From: Actinomycetota bacterium
GTDB taxonomy: Bacteria; Actinomycetota; Acidimicrobiia; Acidimicrobiales; Ilumatobacteraceae
Assembly (NCBI GenBank): GCA_016213625.1
Contig: JACQZZ010000116.1
Span: forward strand, 62,001-126,000
Length of the DNA stretch: 64,000 nt
Direction: 5' to 3'
How positions within the stretch are numbered: position 1 is the first letter of the stretch; each line of letters opens with the position of its first letter. Both the position numbers and the translations under genes were made by a program. The notes under the pieces were generated by a model, which worked only from the letters and a program-made list of their open reading frames with translations, searched no databases and was not told where the DNA came from. Below are positions 1 to 64,000 of this stretch, piece after piece.

Positions 1-131
1 GAGCCATCGGCCAACAGGTCGGCTTCCGCTGGGTCTACGGCACACCCGCGCTGATGGCCATCGTCGGTGCCTTCGTCGTGACGACCCTGCTGCCCGGCCG
101 CTCCGGGTACCACCCGCCCGCCGCCACGTGA
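1..131 (+). CDS. C-terminal fragment of an MFS-type transporter (partial)
   Basis: Only the last 42 codons are in the window; the frame begins at base 3 and the stop TGA is at 129-131. The peptide has a glycine- and aromatic-rich stretch followed by a hydrophobic helix (LMAIVGAFVVTTLLP) and a short polar tail ending PPAAT, which fits the last membrane helix of a multi-pass permease of the major facilitator type. The family call rests on this short tail only. It is transcribed toward guaB, with 114 bp between the two stop codons. Confidence 0.5.
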   Translation, partial: AIGQQVGFRWVYGTPALMAIVGAFVVTTLLPGRSGYHPPAAT

Positions 132-132
132 T

Positions 133-229
133 CCGAGTGGGACGTGCTCGCACGAGCAGCTGACACTCGGGTGGACCGCTGGCACTCGGAATGGGGATCA
201 CCCACTCGGACAGGCGGCCACCCACTCGC
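133..229. repeat. CACTCGG short repeats with about 20-bp period
   Basis: Between the convergent transporter and guaB, CACTCGG occurs at 164-170, 183-189 and 203-209, with CACTCGC at 223-229, so successive copies are 19, 20 and 20 bp apart. The inverted copy CCGAGTG lies at 133-139. A 6-bp hairpin (TGCTCG-CA-CGAGCA, 145-158) lies among them. The two-helical-turn spacing resembles a protein-binding array or a structured 3' end; the function is unknown. Confidence 0.45.
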
Positions 230-245
230 ACGGAGCGAGCGGGCG

Positions 246-1736
246 TCAGGAGCGCTGGTAGTTGGGCGCTTCCTTGGTGATGGTCACGTCGTGGGGGTGG
301 CTCTCGTTGCGGCCGGCGGTGGTGACCCGCATGAAGCGAGCGCCGCGGAGCGAGTCGAGCGTGGCCGCACCGGCATAGCCCATGCCGCTGCGCAGGCCGC
401 CGACGAGCTGGTACACCACGTCGCCGAGGGTGCCGGCGTAGGGCACGCGGCCCTCGATGCCTTCTGGCACGAGCTTGCGCGACTGGCCGGCCACCTCGCT
501 CTGGGCGGTGGCGTAGCGATCGGCGCCGAGGCCCTGCATCGCGCCCAGCGAGCCCATGCCGCGGTAGCTCTTGTACCGGCGCCCTTCGAACAGCTCCAGT
601 TCACCCGGCGCCTCGTCGGTGCCGGCGAGCAGCGAGCCGAGCATCACGCAATCGGCGCCGGCGGCGATGGCCTTCACCACGTCACCCGAATAGGTGATGC
701 CACCGTCACCGATGACCGGGATGCCGCGGGTGCGGGCGTGCTTGGCGGCGAAGTGGATGGCCGACAGCTGCGGCATGCCCGCACCGCTGACGACGCGAGT
801 GGTGCAGATGGAACCGGCGCCCACGCCCACCTTCACCGCGGATGCGCCGGCCTTGTGGAGTGCATCCACGCCGTCCTCGGTGACCACGTTGCCGGCCACG
901 ATGGGCAGGTCGGGCCATGAGCCGCGGATGCGCTCGATGGCCTTGATGACACCGGCCGAGTGGCCGTGCGCGGTGTCGAGCGCGACGGCGTCGACACCCA
1001 TCGCCACCAGGGCCTCCACCCGATCCTCGAGGTCGGCACCCACGCCCACCGCCGCGGCGCAGCGCAGGCGGCCTCGCGAGTCCTGGGTGGCGTTGGGGAA
1101 CTCCTGGCTCTTCTGAATGTCCTTCACGGTGATGAGACCCGTGAGCCGGCCTTCGTCGTCGACCAGGGGCAGTTTCTCGATGCGGTACTGCTGGAGGATG
1201 GCCTTGGCCTCGTGCAAGGTGGTGCCGAGCTTGGCGGTGATGAGCCGATCGCTGGTCATGAACTCGGTGACCAGGCGGTTGTAGTCGCTGGGCTGGCAGA
1301 AGCGCATGTCGCGGTTGGTGAGGATGCCCACCAGGCGGTGGTCGGCGTCGGTGATGGGCATCCCGCTGAACTTGAAGCGGCTCATCAGCTCCTCGGCGTC
1401 GGCCAGGGTGGCCGTGGGCGGCAGCGTGACCGGGTCGGTGATCATGCCGCTCTGGCTGCGCTTCACCTTCTGCACCTCCGCGGCCTGATCGGCCACGGGC
1501 AGGTTGCGGTGGATGACGCCGATGCCGCCCTCGCGGGCCATGGCGATGGCCATGCGGGCCTCGGTCACCTTGTCCATCGCCGCGCTCACGATGGGCACCT
1601 GCAGCACGATGTCGGCGGCGAAGGTGGCCGAGGTGTCGGCGGTGTCGGGCAACACGTCGGAGTAGCCCGGCACGATGACCACGTCGTCGAACGTGAGGGC
1701 TTCGAATCGGTCGAACAGTTCGTCGTTGATGCTCAT
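246..1736 (-). CDS. guaB: Inosine-5'-monophosphate dehydrogenase (IMPDH)
   Basis: This enzyme oxidises IMP to XMP with NAD+, the committed step to guanine nucleotides, in the cytosol. The 496-residue length is typical. The barrel start ([10 protein letters not shown]) is followed by two CBS domains at about residues 100-155 and 160-215, then the catalytic loop GSICTTR with the thiol Cys at about residue 311 and the R-Y pair of the flap (DRYA). I chose ATG 1736 because its first bases overlap the purN stop as ATGA, and the protein then starts MSINDELF as in relatives; a longer reading to 1787 would only add purN sequence in another frame. It is the last gene of the purine operon, so IMP use toward GMP is coupled to IMP synthesis. 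Confidence 0.97.
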
Positions 1737-2356
1737 GCGAGTGCTCCCTGCGGGGGATGGGGGATCAGTGTGTGGGGTGAGGTGCACAGGGTGTGCAATG
1801 TTGCCACCAGCAGTCGGTGCTCGGTGGCGTGCACGCGATCCTCGAACGACGCCAGTGTGTCATCGTTCGTGATGGGCACGGTCTCGGTGGCCAGCACCGG
1901 GCCGTCGTCGACACCCTCGTCGGGCACCAGGTGCACCATGACGCCGCTGTGGGTGCGCAGACCGGCCTGGGCCTCGGTGAAGGCTCGGTCGATGGCGTGC
2001 GTGCCAGGCAGTTCGCCGGGCAGCGCCGGGTGCAGGTTCACGACCATGCCGGGGAACCACCCGAGGAAGTTCATCGTGAGCACGCGCATCCAGCCGGCCA
2101 GCACCACCCACTGCGGGTCGAACCCGCTGACCAGATCGGCCAGGCGGGCGTCGTAGTCGGCGCGGCTCTCGCCCGGTCGCCGGCCGATGTGCACCGCGGG
2201 AATCCCGGCAGCGTCGGCTCGGTCGAGCGCTCGGGCGTGCGCCGTGTCGCTGACCACGGCAGCCACGGTGGCGGGCAGCCGACCATCGGCGCACGCGTCG
2301 AGGATGGCCTGCAGGTTCGAGCCGTTGCCCGACGCCAACACCACCAACCGCTTCAT
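1733..2356 (-). CDS. purN: Phosphoribosylglycinamide formyltransferase (GAR transformylase, PurN)
   Basis: PurN transfers a formyl group from 10-formyl-THF to glycinamide ribonucleotide, step 3 of purine synthesis. The 207 residues show the phosphate loop ASGNGSN near residue 10, the catalytic Asn-His segment NLHPALPG and the Asp-containing loop DEGVDDGP, all in the usual order. Its ATG overlaps the stop of the purD-purM fusion as ATGA (2353-2356), and its own stop overlaps the guaB start in the same way, so translation is probably coupled on both sides. It ends in GALA-stop; that coding sequence also supplies the GGGAG ribosome site for guaB. Confidence 0.96.
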
Positions 2357-4548
2357 CGCAGGTGCACCTTTCTGCCATGACGCGATTCGGCATCGTCATC
2401 GGCATGGTCATCCGCGGCGACCAGTTCGCCGATGCGCCACGTGGGCTCGTCGATCATGCCCTGCACCATCTCGACCTGCTCGGGACCGCACACCACCACC
2501 ATGCCGATGCCCATGTTGAGCGTGCGGTACAGCTCGTCGGTGGGCATGCCCACGGCCACCTCGCGCACCAGTGCGAAGAGCGGCGGAACGGGCCACGAGC
2601 CCAGCTCGATGTTCGCGTCGATGCCGGTGGGCAGCACGCGGGGCAGGTTCTCGGGGAGACCGCCACCGGTGATGTGGGCCAGGGCCTTCACCGAACCCGC
2701 CTGCAGCACCTTGTCGAGCACCGGCAGGTAGTTGCGGTGCGGTCGCAGCAAGGTGGTGCCCAGCGGAGCATCGAACCCCGGAGGAGTGCTGTCCATCGGC
2801 AACCAGTCGAAGATCTTGCGCAGGAGGGAGTAACCGTTGGTGTGCGGCCCGTTGCTGGCCACACCGAGCAGCACGTCGCCCACCTGCAGCTCACCCTGCG
2901 GGAGCAGGTTGGCCCGATCGACCACGCCCACCAGCGTGCCGGCGATGTCGAACGCGCCGGGCGCGTACACGCCGGGCATCTCGGCGGTCTCTCCGCCGAG
3001 CAACGCGCACCCGGCCACCTCACACGCCTCGGCCATGCCGGTGACCACCTCGGCCACCTGGTCGGCGTCGAGTTTGCTGCTGGCGATGTAGTCGAGGAAG
3101 AACAGCGGGCGAGCGCCCTGCACCAGCACGTCGTCGATGCAGTGGTTCACGATGTCCATGCCGACACCGCGGTACTGGCCCAGGCGAGCGGCCAGCTCCA
3201 CCTTGGTGCCCACGCCGTCGGTGCTGGCCACGAGCAGCGGGTCGTCCATGGCCTTGATGGCGGCGAGGCTGAACACGCCCCCGAAACTGCCCACACCGCG
3301 GAGAACGGCGGGGCCGTGGGTGCGCTCGACGGCCTCCTTCATCTGGTCCACCGCGCGGGTGCCCTCGTCGATGTCGACACCGGCCGCGGCGTACGACGTG
3401 AGCCGGGCGCCGATGGAACGCCACCCGATGTCGCGACGCACCTGCATGCCGTCGAACGACACGTCGCCGAGGCGCTCGTACGCACGGTCGCGGGCGGTGG
3501 CCAGGTCGTCGCCCAGCCCGGTGACGGCCAGGACTCGTCCACCGGTGACGGACTGGCCGTCGGTGCCGGCACGGAAGAGCAGCGCATCGTCGCAATCGGC
3601 GCCGAAGGTGATGGCGCCACCGGTGATGGGCGTCGCGGGGTAGCCGGGCGCCGCAGCCACCACGGTGCACGAGGCGCCGGCGGACTGCACGTGCCGCTCG
3701 CCCAGTGCCCCGTTGCAGCAGGCGAGCGCGAGCTCGGCGAGGTCGTCGGTGAGCAGCGGCAGCACGGCCTGAGCCTCGGGGTCGCCGAAACGGCAGTTGT
3801 ATTCCAGCAGCTTGGGGCCGTCGGCGGTGAGCATCAGCCCGGCGTAGAGCACGCCGATGTACGGCGCACCCACGTCGGCCAGGTGGTCGAGCACGGGCTG
3901 GATGAACGTGGCCGTCAGCTCGTCGGGGTCGTACGGGATGGGGGCCGGTGCGTACGCGCCCATGCCGCCGGTGTTGGGGCCGGTGTCGCCCTCGCCGATG
4001 CGCTTGTGGTCCTGGGCGATGGGCAGCGGGCGAGCGACCGTACCGTCGCACAGCGCCATGAGGCTGCACTCGGGTCCGGTGAGCCGCTCCTCCAACACGA
4101 TGGGGCCCTGCTCGACGAGTTCGCGGATGGCGGCCTCGGTGGCCTCGGCACCATCGGGCACGATGACGCCCTTGCCGGCGGCGAGGCCGTCGAGCTTCAC
4201 GACCACCGGCCGACCGAGTTCACGCCACCAGGCGATGGCTTCCTCTGCCGAGGACGACAGGTGGAACGCGGGCGACGGCAGCCCGAGGGTCTTGGCGAGT
4301 GTGCGGGTGAAACCCTTGCTGCTCTCCAGCCGAGCGAGCGACGCGCTGGGACCGAAGCACGGCACACCGGCGTCCATGCACTGGTCGGACACACCGGCCA
4401 CGAGTGCGGCCTCGGGACCGACGATGACGAGATCGGCATCGATGGGTGACGGCAGTTCGGCGGCCACTCGCACGTCGTGATCATGACGTCGACATGCCCA
4501 CGCGATGGCGGCCTCGCGCCCACCAGACCCGATCACCAACACCCTCAT
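2353..4548 (-). CDS. purD-purM: Bifunctional PurD-PurM fusion (GAR synthetase + AIR synthetase)
   Basis: A single 731-residue frame carries two enzymes. Residues about 1-380 are glycinamide ribonucleotide synthetase with an ATP-grasp fold: N-terminal VLVIGSGGRE, KLDGLAAGKGV, GEGDTGPNTGGMGAY and LEYNCRFGDPEAQ. Residues about 384-720 are AIR synthetase: STDGVGTK, DIVNHCIDDVL, LLGGETAEMPG and the HITGGGLPENLPR signature. No stop or frameshift separates them; the linker is only a few residues long. The N-terminal Rossmann part of GARS is about 40 residues shorter than usual between GSGGRE and IVGPEAALVAG. The ATG at 4548 overlaps the stop of a 30-codon ORF. The following gene is purN, so the block has the domain order of animal GART (GARS-AIRS-GART). 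Yeast Ade5,7 is a known PurD-PurM fusion. Confidence 0.95.
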   Translation of the reverse strand: MRVLVIGSGGREAAIAWACRRHDHDVRVAAELPSPIDADLVIVGPEAALVAGVSDQCMDAGVPCFGPSASLARLESSKGFTRTLAKTLGLPSPAFHLSSSAEEAIAWWRELGRPVVVKLDGLAAGKGVIVPDGAEATEAAIRELVEQGPIVLEERLTGPECSLMALCDGTVARPLPIAQDHKRIGEGDTGPNTGGMGAYAPAPIPYDPDELTATFIQPVLDHLADVGAPYIGVLYAGLMLTADGPKLLEYNCRFGDPEAQAVLPLLTDDLAELALACCNGALGERHVQSAGASCTVVAAAPGYPATPITGGAITFGADCDDALLFRAGTDGQSVTGGRVLAVTGLGDDLATARDRAYERLGDVSFDGMQVRRDIGWRSIGARLTSYAAAGVDIDEGTRAVDQMKEAVERTHGPAVLRGVGSFGGVFSLAAIKAMDDPLLVASTDGVGTKVELAARLGQYRGVGMDIVNHCIDDVLVQGARPLFFLDYIASSKLDADQVAEVVTGMAEACEVAGCALLGGETAEMPGVYAPGAFDIAGTLVGVVDRANLLPQGELQVGDVLLGVASNGPHTNGYSLLRKIFDWLPMDSTPPGFDAPLGTTLLRPHRNYLPVLDKVLQAGSVKALAHITGGGLPENLPRVLPTGIDANIELGSWPVPPLFALVREVAVGMPTDELYRTLNMGIGMVVVCGPEQVEMVQGMIDEPTWRIGELVAADDHADDDAESRHGRKVHLR

Positions 4549-4637
4549 GCCAAAACTCCCTTCACGCTTCGGTTCGCCTTCGGCTCACCTGACGTGCTCG
4601 CCACCTCCGCTGCGCTTCGGCGCTCGCCGATGCTCAT
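4545..4637 (-). CDS. 30-codon micro-ORF bridging purF and purD-purM
   Basis: On the minus strand an ATG at 4637 overlaps the purF stop (ATGA), runs 30 codons (begins MSIGERRSAAE, ends SVKGVLA) and its stop overlaps the purD-purM ATG in the same ATGA manner. It is basic, has no hydrophobic segment and resembles no domain I know. Its last codons (GGGAG...GCATGA) provide the ribosome site of purD-purM, just as the end of purF does for this ORF. It may be a real microprotein or a coupling spacer left by an insertion; either way it explains the only gap in the operon. Confidence 0.55.
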   Translation of the reverse strand: MSIGERRSAAEVASTSGEPKANRSVKGVLA

Positions 4638-6094
4638 GCGAGTACTCCCTCGAAGGACAGCTTCGGCGGGGCTTCGTCGACGGGCATGGGGTAGTGGCCG
4701 GTGAAGCAACCGTTGCAGTAGCCGGTGCTGGCACCGTCGTTCTCCGGAGCGATGGCCCGCATCATTCCCTCGAGCGACAGGAAGTGCAGCGAGTCGGCAC
4801 CGATGAGCTCGCGGATCTCATCCACGTTCAGCCGAGCGGCCATCAGGTCGCCGTCGTGGCCCATGTCGACGCCGAAGTGGCAGGCATCGGTGATGGGCGG
4901 GCATGTGATGCGCACGTGCACCTCGGTGGCGCCCGCGTCGCGGAGCAGTTTCACCAGTGGGCCGGCCGTGGTGCCACGCACGAGCGAGTCGTCGATCATC
5001 ACCACTCGCTTGCCGCGCAGGTTCTCGCTGAGTGCGTTGAACTTCAGGGCCACGCCGCGGTCGCGCAGGTCCTGGGTGGGCTCGATGAACGTACGCCCGA
5101 TGTAGCGGTTCTTGATGAGGCCGTCGTTGTGGGGGATGGTGCTCTGGCGGCTGTAGCCGATGGCGGCGGGGATGGAGCTGTCGGGCACAGGGATCACCAC
5201 GTCGGCGTCCACGCCCGATTCGATGGCGAGTTGCTCGCCCAGGCGCTGGCGCACGTGGTGGATGTTCTGGCCGGCCCAGTTGCTGTCGGGACGGCTGAAG
5301 TACACGAACTCGAACGTGCACCGAGCGGGTGTGGCGGCCGGGGTGAGCGCCTGACGGCGGTGCATCTCGGCGCCCTGCAGGGTGACGATCTCGCCGGGCT
5401 TCACTTCGTCGATCTCCACGCACCCGAGCGTGTTCAGCGCGCAGGTCTCGGAGGCGACGGCGTGGCCACCGTGCGGCAGCCGACCGACGTGCATCGGGCG
5501 GAAGCCCCAGGGGTCGCGCACGGCGATGACCCGATCGTTCACCAGGCACACGAGCGAGAACGCGCCCTTCCACGCGGGCAGGGTGCGCTCGATGCGGTCC
5601 TCCCAGTTGCGTCCGCCGGCCGCGGCGAGCATGAGGGTGATGACCTCGGTGTCGCTGGTGGCGGTGAGGCCGAACCCGCGGGCGAGCAGTTCGTCGCGCA
5701 GGGCCGAGGCGTTCACCAGGTTGCCGTTGTGGGCGACGGCGAGGGGGCCGTGCATGGTCTCGACGGTGAACGGCTGGATGTTCTTCAGCGAGTTGCCGCC
5801 GGTGGTGCTGTAGCGGGTGTGGCCGATGGCGTGGTAGCCGGTGAGCGCCGTCATGCTGGCCGGCGTGAACACGTTGGACACCAGGCCCGAGTCCTTGTGC
5901 ACTCGCACTCGCGAGCCGTCGCTGATGGCGATGCCGGCGGCTTCCTGGCCGCGGTGCTGGAGGGCGAAGAGGCCGAAGAAGGTCAGCTGGCCCAGGCCCT
6001 CGCCGTGAGGGGTGGAGGCGCCGAACACACCGCACTCCTCGTGCGGCGAGTCGTCGGATTGGAAGCAGTCGTGATCGTGGTCAGAGGGAAACAT
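4634..6094 (-). CDS. purF: Amidophosphoribosyltransferase (PurF)
   Basis: PurF makes phosphoribosylamine from PRPP and glutamine, the first step of the pathway. From ATG 6094 the protein has 486 residues. A 20-residue propeptide precedes Cys21 in EECGVFG, which becomes the N-terminal nucleophile of the Ntn glutaminase after self-cleavage. HNGNLVN, GHTRYST and GYNGCFTG-type landmarks follow (here GYCNGCFTG), and the PRPP loop is VVMIDDSLVRGTT. Cysteines near the C-terminus fit a Bacillus-type, possibly Fe-S-containing enzyme, but I did not verify all four ligands. Starts upstream of 6094 would only read purC in another frame. It overlaps the end of purC by 14 bp and ends FEGVLA. Confidence 0.96.
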   Translation of the reverse strand: MFPSDHDHDCFQSDDSPHEECGVFGASTPHGEGLGQLTFFGLFALQHRGQEAAGIAISDGSRVRVHKDSGLVSNVFTPASMTALTGYHAIGHTRYSTTGGNSLKNIQPFTVETMHGPLAVAHNGNLVNASALRDELLARGFGLTATSDTEVITLMLAAAGGRNWEDRIERTLPAWKGAFSLVCLVNDRVIAVRDPWGFRPMHVGRLPHGGHAVASETCALNTLGCVEIDEVKPGEIVTLQGAEMHRRQALTPAATPARCTFEFVYFSRPDSNWAGQNIHHVRQRLGEQLAIESGVDADVVIPVPDSSIPAAIGYSRQSTIPHNDGLIKNRYIGRTFIEPTQDLRDRGVALKFNALSENLRGKRVVMIDDSLVRGTTAGPLVKLLRDAGATEVHVRITCPPITDACHFGVDMGHDGDLMAARLNVDEIRELIGADSLHFLSLEGMMRAIAPENDGASTGYCNGCFTGHYPMPVDEAPPKLSFEGVLA

Positions 6095-7037
6095 CGCGCA
6101 GGTTCTCCATGATGCGTGGCTGCACCGGGTAGGCGCCGGGCTCGAAGGTGGAGCCGGTGAGTCGTTCGTAGGCGTGCACGTAGCGGCGGGTGGTCTCGGT
6201 CCACACGTCGGGGTCCAGGGTGGGCGGTTCGCCGTCGCCGCGGTAGCCGGCGGCGAGCAGGGCACGGCGCACGACCTCCTTGTCGAGGCTCTCGGGTTCC
6301 TCGCCGGCGGCGAGGCGAGCCTCGTAGCTGTCGGTGACCCAGTAGCGCGACGAGTCGGGAGTGTGCATCTCGTCGATGAGCAGCAGGCTGCCGTCGGCCG
6401 CGGTGCCGAACTCGTACTTCGTGTCGGCGAGGATGAGACCGGCCTCGGCCGCCTTCTCCTGACCGCGACGGACCAGCATGAGCGCCGCCTCCACCACCTC
6501 GCCCCACAGGCGATGGGGGACCAGGCCCCGCTGGGCCACCTCGGCCACGGTGAGGGGCACGTCGTGCACCGCGGCACCGTCGGCACCGCCCTTGGTGGTG
6601 GGCGTGACGAGCGCGTTCGGCAGGACGGTGTTCTTCAACAGGCCGTCGGGGAAGCGATGACCGTAGATCTCGCGAGCGCCGTCGGCGTACTGCTGCCAGA
6701 GCGAGGTGGAGGTGACGCCGGTGATGTAGCCACGCACGATGACCTCCACCGGCAACGGCGTGGCGGCGCGGGCGACGAGCACGTTGGGATCGGGCACCGA
6801 GAGCACGTGGTTGGGCACGATGTCGGCGGTGTGCGAGAACCACCACGCAGCCAGCTGGTTCAGCACCTGGCCCTTGTAGGGCACGCCGGCGATGACGCGA
6901 TCGAAGGCCGACAGCCGGTCGGTGGTGACGAACAGGCGGCGATCCTCGCCGTCGGCAGGGGGTAGCGCGTACGACACGCGCACCTTGCCGTCGCGGCGAT
7001 CGGCGAGCGGCAGGTCGATGTCGAGGAAGGGTTCCAT
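6081..7037 (-). CDS. purC: SAICAR synthetase (PurC), long form
   Basis: PurC condenses CAIR with aspartate using ATP to give SAICAR. At 318 residues this is the longer form seen in yeast Ade1 and many actinobacteria, rather than the form of about 240 residues in E. coli. Typical segments are KVRVSYALP near the start, DRLSAFDRV, PVEVIVRGYITG, ILADTKYEFG and LIDEMHTPDSSRYW. The ATG at 7037 shares one base with the purQ stop (TGATG). The 3' end overlaps purF by 14 bp, consistent with strict co-translation. Confidence 0.96.
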   Translation of the reverse strand: MEPFLDIDLPLADRRDGKVRVSYALPPADGEDRRLFVTTDRLSAFDRVIAGVPYKGQVLNQLAAWWFSHTADIVPNHVLSVPDPNVLVARAATPLPVEVIVRGYITGVTSTSLWQQYADGAREIYGHRFPDGLLKNTVLPNALVTPTTKGGADGAAVHDVPLTVAEVAQRGLVPHRLWGEVVEAALMLVRRGQEKAAEAGLILADTKYEFGTAADGSLLLIDEMHTPDSSRYWVTDSYEARLAAGEEPESLDKEVVRRALLAAGYRGDGEPPTLDPDVWTETTRRYVHAYERLTGSTFEPGAYPVQPRIMENLRDVSL

Positions 7038-7747
7038 CAGCGCTCCCGGGCGTACGCGACGCCCCGTTCGAACAGGGTGAGCCCCAGACCGCCCGCCGTG
7101 CCCCGGGCACGGCGCGGGTGCTGGCGGGGGAGGACGTGGTTCTCGGGGTGCGGCATCAGGCCGAGCACCACGCCGCTCTCGTCGCACACGCCGGCGATGT
7201 CGTCGAGCGAACCGTTGGGGTTGTGGCCCTCGTAGCGAAGGGCCACCTGGCCGGCGGCCGCCAGGGCGTCGGGGTCGGGATGCACGTAGCGACCCTCGCC
7301 GTGGGCGATGGGGCACTCGAGCGAGGGCAGGTCGCGGGTCCACACGCAGCGACTGGCGGGGGCCTCGAGGCGCACCCACTCGCACTGGAAGCTGCCGCTC
7401 TGGTTGTGGCCCAGCGCGCCGGGCAGCAGGCCGGTGCGGGTGAGCACCTGGAAGCCGTTGCAGATGCCGATGACCGGCTTGCCCTCGGCCACGAAGCCGG
7501 TGAGTGCATCGCCGACGTTGTGCGCGAGTTCCAGCGACCACATGCGTCCTGCGCCGAGTGCGTCGGCGTAACTGAACCCGCCGGCCACCACCAGCATCTG
7601 TGCGTCGCGCAGCACGGCCGGGTTGGCCAGCAGTTCGGCCAGGAGCACGATGCGCGGTTCGGCGCCGGCGAGGCCGAGCGCGAACGACACGTCGTGGTCG
7701 CGGTTGGTGCCGGGGGCGGCGAGGACGATGGCCTGCGGGCGGGTCAC
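7037..7747 (-). CDS. purQ: FGAM synthase glutaminase subunit (PurQ)
   Basis: This class-I amidotransferase supplies ammonia to PurL. From GTG 7747 it has 236 residues, starting VTRPQAIVLAAPGTNRD. The nucleophile elbow GICNGFQVL holds the catalytic Cys, and MPHPEN near the C-terminus holds the His and Glu of the triad. I chose the GTG because it overlaps the purL stop as GTGA (7744-7747); the open frame upstream of it reads purL out of frame. Its stop overlaps the purC start. Confidence 0.95.
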   Translation of the reverse strand: MTRPQAIVLAAPGTNRDHDVSFALGLAGAEPRIVLLAELLANPAVLRDAQMLVVAGGFSYADALGAGRMWSLELAHNVGDALTGFVAEGKPVIGICNGFQVLTRTGLLPGALGHNQSGSFQCEWVRLEAPASRCVWTRDLPSLECPIAHGEGRYVHPDPDALAAAGQVALRYEGHNPNGSLDDIAGVCDESGVVLGLMPHPENHVLPRQHPRRARGTAGGLGLTLFERGVAYARER

Positions 7748-10539
7748 GACGCGCTCCCGGTGAAGGCGTCGACGAGGTCGGCCACCGAGACCGACCAGCC
7801 GGGGAAGGTGACCATGCCGTCGTCGGTGACCGTGCCGATGACGCTGGTGTCGGGGACGTTCTGCACGAACCACTCCAGATCGGCGGGGGTCACCTCGACC
7901 ACGAATCGACCGTTGGTCTCGCTGAACAGTGCGGCGGTGGGGTTGGCGTGGGGAAGCGAACCGATACGCACACCCAGCCGGCCGGCGATGGCCATCTCGG
8001 CCACGGCGACGGCCAGACCACCCTCACTGAGGTCGTGGCAGCTCTGGACGCGGCCCTCACGGATGGCGACGTGGAGCGCGCGGTAGCGGGTGAGCGGGTC
8101 GAGCAGGGGAGCGGGCACGGTGCCGTGTCCTTCGGTGCCGTACAGCAGCTCGAAGTGGCTGCCGGCGAAGTCGACCGACGTGTGACCCACCTGCAGCAGC
8201 ACGTTGCCGGCGGCACGCAGGTCGGGGGTGACGGTGCAGTCGGCGTCGGGCACGTGCGCCATCGCGGTGATCACCAGCGTGGGCGGCACCGCATGGCGCT
8301 GGCCGTCGCTGCCGAGGTACTCGTTGTTCAGGCTGTCCTTGCCGCTGACGAACGGTGCGCCGTAGCGATGCGCCGCGTGACAGCACCCTTGCACGGCCAT
8401 CGCGAGCTCGCCCAGCGTGGAGGGACGGCGCGGGTCGCCCCAGCTGAAGTTGTCGAGGAGCACCGCTCGGTCGGGGTCGGCACCCACGGCCACCACGTTG
8501 CGCACGGCCTCGTCGACCACGGCGTGCGCCATGCGCTCGGGGTCGTGCAGGCCGAACCACGGGTTCACGCCGATGCCCACTGCGAAGCCGTGCGTGTCGC
8601 TGGGCTCGGCCACCACCACACCGTCCGCGTGGCCATCGTGCTCGGCGCCCACCAACGGGCGCACGACCGTGGCGCCGCGGATCTCGTGGTCGTAGCGGCG
8701 CACCACCCGTTCCTTGGATGCGATGTTCGGGTGAGCGAGCAGTTCGCGCAGCGTGGCCGCGGGGTCGGCGCAGATGGGCGGTGTGCCCAGGCCCCGGAAC
8801 GGGTGGGGCAGGGTGGCCACCATCGAGCGTTGCGGACGACCGTCGTGCAGGAAGTGCGTGTCGAGTTCGAGCACGTTCAGGTCGCCGGCTCGCACGCGCA
8901 GGACGCCATCGCCGGTGAAGGTGCCCAGCGAGGTGGCTTCCACACCGTGCCGGGCACACACCGCGAGCATCGCGGGCCACTGGGCGGGCGGCACGGCGAA
9001 CACCATGCGCTCCTGGGCCTCGCTCAGCCAGATCTCCCACGGGCGCAGGCCCGGGTACTTCAGGGGAGCGAGGGTCACGTCGACCTCAGCGCCAACACCT
9101 TCTGCCATCTCGCCCACCGCGCTGCTGAGGCCGCCGGCGCCGCAGTCGGTGACCGCGGTGTACAGGCCGTGGCACTCGGCCATGGCGTCGATGACCAGCT
9201 TCTCCACGATGGGGTCGCCGATCTGCACACTGGCGCCAGCGACGTCGCCGGTGGTGGCGTCCATGGTGGCGCTGCTGAAGGTTGCCCCGCGCAGGCCGTC
9301 GCGACCGGTGCGTCCGCCCATCACCACGACCAGGTCGCCGGGTTGCGGGCCGGGCAGCGGTTCAGCAGCGGAGGCCACGCCGATGCAGCCGGCGTACACG
9401 AGTGGGTTGGCCACGTACCCGGGGTCGTACAGCACGGCGCCCGCGATGTTGGGCAGGCCGATCTTGTTGCCGTAGTCGGCCACGCCGGCGATGACGCCGC
9501 TCTCGATGAGGCGCGGGTGCAGCACGCCCTCGGGTAACTGGTCGGCAGGGAGGTCGGTGGGCCCGAAGCAGAGGATGTCGGTGACGGCGATGGGGTGGTG
9601 GGCCGCACCCATGACGTCGCGGATGACACCGCCGACGCCGGTGTTGGACCCGCCGAACGGCTCGATGGCCGACGGGTGGTTGTGCGTCTCGGCCTTCACC
9701 GCGAGTGTGATGCCGGGCACCCACGAGACGATGCCGGCGTTGCCGACGAACGAGCTCACCACGTAGGGGGCGTTGATCGCATCGGTGCTGTCGCGCAGTT
9801 GGCGCAGCAGGGGAGTGATCTCACCGACTTCGGTGCCGTCGTCGTCGACCGCGGTGATGCGGGCGCGGAAGGTCTTGTGCGAGCAGTGCTCGCTCCAGGT
9901 CTGCGCCAGCGTCTCCAACTCCACGTCGGTGGGCTCGCGGCCGACACCCCGATAGTGCTCGGCGATGGCGTGCAGCTCGGCCAGATCGAGGCTCAGGCCG
10001 CGCTCGCGGCTGAGGGCCATGAGGGCATCGTCGTCGAGGTCGCGGATGGCCACGTGATCCACGGTGCGGTCGGCGGTGGCGTGGGCGTCGATGAAGTGCG
10101 GCTCGATGGGGGCGTGGGCCCACCGCTCGATCACCTGGTTGGCCAGCAGTCGGCGGGCGAGCGACTGCTGCTCCACCGCCGAGACCGGTCCGTGCACCAC
10201 GTAGTGCTTGCCGGTGGCGACCGGCACGTCGGGCAGGCCGACGGTGGCCATCGCCAACTGCACGGCCGTTGCCGCGGGGTCGGTGACCCCCGGCAGGAGC
10301 GACGTCTCGATGCCTTCCAGCGGCACGCTCCACGAGCCGGTCTGCAGCAGCGGATCGACCAGCACGGTCTCGAGCTCGGCCACATGATCGCCGTGGAGTT
10401 CGTCGGCGAAGAACACCACATCGGCCACGTCGATGGCCGTCACGTGGGTGAGGCCCAGGGCGTGGGCGTCGGCCAGCAGTGCTCCTGCTCGCGGGTCCTC
10501 TCCCTTGCTGCGAATCGTCAGTCGCACACCGGAGGCCAC
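7744..10539 (-). CDS. purL: FGAM synthase PurL with PurS-like N-terminal extension
   Basis: This enzyme converts FGAR to FGAM with ATP and ammonia from PurQ. The 931 residues are intermediate between small PurL (about 600-750) and the large type (about 1300), and there is no glutaminase domain. Residues about 1-165 look like two PurS-type beta-alpha-beta units (VRLTIRSKGEDPRAG... and a second around AVQLAMATVG...KHYVVHG). The catalytic core follows with TLAQTWSEHCSHKTF, AETHNHPSAIEPFGG, DCGAGGLSSAVGE and a C-terminal HDLSEGGL. No separate purS lies in the block, so the subunit is probably built in. It is the first gene of the operon, starting at GTG 10539. Confidence 0.94.
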   Translation of the reverse strand: MASGVRLTIRSKGEDPRAGALLADAHALGLTHVTAIDVADVVFFADELHGDHVAELETVLVDPLLQTGSWSVPLEGIETSLLPGVTDPAATAVQLAMATVGLPDVPVATGKHYVVHGPVSAVEQQSLARRLLANQVIERWAHAPIEPHFIDAHATADRTVDHVAIRDLDDDALMALSRERGLSLDLAELHAIAEHYRGVGREPTDVELETLAQTWSEHCSHKTFRARITAVDDDGTEVGEITPLLRQLRDSTDAINAPYVVSSFVGNAGIVSWVPGITLAVKAETHNHPSAIEPFGGSNTGVGGVIRDVMGAAHHPIAVTDILCFGPTDLPADQLPEGVLHPRLIESGVIAGVADYGNKIGLPNIAGAVLYDPGYVANPLVYAGCIGVASAAEPLPGPQPGDLVVVMGGRTGRDGLRGATFSSATMDATTGDVAGASVQIGDPIVEKLVIDAMAECHGLYTAVTDCGAGGLSSAVGEMAEGVGAEVDVTLAPLKYPGLRPWEIWLSEAQERMVFAVPPAQWPAMLAVCARHGVEATSLGTFTGDGVLRVRAGDLNVLELDTHFLHDGRPQRSMVATLPHPFRGLGTPPICADPAATLRELLAHPNIASKERVVRRYDHEIRGATVVRPLVGAEHDGHADGVVVAEPSDTHGFAVGIGVNPWFGLHDPERMAHAVVDEAVRNVVAVGADPDRAVLLDNFSWGDPRRPSTLGELAMAVQGCCHAAHRYGAPFVSGKDSLNNEYLGSDGQRHAVPPTLVITAMAHVPDADCTVTPDLRAAGNVLLQVGHTSVDFAGSHFELLYGTEGHGTVPAPLLDPLTRYRALHVAIREGRVQSCHDLSEGGLAVAVAEMAIAGRLGVRIGSLPHANPTAALFSETNGRFVVEVTPADLEWFVQNVPDTSVIGTVTDDGMVTFPGWSVSVADLVDAFTGSAS

Positions 10540-10546
10540 CGCGAGG

Positions 10547-10552
10547 AAGCTA
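10547..10552 (-). promoter_or_regulatory. -10 box of the purine operon (leaderless purL)
   Basis: TAGCTT on the minus strand lies seven bases before GTG 10539, so transcription would start at or next to the start codon. No ribosome site precedes the GTG. The same geometry recurs at many starts in this window. Confidence 0.5.
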
Positions 10553-10689
10553 GGCGCGATGGCTCGCGAGTCCTGTCTCGCGCGAACGAAAAGTAAGGGT
10601 GAAGGCTCCGAATCCGAGCAAGGTGAAACACGAAAAGCCTGGCAAACCCATATGTAGCAAGGATCTGGGGGTTGCGCAGGGAATCAAAC

Positions 10690-11886
10690 ATGTGTTCGAT
10701 AGTGGACATGGAAGTGCTCGACCGGTTCGCCGACCAGATCCTGGTCACGCCCACCGAACTCGCCGCCTGCTGGGCCGAGTTGGAGCAACAGTTGGCGGTG
10801 TTCGCGTTGGCGGTCGCGCATGTCGAGGGTGGTGGTGCGTGGGCCGATGATGGGTCGGTCACGATGCGCGCCTGGATGCGCACCCACTTGCGCATGTCCG
10901 ACATCGATGCCGGTGTCTGGTTGCGTCGGGCTGGCCTGTTGAACCGCTACGACGCGTTCGCCGAATGCGCGGTCACCGGTGCACTCTCCTCATCACAGTT
11001 ACGCGAGTTGGAAAGGTGCGATCGGCGGAAGTACCGACGACTGCTCGGCGAGTTGCAAGAAGACCTCGCCGCGGACATCGCCGATTTGGATGCAGCACAG
11101 ACCGCGCTCGCCTGCGATCTGTGGCGCCAACGGGCGGGTGCGCTGGTGGACGACGACGAACCCGCCGTCGAACCGCGCCGCACGTTGAACACCGCCGTCG
11201 CCGGTGACGGTCACCTGCTCGGCCGGTTCTCGCTCGACCCGGCCGGCCGGTTCGAGTTCGAGACCGCGATCGACAACGCCGTCACCTGGCACGGCAAACA
11301 AGAAACCCGCACCGCCGAGGAACGGCGCGGTGACGCCCTGTTCGACATCGTCGCGTTCTTCAACTTGAACCACGCCGGCAACGGCACACCACGGCATCAT
11401 CCCCACCTGTCGATGTCAATGGACATCACCACCCTGGATGCACCGTCAGCCGTGAACGACCAGACCGGCGAACTGATCGACACCGGCTGTGCCGGCACCA
11501 AGCTGTGCGATTGCATCATCCACACCATCCTGCGCGCCCCCGACGGCACACCGTTGTCCTTTGGCCGGGCCACCTACACGGTGCCGCGGCATCTGTTCAA
11601 ACAGGTCGCCGCCCGCGACGGCGGCTGCCGGTTCCCCGGGTGCAGCCGGCCGGTGAAGTTCACCGAAGCCCACCACATCCACTGGTGGGAACACCACGGG
11701 ACCACCGACTATCCGAACTTGGCGTTGCTCTGCTCGAGACATCACCACCTCGTGCACCGCATCGACCTGCGACTCGAATGGATCAACAACTGGGACCTCC
11801 AGATCACCTGGCCCGACGGCACCCAGCGAGTCAGCCAACCCCGCGGCGCACCACCCACACGAAGACCCCAACCCCGCGCCGCCTGA
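10690..11886 (+). CDS. DUF222 / HNH endonuclease-domain protein
   Basis: The 398-residue protein has an N-terminal helical DUF222-type region (LARELRE-like positions around residues 20-200) and a C-terminal HNH motif: RDGGCRFPGCSRP, then EAHHIHWWEHHG and NLALLCSRHHHLVH, with the zinc-binding CxxC and the HH catalytic pair intact. Such genes occur in several copies in actinobacterial genomes (13E12-like repeats) and are thought to be mobile or selfish, but their role is not settled. I see no terminal inverted repeats here. ATG 10690 is preceded by a weak AGGGA; TTG 10672 and ATG 10708 are alternatives. The last 25 residues are Pro/Arg-rich. Confidence 0.88.
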   Translation: MCSIVDMEVLDRFADQILVTPTELAACWAELEQQLAVFALAVAHVEGGGAWADDGSVTMRAWMRTHLRMSDIDAGVWLRRAGLLNRYDAFAECAVTGALSSSQLRELERCDRRKYRRLLGELQEDLAADIADLDAAQTALACDLWRQRAGALVDDDEPAVEPRRTLNTAVAGDGHLLGRFSLDPAGRFEFETAIDNAVTWHGKQETRTAEERRGDALFDIVAFFNLNHAGNGTPRHHPHLSMSMDITTLDAPSAVNDQTGELIDTGCAGTKLCDCIIHTILRAPDGTPLSFGRATYTVPRHLFKQVAARDGGCRFPGCSRPVKFTEAHHIHWWEHHGTTDYPNLALLCSRHHHLVHRIDLRLEWINNWDLQITWPDGTQRVSQPRGAPPTRRPQPRAA

Positions 11887-11922
11887 CCTCCCCACCACCA
11901 CCCAGCACGCCAGCCACCCCCA

Positions 11923-12008
11923 ACCCTCGGGGTGGCCCCGGCGCGCCCCCACCCAGCTCGGCAGTTCCACACGCGTCGAAGCACTGCGCTCCAACTGGAG
12001 CTGCTTCG
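11923..12008. terminator. Hairpins between the convergent HNH and hydrolase genes
   Basis: An 8-bp stem (GCCACCCC / GGGGTGGC, 11923-11946) and a nested hairpin (CGAAGCA / TGCTTCG enclosing GCTCC-AACT-GGAGC, 11977-12008) lie between the two stop codons. There is no clear T-run, so termination is inferred from position and structure. Confidence 0.4.
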
Positions 12009-12052
12009 GATCACGTCGTCGGGTGCAACGGCGCCAACGGCGTCTCGGGGGA

Positions 12053-12907
12053 TCAGAGGCCGGCGAGCAGTTCTCGCAGCGCGGTGCGCATGACCTCGCG
12101 GTACGCGAGTGAGTCGTGGATCATGTGACCGGCGCCGGTGACGACTCGCACGTCGATCTGTGGGCTGTGTTCGGCCAGGAGGGCCTTCTCGCTGCCACGC
12201 ACGATGGTGGACGGGTCGGCCTCGTCACCGGCGAGCACGATGCCCGGCACGGGGATGGTCGCGCGCGGGTCGAACACCGCTTCCATGCGGCTCTCCAACA
12301 CGGGGTCGAGCACCGACGCGTCGAGACGCAACATTCCGGCGGCCATCGCCTGGATCGCGTCGGGGTGCATCGACTCCTTGAACGGCTTGCCATCGAGGCC
12401 CGGGCTCTCGTTGAGCATGCCGACGAGCCCATCCGCCGTGATGCCGCTGTCTTGCAGCATCGGGATGGTCTGCCGCATCATGGCGAACACGCCCATCAGC
12501 GCGTTCGGCTCACCGTCGGCGGCACCTTCGAGGGTTGCCGTCATGATGGCCGGGTCTTCCAAGAGCACCGCCGTCACGAGGTCGGGTCGTTGCTGGGCGA
12601 TCGCCGCGGCCGTGCCGCCGCCGAGCGAGTGGCCGACGAGCACCGTGGGCCCACCCGCGACCTGCTCGAGCGCAGCGACCGCGTCGCCGACGCAGTTGGC
12701 GAAGGTGTAGGTGCCGGGTGCGCGACCGGAGTCGCCGTGGCCACGGAAGTCGAGGCGCAACACTCGGTACTCGGCCACGAGATCCGGCACCGCCCAGTCC
12801 CACGTGTCGGTGCACGAGGTGATGCCGTGGAGGAAGGTGACCACCGGCCCGCTGGGGTTGCCGTCTTCCTCGACATGGAGGGTGACGCCGTCGTGTTCGA
12901 TCTGCAT
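12053..12907 (-). CDS. Alpha/beta-hydrolase fold protein
   Basis: A 284-residue soluble alpha/beta hydrolase. It shows the oxyanion segment VTFLHGITSC, RLDFRGHGDSG, the nucleophile elbow GHSLGGG (Ser), a lid region around residues 130-210, the Asp in LAGDEADPS and the C-terminal His in GAGHMIHDS, so the catalytic triad is complete. The substrate is not evident; an esterase, lactonase or C-C hydrolase would all fit. The start is ATG 12907 because a TACGCT box lies exactly six bases upstream (leaderless); a longer frame toward 13747 is antisense to the oxidoreductase gene. It is divergent from that gene, with 36 bp between starts. Confidence 0.9.
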   Translation of the reverse strand: MQIEHDGVTLHVEEDGNPSGPVVTFLHGITSCTDTWDWAVPDLVAEYRVLRLDFRGHGDSGRAPGTYTFANCVGDAVAALEQVAGGPTVLVGHSLGGGTAAAIAQQRPDLVTAVLLEDPAIMTATLEGAADGEPNALMGVFAMMRQTIPMLQDSGITADGLVGMLNESPGLDGKPFKESMHPDAIQAMAAGMLRLDASVLDPVLESRMEAVFDPRATIPVPGIVLAGDEADPSTIVRGSEKALLAEHSPQIDVRVVTGAGHMIHDSLAYREVMRTALRELLAGL

Positions 12908-12913
12908 CGCTGG

Positions 12914-12919
12914 AGCGTA
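12914..12919 (-). promoter_or_regulatory. -10 box, leaderless hydrolase gene
   Basis: TACGCT on the minus strand, six bases, then ATG 12907. It lies back to back with the TACGGT box of the divergent gene within 36 bp. Confidence 0.5.
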
Positions 12920-12931
12920 GCGAGCGCGGGG

Positions 12932-12937
12932 TACGGT
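12932..12937 (+). promoter_or_regulatory. -10 box, leaderless LLM oxidoreductase gene
   Basis: TACGGT, six bases, then GTG 12944. This fixes the start of the downstream gene. Confidence 0.5.
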
Positions 12938-12943
12938 CGTGGC

Positions 12944-13723
12944 GTGCGTTGGGGGTTGTCGATCTCGTTGTCGGGGGAACTGGCCGACCCTCGGTTGCTC
13001 GCGGTGGTGGCGGCATCCGCGGAGCGGGCGGGGTGGGACGGCGTGTTCGTCTGGGACCACCTCTGGAACCGCACCTTGGTGCCGTTCGCCGACCCGTTCG
13101 TGACGTTGGCGGCCATCGCGATGGCGACCGAGCGGATCGCCATTGGCACGATGGTGGCGGCGCTGCCGCGGCGCCGTCCGCAGCTCGTGGCGCAGGCGAC
13201 GAACTCGCTCGATCGGCTGTCGAACGGCCGGATGGTGTTGGGCCTCGGGCTCGGGGTCGACAGCTATGGCGAGTACTCGGTGTTCGACGAGTCGGCGACC
13301 GACGATCGTGCTCGTGCCGCGGCGCTCGACGACGGCATCGGGCTGCTCGAGCAGATGCTCACGGGTGGCCCTGTCGAGCGCGCCGGCCGACGGGTCACGA
13401 CGCCGCTCGGCGTCCAACGGCCACGGGTGCCGATCTGGATTGCCGGGCGTGCGGCGTTCACCGCCGGCCCGCGCAGGGTCCGCCGCCACGGGTTGGAAGG
13501 CCTGGCATTGGTGGGCGTCGACGCCTGGACACCCGACCACGTCGCGACGGCGTTGGCGGCCGGCGACCTGACGGCGGGGGAGATCGACGTGGCGTTGGTC
13601 GGCGGCACGCACCCCGACCCGGTGGCCCCGCGCGCGGCCGGTGTCACGTGGTGTTTCCCGGAGATCCTCCCAGGAGCCACGGCGGCCGACGCGCTGGCGA
13701 TGGCCACCACGCCGCCCGGTTGA
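12944..13723 (+). CDS. LLM-class flavin-dependent oxidoreductase
   Basis: A luciferase-like (bacterial luciferase/F420 family) TIM-barrel protein of 259 residues, at the short end of the family. Recognisable parts are WGLSISLSG at the start, ERAGWDGVFVWDHL, TERIAIGTMVAALPRRRP, QATNSLDRLSNGRMVLGLGLG and PIWIAGRAA. Members reduce or monooxygenate substrates with FMN or F420H2; which cofactor applies here cannot be read. The GTG 12944 start follows from the leaderless -10 box. It is followed 53 bp later by a phosphatase gene on the same strand. Confidence 0.88.
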   Translation: MRWGLSISLSGELADPRLLAVVAASAERAGWDGVFVWDHLWNRTLVPFADPFVTLAAIAMATERIAIGTMVAALPRRRPQLVAQATNSLDRLSNGRMVLGLGLGVDSYGEYSVFDESATDDRARAAALDDGIGLLEQMLTGGPVERAGRRVTTPLGVQRPRVPIWIAGRAAFTAGPRRVRRHGLEGLALVGVDAWTPDHVATALAAGDLTAGEIDVALVGGTHPDPVAPRAAGVTWCFPEILPGATAADALAMATTPPG

Positions 13724-13762
13724 CGCCGGGAGGGCGACTCCGGGCACCCTGGTTGGGGCCGA

Positions 13763-13768
13763 TAGGGT
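13763..13768 (+). promoter_or_regulatory. -10 box before the histidine phosphatase gene
   Basis: TAGGGT, eight bases, then GTG 13777, so the transcript would have almost no leader. Confidence 0.4.
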
Positions 13769-13776
13769 CGGGCCTC

Positions 13777-14433
13777 GTGACCCGACTCGTGTTCGTCCGC
13801 CATGGAGAATCCAACGTCACGGTGAACCGCACCATCGGCGGTCCCCGTACGTGCAACGGCCTGTCGGCGTTGGGGCAGCAGCAGGCGGCTCGCCTGCGCG
13901 ACCGGTGGGCGGCGAACCCGGAGTTCACGGCCGATGCGCTCATCGCCAGCCAGTACCCGCGGGCATTCGAGACCGCGCAGATCATCAACCCGGCGCTCGG
14001 CGACCTTCCCATCGCCCGCGACGACGGCTTCGGCGAGCACGATCCGGGTCCTGAGTGCGACGGGCTGTCCTACGAGGCCTTCTCCAAGGCCTACCCGGGC
14101 GCCGCCCAGGGGTGGGACTCGAACGACCCGTTCGCCATCACGTTCCCCGGCGGTGAGACCATTGCCTCGTTCCAGTACCGGGTGGGCACTGCGGTGCGGC
14201 GCACCATCGACGCGTACGAGGGCCAGACCGTGGTCATCGCCTGCCACGGCGGCGTGGTCGACGCCGTGCTGCGGCTGGCGTTGAAGGCGCCGGCGATGGG
14301 CGCGTTCGAGATCCACACGCTGAACACCTCGATCACCGAGTTCGTCCTGTCGAAGCGCACCACCTGGCGCATGGTCCGTTACAACGACAGCGCGCACCTG
14401 GCCGGTCTGCCCACCAACACCAACGCGCCCTGA
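13777..14433 (+). CDS. Histidine phosphatase family protein (phosphoglycerate mutase-like)
   Basis: A 218-residue member of the histidine phosphatase superfamily. The catalytic motif VFVRHGESN starts at about residue 5, SQYPRAFETAQ carries the Arg and the acid region, and VIACHGGVVDAVL holds the second His. Size and motifs fit a cofactor-independent small-molecule phosphatase (CobC/PhoE-like) better than a true glycolytic mutase. Start GTG 13777 puts RHG in the usual place. It ends 4 bp before the GMC oxidoreductase gene, so the two are probably co-transcribed. Confidence 0.9.
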   Translation: MTRLVFVRHGESNVTVNRTIGGPRTCNGLSALGQQQAARLRDRWAANPEFTADALIASQYPRAFETAQIINPALGDLPIARDDGFGEHDPGPECDGLSYEAFSKAYPGAAQGWDSNDPFAITFPGGETIASFQYRVGTAVRRTIDAYEGQTVVIACHGGVVDAVLRLALKAPAMGAFEIHTLNTSITEFVLSKRTTWRMVRYNDSAHLAGLPTNTNAP

Positions 14434-14437
14434 GCCG

Positions 14438-15784
14438 ATGTCGGGCCGGGCGCACGTCGTGGTGGTCGGCGCCGGTTCTGCCGGCGCGGTGCTCGCGGCC
14501 CGCCTGAGCGAGCGAGCCGATCGCTCGGTGCTGCTGCTGGAGGCGGGTCCCGATTTCGATCGGGCGAACACGCCCTCGGCCATCGCCGGCCCTTCGTTCC
14601 ACGCGGCCATGACCGCGCCAGGGCACTTCTGGCCGCACCTCGAGGCCCTGCGCACCGCGGGCCAGGCGCCCCGTCGCTACGTGCGGGGGCGCGGTGCCGG
14701 CGGTTCGTCGGCCATCAACGCGATGGTGGCGTTGACGGGCGAGCCCGGCGACTACGACGAATGGGAACGGCGTGGCGCCGCCGGCTGGGCGTGGAACGAC
14801 GTCGCCCCGTGGTTCAATCGGACCGCGCTCACGATGCAATCCGTCGACGAGCGCGAGCTCGGGTCGGTGGGTGCGGCAGTCCTCGCCGCTGACCCCGCAG
14901 CGGAGGTGGCCGTGCTCACCCGCGACGCCACTGGCCGCCGCGTGTCGGTGAACGACGCGTACCTCGAACCCGCCCGCCACCGGCCCAACCTGACCGTCCG
15001 AGGTGACGCGCTGGTCGACCGGGTGCTGTTCGAGGAACGTCGTGCCGTGGGCGTGCGCCTGGCCGATGGCACCGACATCGAGGCCGACGCGGTGTTCGTG
15101 TGCGCCGGGGCCATTCACTCCCCGGCCATCCTGTTGCGCAGTCAGATCGACCGCCTGGGCGTGGGTCGTGGCCTGCAGGACCACCCGTCGTTCCCCATCG
15201 CGCTCCGACTTCGCGAGGAGTTCCGTGCAGCGCCCGACTCGTTGGTGGTGACGGCCCTGCTGCTTGCCACGCACCGGCACACACACGACCTGCAGCTGCT
15301 GGCGATGAACGAGGCCGACCCTGCGGCACCCGGCTTGGGCATCCTGCTGGGAGCGCTGATGCTGGTGCACTCCACCGGCACCGTCACCCTGGCGAGCGAC
15401 GACCCCACCGTCGACCCGGTCGTCGACTTCGCGATGCTCTCCGACGAGCGCGACCTTCCCGGGATGCGCGCGGCGGTGGAGTTGGCCGAGCGGATCACTG
15501 CCTCGGATGCCATCGCACGCATTGCCGAGGTGTTGCCGTACGACGCGTCGGACGACGGCGTGCGCGCCGCACTGGGCGACTACGTGCACGCCAGCGGCAG
15601 CTGCCGGATGGGTGCCGTCGACGACGTCGACGCCGTGGTGGACCCGATGTGCCGGGTGATCGGGCACGAGCGGCTGTGGGTGTGCGATGCGTCGGTGATG
15701 CCGGCCGTGCCGCGGGCCAACACGCACGTGCCGGTGGTGATGGTGGCCGAACGCCTCGCGGCGATGGTCAACGACGTCGTGTAG
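14438..15784 (+). CDS. GMC-family FAD oxidoreductase
   Basis: A glucose-methanol-choline type flavoenzyme of 448 residues, clearly shorter than the usual 510-560. It has the N-terminal FAD loop VVVVGAGSAGAVLAARL, the GMC signature YVRGRGAGGSSAINAM, and the C-terminal active-site pair in YVHASGSCRMG (His) and RANTHVPVVMVAE (Asn/His region). The missing length is in the substrate-binding part around residues 130-300. It would oxidise an alcohol, with the electron acceptor unknown. Its 3' end overlaps the convergent acyltransferase gene by 17 bp. Confidence 0.9.
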   Translation: MSGRAHVVVVGAGSAGAVLAARLSERADRSVLLLEAGPDFDRANTPSAIAGPSFHAAMTAPGHFWPHLEALRTAGQAPRRYVRGRGAGGSSAINAMVALTGEPGDYDEWERRGAAGWAWNDVAPWFNRTALTMQSVDERELGSVGAAVLAADPAAEVAVLTRDATGRRVSVNDAYLEPARHRPNLTVRGDALVDRVLFEERRAVGVRLADGTDIEADAVFVCAGAIHSPAILLRSQIDRLGVGRGLQDHPSFPIALRLREEFRAAPDSLVVTALLLATHRHTHDLQLLAMNEADPAAPGLGILLGALMLVHSTGTVTLASDDPTVDPVVDFAMLSDERDLPGMRAAVELAERITASDAIARIAEVLPYDASDDGVRAALGDYVHASGSCRMGAVDDVDAVVDPMCRVIGHERLWVCDASVMPAVPRANTHVPVVMVAERLAAMVNDVV

Positions 15785-17381
15785 CGGCCTTCTTCGCCGG
15801 AGCCTTCTTGGCCGCCGACTTCTTGGCAGGAGCTTTCTTGGCGGGAGCCGCCTTCTTCCTCGGCGCTGCAGCCGGCTGCAACGGAGCGAGCATCGCCTCG
15901 GCGAGCGCCACCAGTTCCTTCATCTCGGCATGCAGCAGGTCGGTGAGCACCCACAGGTCGGGGACGAGGTCGCGGTCGCCGACGAAGCCGAAGTCGAGGT
16001 TGCCGTTGTAGCTCTGCACGGTCATGTTCAGACCCTGGCCGTCGACCAACGTGCTCACCGGATAGAAGTGTTGGAGTTGGGCACCGGCCGAGTAGAGCGG
16101 CATCTGCGGGCCTGGCACATTGCTGATGACCAGGTTGAACGGAGGGTTCATGCGGTCGGCGATGCGCAGCCGGCTGTACATCCGCATCGCCCGTGCCGCC
16201 ACGGCCGGCGGGGCGAACTGGGTGAAGTCCTGCAACGACTCGGCGGGGATGGTGGCGAATTGGTCCTTCGCCGCCGACATCGCCTGTTGCACACGATGGA
16301 TGCGCTTGGCGGGATCGGGCTCGTTGGTGGCCAGATCCGAGAACAGCGCCGACACCCGGTTCTGATAGCTGTCGTCCTCCTGCCCGCTGCGCACGCTGAC
16401 GGGCACCATCGCGATGAGGCTGTCCTCCGGCAGACAGTCGTGCAGCAACAGATAGCGGCGCAATGTGCCCGAGCACACGGCCATCACCACGTCGTTGAAC
16501 GTGCACCCGAACGCACGGCGGATGGTCTTCGCGTCGTCGAGCGGCACCGAGGTGTACGCGAAGCGACGGTGCGGCGTGATGGCCTGATTCCACGGTGTGC
16601 GCGGCGCCGGCGTGGGCGGCAGCGGCGGCGCGTGGTCGACGTCAGTGCCCTTCTGCGCGCGGAGCCGCTCGCGCATCATGTTGCCGATGGGACCCGGCAT
16701 GGGGAGCGCGATGAGATCGGCCAGTGCGTGCAGGCCGCCTGATCGCGTGGCGGCCGCCAACTCGCGCGTCGTGCGCACGCTCAACCGGATCATCTTCTCC
16801 GGTCGGCGCAGATACTCGAGTGCGGTCAGTCGCAGCAGGTCCTCGTCGGTGGGAATGGCCTCGGGCTCCCACGGCACGGGGTGGCCGGTGGGTCGCGCCG
16901 TGGGATCGATGTCGAGCAGGGCCGCCAGCATCATCGCCCCGGCCGCGCCATCGACCGCGGCGTGGTGCACCTTGGTGAGTTGGGCGATGAGCGTGCCGTT
17001 CTCGAGGCCCTCGATGACGTACAGCTCCCACAGCGGGCGCGTGCGGTCGAGCGGCCGGGCGATGATGCGCGACACCGCCTCGGCCAGTTGCTCGGGCGTA
17101 CCGGGCGGCGGGATGGCGTGGTGACGCACGTGGAAGTCGATGTCGAAGGCCGGGTCTTCGATCCAGTACGGCAGGTCGAGCCCGAGCGGCACTTCCACCA
17201 ACCGACGGCGGAACGGCGCCAGCTGGTCGATGCGTTCGAGGATGATCTCCTTCGTCGCCTCCAACCCCGCACCGCCGGGAGCACCCGCAGGGTCGTAGAT
17301 GGTGACCGAGCTGACGTGACCGAAGGTGGTCGGCGTCTCCATGTTGAGGAAGCTGACGTCGATACCGTTGAGCTGACGCAC
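15768..17381 (-). CDS. Wax ester synthase / diacylglycerol acyltransferase with Lys-Ala-Pro tail
   Basis: A WS/DGAT enzyme of 537 residues that would join acyl-CoA to fatty alcohol or diacylglycerol for storage lipid. The catalytic motif KVHHAAVDGAAG (HHxxxDG) lies at about residue 135, and the C-terminal half has FNDVVMAVCSGTLRRYL and NLVISNVPGPQ, both family hallmarks. The last 35 residues are an unusual run of AKKAPAKK-type repeats ending TRRR, like tails of actinobacterial DNA- or polyphosphate-binding proteins; this is not usual in the family. GTG 17381 has an AGGA five bases upstream and lies 9 bp after the aldo/keto reductase, so the two form an operon. Confidence 0.93.
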   Translation of the reverse strand: MRQLNGIDVSFLNMETPTTFGHVSSVTIYDPAGAPGGAGLEATKEIILERIDQLAPFRRRLVEVPLGLDLPYWIEDPAFDIDFHVRHHAIPPPGTPEQLAEAVSRIIARPLDRTRPLWELYVIEGLENGTLIAQLTKVHHAAVDGAAGAMMLAALLDIDPTARPTGHPVPWEPEAIPTDEDLLRLTALEYLRRPEKMIRLSVRTTRELAAATRSGGLHALADLIALPMPGPIGNMMRERLRAQKGTDVDHAPPLPPTPAPRTPWNQAITPHRRFAYTSVPLDDAKTIRRAFGCTFNDVVMAVCSGTLRRYLLLHDCLPEDSLIAMVPVSVRSGQEDDSYQNRVSALFSDLATNEPDPAKRIHRVQQAMSAAKDQFATIPAESLQDFTQFAPPAVAARAMRMYSRLRIADRMNPPFNLVISNVPGPQMPLYSAGAQLQHFYPVSTLVDGQGLNMTVQSYNGNLDFGFVGDRDLVPDLWVLTDLLHAEMKELVALAEAMLAPLQPAAAPRKKAAPAKKAPAKKSAAKKAPAKKAATRRR

Positions 17382-17389
17382 GTGAGTTC

Positions 17390-18268
17390 CTATCCCTTGG
17401 CGTGTTCCGTGAGCGGAAAGATGGTGGGCCACTCGGCAGCTTCGGTGAGCAGCGCGTCGCGCTCGGCCGGGGTCATGGGCGTGTAGGCCTTCGCCGCCTC
17501 GACGAGCGTGGGAATCAGTCGCATGTCGCCGGTGGTGGCGAACACGTGCACGCCGGGCGTGGAGAGTGTGAAGCGCACGCCACGGGCCAACAGATCGGCC
17601 TCGGTGAACGGCTCGTACCAGCAGGCGTGGGTGGGCGTGCGGTCGCCCCACGGCTGGTGGGCGCCCACCTTGATGGCCTGCACGCCCAGGTCGCGGCGAG
17701 CGGCCTCGTCGAGCAACGCGGCCAGGTCCGTTGCGTACTGCGGGTGAGCGAGTGCGCCGGGGTACACGGGCAGCATCACCGTGTCGAGGTCGTAACGCTT
17801 CACCGCCTCCAGCTGAGCCGCGGGTGTGCCGAAGTCGTGACCGGTGATGCCGACGAACCGGGTGAGCCCTTCATCGCGAGCCTGCAGGATGGCCTCGAAG
17901 GCCTCGTCGCGGCTGTCGAGGTCGTCGATGCTGATGACGCCGTGCGCCTGGTAGAGGTCGACGTGGTCGGTGCCCAGGCGCTCGAGCGTGCGCTCGAGAT
18001 GCCGGCGCAGGTGACTGCCCGACGTGGCTCCCGACTTCTCGCCCAGGAACACCCGGTCGCGCACGGCGGGTAGGAACTCGCCGACGAGCACTTCCGCATT
18101 GCCGTAGCCGGGGGCGATGTCGATGTGGTTGATGCCGCTCTCGATGGCCGCGTGGAAGCTCGGGCCCACTTCGTCGGGTGTGGAGCGACCGTACGCTGCG
18201 GTGCCGAGAATGGCGACCGATGACAGGTGCTCGGTGCGGCCCAGCCGCCGCGTGGGCATGACGTTCAT
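17390..18268 (-). CDS. Aldo/keto reductase family protein
   Basis: A (beta/alpha)8 NAD(P)H-dependent reductase of 292 residues. The catalytic tetrad is visible: Asp and Tyr in HIDIAPGYGNAE, Lys in FLGEKSG and His in LYQAHGV. The start MPTRRLGRTE is the usual AKR opening. ATG 18268 is supported by TACAGT six bases upstream; ATG 18259 is possible. Placed first in an operon with the WS/DGAT gene, it could supply or remove a carbonyl compound in lipid metabolism, which is inference. Confidence 0.92.
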   Translation of the reverse strand: MNVMPTRRLGRTEHLSSVAILGTAAYGRSTPDEVGPSFHAAIESGINHIDIAPGYGNAEVLVGEFLPAVRDRVFLGEKSGATSGSHLRRHLERTLERLGTDHVDLYQAHGVISIDDLDSRDEAFEAILQARDEGLTRFVGITGHDFGTPAAQLEAVKRYDLDTVMLPVYPGALAHPQYATDLAALLDEAARRDLGVQAIKVGAHQPWGDRTPTHACWYEPFTEADLLARGVRFTLSTPGVHVFATTGDMRLIPTLVEAAKAYTPMTPAERDALLTEAAEWPTIFPLTEHAKG

Positions 18269-18274
18269 GAGGCA

Positions 18275-18280
18275 ACTGTA
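18275..18280 (-). promoter_or_regulatory. -10 box, leaderless aldo/keto reductase operon
   Basis: TACAGT on the minus strand, six bases, ATG 18268. The identical arrangement TACAGT-N6-ATG occurs at 60915-60929. Confidence 0.55.
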
Positions 18281-18300
18281 CGTCGTGCTAGGAACAACCC

Positions 18301-19254
<954 letters not shown>

Positions 19255-19269
19255 GCCGGCACCGCGAGC

Positions 19270-20034
19270 TCAGCTGGCGTACTGCTCGGGGATGAGCACC
19301 GGCTTGCGCTTCTTCGGCTTGCCCTTGCGCTCGTTCACGCTGTGGCGCACCGCCAGCACCCAGCCGACGAGGACCGCGATGCTGAACGTGAACCACTGGA
19401 TGGTGTAGCTGAGGTGCGGCGGCCCGCCATCGAGATTGGGCGGGGCGACGGGCTGCACGTTGGCGGCCTCGTACTGCATGTCGAGCTGGTCGATGTACAC
19501 CGGCTGGACGTCCTGCTCGAACTGCTGCGACAACGCGTCGAGATCGACGCGACGGATTTGGGTGAGCGCCTGGGTGCCGTCGTCGCTGGCCTCACCGAAC
19601 CCGGCCGTACGGCTGCGACGTACGCGCCCGGTGATGGTGACCTGGCCGCTCGGTGCGTCGGGCACGGCGTCGGCCCCGGCGACGAACCCGCGATTGACGA
19701 TGAGCACCGTGCCGTCCTCGAGCAGCAGGCCGTTCACCGGGTCGGTGCCCGAGGCGCCGCTCTGGCTGACATTGACCACCTGGAACTGGGGATCGGTGAG
19801 GTACGTGCCGGTCGCGCTGACCCGCCGCCACTCCACCGAGGCAGGGTCGGTGAGATCGAGCGACTCGAACGGCACCACCTCGGCCTCGCTGCGCGCGGTG
19901 ACCTCGGCCTTGAAGTCCTGGCGATCGTGCAGCCGGCCCCACTGCCACAGCCCGGCGGTGACCATGCCGCCGATGGCGAGCAGACACAGCAGGTGGAAGG
20001 CGATCCACTTCGGGGTCAGCAGGAACTTGTACAT
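19270..20034 (-). CDS. SURF1 family protein (cytochrome oxidase assembly)
   Basis: SURF1 proteins help assemble haem-copper cytochrome c oxidase in the membrane. The 254-residue protein has the two expected membrane helices: WIAFHLLCLLAIGGMVTAGLWQW at residues about 10-32 and FTFSIAVLVGWVLAVRH near residue 225. Between them is the external domain with GLWQWGRL, VNRGFV and YTIQWFTF landmarks. The C-terminus is basic (KGKPKKRKP). ATG 20034 is preferred over GTG 20043 because TACCGT lies ten bases before the ATG and only one base before the GTG. No oxidase genes are nearby. Confidence 0.93.
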   Translation of the reverse strand: MYKFLLTPKWIAFHLLCLLAIGGMVTAGLWQWGRLHDRQDFKAEVTARSEAEVVPFESLDLTDPASVEWRRVSATGTYLTDPQFQVVNVSQSGASGTDPVNGLLLEDGTVLIVNRGFVAGADAVPDAPSGQVTITGRVRRSRTAGFGEASDDGTQALTQIRRVDLDALSQQFEQDVQPVYIDQLDMQYEAANVQPVAPPNLDGGPPHLSYTIQWFTFSIAVLVGWVLAVRHSVNERKGKPKKRKPVLIPEQYAS

Positions 20035-20102
20035 CGCGGCCACGACGGTAGCGGCGCTCGCCGCCGTTGGCCCATCAGGCGGCGGGGGTCAGGCAGCTCG
20101 GG

Positions 20103-20909
20103 TCAGGTGCGGTCCCAGAGCATGGTGTTCGGGGTGTCGGGGTCGAGCAGGCGCTGGGCAGGGGACTGGCGGTCGATGTGGCCGATCAGTCCCTTGTACA
20201 CACCGAACCCGCACAGGCCCTGCAGTTCGGGGGAGAAGCGGCGCACGGTGTCGAGCGGGATTCCCAACTGCTGGTTCTCCTGCTGGCGGATGTAGCCGGC
20301 GCAGTAGTTCATGGCGATGCCACGGCGCTTGGTGTCGGTGACGTTGGCGCCACCCCCGTGCCACAGCCCGCCGTTCCACACGAGGATGCTGCCGCGTGGC
20401 ATCTCGGCGCACACGCTGTCGTAGCGCTGCCCGTAGACCGGCGACGACGGTTCCAGGTGGCTGCCGGGGATGATGCGGGTGGCGCCATTCGCCTCGGTGA
20501 AGTCGGTGACGGCCCACATGCTGTTGGCGGTGACGGCCGCGTGCGGTTTGGGGATGGGGATGACCTGGTCGTCGGCGTGGATGGGCTGGGCGATCTCGCC
20601 GGGGTGGATGGTGATGGCGCTGACGCTGCTCACCAGACATCCCTGGCCGAGCAGATGGTGCATCAGCGGCAGCACCACCGGGTGCACGGGGATCTGTTCG
20701 TACAGCTCGCCCAGCGCCAACAGGTTGTACACGCGGGTGGTGGCGCGGCCCTCGAAGCCGTTGCCACCCATCTGCACCCCGAGCTCGTGCTCCAGGCGGT
20801 CGATGTCGGCGTGCAGCGCCTCGGCGACGCCCACGTCGAACGCATCGCGCACCACGGTGCACCCGTCGCGGTCGAGTCGCTCGATGTGCGCGCTCAGCTC
20901 ATCGGTCAT
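20103..20909 (-). CDS. Phytanoyl-CoA dioxygenase (PhyH) family protein, copy 1
   Basis: An Fe(II)/2-oxoglutarate oxygenase of 268 residues. The metal facial triad is visible as QPIHADDQ (His-x-Asp) and GLWHGGGAN (distal His), and an Arg for 2-oxoglutarate is likely in the following TKRRGIAMNY. Typical PhyH features include GATRIIPGSH. The natural substrate is not evident; bacterial members hydroxylate fatty acyl chains, ectoine, alkylamines and others. ATG 20909 was chosen; GTG 20918 would add three residues. It is divergent from the kinase-like gene, with 49 bp between starts. Confidence 0.92.
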   Translation of the reverse strand: MTDELSAHIERLDRDGCTVVRDAFDVGVAEALHADIDRLEHELGVQMGGNGFEGRATTRVYNLLALGELYEQIPVHPVVLPLMHHLLGQGCLVSSVSAITIHPGEIAQPIHADDQVIPIPKPHAAVTANSMWAVTDFTEANGATRIIPGSHLEPSSPVYGQRYDSVCAEMPRGSILVWNGGLWHGGGANVTDTKRRGIAMNYCAGYIRQQENQQLGIPLDTVRRFSPELQGLCGFGVYKGLIGHIDRQSPAQRLLDPDTPNTMLWDRT

Positions 20910-20958
20910 GGCGCCCACTGTGCCAGAACGGGCCGGCGAGGGCTACGGTCGGACACCG

Positions 20959-21993
20959 ATGGATCCGCAACAGATCACCTCCGAATGGCTCAGTGGCGTG
21001 CTCGGCGCGCCGGTCACCATCTCCGCCGACCAGCGCATCGGCGACGGCCTCGTGGGCATGAACATCCGCTACTCGCTGCAGGTGCCCGACGGCTCGGGTC
21101 TGCCGTCGAGCATCATCGCCAAGCTGCCCTCGCCCGATCCCACCAGCCGCGCCACCGGCATCTCGCTGCGCAACTACGAGCGCGAGGTGAAGTTCTACAA
21201 CGAGATCCAGCCCACGGTCGACATCCGCGTGGCGCGCTGCTACCACGGCGAATGGCACGCCGACAACGGCGACTTCGTGCTGCTGCTGGAAGACCTGTCG
21301 CCGGCGGCGCAGGGCAACCAGATCACCGGCTGCACGGCCGAGCACGCACGCCGCTCGGTGCTCGAGCTCGCTCGGCTCCACGGGCCCCGGTGGGGCGACC
21401 CGACCCTGAACGACATCGAGTTCCTCGAGCGCCGCACCGCCGAGTCGGCCGCCCAACTGCAGATGATCTGGACGATGTTCGTCCCCGGCTTCCTGGGCGT
21501 CTACTCGAAGTACCTCGACGCCGAGGGCATCGCGTTGGTCGAGCGCTTCGGCGCGCGTATCCCGCAATGGATCGAAGGCCGTTCGCTGCCGGGCACCGTC
21601 ACCCACGGCGACTACCGCCTCGACAACCTGATGTTCGGTGGTGAGCAGGGCGGCTACCCCATCTCCGTCGTCGACTGGCAGACCCCCGGCCACGGCCCCG
21701 CCAGTGGCGATGTCAGCTACTTCATGGGCGCCGGCCCGTGGCCCAACGTGCGCAAGGAGATCGAGCGCGACATCGTCGCCGAGTACCTCGCCGCACTCGG
21801 CGAGTACGGCGTGTCGGTCGACGAGGGCGAGTTCTTCCAGCAGTACTCGCGCGACGCGTTCGCCGGCGTCATCATGGCCGTCGTCGCCTCACAGATCGTG
21901 GGCAGCAGCGACCGCAGCGAAGCGATGTTCGCGGCCATGGCCACCCGCCACGTGCGCCACGCGCTCGACCTCGACAGCGAGAGCCTGATCTGA
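20959..21993 (+). CDS. Phosphotransferase family protein (APH / ecdysteroid-kinase-like)
   Basis: A kinase-fold protein of 344 residues. The phosphate loop region GDGLVGMNIRYSLQV, the ATP Lys in IIAKLPSP, the catalytic loop VTHGDYRLDNLMF (HGDxxxxN) and the metal Asp in SVVDWQTPGHGP are all present. These fit the aminoglycoside phosphotransferase clan, subgroup DUF1679/EcKinase, common in actinobacteria that degrade steroids and acyl compounds; it is not likely a resistance gene. Start ATG 20959 follows TACGGT by nine bases. It is followed by two small genes in a tight same-strand row. Confidence 0.9.
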   Translation: MDPQQITSEWLSGVLGAPVTISADQRIGDGLVGMNIRYSLQVPDGSGLPSSIIAKLPSPDPTSRATGISLRNYEREVKFYNEIQPTVDIRVARCYHGEWHADNGDFVLLLEDLSPAAQGNQITGCTAEHARRSVLELARLHGPRWGDPTLNDIEFLERRTAESAAQLQMIWTMFVPGFLGVYSKYLDAEGIALVERFGARIPQWIEGRSLPGTVTHGDYRLDNLMFGGEQGGYPISVVDWQTPGHGPASGDVSYFMGAGPWPNVRKEIERDIVAEYLAALGEYGVSVDEGEFFQQYSRDAFAGVIMAVVASQIVGSSDRSEAMFAAMATRHVRHALDLDSESLI

Positions 21994-21995
21994 CG

Positions 21996-22478
21996 GTGGA
22001 GCTGCCCGACTTCCACATCCCGCACGCGGAGAAGATCGAATGGATGATCGAGACCCACGGCTGGGCGATGGAACCGGTGGCGGCCCGCACCGACACGGAT
22101 CCGCCGCTGGCCGGCTACGTGTACACCATCGGCTACCCAGAGGCCTTCGGCTTCCCTGAGGTCGTGGTGTTCGGTCTCACGCCCGCCGCGGCGCGAGGCC
22201 TGTTCGACATGATCGCCGACATGTTGCGCGGCGGCACCGAGATCCCGCTGGGCGTGGAGCTCACCGGCCTGTTCGACAACGACCTTCGCTGCCTGTTCGC
22301 ACCCATCGCCCACGAGATGGTGGGGGAGCTGCTGTCCACTGCGGTGGCCTGGCGGCGCGGTGCACCGTTCGCCGCGGCGCAGTTGTTGTGGCCCGACCGC
22401 AACGGCTTCCTGCCCACCGAGCCCGGCTTCGACCGGCGCATCGCCCTCGCCCAGCCGGTGGTGGGCGATGTCGGCTGA
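21996..22478 (+). CDS. DUF4262 domain protein
   Basis: A 160-residue protein beginning at a GTG two bases after the previous stop. The pattern THGW near the start, GYVYTIGYPEAFGFPEVVVFGL and the later WRRGAPFAAAQLLWPDRNGFLP match the DUF4262 family as I know it. These are small soluble proteins of unknown role found in many bacteria. There is no signal peptide or membrane segment. Its last 11 bases overlap the next gene. Confidence 0.8.
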   Translation: MELPDFHIPHAEKIEWMIETHGWAMEPVAARTDTDPPLAGYVYTIGYPEAFGFPEVVVFGLTPAAARGLFDMIADMLRGGTEIPLGVELTGLFDNDLRCLFAPIAHEMVGELLSTAVAWRRGAPFAAAQLLWPDRNGFLPTEPGFDRRIALAQPVVGDVG

Positions 22479-22866
22479 CCTGCCACTGCTCATCTTCGAC
22501 GGCGACTGCGGGTTCTGCAGTGCCTCGGTGCGGTTCGGCCAGCGCTGGATCCGGCGGATGCCCACCGCGACGCCGTTCCAAAGACTCGACCTCACCCGCT
22601 ACGGCATCACCGCTGCCGACTGCACCACGGCGGTGCAGTACGTCGCCCGCGACCATCACGTCTTCGCCGCGCACGATGCCGTGAGCGCGCTCCTGCTCGG
22701 GGCAGGACGGGGGTGGTGGGTGCTCGGCGCACTGATGCACCTCCCGGGCATCCACTGGCTGAGCGGCGTGGTCTACCGCTGGGTGGCGCGCAATCGGCAC
22801 CGGCTGCCGGGCGCCACGGCTGCGTGCGCCATCAACGCTCCGGGAGAATCACCCGGGCCTCGTTGA
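22468..22866 (+). CDS. DCC-type thiol-disulfide oxidoreductase (DUF393)
   Basis: A 132-residue protein opening MSADLPLLIFDGDCGFCSAS, the DxDCxxC motif that gives the DCC family its name. WWVLGALMHLPGIHWL in the middle is the usual hydrophobic stretch, and YRWVARNRHRLPG is the usual end. Members are thought to be thioredoxin-like, but the substrate is unknown. ATG 22468 overlaps the DUF4262 gene. The 3' end overlaps the convergent small gene by 35 bp. Confidence 0.88.
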   Translation: MSADLPLLIFDGDCGFCSASVRFGQRWIRRMPTATPFQRLDLTRYGITAADCTTAVQYVARDHHVFAAHDAVSALLLGAGRGWWVLGALMHLPGIHWLSGVVYRWVARNRHRLPGATAACAINAPGESPGPR

Positions 22867-23077
22867 GTTGCACGAGCAGTTCGTCGAGTGCCGCGGTCTC
22901 CTGAGCCTGCAGCCGAATGCGGCGGGCACAGCTGAACCCGGCGGCCTTCACCAGCCCGGTCCACTCCAGCTCGGGCTGGTCGAGTGCCACCTGCAACGCA
23001 GTGGTGAGCGCACGCACCGGGTCCTGGTCGTACTCGGCCATCAGCCGCTCGACATCTCGCTTCTTCAGCTCGGTCAT
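22832..23077 (-). CDS. Small conserved-looking protein downstream of the saccharopine-dehydrogenase-like gene
   Basis: An 81-residue soluble, charged, mostly helical protein: MTELKKRDVERLMAEYD at the start, then a region with AAGFSCARRIRL and a helical end QLNEARVILPER. I do not recognise a family. Its ATG overlaps the stop of the saccharopine-dehydrogenase-like gene (ATGA, 23074-23077), so the two are co-translated and may work together. The last 35 bp are antisense to the DCC gene. Confidence 0.75.
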   Translation of the reverse strand: MTELKKRDVERLMAEYDQDPVRALTTALQVALDQPELEWTGLVKAAGFSCARRIRLQAQETAALDELLVQLNEARVILPER

Positions 23078-24285
23078 GGCGTGCGCTCCTCCATGGCCCA
23101 GGGCGCGCCGTGCTCGTTCAGCAGCGCCAGGAACGGGTCGGCGGTGAACGCCTCTGGACCCTTCACGCCGGCGCCCTTCCATTGGCCGGTGGCGAGGAGT
23201 TCGAGCGCCACGACGGGGTGCACTGCGGTCTGCCACACCACGGCCTGGTGGCCGTACTCGCGCATGGTCCAGTCGTTGTCGACCACTTGATACAGGTAGG
23301 TGCAGCGCGGCCGGCCGTCCTTGTCGAGGCCGGTGACCAGCGACCCGGCACAGGTGCGACCGCGCATGCGATCGCCGAGCTCGGCGGGGTTGGGCAGCAC
23401 CGCGGCCACCACGTCGCGGGGCGACACCTCGACGCCGCGCACCTTGACGGGCGTGGTGGAGTCGAGGCCCAACAGGTGGATGGTGCGCAGCACGTCGATG
23501 AACTCGTCACCCAGGCCGTACTTGAACGTCACTCGCCCCACGTCGAGCCAGCGGGGCATCAGCAACACCTCCTCGTGCTCCACGTTCACGCACCCGAGCG
23601 CACCGATGCCCTCGGGGAACACGAACGTCTCCGGCTCGCTGAACGGTGCGGTGGTGAACCACCCGCGGTCGCGTTCGTAGACCAGCGGCGGATTGAGGCA
23701 CTCCTCGATGGTGGTCCAGATGCTGAACGTGGGGGCGAACTTGAACCCGGTGATCTCCAGATCGGCCCCGTCGCGCACACCCACTTCGTCGATCCGGCTG
23801 AACAGGTGGTCCGACGCGTACCGCGCCACCACGTCACTGAAGCCGGGCTCCACGCCCATGCCGACCAGGGCGAGCAGGTCGCGGTCCTCCCACGCGTCGG
23901 AGGCGGCGAACTGGGCCTCACCCAGCATCACGCCCGGTTGCTCGTGCGGGTTGGTGGGGTGCGGCACCGACAGGTTCATCGCCATGTCGAGGTAGTGACA
24001 GCCGGCTTCGAACGCCGCCTCGAAGATGGGCGGATTGAAGCGCGGATCGCAGGCGTTCACCACCACGTCGGCCTTCGACGTGCGCACCAGCTCGATCAGG
24101 TCGAGCTTGTCGCTGGCGTCCACACGGGTGCCGACGACGCGAGGGTCGTTGGCGTGGGCCGCCGCACGGGCGGCCCGGGCGACATCCACATCGGCCACCA
24201 CGATCTGTTCGAAGACTTCCCGTCGCGCCGCGATCGACACGATGGACGACCCGACACCTCCCGCGCCGACCACCAGTACTCGCAT
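23074..24285 (-). CDS. Saccharopine dehydrogenase family protein
   Basis: A 403-residue NAD(P)-binding protein. Rossmann motif VLVVGAGGVGSS at the N-terminus; ADVVVNACDPRFNPPIFEAAFEAGCHYLDMA and GVEPGFSDVVARYA are typical of the saccharopine-dehydrogenase/carboxynorspermidine-synthase group. A large C-terminal catalytic domain carries YLYQVVDN and AVVWQTAVHPVVALELL. It could form or cleave a secondary amine between an amino acid and a keto acid, or act in polyamine synthesis; I cannot decide which. Start ATG 24285 has TACCTT eight bases upstream. Confidence 0.88.
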   Translation of the reverse strand: MRVLVVGAGGVGSSIVSIAARREVFEQIVVADVDVARAARAAAHANDPRVVGTRVDASDKLDLIELVRTSKADVVVNACDPRFNPPIFEAAFEAGCHYLDMAMNLSVPHPTNPHEQPGVMLGEAQFAASDAWEDRDLLALVGMGVEPGFSDVVARYASDHLFSRIDEVGVRDGADLEITGFKFAPTFSIWTTIEECLNPPLVYERDRGWFTTAPFSEPETFVFPEGIGALGCVNVEHEEVLLMPRWLDVGRVTFKYGLGDEFIDVLRTIHLLGLDSTTPVKVRGVEVSPRDVVAAVLPNPAELGDRMRGRTCAGSLVTGLDKDGRPRCTYLYQVVDNDWTMREYGHQAVVWQTAVHPVVALELLATGQWKGAGVKGPEAFTADPFLALLNEHGAPWAMEERTP

Positions 24286-24293
24286 GGATCGTC

Positions 24294-24299
24294 AAGGTA
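24294..24299 (-). promoter_or_regulatory. -10 box before the saccharopine-dehydrogenase-like gene
   Basis: TACCTT on the minus strand, eight bases before ATG 24285; no ribosome site is visible, so a leaderless or near-leaderless transcript is likely. Confidence 0.4.
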
Positions 24300-24343
24300 G
24301 CCCAGGCCCGAAGGCCGACGGCAGTCGCCCCCGGGCGGGTGGC

Positions 24344-24874
24344 TCAGTAGCTGAACGCGCGGCGTCCGGCACCCGTGCTGACCAGCGAGGCGATGCGCTG
24401 CGCCAGGTACGGGCTGAACGAACCGCGGTAGCGCAGCTGCAGTTCGGGAATCATCCAGTCGTTGCCGGTGATCTTGCCGCGGCAGTCGGCGGCGCCACAG
24501 GCGCACTCGAACTCGTCGTAGTCGCTGCCGTCGCTCATCGCGTAGTCGTAGACGATGGCTTCGCCGGGCTCGATGGCGCGGGTGGCGATGAGCACGGTGT
24601 TGCCGTGCATGCCGCAATTGGGTGCGCAGGAGTGGTTGATGAAGTCGGCGGGCTCTGGTTCGGGAGCGCCGGCCAGGTACAACTCGTCCTCGATCTGGAT
24701 GCTGCGCACCTGCTGGCTCACCGGCAGCAGGTCGAGTTCGTGTCGCGACATGCACCGCCCGCCGAACGCGGCGATGACCTCGCCGGCTGCGATGGACTCG
24801 CCGGCGACGGAGCCGTGCCCACCGTTGGGCATGGCGACCGTGCGGGCCTTCGGGGTGAAATAGCAGACACTCAT
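24344..24874 (-). CDS. SET domain protein (putative protein lysine methyltransferase)
   Basis: A 176-residue protein with a complete small SET domain plus post-SET cysteines. Visible motifs are GHGSVAGESIAAGEVIAAFGG (first SAM-site strand), DFINHSCAPNCG (NHS motif forming the pseudoknot), EAIVYDYAMSD (the catalytic Tyr region) and CACGAADCRG (CxC-x4-C zinc site). SET enzymes use SAM to methylate lysines; in bacteria they are scattered and their targets are mostly unknown. ATG 24874 is used, GTG 24877 being the alternative; an AGGATG lies upstream. It is divergent from a lyase gene, and the 148-bp spacer holds several palindromes. Confidence 0.88.
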   Translation of the reverse strand: MSVCYFTPKARTVAMPNGGHGSVAGESIAAGEVIAAFGGRCMSRHELDLLPVSQQVRSIQIEDELYLAGAPEPEPADFINHSCAPNCGMHGNTVLIATRAIEPGEAIVYDYAMSDGSDYDEFECACGAADCRGKITGNDWMIPELQLRYRGSFSPYLAQRIASLVSTGAGRRAFSY

Positions 24875-24927
24875 CACGGATCATCCTGTCGGCCGATCGT
24901 CGAGCCGTCTACTTCCTGATGGGTCAG

Positions 24928-24971
24928 CCGATCTGATCGGAAGATCAGTCAGCCTGACCGTTCGGTCAGGC
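24928..24971. promoter_or_regulatory. Cluster of three palindromes between SET and lyase genes
   Basis: Three inverted repeats lie side by side: CCGATC-T-GATCGG (24928-24940), CTGATC-GGAA-GATCAG (24933-24948) and GCCTGACCG-TT-CGGTCAGGC (24952-24971, nine perfect pairs). The first two share the half-site GATCGG. The cluster is upstream of both divergent genes and about 40 bp upstream of the lyase -10 box, a place suited to a dimeric regulator (TetR or GntR size). The last palindrome could also be a terminator-like hairpin. Confidence 0.5.
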
Positions 24972-25010
24972 GTGGTGTCGGTGGGCAGCGAGCGCGCCAG
25001 GGCATCGGGT

Positions 25011-25016
25011 TAGCCT
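25011..25016 (+). promoter_or_regulatory. -10 box, leaderless lyase gene
   Basis: TAGCCT, six bases, ATG 25023. Confidence 0.5.
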
Positions 25017-25022
25017 GCGGCG

Positions 25023-25886
25023 ATGAGTGGAGACACGCTGCGCGCCCGACTGAACGCCTCCGAATCGGTGCTCATGCCGGGTGTGTGGGACGCCCTGTCG
25101 GGTCGACTCGCCGCCGAGGCGGGCTTCGGCACGGTGTTCCTCAGTGGGTACTGCGTCAGTGGCACGCTGTTGGGGCTGCCCGACTTCGGCTACCTCACCC
25201 AGACCGAGATGGCGGAGGTGGCGCGTCGCGTCTGTGCGGCCAACCCCGGCATCGACGTGGTGGTCGACGCCGACACCGGATACGGCAATCCGCTGAACAC
25301 CATTCGCACCGTCGACCTGTGGCGACAGGCCGGGGCATCGGGCATCTTCCTGGAAGACCAGGTGTGGCCCAAGCGGTGCGGCCACATGGCGGGCAAGCAG
25401 GTCATCGAGCGGGCCGACTGGTTGGCCAAGCTGCGCGCCGCGGTGCAGGCGGGCTCGGGGCTGCATGTCACCGCCCGCACCGACGCCCGTGCCGCCATCG
25501 GGCTCACCGAGGCCATCGAGCGGGTGAAGATGGCACGCGACACCGGGGTCGACGCGCTGTTCGTCGAAGCACCCGAGTCGGTGGAGGAACTGGGGCAGAT
25601 CGCCGCCGCCCTGCCCGACATCACGCTCGTCGCCAACATGGTGGAGACCGGGCGTACCCCGCTGCTCACGCCGGCCGAGTTGGCCGACCTGGGCTTCCTG
25701 CTCGTCGTCTCGCCACTGTCGGCGCTGTTCACGATGGTCAAGGCGGTGCAGGACTCGTTGACGTTGCTGCGCGACGAGGGTTCGCTGCGCGGCCACCTGG
25801 ATCGCCTGGTGGAGTTCGGCGAGTTCGGCCGGTTGATGGACCTCGACGGCCACTACGAAACGGAGCAGCGTTTCACCGCCCGTTGA
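25023..25886 (+). CDS. Isocitrate lyase / PEP mutase superfamily protein (methylisocitrate lyase-like)
   Basis: A 287-residue TIM-barrel enzyme. VVDADTGYGNP binds the metal, GIFLEDQVWPKRCGHMAGK contains the catalytic K-R-C-G-H loop of isocitrate and 2-methylisocitrate lyases, and TARTDARA is also typical. The Cys in KRCGH marks a C-C lyase rather than a PEP mutase. The substrate may be methylisocitrate (PrpB) or another 2-hydroxy diacid such as oxaloacetate or dimethylmalate; no prpC or prpD is nearby. It is followed by the metX riboswitch, with its own promoter. Confidence 0.88.
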   Translation: MSGDTLRARLNASESVLMPGVWDALSGRLAAEAGFGTVFLSGYCVSGTLLGLPDFGYLTQTEMAEVARRVCAANPGIDVVVDADTGYGNPLNTIRTVDLWRQAGASGIFLEDQVWPKRCGHMAGKQVIERADWLAKLRAAVQAGSGLHVTARTDARAAIGLTEAIERVKMARDTGVDALFVEAPESVEELGQIAAALPDITLVANMVETGRTPLLTPAELADLGFLLVVSPLSALFTMVKAVQDSLTLLRDEGSLRGHLDRLVEFGEFGRLMDLDGHYETEQRFTAR

Positions 25887-25890
25887 TTGC

Positions 25891-25896
25891 TAACCT
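25891..25896 (+). promoter_or_regulatory. -10 box of the riboswitch-metX transcript
   Basis: TAACCT lies just after the lyase stop codon and about ten bases before the first conserved riboswitch bases. The -35 region is weak (no clear TTGACA), so this is a position-based call. Confidence 0.35.
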
Positions 25897-25906
25897 GCTC
25901 CGGAAC

Positions 25907-26030
25907 ACGCATCACGAGCGACCCCTTCTCGCGAGAGAGGGGATCCGGCAACCGGGGTGGAAGCCCCACGGTGCCTTCCCATCTCGGTGGGGATGTGGCC
26001 TGGCGAAAGCCCGGCAACAACAGCTTCCCT
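25907..26030 (+). ncRNA. SAM riboswitch, probably SAM-IV class
   Basis: The leader of metX contains the SAM-clan core: CACGAGCGACC, a hairpin (CCCCTTCTC / GAGAGAGGGG), then GATCCGGCAACC, a G-rich/C-rich hairpin and GGTGCCTTCCC. The GGCAACC followed by a GGTGCC segment that can form a pseudoknot is how actinobacterial SAM-IV elements look; SAM-I shares the core but has another outer stem. It should turn down metX when SAM is plentiful. The expression platform probably hides the AAGGAGGA site at 26062-26069. The class assignment was made by eye. Confidence 0.85.
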
Positions 26031-26073
26031 CGTGCGGCGTGCAGATCTCACCGCTGCGACGAAGGAGGAACCG

Positions 26074-27258
26074 ATGAACGGGCAGCCACGCCCCGGGCGA
26101 CCGCACCAAGCGACGGGCGCCTGGATGCCGGGCGATCCTCCCGGCTCGCGCCGCTTCTTCGAGATCCCACGCCCGCTCGCGCTCGACGGCGGCGCCACCC
26201 TCAGCGGAGTGGTCGTGGCCTACGAGACCTGGGGCACCCTCAAAGCGGACCGCTCGAACGCGGTGCTGCTGTGCCACGCGTGGACCGGCGACAGCCACGC
26301 CACCGGGCCGGCCGAGCACGGCCATCCGGCACCTGGCTGGTGGGAAGGCGCCGTGGGGCCGGGCCTGGCCATCGACACCCGGCGCTGGTTCGTGGTGTGT
26401 GCGAACGTGCTCGGCGGTTGCCAGGGCTCCACCGGACCCGCCTCGCCGCATCCGGTCGATGGTCGTCCCTATGGCAGCCGGTTCCCGGTCATCACCATTC
26501 GCGACATGGTGCGCGCCCAGGCCCGTCTGGCCGACCATCTCGGCGTGCAGCGGTGGCACGCGGTGGTCGGCGGCTCGATGGGCGGCATGCAGGTGCTGGA
26601 GTGGGCCGTGATGTTCCCGCAACGCGTCGGTGGCATCGTGCCCATCGCCACGTGCACACAGGCCAGCGCACAGCAGATCGCGTGGGGTGCCATCGGCCGG
26701 CGGGCCATCCGCATGGACCCGAAGTGGCGCGGCGGCGACTACTACGACGCCGATCCCGACGACGGTCCGTGGGAGGGCCTGGCCACCGCGCGCATGGTGG
26801 CCCAGGTGACGTTCCGCAGCGACAACGTGTTCACCGATCGTTTCGGACGTGAACTCGCCGACGGGGCCACGCTGCACGACGGTCTCGACCTGTGGCAGCG
26901 GTTCGAGGTGGAGCGCTATCTCGACTATCACGGCGACAAGCTCGTGCGGCGGTTCGACACGAACAGCTACCTCATCATCGGCAAGGCGATGGACCTGCAC
27001 GACATCGGGCGCGGCAGGTCGGGCCTCGGTGCCGCCATCTCTCGCGTCACCTCACCCGCGCTGGTGATGGGCATCTCCAGCGACATCCTGTATCCCACGT
27101 ACCAGCAGCGCCAGATCCACGAGCTCCTGCTGTCGGAGGGCACGAAGAGCGACTACGTGGAGATCGACTCACCCCACGGGCACGACGCGTTCCTGATCAA
27201 TCTGGATCAGGTTGCTCCGCCGATTCAGCAGTTCCTCGAATCGCTCGCTCCCGCCTGA
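26074..27258 (+). CDS. metX: Homoserine O-acetyltransferase (MetX)
   Basis: MetX acetylates homoserine with acetyl-CoA for methionine synthesis. The 394-residue alpha/beta hydrolase-fold protein has the opening FEIPRPLALDGGATLSG, VLLCHAWTGDSHA (oxyanion region), the nucleophile elbow VVGGSMGGMQVLEW, and the late Asp and His of the triad (GISSDILYPTYQQ and SPHGHDAFL). ATG 26074 has an AAGGAGGA five bases upstream. Control is by the SAM riboswitch in the leader. No metY (O-acetylhomoserine sulfhydrylase) lies next to it. The 3' end overlaps a convergent gene by 62 bp. Confidence 0.95.
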   Translation: MNGQPRPGRPHQATGAWMPGDPPGSRRFFEIPRPLALDGGATLSGVVVAYETWGTLKADRSNAVLLCHAWTGDSHATGPAEHGHPAPGWWEGAVGPGLAIDTRRWFVVCANVLGGCQGSTGPASPHPVDGRPYGSRFPVITIRDMVRAQARLADHLGVQRWHAVVGGSMGGMQVLEWAVMFPQRVGGIVPIATCTQASAQQIAWGAIGRRAIRMDPKWRGGDYYDADPDDGPWEGLATARMVAQVTFRSDNVFTDRFGRELADGATLHDGLDLWQRFEVERYLDYHGDKLVRRFDTNSYLIIGKAMDLHDIGRGRSGLGAAISRVTSPALVMGISSDILYPTYQQRQIHELLLSEGTKSDYVEIDSPHGHDAFLINLDQVAPPIQQFLESLAPA

Positions 27259-27655
27259 CCTCGCGGTCGGCGAGGATCTGCTCGAGGACCGGGATGACCT
27301 TGCTCTTGGCCGGCACACGGATGGCCAACTGGTTCGGGAGGGCGTGCCCGTCGAGCAACTCCTGTGCCACGTAGACCTGCAGTCGTTGCGGGGGACTGGG
27401 CGACTTGCCCACCAACGCCCACAGCGACCCGTTGCGGCGCAGGCCGCGCTTCTGGCTGCAGTGGAGCACACCGTCGTCGAGCACCATCACTCGCGTCTCG
27501 CGAGCGCGGCCGGCGGGTTGACCCTCGACGATCTCCTGCGCGGTGCACAAGAAGCGCTTGCCGTCCTTGGACGCATAGTGCGGCTCGATCTTGTACGAGA
27601 CCCACCACAGGCCCGCCATGACGGCGAAGAACAGCACGATCCAGAGGGCATCCAC
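27197..27655 (-). CDS. Membrane-anchored protein of unknown function
   Basis: From GTG 27655 the protein has 152 residues: one N-terminal membrane helix (LWIVLFFAVMAGLWWVSYKI) and then a soluble basic/hydrophobic part with CTAQEI, RETRVMVLDDGVLHCSQKRGLRR and VAQELLDGHALPNQLAIRVP. The frame stays open to a GTG at 27727, which would add 24 basic residues; I prefer the start next to the helix but cannot exclude the longer one. The end is 62 bp antisense to metX. I do not recognise a family. Confidence 0.6.
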   Translation of the reverse strand: MDALWIVLFFAVMAGLWWVSYKIEPHYASKDGKRFLCTAQEIVEGQPAGRARETRVMVLDDGVLHCSQKRGLRRNGSLWALVGKSPSPPQRLQVYVAQELLDGHALPNQLAIRVPAKSKVIPVLEQILADREVRRERAIRGTAESAEQPDPD

Positions 27656-27735
27656 CGGTACAGCTTTGCCGATCCGGCGAGGCACCGCACGTCGACGCGT
27701 GTGGTGAGGGGTGGTCGCGTGCGACACTGTGGGCC

Positions 27736-28428
27736 GTGAACGCGGTGGACGTGGAGTCGAAGATGGTGCGTGTGCCGACGGTGGTGCTGGGCGGGATCCT
27801 TGCCGAGGGCACCTTCGAAGACCCTCAGAACGCGCGCATCATCTACCTCGCCGTCGCCGGCCTGCTGCTGCTGGCCATCGTGCTCGGCGTCGGCACCTGG
27901 TACTGGTGGCGCACCAGCAAGGTGGAACACCCTGCGCTAGGCCCGCTGGAGATGATGGGCACGCGCACCTGGCGCAAGGGCGACTTCAACTCCCGTGCGC
28001 GGCGTCTGGAGGATTCCCGGCCGGCGAACGCCATCCACGAGGCCGAGCCGGTCGACGACCGCGACGAACTCGACCTCGACGCACTCGGCAAGCTGGAGCC
28101 GGCACAGTTCGACGACTTCTCCGACCTGCTCCCCGCGGCCGCAGCTGCCGCACCGGTGGCGCTCGCCACCGTCGACGCACCTGACGATGCGCCGGCGGTC
28201 GAGGCCGTGTCCGTCGAGGCCGTGTCCGTCGAGCCCGTGTCCGAGGAGCCCGTGTCCGAGGAGCCGGTGGTCGCGCCGGCCAAGCAGGGTGTCATCGTCA
28301 TCGACACCGCGCCATCCTCCGCACCGGCGCAGCAGCTCACCTTCGATGAACCGGCCGCCGAGCCCGCCGCCGACGACGACGATCCCGATCACTTCGATCC
28401 GCTGTTGCGGCTCAACGTCAGCGAATAG
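27736..28428 (+). CDS. Single-pass membrane protein with acidic repeat tail
   Basis: The 230-residue protein has one membrane helix near residues 36-58 (IIYLAVAGLLLLAIVLGVGTWYWW) and a long Asp/Glu/Ala-rich C-terminal region, probably disordered. The tail contains a fourfold pentapeptide repeat of the AVSVE/PVSEE type coded by 15-bp tandem repeats at 28204-28263. It ends HFDPLLRLNVSE. The start is GTG 27736; no better start is evident. No recognised domain. It is divergent from the membrane protein above. Confidence 0.75.
   Translation: MNAVDVESKMVRVPTVVLGGILAEGTFEDPQNARIIYLAVAGLLLLAIVLGVGTWYWWRTSKVEHPALGPLEMMGTRTWRKGDFNSRARRLEDSRPANAIHEAEPVDDRDELDLDALGKLEPAQFDDFSDLLPAAAAAAPVALATVDAPDDAPAVEAVSVEAVSVEPVSEEPVSEEPVVAPAKQGVIVIDTAPSSAPAQQLTFDEPAAEPAADDDDPDHFDPLLRLNVSE
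28204..28263 (+). repeat. Four 15-bp tandem repeats inside a CDS
   Basis: The unit (G/C)CCGTGTCCG(TC/AG)GAG is repeated four times in frame; copies 1-2 are identical and copies 3-4 are identical. It encodes AVSVE, AVSVE, PVSEE, PVSEE, so the number of units could vary between strains. Confidence 0.85.
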
Positions 28429-28453
28429 CTGGGCATGCCGCGGCGCCTGCCGG

Positions 28454-28459
28454 TACGGT
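28454..28459 (+). promoter_or_regulatory. -10 box before a 76-residue gene
   Basis: TACGGT, seven bases, ATG 28467; a leaderless start is likely. Confidence 0.45.
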
Positions 28460-28466
28460 GGGGCGC

Positions 28467-28697
28467 ATGGCTGATTCCCTCGACGTCGACGCGATGCTCG
28501 CCCGTTTCCGTGAGCGGGCCCACGCCGTGAAGCAGCGGCCGCTGCCGCCCGTGGCGGGCGAGGAACGGGCACAGTTCGTGCGCCAGGCCCAGGTGGACTT
28601 CCGCGACTACGCCATCATCGGCGACGCCGCGGGCACCATCGAGGACGGCGTCCTCGTGCTGCGGGTGGACCTCCGGCCGCCCGAGCAGCGTGGCTGA
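28467..28697 (+). CDS. Small soluble protein of unknown function
   Basis: A 76-residue protein: an N-terminal helix (DVDAMLARFRERAHAVKQR), a middle helix (AQFVRQAQVDFRDYAIIGDA) and a final beta-like stretch GVLVLRVDLRPP. High third-position G+C and the leaderless -10 box support a real gene. I know no function. It lies 39 bp after the acidic-tail membrane protein and just before the tRNA promoter. GTG 28458 is an alternative start. Confidence 0.7.
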   Translation: MADSLDVDAMLARFRERAHAVKQRPLPPVAGEERAQFVRQAQVDFRDYAIIGDAAGTIEDGVLVLRVDLRPPEQRG

Positions 28698-28701
28698 CTG
28701 G

Positions 28702-28731
28702 TTGTCAATCTCGCGGTCGCGTCGCTAGATT
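28702..28731 (+). promoter_or_regulatory. Housekeeping promoter of tRNA-Gly
   Basis: TTGTCA (28702-28707), an 18-bp spacer and TAGATT (28726-28731), ending 13 bp before the tRNA. It is the best sigma-A type -35/-10 pair in the window. Confidence 0.7.
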
Positions 28732-28744
28732 GCTTCCGCACATT

Positions 28745-28820
28745 GCGGACGTGGCTCAGCTGGTAGAGCATCACCTTGCCAAGGTGAGGGTCGCGAGTTC
28801 GAATCTCGTCGTCCGCTCCA
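28745..28820 (+). tRNA. tRNA-Gly (GCC anticodon)
   Basis: A full cloverleaf: acceptor GCGGACG/CGTCCGC, D stem GCTC/GAGC, anticodon stem TCACC/GGTGA around the loop TTGCCAA with anticodon GCC, T loop TTCGAAT, discriminator T and an encoded CCA (28818-28820). Confidence 0.97.
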
Positions 28821-28825
28821 TTTGG

Positions 28826-28856
28826 AAGGCCCCTGGCGGAGTCGCCAGGGGCCTTT
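28826..28856 (+). terminator. Strong intrinsic terminator after tRNA-Gly
   Basis: A perfect 13-bp stem, AAGGCCCCTGGCG and its complement around GAGT, followed by T, begins 5 bp after the tRNA CCA. Confidence 0.85.
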
Positions 28857-29178
28857 CCGCGGGCACGGGCTTCATCGCTCGACCACTGGAGTGGCGTCGG
28901 AGTGGATGCGGCGCTTCATGAAAGGACCTAGTCCTCTGGTCGTGTCGGCTGGCCGCTCCGCTAACTGAAGTGAGGCGGGCGCACACCGTTCGGCTGTGGG
29001 TTGAGGAGCCGATCCGGCGGACGAGCGCCGAGAACACCGCGTGTCACGAGCACGGAGTCGGTTCAGCAGCACGATGAGGAGGGTCATGGCACCGAGCACT
29101 CGGTTCTGGACCTCCCCCCAGGCGTGGGTGACAGCCTCGCCATCGCCTGGGTGCCGACCGTGCGGCGAGGCGGAACCG
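28857..29178. other. Spacer between tRNA-Gly and the PAS-GGDEF-EAL gene
   Basis: About 320 bp without a supported gene. The plus frame is open from GTG 29041 into the downstream gene, but its composition (many Arg, Trp and Pro) is unlike that protein. I see no clear promoter or hairpin. Confidence 0.5.
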
Positions 29179-32043
29179 ATGGTCGGCGATGAAGTCATGA
29201 CCGTGGCCCTCGACGCGGACGCCGAGACGCCCGGCGACGGCCACCGCTTCAGGGCGATGTTCCACGATCACGGCGCAGTCATGCTGCTCATCGACCCGGA
29301 AACCGGGCAGATCGTGGATGCGAATCCGTCAGCCGTGGCGTTCTACGGCTACAGCATGAGTGAACTGAGATCGATGTCGATCACCGAGATCAACATGATG
29401 CCGGCCGCTGAGGTCGTGGCCATGATGGCTCGGGCCGAGGCGGGCGACCTCACCCACTTCGTCTTCCCGCATCGCCTGGCCAGCGGTGAGATCCGCAGGG
29501 TCGACGTCCACTCCTCGCCCATCCATGATGGTCGACTCCTGCTCTTCTCCATCGTCGTCGACATCGAGGATCGAGTCCGGGCGGAGGAAGAGCTCGCCCG
29601 GGTGTCCGCGTATTCTCGGAGTCTCATCGAAGCGAGCCTCGATCCGCTCGTCACCATCAGCGCAGTCGGCGTCATCACCGACGTGAACGTGGCCACCGAA
29701 ACCGTCACCGGCGTCCCTCGGCGGGAACTCATCGGCAGTGACTTCGCCACCTACTTCACGGATCCGGCCAGCGCCCGCGCCGGCTACGTCCACGCGTTCA
29801 ACGAGGGGTCGGTCAAGAATTACCCGCTTGCGATCCGACACGTTGACGGAACTGTCACTGACGTGCTGTACAACGCCACCGTCTACCGCGACAGCAACGG
29901 CGACATCGCAGGGGTGTTCGCCGCCGCGCGCGACATCACCGAGCGAACGCGCGTCGAGATGGAGCTGGCCGAGCAGCGTGATCGACTGGCCGCGAGTGAA
30001 GGTCTCTTGCGTGCAGTGCTCGACTCAACCGGGGATGCGGTGATCCGGTTCGGCCGCGATGGGCGTATCGACTTCGTGAACCATCAGGTCGAGCAGAACT
30101 CTGGTGTCCCATGCGAGCACTGGATCGGCAAGACGTTCGCGGAGATGGGGTTCGGCGACTTCGCAACGTCGTGGGACGCGTACAACCGGCAGGTGTTCGA
30201 TGGCGGTGAGGCGCTCACGTTCGAGTTCGAGATCGACAACGCGGAGGGCCACCGCTGGTACGAGACGAAGGTCACCCCCGAGATGGATGCCGACGGGTGC
30301 GTCGGCCATGTCATCGAGTCGAGCCGTGACATCACCGACCGAGTGCAAGCGGAGAGCGAGTTGCGTTCCAGCCGAGCGCAGTTGGAGCAGGCGCAACGCA
30401 TCGCGCACTTCGGCAGTTGGACCTTGGACAACGCCACCAATCACGTCTCCTGGTCCGAGGAGCTGTTCCTCATGCAGGGTCTCGACCCCGCGAGTCCCGC
30501 GCCGGACTACACCGAGCACAGCCGGCTGTTCACCGCAGCGAGCTGGCACGAGTTGAGCACGGCATTGTCGAACGCCCAGACGACCGGCACCCCGTACGAA
30601 CTCGAACTGGAGATGGTCCGACCCGACGGCTCCCACGGGTGGATGCTGGCGCGGGGTGAACCGGTGTGGGATGAAGCGGGGGCGATCATCGGCCTTCAGG
30701 GCGTGGCTCTCGACGTGACCGATCGCAAGGTCGCGAGTGAACGCTTGCGCACACAGGCCACGCACGACCCGCTGACAGGTCTGGCGAACCGACTTGCGCT
30801 CATCGACGAACTCACCCTGGCGATCAACGCCCGCTCTCGATCCGGCCGGCCACTTGCAGTGCTCATGATGGACCTCGACCGCTTCAAGGATGTCAACGAC
30901 ACGCTGGGTCACTCCGCCGGTGATCGCCTCCTAATCGCTGTTGCCGACCGGCTTCAAGCAGTCGCGAGGGCTGGCGACCTGGTGGCTCGACTCGGCGGCG
31001 ACGAGTTCATCATCGTCATGCGCGACCTGAAGGAGCCGGCGGAGGCGGTGCGCGCGGCCGCTCGACTGGTGGAAGAGTTCCGGACTCCATTTGCCACCAG
31101 CGACCGGGAGCTGTTCGCCACCGCGAGCGTGGGTGTTGCGCTCGCCACGGATGGGGCCGAGGCAGGTGATCTTCTGCGGGAAGCCGACACCGCGCTCTAC
31201 GCTGCGAAGGCCGATGGTCGGGACCGGGTGGCCATGTTCAACGAGGATCTGCGAACGACCGTCACCGCCCGACTCGCGGTCGAGGCCGGCCTTCGCCAAG
31301 CGTTGCTTCGCGGGGAGCTCGAGGTCTGGTACCAACCAGAGGTGGACCTCAAATCCGGGTCAGTGGTCGCGTTCGAGGCACTGCTGCGCTGGCGGCGACC
31401 CGACGGTGACGTGTGGACCGCTGATCGGTTCGTCGAGATCGCTGAGGGCACGGGGCTGATCCTTGACATCGGCGACTGGATGCTGAACCAGGCGTGCATC
31501 CAGGGTGCGGCATGGGCGATGCTCGGCGCGAGTCACCCGGTGATGCTCCGGGTCAACATTTCCGCCGTCCAGCTGGCCGAGGTGGGATTGCTCGATGCGA
31601 TCGACGGCGCGCTCGCCGCCAGTGGCCTCGAACCCGAGCTCTTGTGCGTGGAGATCACGGAGACCGCGCTGCTTCGCCGGACCGCGGTCGTGACGTCGAA
31701 TCTTCAGGGGATCCACGACCGTGGAATCTCCCTCGCGATCGACGACTTCGGTACGGGGTACGCGTCGCTCACCTATCTGGACCAGCACCCGATCGACGTG
31801 ATCAAGATCGACCGCAGCTTCGTCGCCCACGCGACTGACGATGGCCCTGGACTCGTCGCGGGGATCATCGCGCTCGCCAGGCCGCTCGGTATCCAGATCG
31901 TCGCCGAGGGCGTCGAGCATGCCGACCAAGTGGCACGACTGTGTCAGATGGGCTGCGGCTCCGCGCAGGGTTGGTTCTACTCCAGGGCGGTGTGCCCGGA
32001 TGAGGCCACCAGATTGCTGAGCCACCGCTATCCGGGTTTCTGA
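29179..32043 (+). CDS. Multi-PAS diguanylate cyclase / phosphodiesterase (PAS-GGDEF-EAL)
   Basis: A soluble c-di-GMP signalling protein of 954 residues. Four PAS units in series fill roughly residues 20-530 (each ending in a DITERT/DITDRV/DVTDRK-type strand). A GGDEF domain at about 530-690 has DPLTGLANR and the intact active site RLGGDEFIIV, and an EAL domain at about 700-945 has FEALLRW, IDDFGTGYASLTYL and AEGVE. Both halves therefore look catalytic, and direction may be set by the PAS inputs. No membrane helix. ATG 29179 follows GAGG by eight bases. Confidence 0.93.
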   Translation: MVGDEVMTVALDADAETPGDGHRFRAMFHDHGAVMLLIDPETGQIVDANPSAVAFYGYSMSELRSMSITEINMMPAAEVVAMMARAEAGDLTHFVFPHRLASGEIRRVDVHSSPIHDGRLLLFSIVVDIEDRVRAEEELARVSAYSRSLIEASLDPLVTISAVGVITDVNVATETVTGVPRRELIGSDFATYFTDPASARAGYVHAFNEGSVKNYPLAIRHVDGTVTDVLYNATVYRDSNGDIAGVFAAARDITERTRVEMELAEQRDRLAASEGLLRAVLDSTGDAVIRFGRDGRIDFVNHQVEQNSGVPCEHWIGKTFAEMGFGDFATSWDAYNRQVFDGGEALTFEFEIDNAEGHRWYETKVTPEMDADGCVGHVIESSRDITDRVQAESELRSSRAQLEQAQRIAHFGSWTLDNATNHVSWSEELFLMQGLDPASPAPDYTEHSRLFTAASWHELSTALSNAQTTGTPYELELEMVRPDGSHGWMLARGEPVWDEAGAIIGLQGVALDVTDRKVASERLRTQATHDPLTGLANRLALIDELTLAINARSRSGRPLAVLMMDLDRFKDVNDTLGHSAGDRLLIAVADRLQAVARAGDLVARLGGDEFIIVMRDLKEPAEAVRAAARLVEEFRTPFATSDRELFATASVGVALATDGAEAGDLLREADTALYAAKADGRDRVAMFNEDLRTTVTARLAVEAGLRQALLRGELEVWYQPEVDLKSGSVVAFEALLRWRRPDGDVWTADRFVEIAEGTGLILDIGDWMLNQACIQGAAWAMLGASHPVMLRVNISAVQLAEVGLLDAIDGALAASGLEPELLCVEITETALLRRTAVVTSNLQGIHDRGISLAIDDFGTGYASLTYLDQHPIDVIKIDRSFVAHATDDGPGLVAGIIALARPLGIQIVAEGVEHADQVARLCQMGCGSAQGWFYSRAVCPDEATRLLSHRYPGF

Positions 32044-32109
32044 CGCCTCTCGAGAGCCGCCCAGCGCGGCATCCGCGGCCGCACCGCCGAGGTCGAGATC
32101 CCCGACAGT

Positions 32110-32135
32110 GTTTGGAACGCGCGGCTCCCGGGAAG
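32110..32135 (+). promoter_or_regulatory. SigB/F-type promoter candidate (weaker)
   Basis: GTTT, 16 bases, GGGAAG, 48 bp before ATG 32183. The spacer matches the five better sites nearby; the -10 part has A for T at its fourth position. Confidence 0.45.
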
Positions 32136-32182
32136 AACCTGGTATCGAGCGTCGGATCCTCCGGCCGCGAGGGAAGAGTCCG

Positions 32183-32737
32183 ATGACGATCGCCGACGGT
32201 CCGCAGCACGAACGCACCACCATGAGCGAGGCACCGGTCGCCGGCACCGCAGCCGAGGTCGGTGTGCCGGTGGCACACGTGCGCACGTCGTCGAGCGCGA
32301 GGTTCGCGCCCGATGCGTTGATCGCCGCCGGTGTCGGTCTGGTGCTCATCGTGATCGGCCTGATCGTGATCACCCGTGGCGGGTTCAGCGGTTCGATGTC
32401 GGACCCGGTGGTCGAGGTGCTCGGCTTCCGCCACACGACCACGCTCGGCCTCATCGAGATCGCGATCGGCGCGTTGCTCCTCATCGCAGGGGCGAGCCGC
32501 TCTCGCGCGCTGGCGACGTTCGGCGGCCTCGTGCTCGTCGTCGCCGGCTTCGTCGGCGCGGTCCAGACCGAGTCGTTCGCCACGAACCTGGCGCTCGAGT
32601 CCTCGGTGGGCTGGTGGGCCGTCGTGGCGGGTGCCGTCGTCGTGATCGCATCCCTCGTCCTGCCCCGATTCGCCAGGCGGGCGACCACCATCGAGCAGGT
32701 GGGCCCTTCTTCTGTCGACGGTCGCACGTCGACCTGA
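32183..32737 (+). CDS. Four-helix membrane protein of the sigma-factor island
   Basis: A 184-residue membrane protein. A polar N-terminal 50 residues are followed by about four helices (ALIAAGVGLVLIVIGLIVI, IEIAIGALLLIAGA, ATFGGLVLVVAGFVGA, WWAVVAGAVVVIASLVL) and a short polar tail. No family is recognised. ATG 32183 has a GAGGGAAG-type site upstream; ATG 32222 is an alternative. It sits upstream of the anti-sigma gene on the same strand and has its own candidate stress promoter, so it is probably a regulon member. Confidence 0.75.
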   Translation: MTIADGPQHERTTMSEAPVAGTAAEVGVPVAHVRTSSSARFAPDALIAAGVGLVLIVIGLIVITRGGFSGSMSDPVVEVLGFRHTTTLGLIEIAIGALLLIAGASRSRALATFGGLVLVVAGFVGAVQTESFATNLALESSVGWWAVVAGAVVVIASLVLPRFARRATTIEQVGPSSVDGRTST

Positions 32738-32768
32738 CGGCTCGCGATCGCGGGCTGGTATCGGTCAC

Positions 32769-32794
32769 GTTTGGTCGGCAGCGCGATCGGGTAC
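32769..32794 (+). promoter_or_regulatory. SigB/F-type promoter of the anti-sigma/sigma operon
   Basis: GTTT, exactly 16 bases, GGGTAC. Known SigB/SigF consensus in actinobacteria is GTTT-N15-17-GGGTA(T/C). It lies 74 bp upstream of the ATG and predicts autoregulation. Confidence 0.8.
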
Positions 32795-32868
32795 GAACTC
32801 GGTGCGACCGTGTGCACCGAGTCTGCAACGATCTGCATCGAGTGGCGTACCTCAGGAGGCCTGCCGAC

Positions 32869-33276
32869 ATGACCGAGATGGGCACCACACCACCGTCGCC
32901 GTCGACCGCGGTGAGCGGGCCGGTGGCACTTCGAATCCCCGCCGAGCCGGCGTTGTCGCGTATCGCTCGCCTCGCGGCGAGCGGCCTCGCGTCGCTCACC
33001 GGGTTCACCATCGACGACATCGAGGACATCAAGATCGCGGTCAGCGAGGTGACCATCGCCCTCGTGGAGCACGGTGCCGGGCAACCGGTGGAGCTCGAGT
33101 TCGACGCCCGAGACGCGTTCGTGGTGCGTGCCCGTACGGCGGTCGAGGAATTCGATCCCGAGCACCCCGACCTCGAGTTGTGCCGCACGGTGCTGGGTGA
33201 GGTGTGCAAGGAGCACGGAATGAGCCACGTCGATGGTCACGCCGAGATCTGGGCCTCGGTCGTCCGAACTGGCTGA
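32869..33276 (+). CDS. RsbW-like anti-sigma factor (HATPase fold), degenerate
   Basis: A 135-residue protein with the anti-sigma kinase layout: LSRIARLAASGLASLTGFTIDDIEDIKIAVSE is the helix before the N-box in RsbW/SpoIIAB proteins. The N-box itself reads SEVTIALVEHG; the Asn expected four residues after the Glu is Ala, and no DxGxGF or GxG lid is visible afterwards. It may bind its sigma factor without being an active kinase, or have an altered ATP site. AGGAGG at 32854-32859 lies nine bases before ATG 32869. The sigma gene starts 7 bp after its stop. Confidence 0.82.
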   Translation: MTEMGTTPPSPSTAVSGPVALRIPAEPALSRIARLAASGLASLTGFTIDDIEDIKIAVSEVTIALVEHGAGQPVELEFDARDAFVVRARTAVEEFDPEHPDLELCRTVLGEVCKEHGMSHVDGHAEIWASVVRTG

Positions 33277-33283
33277 CCGGACG

Positions 33284-34018
33284 GTGAACCCACGGCCGCC
33301 TCCGGACGACGAGTGGCTCGCGCTGGCGCTCGAGCGATTCGCGGTCGACCGCAGTGACGCGCTGCGCGTCGAGATCGCGGGCCGCGTCGACTGGCTCGCG
33401 CGCCGCTGCGCGAGCCGGTTCATGGGGCGAGGCGAGCCCTTCGACGACCTGCTGCAGGTGGCGCGGATCGGGCTGCTGAAGGCGATCGATCGCTTCGACG
33501 CCGTCCACGGGGTGCCGTTCGGCGCGTTCGCCACCCCGACCATCGTCGGCGAGCTGCGCCGTCACTTCCGCGACCACACATGGGGCGTGCACGTGTCGCG
33601 CACGGCGAAGGATCGTCGCGGTGGTGTGAACGCGGCTGTGGAGGAACTGACCAAACAGCTGGGTCGATCACCGCGTGTCCCCGAACTCGCCCGCCACCTG
33701 GGGCTGCCGGAGGACACTGTGATCGAGGTGATGGAGGCGAGCCTCGCCTACCGTCCCGACTCGTTCGACCCGGACAATCCCGGCCACGAGCGCCCGTTCG
33801 CCGATGACGTGCCGGACTCGCTGGACCGAGCGCAGGTGATCGAACTGCTCACCCTGCTGCCGACGCGTGAACGCACCATCCTGTACCTCCGGTTCTACGA
33901 GGAGCTCAGCCAGGCCGACATCGCCGAGCGGCTCGGCACCAGCCAGGTGCACGTGGGACGGCTCATCGCTGCCAGCCTCGCCCAGCTCAGGAGGGTCGCC
34001 GGCGACGACCGCGGATGA
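33284..34018 (+). CDS. SigB/SigF/WhiG-type RNA polymerase sigma factor
   Basis: A group-3 sigma-70 factor of 244 residues. Region 2 is DWLARRCASRFMGRG...DDLLQVARIGLLKAIDRFD with the -10 recognition helix FGAFATPTIVGELRRHFRDHTW; region 3 follows (LTKQLGRSPRVPELARHLGLP); region 4 is LPTRERTILYLRFYEELSQ then the HTH ADIAERLGTSQVHVGRLI. This is the stress/sporulation-type factor of actinobacteria. The start GTG 33284 is my choice; ATG 33233 would overlap the anti-sigma gene. The six GTTT-N16-GGGTAC-like sites nearby are its likely targets. Confidence 0.9.
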   Translation: MNPRPPPDDEWLALALERFAVDRSDALRVEIAGRVDWLARRCASRFMGRGEPFDDLLQVARIGLLKAIDRFDAVHGVPFGAFATPTIVGELRRHFRDHTWGVHVSRTAKDRRGGVNAAVEELTKQLGRSPRVPELARHLGLPEDTVIEVMEASLAYRPDSFDPDNPGHERPFADDVPDSLDRAQVIELLTLLPTRERTILYLRFYEELSQADIAERLGTSQVHVGRLIAASLAQLRRVAGDDRG

Positions 34019-34042
34019 GCTCTGACATTCGGGCTTGACGAT

Positions 34043-34068
34043 GTTTGAACAGTCGTCGTCGGGGGTAG
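34043..34068 (+). promoter_or_regulatory. SigB/F-type promoter pointing at a hairpin, candidate sRNA promoter
   Basis: GTTT, 16 bases, GGGTAG, beginning 25 bp after the sigma gene stop. No plus-strand gene follows before the hairpin at 34113-34142. Confidence 0.6.
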
Positions 34069-34074
34069 AGCCTG

Positions 34075-34146
34075 TGTGCGCCCGGTCTCCCGCCCTGGTG
34101 CGCTGGCTGGAGAGCGGTAGGTCGGTCGACCGGTCTACCGCTTTCG
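34075..34146 (+). ncRNA. Candidate small RNA in the sigma island
   Basis: From the expected start about seven bases after the GGGTAG box, a transcript would run about 40 bases to a 15-bp hairpin followed by CTTTCGCC, giving roughly 70 nt. The segment has no convincing ORF and lies between the sigma gene and the convergent STAS gene. Its ends are inferred from promoter and hairpin positions only; the alternative is read-through antisense to the STAS gene. Confidence 0.35.
34113..34142. terminator. 30-nt palindrome between sigma and STAS genes
   Basis: AGCGGTAG ... CTACCGCT with an inner TCGGTCGACCG core pairs over 15 bp, two of them G-T. It sits between convergent genes and can terminate both strands; a short TTT follows on the plus strand. 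Confidence 0.65.
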
Positions 34147-34168
34147 CCATGTGGTGCCGAACGTGGCG

Positions 34169-34540
34169 TCAGGCGACGTCGAACAACTCGCTCCGGCCGC
34201 ACAGTTCGAGCATTCGGAGCACGCACAGCGACGGGGCACGCAGCGTGAGCGCCCACTCGGTTCTGCGGCTCTCGAGCACTGCATCCGTGAGCGCTTGGAC
34301 GGTGGAGATGTCGATGAACGTGACACCTCGCAGGTCCACCACGACGAAGGCCGGTCGTCCCCGCTCGGCGAGCATGGCGGCGCGGAGTGCTTCGACCACG
34401 GCGACGTCCTGGTCGCCGGTGAGCCAGATCACGGTGGTGTCGCCCTCGGCGGTGATGCGCGGGGCCTGAACGGTGTAAAGGTCGAAGGACGACCCGATGA
34501 GCGATGCGACCACTTGCAGACCTCCCTGGTTCGTCGACAT
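34169..34540 (-). CDS. STAS-domain anti-sigma factor antagonist
   Basis: A 123-residue STAS protein, the expected partner of the RsbW-like protein. The core strand-helix FVVVDLRGVTFIDISTVQAL matches the antagonist signature; the Ser in IDIST aligns with the phosphorylated Ser of SpoIIAA/RsbV, while the usual following Gly is Thr. The N-terminal 20 residues are extra. ATG 34540 was chosen; the frame upstream to 34774 is out of character (Arg/Pro-rich). It is convergent to the sigma gene and has no visible stress promoter of its own. Confidence 0.85.
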   Translation of the reverse strand: MSTNQGGLQVVASLIGSSFDLYTVQAPRITAEGDTTVIWLTGDQDVAVVEALRAAMLAERGRPAFVVVDLRGVTFIDISTVQALTDAVLESRRTEWALTLRAPSLCVLRMLELCGRSELFDVA

Positions 34541-34638
34541 GTCGTCAACGCGTGACCGGGGTCTGGGGTACGCACTGCGCTTGTTGACCTGACCATACAC
34601 CGATTCGGGGCAATGGCAACCTCGCGCGGCCGTGCAGG

Positions 34639-34664
34639 GTTTGGGCGAGACGGATCCTGGGTAG
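34639..34664 (+). promoter_or_regulatory. SigB/F-type promoter of a small gene
   Basis: GTTT, 16 bases, GGGTAG, 49 bp before ATG 34713. Confidence 0.7.
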
Positions 34665-34712
34665 GGAGGTCGTGCACGGCCCCACCCGGGGCCGGCAAGG
34701 ACTGTGCCCGAC

Positions 34713-34910
34713 ATGACGCGCCCGCTGGACCTCGTCCGCCGCACCACCCGCCCGATCTGGGCCGCCCTGCTCATCGGCGCCGCGTGGCAGAACCGACGTG
34801 AGGTGATCCGCCGCTATCGGCTGGCACGTGAAGCGGTCACGGCGCGTCGCACACCCGCGCCGCCACCCGACGTGATCATCGAGGTGAGCGCTCACAAGGT
34901 GACGCCCTGA
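34713..34910 (+). CDS. Small basic protein of the sigma island
   Basis: A 65-residue protein, MTRPLDLVRRTTRPIW at the start, a short hydrophobic patch (AALLIGAAW), an Arg-rich helix (NRREVIRRYRLAREAVTARR) and an end VIIEVSAHKVTP. Third positions are strongly G/C, an AAGGA lies 11 bases upstream, and a good stress promoter precedes it, which together make it a likely gene. GTG 34704 is an alternative start. No family recognised. Confidence 0.6.
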   Translation: MTRPLDLVRRTTRPIWAALLIGAAWQNRREVIRRYRLAREAVTARRTPAPPPDVIIEVSAHKVTP

Positions 34911-34960
34911 CCGTCGTACGCCGATGATCCGGTCGTGCCGATCAATGCCGGCGTCGACCG

Positions 34961-35875
34961 TCACCTCACCGAACGATGGTCCGAGCGGCGGGCTGCGAAC
35001 GTGACGACGGCGCCGACGATGATGGCGATGGCTCCGATCTCGAGCAGCTCCACAGCCCTCGAGCCCACGGACGGGATCGACGAGGCGGGTGTGTTCGCAC
35101 CTGTTCCGGTGGTGGTCGCGCTGCCCCCGCCGGTCGTCGCCAGTGTCGTCGTGGGCGAGGTCGCTGACTGACACGACGGCCTGGTGAAGGTGTTGGAGTC
35201 GAGCGTCACGGCACCGTTACGGGCGAGCAGCCGGCCTTCGATGGACGCGTTGGTCTGCGCCGAGATCGACGTGAGGGCGAGCACCGTTCCCACGAAGGTT
35301 GCGCTGGTGCCGATCGTCGCCGAGCTGCCGACCTGCCAGAAGACGTTGCACGAGCCCGCGCCGTTGACGAGCGAGACGCGACTCGAGCTGTTGGCGACCA
35401 GCGTGCTGGAGGCCTGGAACACGAACACCGCGTTCGGGTCGCCCTGGGCATCGAGCGTCAGCGTGCCCGACAACGCCAGGGCGCCGCCGGTGTAGACACC
35501 CGAGGTCAAGGTCATGCCGGCGAGATCGGCGCTGATCGCTCCTGTGCTGGGTCGGCCTGCGGCATCATCGAACGCGGTGACCACCGACGCCTGGGCCGCC
35601 AGTGCGTTCGCGTCGGCAGCGTGGACGACTCCACCGGTCACCTGGCCCGGGGGGAAGCCAGTGACCGCGGAGCCCGGGCTCACGCCGAGGTCGCCGTTCA
35701 CCGTGGACGGTCCGGTGTTCGTCACCGTCGTGCCCGCCACCACGGCGTAGCTCGCAGCGTCGCCGAGGCCCACCGGAGAGGTCGCCGCGGACGCGTCACC
35801 ACCACCGACGACCAGCAGCACTCCGACAGCGGTACCGAGCGCGAAACGCGCGATGCGAGGGATGGAAGCGGTCAT
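34961..35875 (-). CDS. DUF3494 (ice-binding-like) surface protein
   Basis: A 304-residue exported protein. The signal peptide (IARFALGTAVGVLLVVGGGDASA) is followed by the DUF3494 fold: SPVGLGDAASYAVVAGTTVTNTG, STVNGDLGVSPG, ADLAGMTLTSGVYTGGALALSGTLTLD, FVFQASSTL and NVFWQVGSSATIGTSATFVGTVLA, the hallmarks of the ice-binding/adhesin-like beta-solenoid. A Thr/Gly-rich linker leads to a C-terminal membrane helix (AIAIIVGAVVTFAA) and a basic tail, so it is probably surface-anchored; the region before the helix (IPSVGS) is not a clear LPxTG. It may be ice-related or a general adhesin. A perfect stress promoter lies upstream. Confidence 0.88.
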   Translation of the reverse strand: MTASIPRIARFALGTAVGVLLVVGGGDASAATSPVGLGDAASYAVVAGTTVTNTGPSTVNGDLGVSPGSAVTGFPPGQVTGGVVHAADANALAAQASVVTAFDDAAGRPSTGAISADLAGMTLTSGVYTGGALALSGTLTLDAQGDPNAVFVFQASSTLVANSSSRVSLVNGAGSCNVFWQVGSSATIGTSATFVGTVLALTSISAQTNASIEGRLLARNGAVTLDSNTFTRPSCQSATSPTTTLATTGGGSATTTGTGANTPASSIPSVGSRAVELLEIGAIAIIVGAVVTFAARRSDHRSVR

Positions 35876-35950
35876 GGCGACCAGCCTTTCCAAGGGATCA
35901 ACCGTCGAGACGACGGCACACAGCAACAAGGGCTGCCTGATGGTGTCCCT

Positions 35951-35976
35951 GTACCCGATGCGACCCTTTCTCAAAC
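35951..35976 (-). promoter_or_regulatory. SigB/F-type promoter of the DUF3494 gene
   Basis: On the minus strand GTTT (35976-35973), 16 bases, GGGTAC (35956-35951), about 75 bp before ATG 35875. Confidence 0.8.
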
Positions 35977-35987
35977 AGGCGGGGTGA

Positions 35988-36440
35988 TCAGATCCACTCC
36001 CTGTCGGCCACGGTCGACTCGGTGAGGCGGTCGAGCAGGCCCTCGGGGGCTTCCTGCACGGCGATGAGTCCGTCGTCGGCGCGAGCGGTGGCGCGGATCA
36101 ACTCGTCGAGCTTCAATTGCGTGGCCGAGGTCTGACGCGCCTGGGTGTGCTGAATGACGAACACCATCACGAACGTCACCCCGCCGGTGACGGCGAAGAG
36201 GGTGGTGGCCCACCAGTCGGGAAAGCCGGTGGCCACACCGACCGTGACCCACACGGCGATCACGGCGATCGCGGTGAACCCGGACAATGGGTGCGAGCCG
36301 GTCTCGTCGAGCCGATGGAGCAACCGACTCGTCCACCGGCGCTCCTTCCAACTCGAGGCGTGCGGGGTGTTCAGCGGGAGACGGGGGCGGCGATCACGAA
36401 ACCGACGGTCGGTGCCGCTGGCGCGCTCGCCGTCGCTCAC
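35988..36440 (-). CDS. Low-affinity iron permease family protein (Fet4-like, PF04120)
   Basis: A 150-residue membrane protein. After a basic N-terminal 45 residues come two helices, GFTAIAVIAVWVTVGVATG and TTLFAVTGGVTFVMVFVIQH, then TQARQTSATQLKLDELIRA, which is the family hallmark, and an acidic end. Bacterial members are half the size of yeast Fet4 and their transport role is not well proven. GTG 36440 overlaps the DUF6131 stop as GTGA, so the two are co-translated from the stress promoter upstream. Confidence 0.82.
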   Translation of the reverse strand: MSDGERASGTDRRFRDRRPRLPLNTPHASSWKERRWTSRLLHRLDETGSHPLSGFTAIAVIAVWVTVGVATGFPDWWATTLFAVTGGVTFVMVFVIQHTQARQTSATQLKLDELIRATARADDGLIAVQEAPEGLLDRLTESTVADREWI

Positions 36441-36592
36441 CAGTAGTGAGCTCGGCCGCCGACCTGACGACCTGCGCGACCGAGGATCAGGAGCACGACA
36501 CCGACGATCAGCAGGATCACCCCGAGCGTCCACAGGATGGGGATGGCGGCGATGGCGCCGATGAGGAGGAGTACGAGTCCGAGGGTGATCAT
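36437..36592 (-). CDS. DUF6131 small membrane protein
   Basis: A 51-residue protein, almost all hydrophobic: MITLGLVLLLIGAIAAIPIL, WTLGVILLIVGVVLLILG, then GRAGRQVGGRAHYW. The two-helix plan with the GG-RxHYW end is what I know as DUF6131 in actinobacteria; function unknown. The ATG is only about ten bases after the GGGTAC box, so the mRNA is nearly leaderless. Its stop overlaps the iron-permease-like gene (GTGA). Confidence 0.82.
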   Translation of the reverse strand: MITLGLVLLLIGAIAAIPILWTLGVILLIVGVVLLILGRAGRQVGGRAHYW

Positions 36593-36601
36593 GTCGTGCT
36601 G

Positions 36602-36627
36602 GTACCCCGAACGAGCTGGTCTCAAAC
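36602..36627 (-). promoter_or_regulatory. SigB/F-type promoter of the DUF6131-iron permease operon
   Basis: On the minus strand GTTT (36627-36624), 16 bases, GGGTAC (36607-36602). The spacer begins GAGA, as at the DUF3494 promoter. Confidence 0.8.
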
Positions 36628-36698
36628 CCGACGCCGGGATCCGAGCGGCCATGTGGATGCCGGAGCGCCTCTGGTACGCTCGCCGTCGATCAGACCCG

Positions 36699-39314
36699 AT
36701 GCAACGTTCGAGTGACCGCAGCTTGGCGCTGGCGACCTGGGATGCCGACGACGACGTCGTCCCAGCCCTCGCGGCAGCGCCCGTCATCGCCACCAAACTG
36801 GTGCCGCCGCACCTTCCGTCGGTGCTCGTCGATCGCCCGGCTCGCCGTCACCTCCTGGAGGGCACGGCCCAGGTGGTCGCCGTGGTGGCACCCGCCGGCT
36901 ACGGCAAGACCGTGCTGGTGCGCCAGTGGGTGGACACGCTCGACGGTGTCGCCGTCGCCTGGTACTCGCTCGACGCGCTCGACGCCAACCCGTTGTGCTT
37001 CTGGCGACACCTGGTGGCCGCGCTCGACGAGGCAGTGCACCTCGGCCACGAGCCCGACCGTGTGCTCACCGAGCGCGGACCCGACACCGCGTTCTTGCAC
37101 CTCCTGGTCCACGCGCTCGCCAGCACCGGCCGCGATCTGGTACTCGTGCTCGACGACCTGCACCTGTTGCGCGACCGGGCCACGCTCGACCAGCTGGCGT
37201 TGCTGGTCGACCGCGCCGGCCCCGGGTTCCGGCTGGTGTGCACCGCACGCTCGACCCCGCCGCTGCCGCTGGCTCGCTGGCGACTCCAGGGCCGGGCGGC
37301 CGAGCTGGGCGTCGACGACCTGCGGTTCGACGAGGACTCCACGGATTCGCTGCTGCGTGGGTATCAGTGCCCGGCCATGGCCGATCGCGACCTGACGGAA
37401 CTGGTCGGACGGTCGGAAGGGTGGGTGGCGGGCATCCAGCTCGCCGCGCTCGCCCGGCCCGGCGATGTGCTGCGAGTGCTCGACGACCTGCCCGCCGACA
37501 ACGCCGGGGTGGCCGACTATCTGGTCAGCGAGGTCATCGATGCGCTGCCGGCCGATCAACGCGAGGTGGCACTCGCGGTGTCCGTGGTCGACGAGTTCGA
37601 TGCCTCGCTCGCGGCGGGACTGGCGGGCCGAGCCGACGCTGGTGCGGTCATCCGTGCGCTCGACGACGGCAACGTGTTCCTGGTGCGAACCGGGGCCGAG
37701 AGCTACCGCTTCCACCACCTGTTCCGCGACCTCCTGCGTGCGCAGGTGCGCGACACCGATCCGCAGGAGTGGCATCGTCTGCACCGCGAGGCGGCCCGGT
37801 TGCTCGCCGCCCGGGGTCAGACCGATGCAGCCTTCGGTCATCTCGTGCTCGTCGACGACATGGACGGTGCCTTCGACCTGGTGGTGCGCCCGGGCCTGGC
37901 ATTGTCCGACCAGGGGCATGGTCGCCAGTTCCGTCGCTGGTTGGAGATGCTGCCGGTGAACCTCGAGGTGCACGACGTCGACCTGTTGCTCGACCTCGCG
38001 TTCGCCAACTTCACCGCCGGTCGGCTCGACGAGGCCGAGGCCATGCTCGACACGGTCGCGCCACGGTGCCAGCCCGACGACCGGAGAGTCGCGCTGCGGC
38101 GTCTGGCCGTCGCGGTCGCCCGCGGCGACGTGTCACGAATGGACGGAGCATTGGCGCTCAGCGGCGCGACCGTCGGCCCGGTGCTCGGAGGGCCGTTCGA
38201 GTACCGCTTCGACAGCGTGGCTGCCCGAGCGTGGATTCTGCGCGGCGACCTCGACGAGGCGGCGGCGGCGTTGGACCGCGCAGCGGCCAATGCCGACGAG
38301 CACGCGCGACGGGTCACCGTTCCCGCGCTTCGGGCACGGTTGCATGTCCTGGCCGGCAATGTGGTGGAGGCCACCCGGTTGGCACAGCACGCCAGCGACG
38401 AGGCCGAGGCGGTGGGAGTCCGCCGCAATCCGGCCGTGTTGGAGATCGCGATCGCCAGCACGGCAGCCGCCATCGCCGGCGGCGACACCGCTGCGGCAGC
38501 GGTGCGCATGGAGGAGCTGCTCGACGTGGTCGACGCGGTGGACTACCCCTACTCCCACGCCAACGCCGCGGCACTCGGCATCGAGTTGCATGCCCAGCAG
38601 GAGGGGTGGTCGGCGACGGCCGGGCAGTTCGACGAGCTCTGCGAGCAAGCGGGATTCGAACGGCCCGCGCCCATGCAGCGACTGCTCGACCCGCTGTTGG
38701 TCCGAGCGCTCGTGGCCGCCGGTCGCATCGGCGAGGCGGCCGAGGTGGCGACCGCGATGCTCCCCGGCCCGGATCGCACCATCGCCGAGGCATCCGTGCA
38801 ACTCGCGTCGCGGCAGTACGCGCAGGTGCTGTCGGCGCTGCAACGCACCGACGGATGGACGTCACGCGCCACGGTGGAGGCACTCGTGCTCTGCGCGATG
38901 GCGGCCACAGGAGACGACGCCGACCGATTCCTGCGGGCGGCCATCGACCTGGCGATGCCACTCGGCCTGGTGTCACCGTTCCTCCAGCGCGGCGACGATC
39001 TCGATCGCATCCTCCGTCGTCTGCCGGCGGAGCACCGCTCGTTCGTCGACCGATGGTCGCCCGCAACGGCCGCTCCGAGCCAGCCGATCCCGGGCATCGT
39101 GGAACCGCTCACCCCGCGAGAACGGGAACTCCTGGCCCTCCTGCCGACGCATCTCTCCAACGCCGCCATCGGCGAGCGGCTGTACGTCTCGGTGAACACG
39201 GTCAAGACCAATCTGCGATCCGTGTACCGCAAGCTCGGTACTGCCTCGAGGGCCGAGACCGTCGCGATGGCCCGACGCGTGGGTCTGTTGCCGCCTGGTG
39301 ACACAACAGTTTGA
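36699..39314 (+). CDS. LuxR-family ATP-dependent transcriptional regulator (MalT-like)
   Basis: An 871-residue STAND-type regulator. The Walker A motif VVAPAGYGKTVLVRQW lies near residue 65, the Walker B-like LVLVLDDLHLL at about 145, then a winged-helix-like segment (SEGWVAGIQLAALA), a long helical TPR-like middle (about residues 380-780) and a C-terminal LuxR HTH: LTPRERELLALLPTHLSN then IGERLYVSVNTVKTNLRSVYRKLG. It senses a small molecule or protein; the ligand is unknown. ATG 36699 is used; a TACGCT box lies about 18 bases before it. Divergent from DUF6131, it may belong to the stress island. Confidence 0.9.
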   Translation: MQRSSDRSLALATWDADDDVVPALAAAPVIATKLVPPHLPSVLVDRPARRHLLEGTAQVVAVVAPAGYGKTVLVRQWVDTLDGVAVAWYSLDALDANPLCFWRHLVAALDEAVHLGHEPDRVLTERGPDTAFLHLLVHALASTGRDLVLVLDDLHLLRDRATLDQLALLVDRAGPGFRLVCTARSTPPLPLARWRLQGRAAELGVDDLRFDEDSTDSLLRGYQCPAMADRDLTELVGRSEGWVAGIQLAALARPGDVLRVLDDLPADNAGVADYLVSEVIDALPADQREVALAVSVVDEFDASLAAGLAGRADAGAVIRALDDGNVFLVRTGAESYRFHHLFRDLLRAQVRDTDPQEWHRLHREAARLLAARGQTDAAFGHLVLVDDMDGAFDLVVRPGLALSDQGHGRQFRRWLEMLPVNLEVHDVDLLLDLAFANFTAGRLDEAEAMLDTVAPRCQPDDRRVALRRLAVAVARGDVSRMDGALALSGATVGPVLGGPFEYRFDSVAARAWILRGDLDEAAAALDRAAANADEHARRVTVPALRARLHVLAGNVVEATRLAQHASDEAEAVGVRRNPAVLEIAIASTAAAIAGGDTAAAAVRMEELLDVVDAVDYPYSHANAAALGIELHAQQEGWSATAGQFDELCEQAGFERPAPMQRLLDPLLVRALVAAGRIGEAAEVATAMLPGPDRTIAEASVQLASRQYAQVLSALQRTDGWTSRATVEALVLCAMAATGDDADRFLRAAIDLAMPLGLVSPFLQRGDDLDRILRRLPAEHRSFVDRWSPATAAPSQPIPGIVEPLTPRERELLALLPTHLSNAAIGERLYVSVNTVKTNLRSVYRKLGTASRAETVAMARRVGLLPPGDTTV

Positions 39315-39315
39315 C

Positions 39316-39336
39316 CTTCACCCGCTTCGGGTGAAG
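39316..39336. terminator. Hairpin after the LuxR-family gene
   Basis: CTTCACCCG-CTT-CGGGTGAAG, a perfect 9-bp stem just after the stop codon, with no T-run behind it. Confidence 0.5.
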
Positions 39337-39369
39337 CATGGTGTGTCCGTCACTTGAGAGCCTGGAGCC

Positions 39370-40947
39370 ATGAGCCGTCGACCCAACATCCTCTTGATCA
39401 CCACCGACGAGGAACGGGCTGCCATCCCGCATCCCGCCGGGTTCGAGCTGCCGTCCCGCGAACGGTTGGCCGCCGCCGGCACCACGTTCAGCAACTACTA
39501 CGCCGCGTCCACGATGTGCAGTTCGTCGCGGTCGGTCATCTACACCGGCCAGCACCTGCCGCACACCGCGATCTACGACAACGACAACATGCCCTACATC
39601 CGGCCCCTCGACCCGGCGATCGGCACCATCGGCACGATGTTGCGCGCCGCCGGCTACTACACCACCTACCAGGGCAAGTGGCATCTGTCGAACGCGTACG
39701 TGGACCCGGCGAACCCGGTGTCGACCAAGGATGCGCTGGAGCCGTACGGCTTCTCCGAGTGGAACGACTGGGGCGACATCGACGGCGGCGCCTGGGCCGG
39801 GTTGCAGGTGGACCCGGTGATCGCCGGTCAGGCCGCGGGCTGGTTGCGCAACCGTGCACCGGTGGTGGTCGCCGAGCAGCCGTGGTTCATGGCGGTCAAC
39901 TTCGTGAACCCGCACGACATCATGAGCTTCGACTACGGCAGCCGGTCGAAGGTGCAGTTGCCGCCCGGCCTCTCGCACGCCGTGGCCACCCGGCCGCCGG
40001 CACCCATTCCCGTCTACGCCCCGCAGTGGGACGTGTCGCTCCCGGCGAGCGCGCACGACGACCTGTCGGGCGCGGCGCCCGCGGTGCGCGAGTACGCCGA
40101 AGTGATGAACGTCTCCTTCGGTGAGGTGGTGGGGGAGGACCACTGGCTGGAGGGCATGAACTTCTACCTGAACTGCCTGCGCGACGTCGACCGCTCGATC
40201 GGCCTCGTGCTCGATGCTCTCGAGGCCTCTGGACAGGCCGACGACACGATCATCGTGTTCACTGCCGACCACGGCGACATGGTCGGCTCGCACGGCCTCC
40301 GCCAGAAGGGCAACCTCGTGTACGACGAGAACTTCCACGTGCCCTTCATCGTTCGGCACCCCGATGTGCAGGGAGGCGGGGTCAGCACGGCATTCGCCTC
40401 GGCCGTCGACCTCGCGCCCACGCTGCTGGCATTCGCCGGTGTCACCGCCGAACAGGTGGCCAACGAGCACTCGAACCTCAAGGGTCAGTCGCTGGCTCCT
40501 GCGCTGGAGGGACACGACGTGCGCGACGGCGTGCTCACCGCCGTCGAGTCCATCACCACGCTCGACGCCGGGTACTGGCGGCACTTCGGCGACGCCGACG
40601 TGATGGAGCAGTTGCAGTCGGGTCGCCTGCGTCCCGACCTGCACAAGCGGGGCTTCCTGCGCGGCTACACGGACCGTCGGTACTCGTTCGGCCGCTACTT
40701 CTCGCCCCTCGAGCCGAATCGCCCCACGGACCTCGACGGCCTGTTCGCGCGGAACGACGTCGTGCTCTACGACCGTGTCGAGGATCCGCACGAGCTGGTG
40801 AACCTGGCGGGTCAGCCCGAGCATCACGCGCTGGTGGCGGACTACTCCGCCAAGCTCGAAGCCCTCATCACTGCCGAAGTGGGCGACGATCTGCACGCAT
40901 GGGTCACCGAGCGTCCAGCGCTGATGGGACCGCCGTCAGGGCAGTGA
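39370..40947 (+). CDS. Sulfatase family protein
   Basis: A 525-residue alkaline-phosphatase-superfamily sulfatase. NILLITTDEERA has the metal Asp pair, and the signature is STMCSSSRSVIYTGQ, where Cys would be changed to formylglycine; the usual C-x-P-x-R has Ser in place of Pro. GKWHLSN and VFTADHGDMVGSHGL supply further metal and substrate residues. No signal peptide is seen, so it is likely cytoplasmic; a choline-sulfatase or aryl-sulfatase type substrate is possible. The maturase is not in the window. Ends overlap the convergent GNAT gene by 12 bp. Confidence 0.9.
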   Translation: MSRRPNILLITTDEERAAIPHPAGFELPSRERLAAAGTTFSNYYAASTMCSSSRSVIYTGQHLPHTAIYDNDNMPYIRPLDPAIGTIGTMLRAAGYYTTYQGKWHLSNAYVDPANPVSTKDALEPYGFSEWNDWGDIDGGAWAGLQVDPVIAGQAAGWLRNRAPVVVAEQPWFMAVNFVNPHDIMSFDYGSRSKVQLPPGLSHAVATRPPAPIPVYAPQWDVSLPASAHDDLSGAAPAVREYAEVMNVSFGEVVGEDHWLEGMNFYLNCLRDVDRSIGLVLDALEASGQADDTIIVFTADHGDMVGSHGLRQKGNLVYDENFHVPFIVRHPDVQGGGVSTAFASAVDLAPTLLAFAGVTAEQVANEHSNLKGQSLAPALEGHDVRDGVLTAVESITTLDAGYWRHFGDADVMEQLQSGRLRPDLHKRGFLRGYTDRRYSFGRYFSPLEPNRPTDLDGLFARNDVVLYDRVEDPHELVNLAGQPEHHALVADYSAKLEALITAEVGDDLHAWVTERPALMGPPSGQ

Positions 40948-41577
40948 CCGGGTGAAGAGCACCGCGCCGTCCCCGTCGTGACGGCGGAACCCGAGGTGCT
41001 CGTAGAAGCCCGACGCGCGCTCGTTGCGCGGGTCCACCCCGAGGTGCACGCCGTGGGATCCGGCGGCGACGAGCCGCTCGAGCAGGGCATCGATCAGTCG
41101 GCGACCGACGCCGTGACCCTGGAGCTCGGGCAGCAGGTCGATGTGCAGGTGCGAGGGATAGCGCTCGGTGAGGCGCCGCGGCGTGTGGAACCCTTCGTGC
41201 AGCCGGCGGACGAGCGCGCGGTCGATGTCGCTGCCGTCGCCGGGCAGTGGGTGCCGCGCCCGGAGCGTCGGCCACCACTCGGCCTCGCAGCGCGCCTCGA
41301 ACGATGGCGTGTCGAGCGCCCCCAACACGTACCCGAGCACCCGTTCGTCCACCTCGGCGACGATGGCCAACTCGGGTGCCAGCGCCAGATAGGGCACGGC
41401 GTAGACGTCGCCGTAGAGGTGGCCGTGCACGACGAGTGAGGTGGCGTCCTCGCCGGCGTGGCCCGTGCGCAGGCAGATCCCGGCGAGCGCGTCGCGATCC
41501 AGTGGTGTGGCGGAGCGGATGATGACCTCGGCGTCGGGCACCCGCAGAGTGTGGCCGATCGCCTGCTCGTGGTGCAC
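40936..41577 (-). CDS. GNAT family N-acetyltransferase
   Basis: A 213-residue GNAT. The acetyl-CoA loop is LLPELQGHGVGRRLIDALLERL, preceded by the strand HLHIDLL and followed by GVHLGVDPRNERASGFYEHLGF, the usual end. The first half has IIRSATPLDRDALAGICLRTG. Substrate unknown. GTG 41577 has GAAGGA eight bases upstream; GTG 41541 is an alternative. Confidence 0.9.
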   Translation of the reverse strand: MHHEQAIGHTLRVPDAEVIIRSATPLDRDALAGICLRTGHAGEDATSLVVHGHLYGDVYAVPYLALAPELAIVAEVDERVLGYVLGALDTPSFEARCEAEWWPTLRARHPLPGDGSDIDRALVRRLHEGFHTPRRLTERYPSHLHIDLLPELQGHGVGRRLIDALLERLVAAGSHGVHLGVDPRNERASGFYEHLGFRRHDGDGAVLFTRSLP

Positions 41578-41700
41578 GGCCGGGTCCTTCGGCCCTGCTC
41601 AGCGGGCTGGACAATTCGTAATGTGAGAAGTGGTCCAGAGGTGAACTCGCTGGCCGTGAACGTCCATGGGCGGCGGGTCCACAGTGAGGAGGCGGACGCG

Positions 41701-43593
41701 ATGAACGCTCCGAACCCAGGTTGGTTCCCGGATCCCATGGGGCGGCATCAGTTCCGCTACTGGGATGGTGGCCGTTGGAGTGATCACGTCTCCGACGGTG
41801 GCCAGACCGCCATCGACCCCCTGTCGGCGCCCCAATCGCCGTCGCCTGCGGCTGACACCAGTCATCCGTTGCCGCCGCCTTCCGCGGCGCAGTCGGTCGC
41901 CGCCGCGCAACCGTTGGCGGCCACCCCGCCCGCCTCGCCGCCGACACGGAAGCGCAGCGCGATCTGGGTGATCGTCGGCGCGTTGGCGGCGGTGGCCGCC
42001 GTCGTGGTGGCACTCGTGTTCGTGGTCGGCGGGAAGGACGACGACTCGTCGTCCGACACGGCCGCCGAGTTGTTCCTCGAGCCCGCCACCGCGGCGGGCG
42101 ACGATCCGTTCACCCCGAGCGTCGACACGAACACCGCGCCTCCTCCGGTGCGCATCGTCCCCGTCGTGAATGCCCAACCGGCGGCCACCACCACCACGAC
42201 CTCGGCCACGACGGTGGTTCCGTCCACGGTGGCGCCCACGACGACCCCCACGACCCCCACGCCCACCGCCACACCCACGACGGCGGCCGGAGCGGTGCTG
42301 CCCGTGCGCAGCGTCGACGCCACGGCGCCGGGCCTGTACGGCGGCACCCGCAACAACCGTGCGTGTGACCAGGAGCAGATGATCACGTTCCTCACCCAGC
42401 ACCCCGAGAAGGCAGCCGCCTGGGCGGGCGCGCAGGGCATCGCTCCCGCTGACATCCCGGCGTTCATCCGCTCGCTCACACCGATGGTGTTGCGAGCCGA
42501 CACACGCGTGACCAACTTCGGGTTCCGCAACGGCGTGGCCAACGCCAAAGCCGCGGTGTTGCAGGCCGGCACGGCGGTGTTGGTGGATCAGTACGGCATT
42601 CCGCGGGCGCGGTGCAGTTGTGGCAACCCGCTGGCACCGCCTCGGCCGTTGCCCGGTGGCTACACCTACCACGGCGATCCGTGGCCGGGCTTCGACCCGA
42701 CGGCGGTGATCGTGGTGGTCAACGTGAACAACGTCGTGATCAACAACTTCGTCGTCGTCGATCTGAACGGTGGCTACTTCGGCCGCACCCCGCCGAAGGC
42801 GTCGCCGAACGGTGATGTGGTCGACGGCGAGGTCTATGTCGACACCCTCTGCGACATGTTCCCCGACGCTCCCGAGTGCCTGCCGCCGGTGGACATCACC
42901 GTGCCGCCGGAGACGATCCCTGCGACCACGCTGCCCGAGCCGGTGCTCGGCACGGGCGACGTGCAGTTCACGCTGCGGTGGTCGTCGACCGCCGACCTCG
43001 ACCTGGCCGTGCTCGACCCGGCGGGGGAGGAGATCAGCTACGGCCATCCGACGTCGGCCTCCGGCGGCACGCTCGACGTGGACTCGAACGCGAGCTGCGA
43101 GAACCCCGTCACCAATCCGGTGGAGAACGTGTTCTGGCCCACCGGCGCGAGCCCGCTCGGGGTGTATCAGGTGCGGGTGTACTACTACGAGGAGTGCGCC
43201 GGCGGCTCCGGCCCCCAGCCGTTCACGATCACGGCGATGATCGACGGCGTGGAGGTGCCGCTGCAGGCGGCCGGACTGCGGATGGCGGTCGACACACTGT
43301 CGGGTGCGAACGATTCGCGCACCTACTCCGTGGAGAAGACCGCCAGCCCGCCCATGACCGTGCCGCCCACCGTGGCACCGACCGAGCCGCCGACGGTGCC
43401 GCCGACGGTGACGACACCGACGTCGCACGTCCCGGTCACCACGGCCGTGCCGATCGGCGTGACGCCGACGACCGTGCAGCCCGGTCAGGCACTCACGCTC
43501 GAGGAGGTGTGCGCCGCGCAGTACCCGCCGCCCGTGATCGGTGCGGCGAACCCGTGGTACACGCTCTGCATGCACGATCCCACGGTCACCTGA
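41701..43593 (+). CDS. DUF2510-TM-DUF6777-DUF2135-like surface protein
   Basis: A 630-residue membrane-anchored protein. Residues 1-35 are DUF2510 (PGWFPDPMGRHQFRYWDGGRW), a Pro/Ala linker follows, one membrane helix at about 87-110 (AIWVIVGALAAVAAVVVALVFVV), a Thr-rich linker, then a DUF6777-like domain at about 205-320 (LYGGTRNNRACDQEQMI, AAWAGAQGIAPADIPAFIRSL, VTNFGFRNG, RCSCGNPL). Next is a segment around 425-540 resembling DUF2135/YfaP (FTLRWSSTADLDLAVLDPAG, GGTLDVDSNASC, GVYQVRVYYYEEC) and a Pro/Thr-rich end. GAGGAGG lies eight bases before ATG 41701. The role is unknown; a cell-envelope function is likely. Confidence 0.85.
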   Translation: MNAPNPGWFPDPMGRHQFRYWDGGRWSDHVSDGGQTAIDPLSAPQSPSPAADTSHPLPPPSAAQSVAAAQPLAATPPASPPTRKRSAIWVIVGALAAVAAVVVALVFVVGGKDDDSSSDTAAELFLEPATAAGDDPFTPSVDTNTAPPPVRIVPVVNAQPAATTTTTSATTVVPSTVAPTTTPTTPTPTATPTTAAGAVLPVRSVDATAPGLYGGTRNNRACDQEQMITFLTQHPEKAAAWAGAQGIAPADIPAFIRSLTPMVLRADTRVTNFGFRNGVANAKAAVLQAGTAVLVDQYGIPRARCSCGNPLAPPRPLPGGYTYHGDPWPGFDPTAVIVVVNVNNVVINNFVVVDLNGGYFGRTPPKASPNGDVVDGEVYVDTLCDMFPDAPECLPPVDITVPPETIPATTLPEPVLGTGDVQFTLRWSSTADLDLAVLDPAGEEISYGHPTSASGGTLDVDSNASCENPVTNPVENVFWPTGASPLGVYQVRVYYYEECAGGSGPQPFTITAMIDGVEVPLQAAGLRMAVDTLSGANDSRTYSVEKTASPPMTVPPTVAPTEPPTVPPTVTTPTSHVPVTTAVPIGVTPTTVQPGQALTLEEVCAAQYPPPVIGAANPWYTLCMHDPTVT

Positions 43594-43603
43594 CCCTGAA
43601 TGC

Positions 43604-43642
43604 GATGAGCGATGCTGCGGTCTGGCCGCTGCATCGCTCATC
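43604..43642. terminator. Bidirectional terminator hairpin
   Basis: GATGAGCGATGC pairs perfectly with GCATCGCTCATC, with an inner GCGG/CCGC, between the convergent DUF2510 and P450 genes. Confidence 0.7.
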
Positions 43643-43671
43643 GGGGAACGGTCGGGCCCGGGTCGCGGCGC

Positions 43672-44886
43672 TCAGACCCAGCGAATCGGCAGCGACGAGT
43701 AGCCGCCGATCGGTGAACCCGGTGGGTGCAGCGTCGCCGCGCCGTCGAGCGTGAGCGTGGAGAACCTCGTCGCCAGCTCGGCCACCGCCTCCTGCAGTTC
43801 GAGGCGGGCGAGGTTCGCACCGAGGCAGTAGTGGATGCCACCGCCGAAGGTGAGGAGGTGCCACCCGTCGGGTGCGGTGCGAGTGATGTCGAACGTGTCG
43901 GCACCGGGAAGGGCGGTCGTGTCGTGATTGGCCGACATCGACATCAGGATGACGACGGAGCCGGCGGGCACGAGGTGGCCGCCGATCTCGATGTCCTCCA
44001 CGGCGAAGCGGGGCAGGGCCTCGGTGGCCGGGTGCCACCGGATGGCTTCCTCCACTGCGTTGGCGGTCAGCTCGGGACGTTCCCGCAGCAGCGCCCACTG
44101 CTCGGGGTGCTCGGCGAAGGTGTGGATGACGGTGCTCAACTGGTTGCGCGTGGTGTCGGTGCCTGCCACCAGCATCATCGCCACCACCGACAGCAGCTCC
44201 GACGGTGACAGTCGGTCGCCCTCCTCCTCCACGCTGACGAGATTGGACAACAGGTCGTCGCCGGGCGCGGCGCGGCGTCGCTCGATGAGTTCGGTGATGA
44301 AGTCGTCGAGTTCCGCCTGGGCGGACTCGATGCGATCGAGGAACTGCCCGGCGTCGAGGCGCAGCGACAGCAGGATGTCCGATGCCCACCGGCTCATGTC
44401 CTCCCACCGGTCCGCATCCACGCCGACGAGGGCGCAGATCACGGGAATCGGGAACGGATCGCACAGCATGGGCACCGCGTCGCAATGGCCCTCGTCGACG
44501 ACGGCGTCGACCAGGCGAGCGATGGTCGCCCGGGTGAACGGGCGCAACGACTCGACTGCTCGGGGCGTGAACGCCTTCGAGACGAGACGACGGAGCCGGT
44601 GGTGGTCGTCGCCCTCCATGAACAACAGGATCTGTTCCTGGCGCGCCCACGCCCGACTTCCGTCGGGGATGCCGGACATCCGGGCGAAGTCCATCCCCGG
44701 TCCTCGCAGCCGTCGATCGCGGAGGAGGTCGACGACATCGCGATGGTGGATGGCGACGGGGCCGAAGAGGCCCTTGGCCAGGGGAGCAGTGGCTCTGGTC
44801 TCGGCGAACAACCGCCGGGTCTCGGCCGCACTCGTGGTCATCCCCGGAGTGAGGAGCGGCAACTCCGCCTCGGTGTAGCTCGGCAT
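43672..44886 (-). CDS. Cytochrome P450
   Basis: A soluble bacterial P450 of 404 residues. The I-helix oxygen motif is MMLVAGTDTTRNQ, the ExxR is VEEAIRW, and the haem loop FGGGIHYCLGANLARLE holds the Cys ligand. EGDDHHRLRRLVSKAFTPRA is the usual C-helix. Substrate unknown; lipid or steroid hydroxylation is common for this type. No ferredoxin gene is adjacent. ATG 44886 has GAGGAGG five bases upstream. It is divergent from a histidine kinase gene, 139 bp apart. Confidence 0.94.
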   Translation of the reverse strand: MPSYTEAELPLLTPGMTTSAAETRRLFAETRATAPLAKGLFGPVAIHHRDVVDLLRDRRLRGPGMDFARMSGIPDGSRAWARQEQILLFMEGDDHHRLRRLVSKAFTPRAVESLRPFTRATIARLVDAVVDEGHCDAVPMLCDPFPIPVICALVGVDADRWEDMSRWASDILLSLRLDAGQFLDRIESAQAELDDFITELIERRRAAPGDDLLSNLVSVEEEGDRLSPSELLSVVAMMLVAGTDTTRNQLSTVIHTFAEHPEQWALLRERPELTANAVEEAIRWHPATEALPRFAVEDIEIGGHLVPAGSVVILMSMSANHDTTALPGADTFDITRTAPDGWHLLTFGGGIHYCLGANLARLELQEAVAELATRFSTLTLDGAATLHPPGSPIGGYSSLPIRWV

Positions 44887-45013
44887 CTGGACCTCCTCGG
44901 ACGAACACCGCATGGTAGTTCGCCCGCTCATCGGCCCAGGTCGTGGCGCGGCGGTTGCCATCGATCGAGACCCGATGGTGGCGAGGGGCCGCGTTTCCGG
45001 GCTGAATCAGGTC

Positions 45014-45019
45014 TATATT
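45014..45019 (+). promoter_or_regulatory. -10 box, leaderless histidine kinase gene
   Basis: TATATT, six bases, GTG 45026. This is why the GTG, rather than ATG 45032, is taken as the start. Confidence 0.5.
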
Positions 45020-45025
45020 CCCTGC

Positions 45026-46378
45026 GTGGAGATGCTTCGTGAGCATCCCGTCGCGACGGGGGAAGTGAGCAACAAACGCAGTAGTTCGCGTTCGCTCCGC
45101 GTCCCCATCGCCTTGTCCGTGGGCGGTTCGTTGCTCGCCTTCGTCGCCATCGGACTCGGGTTGCTGTGGGCCACCAACGCCGCCGCCGAGCGGGAAGCGG
45201 TGAAGGAGGCCGGGTCGGCAGGCGAGCTCGCCGCGCGTGTCGCGCTGGCGCCGTTCCTGACGCCGGGGCTCCTCGAGCGCAACGAGGCCGATGTGGAAGC
45301 GCTCGACGCCGCCGGCCAGACGTTCAAGGACATCAGCGACGTGGTGCGGTTGAAGGTGTGGTCGGAACAGCAACAGGTGTTGTGGTCCGACGAGCGCATC
45401 CTCGACGGTCAGTTCTTCGAACTCGAGCCCGAGGAGTTCGAACTGTTCGAGACACAGGGCGCGGCCACGGAGGTCAGCGATCTCAGCAAGGAAGAGAACT
45501 TCGCCGAGGTGGCCGATGGCAACGACAAGTTGCTCGAGGTCTACTTCGGCGCTCGCACCTCCGATGGCGAGCCCGTGCTGGTGGAGAGCTATTTCGACTA
45601 CGCGATGGTCACCGAACGCGAGACCGAGCTGCGCGCGAGCTTCATGCCGCTCGTCATCCTCGGCCTCGGCTTGCTCACCCTGGCACAGGTGCCACTCGCC
45701 ATCCTGTTGGCTCGGCGGTTGAACCGTGCCCAGCGCGAACGGGAGCGTCTGCTCGAACGCGTCATCCACGCGTCCGACGCCGAGCGTCGACGCATCGCGG
45801 CCGAAGTGCACGACGGAGCGGTGCAGGACCTCATCGGCATCTCGTACTCGCTCGAGGCCAACGCCGACACCGCACCCGCGCCCATCAACGACACGCTGCA
45901 CGAACTCGCCGGCTCCACCCGTACCACGGTGCGGAGGCTGCGCAGCATCCTGAATTCCATCTACCCGGTGGAGGTGCCCGACGAGGGGTGGGCCAATGGC
46001 TTCAACGACCTCATCCAGGCGCTCGAGTCCAATGGCGTGAGGGTGCGCCTCGACATCGCCGACGTGCCGCTCGCCCCGATGGACGAGATGCTGCTGCTGC
46101 GCGTCACGCGCGAGTCGCTGCGCAACGTCGCGGCGCACGCAGAGGCCGAGACCGTGATGGTGCGCCTCCACGCGGCACGTATGGGCAAAATGGTGCTCGA
46201 AGTGCGCGACGATGGTCGTGGGTTCACCGCCGACAAAGCCGACTCCAGTCGGACCGCGGGGCACCTCGGCCTGCAATTGCTGCACGATCTGGCCGACGAT
46301 GTGGGGGCGCTCCTCACCATCGACTCCACCCCAGGGCAAGGAACCAGCATCCGACTCGAACTGATGGGACAACGATGA
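45026..46378 (+). CDS. Two-component sensor histidine kinase (HisKA_3, NarL-type)
   Basis: A 450-residue membrane kinase. A first helix at about 26-48 (IALSVGGSLLAFVAIGLGLLW) and a second near 210-235 (FMPLVILGLGLLTLAQVPLAILLA) enclose an external sensor of about 155 residues rich in Glu. Then come the dimer/phosphorylation motif ERRRIAAEVHDGAVQDL (His) and the ATPase parts RESLRNVAAHAEAE and VRDDGRGF. The signal is unknown. The stop overlaps the response regulator ATG (ATGA), so the pair is coupled. Confidence 0.92.
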   Translation: MEMLREHPVATGEVSNKRSSSRSLRVPIALSVGGSLLAFVAIGLGLLWATNAAAEREAVKEAGSAGELAARVALAPFLTPGLLERNEADVEALDAAGQTFKDISDVVRLKVWSEQQQVLWSDERILDGQFFELEPEEFELFETQGAATEVSDLSKEENFAEVADGNDKLLEVYFGARTSDGEPVLVESYFDYAMVTERETELRASFMPLVILGLGLLTLAQVPLAILLARRLNRAQRERERLLERVIHASDAERRRIAAEVHDGAVQDLIGISYSLEANADTAPAPINDTLHELAGSTRTTVRRLRSILNSIYPVEVPDEGWANGFNDLIQALESNGVRVRLDIADVPLAPMDEMLLLRVTRESLRNVAAHAEAETVMVRLHAARMGKMVLEVRDDGRGFTADKADSSRTAGHLGLQLLHDLADDVGALLTIDSTPGQGTSIRLELMGQR

Positions 46379-47013
46379 TCCGGATCGTGATTGCAGACGA
46401 CCACGCCATGGTGCGCACGGGGCTCTCGCAGCTCCTTGGTTCGTTCGAGGACCTCGAGGTGGTGGGAACCGCTTCGAACGGCGAGGAAGCCGTACAGGCC
46501 GTCGAGGAACTGCGCCCCGATGTGATCCTGATGGATCTCTCGATGCCCGTCATGGACGGCATCGAGGCACTCACCCTCGTGAAGCAGCAGCACCCCGAGA
46601 CCCACGTGGTGGTGCTCACCACGTTCCAGGAACCGCGGCAGGTGTCGGCGGCGCTCGGCGGGGGAGCGTCGGGGTATCTCGTCAAGGATGTCGAGCCCGA
46701 AGTGCTGGTCGCCGGCATCCGTGCGGCCGTGCAGGGCGGTGCGCCGCTCAGCCCGTCGGTCGCGGCCGGCCTGCTGCGCGGCAACTCCACGATGAGCATG
46801 GTGTCGCCCTCCTCGCTCACGCGGCGCGAGATGGAGATCCTGCAGCTCATCGTCGAGGGCCACACCAACCACGGCATCGCCGTGGAGTTGGGCATCAGCG
46901 AGAAGACCGTGAAGACCCACTGCAGCCGTCTGTTCCAGCGCCTGGGTGTCACCGATCGAACCCAGGCGGCCGTGTGGGCGATGCGGAATCTGCCCTCCGC
47001 CAGCGGTTCCTGA
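46375..47013 (+). CDS. NarL/FixJ-family response regulator
   Basis: A 212-residue regulator. The receiver domain has IVIADDHAMVRTGL, the phospho-Asp in DVILMDLSMPVMDG, the Thr in VVLTTFQE and the Lys in YLVKDVEP. The LuxR HTH is LTRREMEILQLIVEGHTNHGIAVELGISEKTVKTH. It pairs with the kinase upstream. The next gene downstream, the giant surface protein, has a long regulatory region and could be a target, which is inference from position. Confidence 0.94.
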   Translation: MIRIVIADDHAMVRTGLSQLLGSFEDLEVVGTASNGEEAVQAVEELRPDVILMDLSMPVMDGIEALTLVKQQHPETHVVVLTTFQEPRQVSAALGGGASGYLVKDVEPEVLVAGIRAAVQGGAPLSPSVAAGLLRGNSTMSMVSPSSLTRREMEILQLIVEGHTNHGIAVELGISEKTVKTHCSRLFQRLGVTDRTQAAVWAMRNLPSASGS

Positions 47014-47108
47014 CCACGTGCCCCGTCGCCCGGGTGCTGCCCCGGCACGGCAACTGTGTCGACGGTGAGTGTTCGGACTCGCGCTGAACGACGCACAGTG
47101 TGGACCGG

Positions 47109-47124
47109 TGTGACGAACGTCACT
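47109..47124 (+). promoter_or_regulatory. CRP/FNR-type binding site candidate
   Basis: TGTGA-CGAACG-TCACT, one base away from the TGTGA-N6-TCACA consensus, 274 bp upstream of the giant gene ATG. Confidence 0.5.
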
Positions 47125-47240
47125 GGGTCATTCGGATCATTTTCTCCGGTCTCACTGTCCGTCCAACGGTCCCACGCAGGGTGGGTGTGAGCCTCGATTC
47201 CGTCTGGCAGCGGTCGAGTCCGCGCCGAACGCGGTGGAAT

Positions 47241-47257
47241 GACCATGGTCCTAGGAC
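47241..47257. promoter_or_regulatory. Overlapping 10-bp palindromes
   Basis: GACCATGGTC (47241-47250) and GTCCTAGGAC (47248-47257) are both perfect and share GTC. They lie about 140 bp before the giant gene. Confidence 0.4.
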
Positions 47258-47397
47258 TTCCGAATCATCGATGGTCGGCCGTCAACCCGCAGACGCACTA
47301 GCCCGTCCGGGGCCGTTGACGCTGAGGGTCCCTAGCCGCTTGTGTGCGTCCTGCGGAACTGTCGCGACGGGAGCGACGGGCGAAAGGGTGGGACGCC

Positions 47398-50300
47398 ATG
47401 GGCGTTTTCGGTATTCACACGGGAGGTGTCGCGCTCGAGCGTGGCGCCACGGATGCACAAGGGCCGGCAGCCGGCTCGCAGCGGTCGCGTCGTCGGCCGT
47501 TGCAGTTGCTGCTGGCCGCGATGGTCTTGGTGGTGGGGGCGATTCCGTTCCTGCCCGAGCAGGCGAGCGCTGATCCACTGCCGGCCGGAGTGAGCAATCC
47601 TCCGGTCACGGGGTCGATCATCTCGTTCCCGCAACGCGACTTCGTGTCGGCCGAAGGCTGGGACGAGACGGTGTTCCCTGCAGTGGACGTGCAGGTGCTC
47701 CGCCCGAATCCCACCAACGCCGCTGACTACATCCAGATCGGTGTCGCGCACGACGTGGTGCCGGTCAATGGCTTCGTCGAGGTGAACCACCCCGGCGGTG
47801 CGTGCTGGGAGGGCGTGACGCCCAACATCACGGCCGGCGACATCGTCATGCTGTCCGGTAAGGACGCGATCGGTGGCGCGGTCATCGCCCGTGACGCCAC
47901 GACCACGGCCAACGTGACCATCACCCAGACGGTCACCGAGATCGCTCCCGGCTCGGTCGAGGTGCGTGGTCGCGCGGTGCGCGCCGACGGCAGCGCCATC
48001 GACGCTGCTGAGCTGGAGATGCGCCTGATCGGCGGCTCCGCCGATCGCTTCGACTTCAACAACCGGCGCGACCTGCGCGCGCCTCGCGACGGCACCTTCA
48101 CCATCGACGCCAACGGCGACTGGGTCGCGATCATCAGCGGCTTGGGTCAGGCCGACGTGGACCGCGCGCTCGCCGCGGAGAGCCGCGCCGTGTGGCTCGG
48201 CTCGAACCCGGCTGCCGGCACCGAGGCGACGATCTTCGAGGTTGGCGACGGCGTCGTCCCCGGTCCGACCCCCGAGTGCCCGAACTCGCCGCTGCAGGCC
48301 GCCGTGGTCGCTCCGAGCCGCACGCAGATCGACTTCCCGGCCACTGAGGTGACGTTCTCCTCGGCCCCCGAGACGGTGACGCTGCTCAACGCCGGCGCGG
48401 GTGCGCTGGCCGATCTGCAGGTCAGCGCCATCACGGTCACCGGCATCGACGCAGCCGACTTCCACGTCACCGACACGTGCATCGGCACGCCCGTTCCCGT
48501 GGGCGGCACGTGCGTGGTGAACGTCGTGTTCAACCCGTCGGCGCCCGGCCTCAAGTCGGCGATCCTGCAGGTGCAGTCGAACGCCGGGAACTCCGTCGTC
48601 GCGCTCGACGCCACCGGTCTCGCCACCGGCGCGGGCGAGCAGACTGCACTCGGCGTCGCTCGTCCCGCATTCCTCGGCTTTGCCACCCGCTCGCAGGGCA
48701 ACACCTCCCCGCCTGAGTCGGTCGAGATCAAGAACATCGGCAACGTCGACATGAACATCTCGGGCATCAGCTTCGGCGGGGCGAACGCCGGCGACTACGC
48801 GGTCACGGCCACCACGTGCGCAGGCGCCACCGTGGCGCCCAACGCCACGTGCTCGATCAGCCTCGAGTTCACCCCCGGCGGCGAAGGCAACCGCGACGCC
48901 ATCCTCACGGTCGCCTACAACGGCACGCCCGTCGACGTGCCGCTGCAGGGCGGCGGCCTGGTCACCACGGGCATCGTGCCCTTCGATCAGTTCAACGGCG
49001 TGGAGCTCGGCGTGTTCACCGCACGTGACTTCGTCTCCAACGGTGGCTTCGAGCCCGACGAAGTGATCACGTCGCAGATCATCCGATCCGGCGTGGTCAT
49101 CGGTCAGGGCACTGCCGTGGCCGGCCTCGACGGCGTCGCCGAAGTCAACCACCCCGGCGGTGGCTGCTGGGAGACCACCACGCCGAACATCCGTGCCGGC
49201 GACGTCCTCCGCGTCACCCGCCCCGACGGCCGCATCTACGAGATGACCACGGCCGACGTGAAGGTCACCGCTCGTACCGCGGAAGTGGCCCCGGGCATCG
49301 TGGAGATGAAGGGCTACGCCCGCGACCTCACCACCGGCGGTCCGCTGCCGCTCGATCAGATCGAGGCTCGCATCATCGGCGCCAGCCGCGACCCGTTCAC
49401 CATCAACGGCAGGCGCTCCATCCGTACCGGCGGTGGCTCGGAGGGCACGCTCACCTACGACCCCATCAGCGCCTCGAACCCCGACGGCGTGAACTGGACG
49501 GCGACGTGGGACCTCAGCCTGCAGGCGCCGGCCGACGTGGCACACGACGTCGACCTCGCCCTCACCGAGGAGAACCGCATCCTGTGGCTCGGTCGTGACC
49601 CGATCGCGCTCTCGGAGATGACGTTCTGGGAGGACGGCGCCGACGTGTTCAACGGCCCCGGCGGCTCCTGCACGGCGCCGGGTCAGCCGGCCTCGCCTGG
49701 CATCGCCATCCTGCCCTCGGCACAGACCTTCCCGGCGTTGGCCATCGAGACCGCCCTGCCGGCCGAGTCGGCGCTGCGCACCTTCGCTGTCCGCAACATC
49801 GGTACGGCGCCGCTCACCATCTCGAACGTCACCTTCGCCGGCATCGCCGCCGGTGACTTCGCGGTCTCGGGTGGCCTCCCGGGCCCCATCGCCCCCGACG
49901 GCGTCGGCACCATCACGGTGCGATTCACGCCCCAGGCGCTGGGCAACCGCAACGCGACGATGCGAGTGCACGACAACTCCATCGGTACCCCGCACACCGC
50001 CACCGTCACCGGCTTCGGTGTGGCGACCTCGCAGCCTGCTGCGCTGGTGACCCCGACGGCACTCGTCTTCCCCGACACGCAGGTGTCGGTGGGCTCCACC
50101 CCGCTCACGGTGACCGTGACGAATGAAGGCGGTCTGCCGCTGTCGTTCGACGCCCTGCCCACCGTGACCGGACCGAACGCCGGCGACTTCGCGGTGGCCG
50201 GGAGCTCCACGTGCACCCTCAGCAGCAGCCTCGCCACCACTGAGTCGTGCACCATCGACGTGGTGTTCACGCCCTCCGACGTGAACGGTCGCTCGGCGAC

Positions 50301-52707
50301 GCTCACCGTCGACACCAACGACCCGACCGGCGACGTCACGGTGGCGCTCAGCGGCATCTCGACGACGACGGCCGACGGCACGTTCGACCCGCCGCGGGCA
50401 CCGCACGATGTGCAGGTGTTCCCGGTGCGCGACTACGTGTCCGCCGGTGGCTACGCCTCGGGTGAGCAGGTGCGCATCGAGGTGTACCGCGCGGGCAATC
50501 TGATCGCCCAGACGGCCTCCCTCGACCCGATCGACCAGGACCCGAGCGACATCGTGTTCAACGGTCTCGTCGAGGTCAACCACGCCGGCGGGTACGGCTG
50601 GCTCACGGAGACCCCCGACATCCTTCCGGGCGACGTCGTCCGGGCGGTGCGCCTGGACGGCCTCGGTGCCGTCATCGGCGCCGACCAGACCCACGTGGGT
50701 GACCTCACCGTCACCATGCCGGCCACGGAAGTGACCCCCGGCGTGGTGGTGGTCACCGGTACCGCTGCGGACGCCGACACCGGTGCGGCGCTCGTCGCCG
50801 GCTCGGTCGAGCCCCGCATCACCAGCACGACCGAACTGTTCGACGTGAACGGCCGTCGTGACATCCGCGGCGGCCTCGACGGCGTGGTCACCTGGAACGG
50901 CCCCGAGTGGACGGCCACGTTCAGCGGCCTCAGCCCTGCCGATGTGGCCAGGGCGGTCAACGGCGACAGCAAGGTCGTCTGGCTCGGTCGTGCGCCGCTG
51001 AACCTCAGCGAGCTCACGCACTGGGAGTGGGCCGAGATTCCTGGTCCGGACCCGACCTTCGCCGCCGCGGCTCCGTTCCACGAGCAGGAGCCGACGGTGA
51101 ACCCGACGGCCGCCGACATCGGGTTCTCCGGTGTCAGCGTGTCGAGCGCTCCGGTCACGATCACATTCCAGAACTCGGCCAACGCCAACCCCGGCGACCT
51201 GGGGTACGACCCGTCGGTGACGCCGCACGTCGTCGGCATCGTGGGTCTCCACGCCGGTGACTTCCACATCTCCAGCACCACGTGCACCGCACCGCTGGCA
51301 CCGGGAGGCACCTGCACCGTCAGCGTCTACCTCAACGCCACTGCGCTCGGCACTCGTGTCGCCTCGCTGTGGATCGACCACGACGGCGCCAACGGCGTCA
51401 CGTTGGTGCCGCTGTCCGGCATCGGTGTGGCAGTTCCCACGCTGACGTCGGCCACCGACCCGGTGGGGCACGGCTCGCTCGTGCACCTGCTCGGGACCAA
51501 CCTGGCGTCCACCACCGGCGTGACCATCGCCGGCATCCCGGTGGCGTTCACGGTGGTGTCCGACACGGCGGTCGACTTCATCGTGCCGTCTGGCGTGCCG
51601 ACGGTGCCTGGCGCTCCCTCGACGGCGGGCATCCTGCTCACTTCGGCGGCCGGATCTGCCTCGATCACCACCACGGTGTTGCCCGATGCGCCGATCATCT
51701 TCTCCGTGGGTCCGAACACGGGCAAGGCCGGCGACACGGTGACCATCACCGGTCTGCACCTGCTGGGCGCTTCGGTCACCTTCAACGGTGTGGCCGCGGT
51801 GGTGTCGGACAACACCGACACGTCGATCACCACAGTGGTGCCCGCCGGTGCGACCAGCGGTCTGCTGCGGGTGGCCAACATCGGCGGAGCGGCGACCTCG
51901 TCGTTCACGGTGATCCCGGCGCCCACCATCACCGGTTTCGCTCCGGCGACGGCTCGTCGTGGGGCGACCATCACGGTGAACGGCACCAACTTCCAGCCGG
52001 GCACCCTGGCGGTGACGTTCACCAACGCCACCGGCGGCAACGTCACGGTCACGCCCACCAACGTGACGGCGACGTCGTTCCGGGTGGTCGTGCCGAACGC
52101 TGCCGTGCAGGGTCCGGTCAGGGTGAGCGTCACCCGCCCGGCCCCGATCGGTACGCAGACCACCTCGGCGGTGTTCACGGTGGAGTTGGCTCCGGCCAAC
52201 ATCACGGTGGCGCCCACGTCGGGCGCAGCCGGCCAGACCGTCACACTCACGGGCAACAACTTCCTCACCACCACCAAGGTGTCCTTCAACGGTCGCAGTG
52301 CGACGTTCACCGTCGTGAACTCCCGCACCATCACCGCCACGGTGCCGGGCGGTGCCACCACGGGCACCATCCAGGTGGGCAACAGGTGGGGCAGTGCCAA
52401 CAGCCCGACGTTCACCGTCATCCAGCCGCCCACCATCACTGGGTTCACACCGGTGAGCGTGTCGACGTCGGCCGTGGCCGACAGCGCCCGTCGGGTCACG
52501 GTGAACGGTGCCAACGTCGGCTTCTCCACCTCGGTGGTGCTGGTGCGTGGTACCACGTCGGTGACGATGAACACCCCGGTCCGCTTCACCAACACCCAAT
52601 ACCCCTCCGTGGTGCCGGCCCGCACCCCGACGGGCGCCTACACCATCCGGGCCACCAACCCGGCGGGCACGGCGTCGTCGATCTCGACGTTCACCGTCAA
52701 CCCGTGA
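47398..52707 (+). CDS. Secreted giant repeat protein (triplicated module, HYDIN-like Ig and TIG domains)
   Basis: A 1769-residue exported protein. ATG 47398 has AGGGTG upstream. The signal peptide is basic (RSRRRP), hydrophobic (LQLLLAAMVLVVGAIPFL) and cleavable after QASA (residue 58). A module of about 215 residues occurs three times (about 47600-48250, 48990-49660, 50410-51050), each with RD(F/Y)VS near its start, EVNHPGG-CWE...TPNI-AGD in copies 1-2 (HAGGYGW in copy 3), an NxRRDxR-like turn and a WLG-P end. Between copies are choice-of-anchor-D/ASPM-SPD2-HYDIN Ig domains, and the last 425 residues are about five IPT/TIG domains. No sortase signal or C-terminal helix is visible, so it is secreted or held non-covalently. 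Function unknown; adhesion or envelope structure is likely. Confidence 0.9.
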   Translation: MGVFGIHTGGVALERGATDAQGPAAGSQRSRRRPLQLLLAAMVLVVGAIPFLPEQASADPLPAGVSNPPVTGSIISFPQRDFVSAEGWDETVFPAVDVQVLRPNPTNAADYIQIGVAHDVVPVNGFVEVNHPGGACWEGVTPNITAGDIVMLSGKDAIGGAVIARDATTTANVTITQTVTEIAPGSVEVRGRAVRADGSAIDAAELEMRLIGGSADRFDFNNRRDLRAPRDGTFTIDANGDWVAIISGLGQADVDRALAAESRAVWLGSNPAAGTEATIFEVGDGVVPGPTPECPNSPLQAAVVAPSRTQIDFPATEVTFSSAPETVTLLNAGAGALADLQVSAITVTGIDAADFHVTDTCIGTPVPVGGTCVVNVVFNPSAPGLKSAILQVQSNAGNSVVALDATGLATGAGEQTALGVARPAFLGFATRSQGNTSPPESVEIKNIGNVDMNISGISFGGANAGDYAVTATTCAGATVAPNATCSISLEFTPGGEGNRDAILTVAYNGTPVDVPLQGGGLVTTGIVPFDQFNGVELGVFTARDFVSNGGFEPDEVITSQIIRSGVVIGQGTAVAGLDGVAEVNHPGGGCWETTTPNIRAGDVLRVTRPDGRIYEMTTADVKVTARTAEVAPGIVEMKGYARDLTTGGPLPLDQIEARIIGASRDPFTINGRRSIRTGGGSEGTLTYDPISASNPDGVNWTATWDLSLQAPADVAHDVDLALTEENRILWLGRDPIALSEMTFWEDGADVFNGPGGSCTAPGQPASPGIAILPSAQTFPALAIETALPAESALRTFAVRNIGTAPLTISNVTFAGIAAGDFAVSGGLPGPIAPDGVGTITVRFTPQALGNRNATMRVHDNSIGTPHTATVTGFGVATSQPAALVTPTALVFPDTQVSVGSTPLTVTVTNEGGLPLSFDALPTVTGPNAGDFAVAGSSTCTLSSSLATTESCTIDVVFTPSDVNGRSATLTVDTNDPTGDVTVALSGISTTTADGTFDPPRAPHDVQVFPVRDYVSAGGYASGEQVRIEVYRAGNLIAQTASLDPIDQDPSDIVFNGLVEVNHAGGYGWLTETPDILPGDVVRAVRLDGLGAVIGADQTHVGDLTVTMPATEVTPGVVVVTGTAADADTGAALVAGSVEPRITSTTELFDVNGRRDIRGGLDGVVTWNGPEWTATFSGLSPADVARAVNGDSKVVWLGRAPLNLSELTHWEWAEIPGPDPTFAAAAPFHEQEPTVNPTAADIGFSGVSVSSAPVTITFQNSANANPGDLGYDPSVTPHVVGIVGLHAGDFHISSTTCTAPLAPGGTCTVSVYLNATALGTRVASLWIDHDGANGVTLVPLSGIGVAVPTLTSATDPVGHGSLVHLLGTNLASTTGVTIAGIPVAFTVVSDTAVDFIVPSGVPTVPGAPSTAGILLTSAAGSASITTTVLPDAPIIFSVGPNTGKAGDTVTITGLHLLGASVTFNGVAAVVSDNTDTSITTVVPAGATSGLLRVANIGGAATSSFTVIPAPTITGFAPATARRGATITVNGTNFQPGTLAVTFTNATGGNVTVTPTNVTATSFRVVVPNAAVQGPVRVSVTRPAPIGTQTTSAVFTVELAPANITVAPTSGAAGQTVTLTGNNFLTTTKVSFNGRSATFTVVNSRTITATVPGGATTGTIQVGNRWGSANSPTFTVIQPPTITGFTPVSVSTSAVADSARRVTVNGANVGFSTSVVLVRGTTSVTMNTPVRFTNTQYPSVVPARTPTGAYTIRATNPAGTASSISTFTVNP

Positions 52708-52713
52708 TCGAGC

Positions 52714-52739
52714 GGCCCTGACCGGCGACGGTCAGGGCC
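52714..52739. terminator. Terminator hairpin with GCGA tetraloop
   Basis: GGCCCTGACCG-GCGA-CGGTCAGGGCC, an 11-bp perfect stem with a GNRA loop, 7 bp after the giant gene stop. Confidence 0.7.
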
Positions 52740-52789
52740 GTCACGACCTCGCAGCGTCTGTCCCGTCGCTGCAGGATCCCACCCAGGGT

Positions 52790-52823
52790 GAAGAGCCGGC
52801 ACGGTCCACCGTGCCGGCTCTTC
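52790..52823. terminator. Bidirectional intrinsic terminator
   Basis: GAAGAGCCGGCACGG-TCCA with the perfect 15-bp complement, followed by AATT; it lies between the giant gene and the convergent MBL gene. Confidence 0.8.
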
Positions 52824-52844
52824 AATTGGTCGGGGAGACGGCGC

Positions 52845-54248
52845 TCAACGGCGCAGCAGGATGCGTTCGGCGTGCTCGGGCACCACGGCCTCCCAATCGA
52901 GCTCGTGCTCGATGCGCGCCCGGAGCGCCGCGGCAGCTGCGGGCTCGCCGTGCACCACGAACACGGTGGTGGGTGGGCGTGTGGCCGTGCGGACCCAGTC
53001 GACCAGCTCGCCGGCATCGGCGTGCACCGAGAACCCGGTGAGGTCGCAGATCTCCGCCTTCACCCGCACGTATTGCCCGTGGATCTTCACGCTCGTCGCA
53101 CCATCGAGCAGTTGTCGGCCCCGTGTCCCTGCGGCCTGGAAGCCCACCAACGCCACGGTGTTGCGCTCATCGGGGAGGAATCGCTCGAGGTGATGCACCA
53201 CGCGCCCGCCGGAGGCCATGCCGGCCCCGGCGATGATGATGGCCGAACCACCGTGTCGGGACACGGCCTTCGAACCTTCGGAGTCGAACACCTCCTCGAG
53301 CGCAGGAAGGTCGAAGACGTCGTCGGTGTCGTGCAGCGCGGTGCGCACGTCGGACGCGTGCTCCTGGAACGCTTCGCGGTAGATCTGCAGCGCGGCGAGT
53401 GCCATTGGACTGTCGACGTAGATGGGCACGTGCGGGAGTCGACCCTCGTCGGCCAGCTGGCGGAGGTGGAACAGCAGCACCTCGGTGCGGTCCACGGCGA
53501 ACGCGGGAATGATGACCTTTCCACCGCGACGTACGGTGCGATCGAGCACGTCGGCCAAGGCCTCGCGGGAGTGCTCACCCGCGTGTGATCGGTCGCCGTA
53601 GGTGCTCTCGACCACCAGGTAGTCGCAGCTGCCTGCCGGCGCCGGTGGCACGAGCAGCGGGTGGCTGGGTCGGCCGAGATCGCCGCTGAACTGCACCACC
53701 GGCCCGTCGGCGAGTTCGACGCGCACGGTGGCGGAGCCGAGGATGTGTCCGGCCGGGCGGAACGTCACCGTGACACCGTCGGCCGGCTGGAGCGGCGCAT
53801 CGAAGGAGTGCGAACGAAGATGCTCGAGTGCGGCCCACGCGTCGTCCTCGGTGTACAGCGCGAGTGCAGGATGGTGCCGCGAGTAGCCCGCCCGGTTGGC
53901 GTACTTGGCTTCCTCCTCCAGCAGGCGGGCGCTGTCGGGGAGCACCACCGACATCAGCCGGCCGGTGTCGAACGTGACGTGCACGTCGCCACGGAAGCCC
54001 GCCTTCACCAGTCGCGGCAGATAGCCGCAGTGGTCGAGGTGTGCATGGCTGATGACCACCGCGTCGAGCGTGCCCGGGTCCACCGGGAACGCCGACCAGT
54101 TCCGTTCGCGGAGTTCCTTCAGTCCCTGGAACAGGCCGGCGTCGAACAGCACGCGACGCCCGCCGTGCTCGATGAGGAACTTGCTGCCCGTCACCGTGCC
54201 GGCGGCGCCCAGCGGCACCAGCGTGGTGGGGGAGCCGTGAGCGGTCAT
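52845..54248 (-). CDS. MBL-fold beta-CASP protein (CPSF/RNase J-like family)
   Basis: A 467-residue metallo-beta-lactamase/beta-CASP protein of the type found widely in bacteria and archaea as predicted RNA-processing enzymes. Motifs are GTVTGSKFLI at the N-terminus, ISHAHLDHCG (metal site), FRPAGHILGSA, FSGDLGRP (Asp), ESTYGDRSHAG, PIYVDSPMA, GAGMASGGR and a late VHGE. All metal ligands appear present. ATG 54248 overlaps the HD-gene stop (ATGA). Confidence 0.9.
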   Translation of the reverse strand: MTAHGSPTTLVPLGAAGTVTGSKFLIEHGGRRVLFDAGLFQGLKELRERNWSAFPVDPGTLDAVVISHAHLDHCGYLPRLVKAGFRGDVHVTFDTGRLMSVVLPDSARLLEEEAKYANRAGYSRHHPALALYTEDDAWAALEHLRSHSFDAPLQPADGVTVTFRPAGHILGSATVRVELADGPVVQFSGDLGRPSHPLLVPPAPAGSCDYLVVESTYGDRSHAGEHSREALADVLDRTVRRGGKVIIPAFAVDRTEVLLFHLRQLADEGRLPHVPIYVDSPMALAALQIYREAFQEHASDVRTALHDTDDVFDLPALEEVFDSEGSKAVSRHGGSAIIIAGAGMASGGRVVHHLERFLPDERNTVALVGFQAAGTRGRQLLDGATSVKIHGQYVRVKAEICDLTGFSVHADAGELVDWVRTATRPPTTVFVVHGEPAAAAALRARIEHELDWEAVVPEHAERILLRR

Positions 54249-54793
54249 CGGTAGCGCGGGCGGGCGAACACTTCACGCACGAGAGGTTCGAAGTGCTCGA
54301 GCGGTTCGGTGGGACCGTTCGGGTCGAACGCCACCTGGTCCCAGTCGTCGGTGAACTGCTCGCACAGCGCGAACCACGGCTCATCGCGGTACTGCTCGCG
54401 CAGATCGGTGGGCATGCCGAAGTGCTGGTAGTAGTGGCGGCCCTGGAAGTCCTGGTGGTGATACAGCGTGTGGAAGACGTCGGGGCGCACGTACGGGCGC
54501 AGCATCTCGGCGGCGATGGGGCCGTGGTTGGGCACGCTGATGGCCTTGCCGATGTCGTGGCACAGCGACCCGACGACCACCTCGGCGTCGGCCCCGGCCC
54601 GCTCGGCGAGCGTGGCGGTCTGCAGGCAGTGCACGAGCTGATTGCAGGAGAAGCCGTCGGTGATGTCCTCGAGCGAGCGGAGCAGCATGAGGATGCGATC
54701 GGCCACTCGACCTTGGTTGGCGGCGGTTTCCTGACCGATGACGGCCCACTGCTCGGCGGTCGATTCGTCCATGCGCGTGAAGGTGTCGGTCAT
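54245..54793 (-). CDS. HD-domain protein (diiron oxygenase/phosphohydrolase clan)
   Basis: A 182-residue HD-fold protein. Metal residues are visible in LVHCLQTATLAE (His), GSLCHDIGKA (HD), TLYHHQDFQ (His-His) and FTDDWDQVAFDP (Asp). FTRMDESTAEQWAVIGQE is a typical opening of a group related to PhnZ-like HD oxygenases, so either hydrolase or mixed-valent diiron oxygenase activity is possible; the Lys/Tyr residues that define PhnZ cannot be judged by eye. The ATG at 54793 is preceded by CAGACT and six bases, an imperfect leaderless pattern. It is the first gene of a two-gene operon with the beta-CASP gene. Confidence 0.85.
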   Translation of the reverse strand: MTDTFTRMDESTAEQWAVIGQETAANQGRVADRILMLLRSLEDITDGFSCNQLVHCLQTATLAERAGADAEVVVGSLCHDIGKAISVPNHGPIAAEMLRPYVRPDVFHTLYHHQDFQGRHYYQHFGMPTDLREQYRDEPWFALCEQFTDDWDQVAFDPNGPTEPLEHFEPLVREVFARPRYR

Positions 54794-54883
54794 GCGCCCA
54801 GTCTGCCATGCCAGAAATCTGAAGTTCCGATGCGGGGTCGCTCCGCTTCGCTGGCAGCACTCGCCGGGGTGAAAGCTCCTGCG

Positions 54884-56155
54884 ATGGACTTCGATCTGCC
54901 CCAGGACCTCCTCGACCTGCTCGCCGAACTGGACGTGTTCATCGAACAGGTGATCAAGCCACTCGAGCAGCAGGACGACAACATCCGCTTCTTCGATCAC
55001 CGGCGCGAGGACGCGCGCACCAACTGGGAGGACCAAGGGCTTCCCACGGAGGAGTGGGAGCAGTTGCTGTACAAGGTGAAGCGAATGGCCGACGACGCCG
55101 GCTTCTACCGCTACCCGTTCCCCACCGAGTTCGGTGGTCGCAACGGCACCAACCTCGGCATGGCCGTCATTCGCGAGCACCTGGCGCGCAAGGGCCTGGG
55201 CCTGCACAACGACCTGCAGAACGAACACAGCATCGTCGGCAACAACGTCGGTCTGCTGTTGATGATCGCCTACGGCACCGACGAGCAGAAGGCCGAGTGG
55301 ATCGACGACCTCGCAGAGGGTCGCCGCGGGTTCGCCTTCGGCATCACCGAGCCGAACCACGGCAGCGATGCCACGCACATGGAGACCACCGCGGTCCGCG
55401 ACGGCGACGAGTGGGTGATCACCGGTGAGAAGACGTGGAACACCGGCATCCACAAGGCGCAGTACGACATGATCATGGCCCGCACCAGTGGCAAGGCCGG
55501 CGACGGCGACGGCATCACCGCGTTCCTCGTCCCCACGAGCAGCGAGGGGTTCGAGGTCGTGGAGTACCTGTGGACGTTCAACATGCCCACCGATCACGCG
55601 CATGTGCGGCTCACCGATGTGCGCGTGCCGGCCAATGCCGTGTTCGGTGGCGAGGGCCGCGGCCTGCAGGTGGTGCAGCACTTCTTCAACGAGAACCGCA
55701 TCCGTCAGGCGGCATCGTCACTGGGTGCGGCGCAGTTCTGCATCGACGAGGCTGTGCAGTACGCGAAGGAACGTCGGCCGTTCGGCAAGGCGCTCGCCAC
55801 CAATCAGGGCATCCAGTTCCCCTTGGTCGAGTTGCAGACGCAGTGCGAGATGCTGCGCGCGCTCATCCACAAGACCGCGTGGATGATGGACAAGTACGGC
55901 GCGTTCAGCCAGAGCGACAAGGTCAGCATGTGCAACTACTGGGCCAACCGGCTGTGCTGCGATGCCGCCGATCGGGCCATGCAGGTGCACGGCGGCATGG
56001 GCTACTCGCGGCACAAGCCGTTCGAGCACATCTACCGCCACCACCGGCGCTACCGCATCACCGAGGGCGCGGAGGAGATCCAGATGCGCCGCGTGGCCGG
56101 CTACATGTTCGGCTTCATGAGCCAACGTGCACCCAAAGGCGTGTCGGCCGACTGA
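54884..56155 (+). CDS. Acyl-CoA dehydrogenase family protein
   Basis: A 423-residue FAD enzyme. FAFGITEPNHGSDATHMETTAV is the FAD/substrate signature, GEKTWNTGIHKAQYDMIMART follows, RPFGKALATNQGIQFPLVELQ is the second ACAD signature region, and the end has MQVHGGMGYSRHKPFEHIYRHHRRYRITEGAEEI with the conserved Arg and Glu. It would introduce an alpha-beta double bond into an acyl-CoA; chain length is not evident. Its stop directly abuts the convergent DUF2510 gene. Confidence 0.93.
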   Translation: MDFDLPQDLLDLLAELDVFIEQVIKPLEQQDDNIRFFDHRREDARTNWEDQGLPTEEWEQLLYKVKRMADDAGFYRYPFPTEFGGRNGTNLGMAVIREHLARKGLGLHNDLQNEHSIVGNNVGLLLMIAYGTDEQKAEWIDDLAEGRRGFAFGITEPNHGSDATHMETTAVRDGDEWVITGEKTWNTGIHKAQYDMIMARTSGKAGDGDGITAFLVPTSSEGFEVVEYLWTFNMPTDHAHVRLTDVRVPANAVFGGEGRGLQVVQHFFNENRIRQAASSLGAAQFCIDEAVQYAKERRPFGKALATNQGIQFPLVELQTQCEMLRALIHKTAWMMDKYGAFSQSDKVSMCNYWANRLCCDAADRAMQVHGGMGYSRHKPFEHIYRHHRRYRITEGAEEIQMRRVAGYMFGFMSQRAPKGVSAD

Positions 56156-57289
56156 TCACGCGCCGAGGCGCGACCTGATGCCGGCTCGCACCTGATCAGC
56201 GCCGGCCGCGACATCGGCCGCCGTGGGCGTGAACACCCAGTCGGCGGTGTTCGTGAACCCGCTGAAGCCGTACTGCCCGTCGGCCCAGTACTCGTACACG
56301 AATCGTCCGTACCGCTCGTAGCGGCCCTCGGACGCGCGGGTGAACGCGTACGCGATGCCGTCGAGCGATGTGCTGTACCGGTCCGACGAGGTGACCATCA
56401 GTACCTGGTCAGCTGCTCCTGCCGTCTCGACGGCACTGCCGGCGTACGTGTCGATCTGCCACATCGCGTCCACCTCGGCGTCGAACACGAGCAGCTCCGA
56501 CTCGGGCACCGCGGAGATGGCCGGGGTGGTGGAGCACGCCGCCGTCTGCGCCGCGATGTCGGCGATGAATGCGGTGGCATCGGCTTCGGTGGGGAAGGCG
56601 TACCCCTCGATGCCGAACCACGCGGTGGACGGCAGGTCCCAGCTCGGGCCATCGACCTGTGCGGCACTGCCTCTCGCAATGGCCGACGCCGTGCCGTTGG
56701 GCCCGTTGCAGAATCCGGAGTCCGTGTCGGGCTCGTGCCCACTGGTGGTGTCGCTGTAGAGCGCCCAGTCGGCGGGTACGTCGGCCGCCGTGGGCATCGA
56801 CGCGGCGAGGAGTTCGGGGTCTGTCGGCGGTGGCACGGTGATGGCGATGGTGGTGACGACCGTCGACGGCACCGTCGGCACTGCGGTGGTGGGAGCCGGA
56901 CTGGTGGGCGCGGAGGCGATGGTGGCGTCTGCCGTGGGGGTCGACGCGTCGCCGAGGGTGTCGTCGTCGCCATCGCCGCGCAGCAACAGGAACGTGCCCA
57001 CGCCGAGCGCTGCAGCCACGACGATCGCGATCGCCACGACCGGCCCCTTCGATCGCTGCGAAGGTGCGGGCGGAGTGGGGATCGGGGCTATTGGCGGGGC
57101 GGCGGCCGCGAGGGTCGGTGGCGCCATGGTCGGAGCCGACCACATCGGGTGTGGGGGAGCGGTCGGTGTGTGCAGCGGGTCGATTCCCGCGATGCCGTGG
57201 TCGCTGACGTGCTCGGTCCACTGCTGGCTGTCCCACCAGCGGTATTCGTGACGGTGCAGCGGGTCGGGCTGCCACGAGGGCGTGGTCAT
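56156..57289 (-). CDS. DUF2510-TM protein with extracellular sensor-like domain
   Basis: A 377-residue membrane-anchored protein. It begins PSWQPDPLHRHEYRWWDSQQW (DUF2510), continues HVSDHGIAGIDPL, very like HVSDGGQTAIDPL in the other DUF2510 protein of the window, then a Pro/Ala linker, one helix at about 84-104 (VVAIAIVVAAALGVGTFLLL), a Thr/Pro linker and an extracellular domain of about 210 residues with two Cys. That domain vaguely resembles PknH/LppH-type sensor domains; I am not sure. AAGGAGG precedes ATG 57289. Confidence 0.83.
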   Translation of the reverse strand: MTTPSWQPDPLHRHEYRWWDSQQWTEHVSDHGIAGIDPLHTPTAPPHPMWSAPTMAPPTLAAAAPPIAPIPTPPAPSQRSKGPVVAIAIVVAAALGVGTFLLLRGDGDDDTLGDASTPTADATIASAPTSPAPTTAVPTVPSTVVTTIAITVPPPTDPELLAASMPTAADVPADWALYSDTTSGHEPDTDSGFCNGPNGTASAIARGSAAQVDGPSWDLPSTAWFGIEGYAFPTEADATAFIADIAAQTAACSTTPAISAVPESELLVFDAEVDAMWQIDTYAGSAVETAGAADQVLMVTSSDRYSTSLDGIAYAFTRASEGRYERYGRFVYEYWADGQYGFSGFTNTADWVFTPTAADVAAGADQVRAGIRSRLGA

Positions 57290-57369
57290 GGCGCGCCTCC
57301 TTGGAGGTTCCTGTCTCTCACCTACCGCGTTCCGGGTGCCCCGGGGAAGGGGCGTTGGTCATCGCTCGG

Positions 57370-58083
57370 TCAGCGGCCGAAGACCTCGAAGAAGTGCTCC
57401 CGCATCGCACGCCACGACCGGAGGTCGCTGGGTTCGTGGTACTGGAAGCCGGGCCGGCTGCCGTCGGCCAGCCGGTTGGTGAAGCTGTGGCCCGCGCCAC
57501 TGTGCACGAGCATCTGCCAGTCGACACCGGCAGCGTTCATCTCCGCTTCGAAGTCGGCGCGCTGTGAGGGCGGGATGATCGGGTCGTCGACGCCGATGCA
57601 CACCAGCACGGCCCCCGTGATGTTGGCGGCGTCGGTGGGCGTGGCATTGGCGAGGCCACTGTGGAATCCCACGATGGCGTGCACCGGCGCACCGCCCCGT
57701 CCGAGCTCGAGCGACATCGTGCCGCCGAAGCAGTAGCCCATCGCGCCGACCCGCGAGCGATCGGCCCGAGGATGGTCGAGCAACAGCTCCAACGCCACCG
57801 ATGCTCGCCGGCGTGTCTCGGCCTGATCGGCCATCAACGCACCCAGGCGAGGCATCACCTGGTCCCCGTCGAGCGGCTTGCCGTCGCCCCAGTAGTCGAG
57901 TGCCAGCGCCACGTAGCCGAGCTCGTCGGCGAGACGACGAGCTCGTGACCGGGCGTGATCCGTCAGGCCCGGGCCCTCGTGACACACGAGGACGGCGGGC
58001 CGGGGGTCGCTGCCGTCGGGGACCGCGAGGTGCCCCACGTACCGAACGTCGTCGATGAAGTACTCGATGTCCTCGCTGTGCAT
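57370..58083 (-). CDS. Dienelactone hydrolase family protein
   Basis: A 237-residue alpha/beta hydrolase of the DLH type. The nucleophile elbow is GAMGYCFGGTMSLEL with Cys, the Asp is in IGVDDPIIPP and the His in HSGAGHSFTNR, so the Cys-Asp-His triad is complete. PAVLVCHEGPGLTDHARS is the usual N-terminal strand. Some members open dienelactones in chloroaromatic breakdown, others act on unrelated esters. ATG 58083 has TAGTTT six bases upstream. Divergent from the next gene, 47 bp apart. Confidence 0.92.
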   Translation of the reverse strand: MHSEDIEYFIDDVRYVGHLAVPDGSDPRPAVLVCHEGPGLTDHARSRARRLADELGYVALALDYWGDGKPLDGDQVMPRLGALMADQAETRRRASVALELLLDHPRADRSRVGAMGYCFGGTMSLELGRGGAPVHAIVGFHSGLANATPTDAANITGAVLVCIGVDDPIIPPSQRADFEAEMNAAGVDWQMLVHSGAGHSFTNRLADGSRPGFQYHEPSDLRSWRAMREHFFEVFGR

Positions 58084-58089
58084 CGCCGC

Positions 58090-58095
58090 AAACTA
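58090..58095 (-). promoter_or_regulatory. -10 box, leaderless dienelactone hydrolase gene
   Basis: TAGTTT on the minus strand, six bases, ATG 58083. Confidence 0.5.
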
Positions 58096-58118
58096 TCCGA
58101 GCCGCATGGAGCCCGCAG

Positions 58119-58124
58119 TAGCGT
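58119..58124 (+). promoter_or_regulatory. -10 box, leaderless membrane protein gene
   Basis: TAGCGT, six bases, ATG 58131; back to back with the box of the divergent hydrolase. Confidence 0.5.
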
Positions 58125-58130
58125 TGATCC

Positions 58131-58580
58131 ATGTACCGAAACCTGCTGCTCACCGTGCACCTGGCGTCCATGGCCGCATGGCTGGGATGCAACTTCACGC
58201 AACTGTTCCTCACCCCGTCGTTCGCCCGTCGCGGTGGCGACGCCGCAGTCGCCTGGTTCGAAGCGGGTGCGCGGCTCGCTCGCCGCTACTACAACGTGGC
58301 CGGCGTCGGGTTGGGTGTCACCGGTGTGTTGATGGTGCAGCACGGCGGCTTCTCGTGGTCGTCCGGCTTCATCTGGGTGGGCGTCGCTGCGCTGGTGATC
58401 GGTGCGGCGCTCGGCATCGCACACTTCGCTCCCGAGGGTGATCGGTTGGCGGCCGCCCAGGCCTCCGGCGATGCGGAGACGGTGCAGCGCTCGCTTCGGC
58501 GCTACACGGCCGGCGCGGTGCTCGACACGTCCATCGTGCTGTTGACCGTGCTCTCGATGGTGGCGAAGTGGCGCTCGTGA
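58131..58580 (+). CDS. Four-helix membrane protein (DUF2269/CopD-like)
   Basis: A 149-residue membrane protein with four helices: NLLLTVHLASMAAWLGCNF, YYNVAGVGLGVTGVLMV, FIWVGVAALVIGAALGIA and VLDTSIVLLTVLSMVAKW. The start YRNLLLTVHLASMAAWLG resembles the first helix of DUF2269 and CopD-type proteins, where a His in that helix is conserved. Function unknown. Confidence 0.78.
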   Translation: MYRNLLLTVHLASMAAWLGCNFTQLFLTPSFARRGGDAAVAWFEAGARLARRYYNVAGVGLGVTGVLMVQHGGFSWSSGFIWVGVAALVIGAALGIAHFAPEGDRLAAAQASGDAETVQRSLRRYTAGAVLDTSIVLLTVLSMVAKWRS

Positions 58581-58611
58581 GCGACCTCGCTCCGGCACTT
58601 CACGGCTGGGC

Positions 58612-58617
58612 TAAGGT
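58612..58617 (+). promoter_or_regulatory. -10 box of the PotA-like gene
   Basis: TAAGGT; the predicted transcript start (about 58624) falls inside the operator-like motif at 58620-58636. Confidence 0.4.
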
Positions 58618-58619
58618 TT

Positions 58620-58636
58620 CCTGAATCAGCGATCAG
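58620..58636 (+). promoter_or_regulatory. Shared operator-like motif, copy 1
   Basis: CCTGAAT-CAG-CGATCAG, 37 bp before ATG 58673. It matches copy 2 at 60888-60904 at 14 of 14 outer bases, with only the central three differing. A short inverted repeat GATCAG-TC-CTGATC (58631-58644) overlaps it. Confidence 0.6.
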
Positions 58637-58672
58637 TCCTGATCGACGTTCGACTCGGTGTGGGGGCACGGC

Positions 58673-59728
58673 ATGGCAGAACAGGCATCGGGCGGTGGTC
58701 GTATCGAGCTGACCGCGCTGTCGAAGTTCTACGGCAACCTCCAGGTGCTGAACAGCATCGACCTCGTCATCGAGCCTGGCGAGTTCTTCTCGCTCCTCGG
58801 TCCGTCGGGCTGCGGCAAGACCACCACGCTGCGCCTCATCGGTGGCTTCGAGGAGATCGAGCACGGCTCCGTCCGCATCGACGGAGCCGAGATGCGTGGC
58901 GTCGCGCCGGAGAAGCGGCCCGTGAACACGGTCTTCCAGAGCTACGCGCTGTTTCCCCACAAGTCGGTGGCCGACAACGTGGCGTTCGGCCTGCGATTCG
59001 TCGACTGCACGAAAGCCGAGGCGAAGCGTCGGGTGGGCGAGGCGCTCGAACTCGTCCGCCTCACCGGGTACGAGCAGCGCCGCCCGCACCAGCTCTCCGG
59101 TGGCCAGCAGCAGCGAGTCGCGTTGGCGCGGTCGCTGGTGCTCCGACCGAAGGTACTGCTGCTCGACGAGCCGCTCGGAGCGCTCGACGCGAAGCTCCGC
59201 CGAGTGCTGCAGCTCGAACTGCGCCAGTTGCACCGTGAGGTGGGCATCACGTTCGTCTACGTCACCCACGACCAGGAGGAGGCGCTCACCATGAGCGACC
59301 GTCTGGCCGTCATGGACGCCGGTGTCATCCGCCAGCTGGGGACACCACGAGAGGTCTACGACGCACCGTCCAGCACCTACGTCGCCGACTTCCTGGGTCT
59401 GGCCAACCTGCTGCCGGCGATGGCCACTGCCGGCCAGGTGGAGGTGCTCGGCCAGCAGATCGCCGTGGATCAGTCGCACGCGGTGGGCAGCTGCTACGTG
59501 GTGCTGCGGCCGGAACGGCTCCGCATCGTCGGCCCGACGGCGTCGGCGTTGCGGGGGCGTGTCGAGACCGTGGTGTTCGCCGGTGCGCTCACCCACGTGC
59601 ACGTGGCGGTGGGGGATCAGACCCTGCAGGCGATGGTCGCCAACGGCAGCGACGGTCCCGCGCTCGCGGAGGGCGCCGAGGTCGGCTTGGTCATCGGCCC
59701 GGACTCGTTGCGGGTGCTGCCGAACTGA
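58673..59728 (+). CDS. ABC transporter ATP-binding protein (PotA-like)
   Basis: A 351-residue ATPase of the spermidine/putrescine (CUT1) importer group. Walker [18 protein letters not shown]-loop [13 protein letters not shown], signature [17 protein letters not shown], Walker [13 protein letters not shown] and the His switch [11 protein letters not shown] are intact. The C-terminal 100 residues are a TOBE domain ([10 protein letters not shown]). No permease or binding-protein gene is in the window, so its partners must be elsewhere. It shares an operator-like motif with the Rieske/aminotransferase control region, which suggests import of the compound those enzymes degrade. Confidence 0.93.
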
Positions 59729-59758
59729 ACGGCCTGTGGCCGGTCGGTGGACGCCGTG

Positions 59759-60844
59759 TCAGGTGGCGCCCATCGTGCGGCGGTAGTGCTCCGTGAACCA
59801 GATGACGTACTCGTCCTTCGGGGTGAGCACGCCGTGGTCGAATGCCAACGACGCGACGCCGCGGTGCACCATCTCGCACACGGTGTTGTCCTGATTGCCG
59901 ACGAGAACGTTGAAGTCGATGATCGGCTGCGGGTCGAAACCGGGCGCGGCGAGGGTGTCGGCGTGGAACAGGAAGTCCATGGTCATCACGGTGCGGTTCG
60001 GGCCGTCGGGGTACAGGGTGGAGATGACCACGCTGGGGTCGGTGACATCGACGAAGCCATTCGGGAACACGGTGGCCCCGTAGTACGACGTGTGGTCGAG
60101 TTCGGTGGCGCCCGGCAGCGAAGGTGCCTCGGCGCGATACGGCGAGCTCTCCTTCGAGCGGGTCACCGCGACGCCGCCGTCGGGCCGCTCGCGGTCGGTG
60201 ACCCAACCGGTGCGGTAGAGCGGCACGATGTCGACCAGCTCGGGGTGGACGCGAGTGCAGTGCAGGCACTCCTGGTAGTTCTCGATGACGATCTTCCAGT
60301 TCGCCGCGATGTCGCAACGGGTGCTGGCGACGACGACGAGCTGTTCGAGGCCGAAGCGCTCGAACCGCAGCATCTCCGCGGCGTGCTCCTGCAGCCACGC
60401 ATCGAACTGCGGTGGATCCGGGTTGAGGCTCACGAACACCAGGCCGTGCCACTCGCGCAGGTGGTACTGCCACAGCGGCAGCGTGGAGCGATCGACCTCG
60501 GTGTCGTCGAGGTGCGGCGTGGCGATGAGCGCTCCGTCGAGCGCGTACGTCCACGCGTGATAGGGGCACATCAGCGACCCCTGCGAGCTGGCGTCGTGCG
60601 CCTCGCACAGACGCGCGCCGCGGTGGCGACAGACATTGGCGAAGGCGTGGAGCGCGCCGTCGAGGTCGCGGGTGAGCAGCACGCTCTCGCCCGCGAGGTC
60701 GACCACGGTGCGATTGCCGCGCTGCAAGCGCTGGCCGGCCCCGGCCAGCAGCCAGCCGGAGCGGAAGATCCGCTGGCGCTCGAGCAGCCAGACCTCGTCG
60801 CTGAGATAGTCGTGGCCGGTGAGCGTGTGGGTGTCGTTGGACAT
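59759..60844 (-). CDS. Rieske non-haem iron oxygenase (quaternary-amine type)
   Basis: A 361-residue alpha-type oxygenase. The Rieske cluster is VCRHRGARLCE...CPYHAWTY (CxH...CxxH) at about residues 70-95. The mononuclear iron site is ENYQECLHCTRVHPEL at about 190-205, giving the two His, with a later Asp. The ENYQECLHC style is that of choline monooxygenase, glycine-betaine monooxygenase (GbcA) and carnitine oxygenase (CntA), so a quaternary-amine substrate is likely. No reductase gene is nearby. GGAGG lies six bases before ATG 60844; the -10 TACACT is at 60881-60876. Confidence 0.92.
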   Translation of the reverse strand: MSNDTHTLTGHDYLSDEVWLLERQRIFRSGWLLAGAGQRLQRGNRTVVDLAGESVLLTRDLDGALHAFANVCRHRGARLCEAHDASSQGSLMCPYHAWTYALDGALIATPHLDDTEVDRSTLPLWQYHLREWHGLVFVSLNPDPPQFDAWLQEHAAEMLRFERFGLEQLVVVASTRCDIAANWKIVIENYQECLHCTRVHPELVDIVPLYRTGWVTDRERPDGGVAVTRSKESSPYRAEAPSLPGATELDHTSYYGATVFPNGFVDVTDPSVVISTLYPDGPNRTVMTMDFLFHADTLAAPGFDPQPIIDFNVLVGNQDNTVCEMVHRGVASLAFDHGVLTPKDEYVIWFTEHYRRTMGAT

Positions 60845-60875
60845 TGCTGCCTCCGTGTGTTCCCCCGAAATCTGC

Positions 60876-60881
60876 AGTGTA
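60876..60881 (-). promoter_or_regulatory. -10 box of the Rieske oxygenase gene
   Basis: TACACT on the minus strand, giving a leader of about 25 nt; the operator-like motif lies just upstream, between the expected -35 and -10. Confidence 0.45.
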
Positions 60882-60887
60882 GCGAAG

Positions 60888-60904
60888 CCTGAATGACCGA
60901 TCAG
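60888..60904 (+). promoter_or_regulatory. Shared operator-like motif, copy 2
   Basis: CCTGAAT-GAC-CGATCAG, between the divergent Rieske and aminotransferase promoters, overlapping the -35 zone of the latter. It matches copy 1 at 58620-58636. Confidence 0.6.
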
Positions 60905-60914
60905 ACAAGTGGGC

Positions 60915-60920
60915 TACAGT
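60915..60920 (+). promoter_or_regulatory. -10 box, leaderless aminotransferase gene
   Basis: TACAGT, six bases, ATG 60927. Confidence 0.55.
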
Positions 60921-60926
60921 TCGCGC

Positions 60927-62330
60927 ATGGAACACTCACATGGTCCCACGCTCGACGAACTGATCAACGCGGAGGAGGCCCGGTTCATCGCTCGGATGGG
61001 GGTGTCGGCCGACCTCGGCGAGCGCGGCGGTGCGGTGATGCCGGGTGGTGTCTGTTCCAGCTGGGCCAGCTCCCGTCCGCTGCCCGTGTGGGTCAGCCAC
61101 GGCGACGGAGCCCTGGTGTGGGACGCCGATGGCACCGAGTACGTCGACATGCATGGCGGCTACGGCGTCAACGTCGTCGGGCACGCGAATCCTGCCGTGG
61201 TGAGGGCCGTGCAGGATCGCGTCACGAAAGGCACCCACTTCGCGCAGCCCACCGAGGACGCCATCGCCGTTGCCGAGAACCTCGCCCTGCGATTCGGGTT
61301 GCCGAAGTGGCGGTTCGGGAACTCCGGCACCGAGGCCACGATGGACGCGTTCCACCTGATGCGGGCCATCACCGGTCGGCCGCTCGTCATCAAGATCGAA
61401 GGCACGTACCACGGCCACCACGACTCGGCGATGGTCTCCATCTTCCGCGGTTCCGATCAGCTCGGCCCCGAGGAAGCACCGCACCGTGTGCCCGGCCCGG
61501 GCGTGCTGCAGGCCGCCGCCGACGCGTTGCGGATCGTGCCGTTCAACGACCTCCCTGCCCTCGAGCGCGTGCTCGACGCGCACCGTGGACAGATCGCCGG
61601 CATGATCGTCGAGCCGATGATGATGAACGCCGGCATCATCCCGCCGGCGCCGGGCTACCTGCAGGGGGCGAAGGAGTTGCTCCACCAGCACGGCGCGTTC
61701 CTGGCGTTCGACGAGGTGAAGACCGGAATGGTGGTGCACTGGGGCGGTGCGACGAGTCTGTTCGGCGTCACCCCCGACATCGTGTGCCTCGCCAAGGCGC
61801 TCGGTGGCGGACTGCCGTGCGGTGCCATCGGCGGCACCGAGGAGGTGATGAGCGCCATCGAGACCGGTGTGTACGACCAGATCGGCACGTTCAACGGCAA
61901 TCCGCTCACCATGGCCGCAGCCAAGGCGACACTGCTCGAGGTGCTCACGCCCGACGTGTACGAGACCGCCGAGTCCATCGGCCGGTCGATGCTGCAGGGT
62001 TCCACCGAGGCGCTCACCACGGCCGGCATCCCCTCGTACGGCAACGTGTTCGGCTTCAAGGGTTCGGTGGTCTTCCACGACACGCCGGCGCGCAACTACC
62101 GCGAGTTCCTGCGCATCTCCACCGCGATCAGCCACCTCCACTTCCTCGTGCAGCACAACGGAGGCGTGTTCCTGCCGCCGTGGGGCAAGAGCGAGTCGTG
62201 GACACTCAGCGTCTCCCACACGCCCGAGCACGGTGCCCGCTACGTGCGCAACGTGGCGCGCGTGGCCGAGTTGGCGGCCGCACTCGGCGACCGTGACTCC
62301 GAGATCTTCGCCGTCGGGAGTTACAACTGA
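60927..62330 (+). CDS. Class-III PLP aminotransferase (HemL-like fold)
   Basis: A 467-residue PLP enzyme resembling glutamate-1-semialdehyde aminomutase. GNSGTEATMDAFHLMRA binds the cofactor phosphate, EGTYHGHHD stacks on the ring, FDEVKTG holds the Asp, and LAKALGGGLPCGAIGG holds the Schiff-base Lys. The context (Rieske oxygenase, PhyH, CaiD-like crotonase) argues against a tetrapyrrole role and for catabolism of an amine or amino acid. It starts at ATG 60927, leaderless. Its stop shares a base with the next start (TGATG). Confidence 0.92.
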   Translation: MEHSHGPTLDELINAEEARFIARMGVSADLGERGGAVMPGGVCSSWASSRPLPVWVSHGDGALVWDADGTEYVDMHGGYGVNVVGHANPAVVRAVQDRVTKGTHFAQPTEDAIAVAENLALRFGLPKWRFGNSGTEATMDAFHLMRAITGRPLVIKIEGTYHGHHDSAMVSIFRGSDQLGPEEAPHRVPGPGVLQAAADALRIVPFNDLPALERVLDAHRGQIAGMIVEPMMMNAGIIPPAPGYLQGAKELLHQHGAFLAFDEVKTGMVVHWGGATSLFGVTPDIVCLAKALGGGLPCGAIGGTEEVMSAIETGVYDQIGTFNGNPLTMAAAKATLLEVLTPDVYETAESIGRSMLQGSTEALTTAGIPSYGNVFGFKGSVVFHDTPARNYREFLRISTAISHLHFLVQHNGGVFLPPWGKSESWTLSVSHTPEHGARYVRNVARVAELAAALGDRDSEIFAVGSYN

Positions 62331-63178
62331 TGCCGCGCCTCCAGGAAGTCGGCCGGGCCGACGGCGTGGAGGCGGTGCTCGCAGCGCTCGCGGTGGATGG
62401 CGCGGTCATCGTGCGCGACTTCCTCGACCCGGAGGTGCATCGCCGGTTCCGAGCCGACATGGAGGCGCACGCCTCGGGTCACCGCTCGGGCTCGGTGGCC
62501 GACAACGCGATGGTGCAGAAGTTCTGGGGGCAGCGCACCACGCGCTTCACCCGCCTCGCACACCGCAGTGCGGCGTTCGTCGGCATCCTCACCGACCCGT
62601 ACTACCTTTCGGTGGTCGACGAAGTGCTGCTGCCGCACGCCTCGGACTACTGGATGAACACCGGTCAGATGATGATCATCGGCCCGGGCGAGGCCGCGCA
62701 GTGGATCCACCGCGACGCCGAGAACTGGCCCGCGCTGTGCCGTCCCGACGGTTTCGAGGTCACGCTCAGCTGCATGTTCGCCATCTCCGACTTCACCGCC
62801 GAAGTGGGCGCCACCAGGGTGGTGCCGGGCAGTCACCTGTGGGACGACTACCGCCGGAAGGCCGAGCCGAGCGAGATCTGCCAGGCCGTGATGCCCGCCG
62901 GGAGCGGGATGATCTACACCGGTCGGGTACTCCACAGCGGTGGCGCGAACACCACGGCCGACGAGTTCCGCTATGGCCTGCACCTGTCGTACGTGTTGGG
63001 TTGGCTGACACCCGAGGAGGCCGGCCCACTGGGTGCCGATTGGAACGACGTGCGCCATCTGTCCGAGCGCGCTCAACGCCTGCTGGGGTGGCGCTGCAGT
63101 GGCAGCGATGATCGCTACGCCGCCCGACTGTGGACCGTCGACTACGAAGACGTCCCCATCGGCCTCAGCCTCGATTGA
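62330..63178 (+). CDS. Phytanoyl-CoA dioxygenase (PhyH) family protein, copy 2
   Basis: A 282-residue Fe(II)/2-oxoglutarate oxygenase. The metal triad is AAQWIHRDAENW (His-x-Asp) and GRVLHSGGANTT (distal His); GATRVVPGSHLWDD is the PhyH hallmark, and an Arg in the next strand (EFRYGLHLS) would bind 2-oxoglutarate. It is coupled to the aminotransferase by TGATG and so belongs to that pathway. It differs from PhyH copy 1 (20103-20909) in most positions; the two are not recent duplicates. Confidence 0.92.
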   Translation: MPRLQEVGRADGVEAVLAALAVDGAVIVRDFLDPEVHRRFRADMEAHASGHRSGSVADNAMVQKFWGQRTTRFTRLAHRSAAFVGILTDPYYLSVVDEVLLPHASDYWMNTGQMMIIGPGEAAQWIHRDAENWPALCRPDGFEVTLSCMFAISDFTAEVGATRVVPGSHLWDDYRRKAEPSEICQAVMPAGSGMIYTGRVLHSGGANTTADEFRYGLHLSYVLGWLTPEEAGPLGADWNDVRHLSERAQRLLGWRCSGSDDRYAARLWTVDYEDVPIGLSLD

Positions 63179-63188
63179 CCCTGCGCGG

Positions 63189-63968
63189 TCAGCGGGAACG
63201 CCAGACGGGGGAGCGCTGCTCCTCGAAGGCGCGGGTGCCCTCCAGCGCGTCCTCGGAGTCGATGGCGGCTCGATAGCTCGGCAGGTCCTTGATCATGTCC
63301 ATCGCCGCGATCGGATCCATCTGCGCGGTTCGGCGTTCGATGTCGAGGATGGCGGTCACGCTGAGCGGCGCCGCCCAGCAGACGTCGGCGGCCAGCTGGC
63401 GAGCGGTGGTCATCAGATCGGCCACGGGGACCACTCGGTTGACGAGGCCCCATCGGGCGGCTTCCTCCGCGCCCATCCGCCGGCCCGTGAGCAGCATCTC
63501 GCGGGCGATGGGGCCGGGCAGGAGGCGGGGAAGCCGAACGGCGCCGTTGTCAGGCAGGATGCCGAGACCGGCTTCGGGCAGGAAGAACTGGGCGTGGTCG
63601 GCGGCGACGATCAGGTCGGCGGCCATCGCGATCTCGAACCCGCCGCCCACGGCCATGCCGTTCACGGCAGCGATCACCGGGGTGCGCCGATGGGGCAGGT
63701 TGGTGAACCCGCCGAACCCGCCGGCGCCGTAGTCGCTGTCGAACGCCTCGCCCTCTGCCGCTGCACCCAGGTCCCACCCGGCGCTGAAGAAGCGCTCGCC
63801 GGCGCCGGTGAAGATGGCGACGCGGACCGTCGGGTCGTGCTCGAACTCCACGAAGGTCTCACCCAGCGCGTAGCTGGTGGCCGCATCGATGGCGTTCGCC
63901 TTCGGTCGATCGAGGGTGACGACGGCGATGCCATCGCTCACCTCGACGTGAAATCCGGGGCTCGACAT
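63189..63968 (-). CDS. Enoyl-CoA hydratase/isomerase family protein, CaiD-like
   Basis: A 259-residue crotonase. FSAGWDLGAAAEGEAFDSDYGAGGF, AAVNGMAVGGGFEIAMAADLIVAA, LPEAGLGILPD, EMLLTGRRMGAEEAARWGLVNRVV and the end RSPVWRSR follow E. coli CaiD (crotonobetainyl-CoA hydratase/carnitinyl-CoA dehydratase) very closely from memory, much closer than a general fatty-acid hydratase. The two oxyanion-hole regions and the Glu in LPEAGLG are present. GGAGG precedes ATG 63968, which begins right after the stop of an upstream gene on the same strand. Confidence 0.9.
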   Translation of the reverse strand: MSSPGFHVEVSDGIAVVTLDRPKANAIDAATSYALGETFVEFEHDPTVRVAIFTGAGERFFSAGWDLGAAAEGEAFDSDYGAGGFGGFTNLPHRRTPVIAAVNGMAVGGGFEIAMAADLIVAADHAQFFLPEAGLGILPDNGAVRLPRLLPGPIAREMLLTGRRMGAEEAARWGLVNRVVPVADLMTTARQLAADVCWAAPLSVTAILDIERRTAQMDPIAAMDMIKDLPSYRAAIDSEDALEGTRAFEEQRSPVWRSR

Positions 63969-63969
63969 G

Positions 63970-64000
63970 TCATTCCTCCACGATGAGCAGTGCGTCGACG
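63970..64000 (-). CDS. C-terminal fragment of an unidentified gene (partial)
   Basis: The last codons of a minus-strand gene enter the window: ...VDALLIVEE and stop TGA at 63972-63970. The coding end contains the GGAGG that serves the CaiD-like gene, so the two are in one operon. Too little is present to name it. Confidence 0.5.
   Translation of the reverse strand, partial: VDALLIVEE

Follow-up and report, generated by a model that had tools for sequence, protein, structure and literature searches.

A cluster of genes within a 64,000-nucleotide stretch (the window) of the genome of an Acidimicrobiales bacterium of the family Ilumatobacteraceae very probably forms a partner-switching general stress module of the SigF/SigB type (group 3), with an unusually compact, autoregulated regulon. 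The features of this island and of the block around it are as follows.

28821..40940, no strand: variable block containing the island, from tRNA-Gly(GCC) to a GNAT gene, absent in congener G013
32110..32134, plus strand: promoter-like GTTT-N16-GGGAA with a variant -10 element, 48 bp upstream of the membrane protein ATG at 32183
32183..32737, plus strand: 184-aa membrane protein, no Pfam family
32769..32793, plus strand: promoter-like GTTT-N16-GGGTA, 76 bp upstream of the anti-sigma/sigma operon (start at 32869)
32869..33276, plus strand: RsbW-like anti-sigma factor of the GHKL ATPase family whose ATP site is degenerate (PF13581, 29.4 bits, cut-off 27.4)
33233..34018, plus strand: SigB/SigF-type sigma factor with regions 2, 3 and 4 (best model TIGR02980, 216 bits)
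34043..34067, plus strand: promoter-like GTTT-N16-GGGTA immediately behind the sigma gene, with no protein gene downstream
34075..34148, plus strand: putative short hairpin RNA, or the start of a STAS-antisense transcript (fold z-score -3.85)
34169..34540, minus strand: STAS-domain anti-anti-sigma factor (PF13466, PF01740)
34592..34619, minus strand: TTGCCA-N16-TATGGT, a sigma-70-like promoter upstream of the STAS gene (consensus match only)
34639..34663, plus strand: promoter-like GTTT-N16-GGGTA, 50 bp upstream of the ATG for the 65-aa protein
34713..34910, plus strand: 65-aa protein, no Pfam family
34961..35875, minus strand: DUF3494 / ice-binding-like protein of 304 aa (PF11999, 201.5 bits)
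35952..35976, minus strand: promoter-like site GTTT-N16-GGGTA of the DUF3494 gene, 77 bp before the ATG
35988..36440, minus strand: membrane protein resembling low-affinity iron permeases, encoded second in its operon (PF04120, 71 bits)
36437..36592, minus strand: 51-aa DUF6131 membrane protein, encoded first in the same operon (PF19626, 33 bits)
36603..36627, minus strand: promoter-like site GTTT-N16-GGGTA of the DUF6131-permease operon, 11 bp before the start

The preliminary description of this DNA had counted six N16 sites in 4.5 kb. Five of them are exact copies of GTTT-N16-GGGTA (32769+, 34043+, 34639+, 35976- and 36627-), where 0.09 would be expected in the window and none of 100 shuffles reached five, while the sixth (32110+) is a GGGAA variant one mismatch away. 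This variant -10 falls within the B. subtilis SigB consensus GGG(A/T)A (PMC8346170), and the membrane protein ortholog in G014 carries the exact motif instead (L044:14021). The genes assigned downstream were correct for five sites, whereas 34043+ precedes no credible protein gene; at the five gene-preceding sites, the end of the -10 element lies 11-77 bp from the start codon. The one other near-match that had been reported, 39309+ (GGGTG, over a hairpin), is indeed the only further N16 one-mismatch site in the window. GTTT near -35 and GGGTA near -10, 16-17 bases apart, is the layout of the SigF/SigB promoter class (PMC7693655, PMC8346170). As judged from its bases, the island motif is the published promoter consensus of mycobacterial SigF (GGWWT-N16-17-GGGTAY; PMC7693655) and Bacillus SigB, the latter given as GTTTAA-N12-14-GGG(A/T)A (PMC8346170).

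To place these sites in the 4.51-Mb genome, pattern searches were performed with the reversed pattern as a control. Exact N16 sites numbered 9 (control 0) and exact N15-17 sites 12 (control 1). Five of the nine N16 sites lie within the 4.5 kb of the island, 0.1% of the genome (binomial P ~1e-13), and two others adjoin a paralogous sigma gene. Motif density peaks at the island, with a second peak beside the paralogous sigma gene; the equal frequency elsewhere that would have refuted the preliminary interpretation was not seen. A whole-genome one-mismatch scan for weaker promoters returned 92 more sites against a control total of 173, which is no excess, and degenerate sites were therefore left uncounted, except for GGGAA, two of whose five genomic occurrences lie beside the two sigma genes. 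The CsbD gene of this genome (L151) lacks an exact upstream site, whereas five CsbD genes of relatives have one. Some exact sites in relatives are chance or rRNA sequence, and GTTTACGGCGTGGACTACCAGGGTA resembles a 16S rRNA segment; however, the window, shuffle and control counts already refute the explanation that the island sites arose by chance from GC-rich composition, which retains practically no probability.

The sigma protein matches PF04542, PF04539 and PF04545 above their cut-offs, no region 1.1 model is matched, and its best solved relatives are 1l0o_C and 8x6g_H. The open frame begins at 33233, with 33284 as the likelier start. By its sequence, TIGR02980 is the closest subfamily by a wide margin, although the score remains below the curated cut-off (216 vs 234.35 bits). 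The paralog scores 232.8 bits and the G005 ortholog passes the cut-off with 247 bits, while no other sigma factor in any genome tested exceeds 150 bits. The anti-sigma gene lies directly upstream, overlapping the sigma gene by 44 nt if the latter starts at 33233 and separated from it by 7 nt if it starts at 33284.

RsbW/SpoIIAB kinases have a GHKL fold that bears N, G1 and G2 boxes. The island anti-sigma matches the fold family PF13581, but in alignment to RsbW (6m36) its N-box Asn is replaced by Ala, a degeneration found throughout the clade, and the alignment stops short of the G1/G2 boxes. RsbW1 of M. smegmatis is without kinase activity (PMC7693655), and judged from these residues the island anti-sigma probably resembles kinase-less RsbW1 in operation, not the kinase RsbW. 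An N-box-bearing RsbW homologue is encoded separately, beside the sigma paralog (L040:13472-13876). In the STAS protein, Ser79 is conserved and takes the position of the second Ser in the DSSG motif, which reads DIST here; with the domain and a putatively phosphorylatable Ser, the protein is predicted to be an anti-anti-sigma factor. Its putative promoter is unlike those of the other island genes. The STAS gene is divergent and the island is without an RsbW2-type kinase, both of which we counted against the proposed module.

We propose that the putatively kinase-less RsbW-like anti-sigma, encoded just upstream, would hold the sigma factor until, under an inducing stress, the dephosphorylated STAS protein releases it by partner switching. 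Free sigma would then direct RNA polymerase to GTTT-N16-GGGTA at its own operon, providing positive feedback, and would also drive the neighbouring genes for the membrane protein, the 65-aa protein, the DUF3494 protein and the DUF6131-iron permease pair. The regulon in this genome would be nearly confined to the island and a second island around the paralogous sigma gene, while in relatives the same promoter would serve a dispersed general stress regulon. The DUF3494 protein carries a full-length PF11999 domain above the cut-off and matches solved antifreeze proteins at E 1e-51, so that ice binding is predicted. From the families of the targets we infer a cold or ice function, iron transport and a role in stress.

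Across 61 genomes, the median log2 ratio of pattern to control was +1.4 in those with the sigma gene and -0.85 in those without, and the two co-occur significantly both overall (p = 5e-7) and within the genus (9e-4). Of 125 sites in relatives, 109 fall between genes and 101 have a spacer of 16, and 78 N16 sites lie no more than 250 bp from a called start, with a median of about 50. The recurrent target families are CsbD (five times), USP and EncFtn (three times each), DUF6131, DUF3494, RsbW, STAS, SOD and GT20 of the trehalose-phosphate-synthase type. Families of the island found under or beside such sites elsewhere include the anti-sigma, the membrane protein, whose orthologs adjoin DUF6131/CsbD/DUF3494 genes in G004, G007 and G014, and the 65-aa protein, whose relatives carry the same promoter-like site in G024, G027, G022 and G032, as well as DUF6131 (an exact site at 5 of 16 genes above the cut-off in an independent class-wide draw) and DUF3494. 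An exact site lies upstream of 6 of 13 DUF3494 genes in relatives, those of five relatives being preceded by it, and in G003 and G040 it is present before the DUF3494 gene, yet no sigma factor of the SigB/SigF type was found. None of 29 further class-wide DUF3494 loci outside the group had an exact site upstream, and the link between DUF3494 and this promoter is therefore limited to the lineage. The idea of a compact, self-controlled module with its effectors is supported: the island families carry the promoter in relatives, and only sigma-bearing genomes show enrichment of the pattern. However, since the regulon of the relatives is dispersed over the genome, compactness is a property of this genome and not of the system.

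A repressor could in principle bind a two-part motif of fixed spacing, but nothing specific points to another DNA-binding regulator, and the motif agrees with the promoter consensus of the very sigma class encoded here, tracks the presence of the sigma gene, is oriented relative to the gene and lacks palindromic symmetry, which makes such binding sites very improbable. Real SigF/SigB-type promoters might also be read mainly by the paralog on contig C80, or by both sigma factors, in which case the island would not be truly self-controlled. This second sigma is 54% identical, has its own anti-sigma and STAS genes and three nearby exact N15-17 sites, and cross-recognition is documented among the nine SigB homologues of S. 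coelicolor (PMC8346170). We nevertheless consider this reading unlikely, as the same motif surrounds the one gene of SigB/SigF type in the single-copy relatives G005 and G014, and exact sites are present at both sigma loci of the window genome.

Site 34043+ may start a short hairpin RNA; in Rfam no RNA family was found for 34075..34148, nor was a T-rich terminator detected for this candidate. That an sRNA behind the sigma gene is a conserved feature was rejected, because protein genes are driven by the corresponding sites that follow sigma genes in G014, G022, G024, G027 and G039. Whether the site is instead a decayed promoter of the 65-aa gene, cut off when the STAS gene entered between sigma and target, is an even call: the site that follows the sigma gene in G027 and G024 directly drives a relative of the 65-aa protein, which in the window has its own site at 34639, while 34043+ remains exact, a strong hairpin follows within 80 bp, and AscarD (PMC8820732) provides a precedent for SigF-dependent antisense RNA.

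The locus itself is variable. It lies 3' of the tRNA-Gly(GCC) at the left edge of the block, and the congener G013, which has no sigma factor of this type, lacks the entire ~12-kb stretch and presents an empty site. An integrative element was rejected, as no stretch of 12 bp or more of the tRNA is repeated inside the block or at its right-hand end, and the genes called there include no integrase. Foreign composition was likewise not upheld (GC 68.7% in the island vs 68.9% in the window; the 89th percentile for tetranucleotide deviation, which does not decide the matter). It is a speculative extension of the proposed module, to which we give a low probability, that it forms a portable self-regulated stress cassette, gained or lost at the tRNA-Gly locus jointly with its ice-binding-like, DUF6131 and small membrane protein targets, with a regulon approximating its own neighbourhood and a sigma-dependent hairpin or antisense RNA from 34043 feeding back on STAS.

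Among known systems, mycobacterial SigF/RsbW1 (UsfX)/RsfB of M. smegmatis (PMC7693655, PMC10950880) is alike in the anti-sigma gene directly upstream of the sigma gene, the apparently kinase-less type of anti-sigma, the promoter GTTT-N16/17-GGGTA, a separate second N-box-bearing RsbW homologue, located here beside the paralog, and the presence of this promoter at a gene for an RsbW homologue. It differs in that here the targets are local and include DUF3494 and DUF6131 genes, the STAS gene is convergent and 3' of the sigma gene, and there are two sigma paralogs, each with a site cluster. B. subtilis SigB shares the promoter consensus, autoregulation and, in relatives, CsbD-like targets, and its STAS-RsbW-sigma order is matched by operons of relatives (L042, L043, L044, L047, L048). 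In contrast, the clade's anti-sigma is without the N-box Asn, so the dual role of RsbW in binding and kinase activity is probably split, and no stressosome genes were identified near the island. S. coelicolor likewise has several SigB-type paralogs with similar promoters and, in SigH-UshX, an autoregulated operon of anti-sigma and sigma (PMC8346170), but identity to the Streptomyces genes found is ~45% and the target genes differ. The DUF3494 protein resembles known ice-binding proteins in its full-length PF11999 domain, its closest solved relatives being antifreeze or ice-binding proteins, but here it lies under a putative general-stress-type sigma promoter. This link was not made in the titles or abstracts of the two papers in the literature searched that name both 'DUF3494' and 'sigma factor', and a regulatory connection from a SigF-type promoter to a DUF3494 protein, as predicted here, is new.

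Our findings extend the SigF/SigB partner-switching response, with its promoter and target families, to an Acidimicrobiales lineage for which no dedicated study of this response was found in the literature searched, and place the DUF3494 ice-binding-like and uncharacterised DUF6131 families under a putative general-stress-type promoter. With a fully readable regulon, a promoter that is dispersed in relatives and a block that is missing in a congener, the island offers a compact test case for how the regulon of a sigma factor contracts or assembles.

The genes between 32110 and 36627 were assigned to families by Pfam, and the promoter-like sites were located by a pattern search of the window.

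Genes and sites of the sigma-factor island, and the second sigma island of the same genome (G000)
32110, plus: variant site GTTT-N16-GGGAA
32183: 184-aa membrane protein, no Pfam family
32769, plus: exact site GTTT-N16-GGGTA
32869-33276: RsbW-like HATPase (anti-sigma)
33233-34018: sigma factor, regions 2, 3 and 4
34043, plus: exact site
34169-34540, minus: STAS protein
34639, plus: exact site
34713: 65-aa protein, no Pfam family
34961-35875, minus: DUF3494/Ice_binding
35976, minus: exact site
35988-36440, minus: low-affinity iron permease-like
36437-36592, minus: DUF6131
36627, minus: exact site
G000:C80:29393-33411 (L040): second sigma island with STAS, kinase-less RsbW, sigma, RsbW homologue and transglycosylase-associated gene

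Five exact sites occur in the 64-kb window, versus 0.09 expected from dinucleotide shuffles. The six sites of the preliminary description thus comprise five exact ones and a sixth (32110) that is present as a GGGAA variant, which falls within the SigB consensus GTTTAA-N12-14-GGG(A/T)A(A/T) (PMC8346170). Judged by sequence, the island motif equals this consensus and that of SigF, GGWWT-N16-17-GGGTAY (PMC7693655). At the island genes, 11-77 bp separate the end of the -10 box from the start codon, and the STAS gene is the only one with a sigma-70-like promoter. A match at 39309+ ends in GGGTG; this one-mismatch sequence, GTTTGACCTTCACCCGCTTCGGGTGAAGC, folds into a hairpin where a LuxR-type gene ends and probably represents a terminator rather than a promoter.

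The best NCBI model for the island sigma factor is SigB/F/G (TIGR02980), which it matches at 216 bits, short of the cut-off of 234. The ortholog in G005, a relative, scores 247 bits and the paralog on contig C80 (54% identical, same type) 232.8, while all other sigma factors in the eleven genomes tested remain at or below 150. The closest solved chains are 8x6g_H and 1l0o_C, the latter being the sigma partner of an anti-sigma F factor.

In the genome as a whole (4.51 Mb, 117 contigs, 92% complete), nine exact N16 sites were found versus none for the reversed pattern, and 12 versus one with spacers of 15-17. Five of the nine lie within the 4.5 kb of the island (binomial P ~1e-13); the C80 sigma gene has two of the other four, and one site with a spacer of 17, no more than 3 kb away. 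One-mismatch sites were no commoner than the control in this genome. The motif is therefore not equally frequent elsewhere in the genome, and this refutation test of the preliminary description does not go against it. The second sigma island has three exact sites (N15-17) and a single GGGAA site nearby, as well as a fasciclin gene. The GGGAA site (C80:33387) precedes the transglycosylase-associated gene, whose G005 homologue has an exact site.

The association with the sigma gene was assessed in 61 genomes (own and relatives), 28 of which have a homologue at E 1e-20. The median log2 ratio of pattern to reversed control was +1.4 in genomes that have the gene and -0.85 in those that lack it (Mann-Whitney p = 5e-7), and the ratio also differed within the genus (6 genomes versus 9, p = 9e-4). 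In G014, G005, G007 and G032 some sites cluster by the sigma gene, but most are dispersed. One sequence, GTTTACGGC(G/A)TGGACTACCAGGGTA, recurs among the matches in many genomes (e.g., G014:C6:548-572) and is presumably part of 16S rRNA, in the 806R primer region; it is a false positive that slightly inflates the counts in both groups.

Sites were read with their flanks in all of G004, G005, G007 and G014 and in many cases in G025 and G027. Of 125 distinct sites, 109 were intergenic by a simple gene caller and 101 had a spacer of 16; 78 N16 sites had a called start no more than 250 bp away. Recurrent downstream families are CsbD, DUF6131, DUF3494, RsbW, STAS, universal stress proteins, EncFtn-like ferritins, Fe/Mn superoxide dismutase, GT20 (trehalose-phosphate synthase family), PAP2 and fasciclin, and by these families the site-bearing genes are a predicted general-stress regulon. 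The island's own families (anti-sigma, sigma, membrane protein, 65-aa protein, DUF6131, DUF3494) again lie under or beside such sites elsewhere. In relatives, the promoter also occurs on genes for EncFtn-like ferritins and on one for a NuoF-like protein (L090, L098, L099, L113, L119) with an iron-permease homologue nearby, which in G014 follows a site-bearing EncFtn gene; this suggests that iron handling may be part of the regulon.

For DUF3494 and DUF6131, genes were found by profile, so that the motif was not the starting point. Among the relatives, an exact site lies upstream of 6 of 13 DUF3494 genes (own island, G005, G027, G040, G014, where it is second in its operon, and G003, frameshifted), versus none of 29 additional loci across the wider class; the link is therefore lineage-limited. 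G003 and G040 yielded no sigma factor of the SigF/SigB type, despite the site in both. The G003 gene (G003:C13:156520-157087; L148/L150) is split over two frames with its upstream site kept, possibly as a relic of a lost regulon. Across the class, 5 of 16 DUF6131 genes over the cut-off have an exact site directly upstream (own, G032, G325, G295, G205). DUF6131 and DUF3494 lie 0.7 kb apart in G370 (C16:15926-17357) and 1.9 kb apart in G134 (C15:1281-3932), both distant class members, with no exact site upstream of either pair.

The island anti-sigma can be aligned to RsbW (6m36) only as far as the N-box, in which Ala replaces Asn; beyond it, G1 and G2 included, no alignment was obtained, and the same holds for the orthologs. 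It thereby resembles RsbW1 of M. smegmatis, a SigF-binding anti-sigma factor without kinase activity, whereas RsbW2, which has the N, G1 and G2 motifs, is the kinase of the STAS protein RsfB (PMC7693655; PMC10950880). RsbW2 would have its counterpart in a separate homologue with intact N-box. By analogy, the island anti-sigma would bind sigma, such a homologue (e.g., L040:13472-13876, next to the sigma paralog) would phosphorylate STAS, and dephosphorylated STAS would release sigma. Should sigma recognise the promoter at 32769, its own operon would come under positive feedback.

For site 34043, 25 bp past the sigma stop codon, two readings seem about evenly probable: a relic, or a start site for an RNA that is short or antisense. 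At the same place in G014, G022, G024, G027 and G039, the gene driven by the site is DUF6131, an RsbW homologue, a relative of the 65-aa protein or another one. The window has a strong hairpin (z -3.85) in the 75 nt after the site, and then comes the STAS gene, convergent and with its 3' end first; a SigF-dependent antisense RNA, AscarD, is known in mycobacteria (PMC8820732).

Congeners share the left-hand neighbours (26074-28694) and tRNA-Gly(GCC) at 28745-28820, and this tRNA bounds a variable region (28821-40940; L216, L217) on the left. In G013, which has no such sigma factor, the tRNA is directly followed by the GNAT gene found at 40939 in the window; ~12 kb with a PAS-GGDEF-EAL protein, the island, the LuxR-type regulator and a sulfatase are absent. 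At the same locus G004 has ~3 kb with only a site-bearing NuoF-like gene, an unassigned gene, DUF6131 with a site and the membrane protein of the island families, and other congeners differ again, making this a variable locus. Mobility of the block is unsupported, since no att or flanking repeat and no integrase was found at it.

Taken together, the site density peaking here, the motif tracking the sigma gene and the recurrence of target families bear out the earlier reading of a self-controlled stress module: on these grounds, the island is a real and self-consistent predicted module of SigF/SigB type. Such modules are of a known kind; what is new is its compactness in this genome, the links to DUF3494 and DUF6131, and its presence or absence as one unit next to a tRNA gene.
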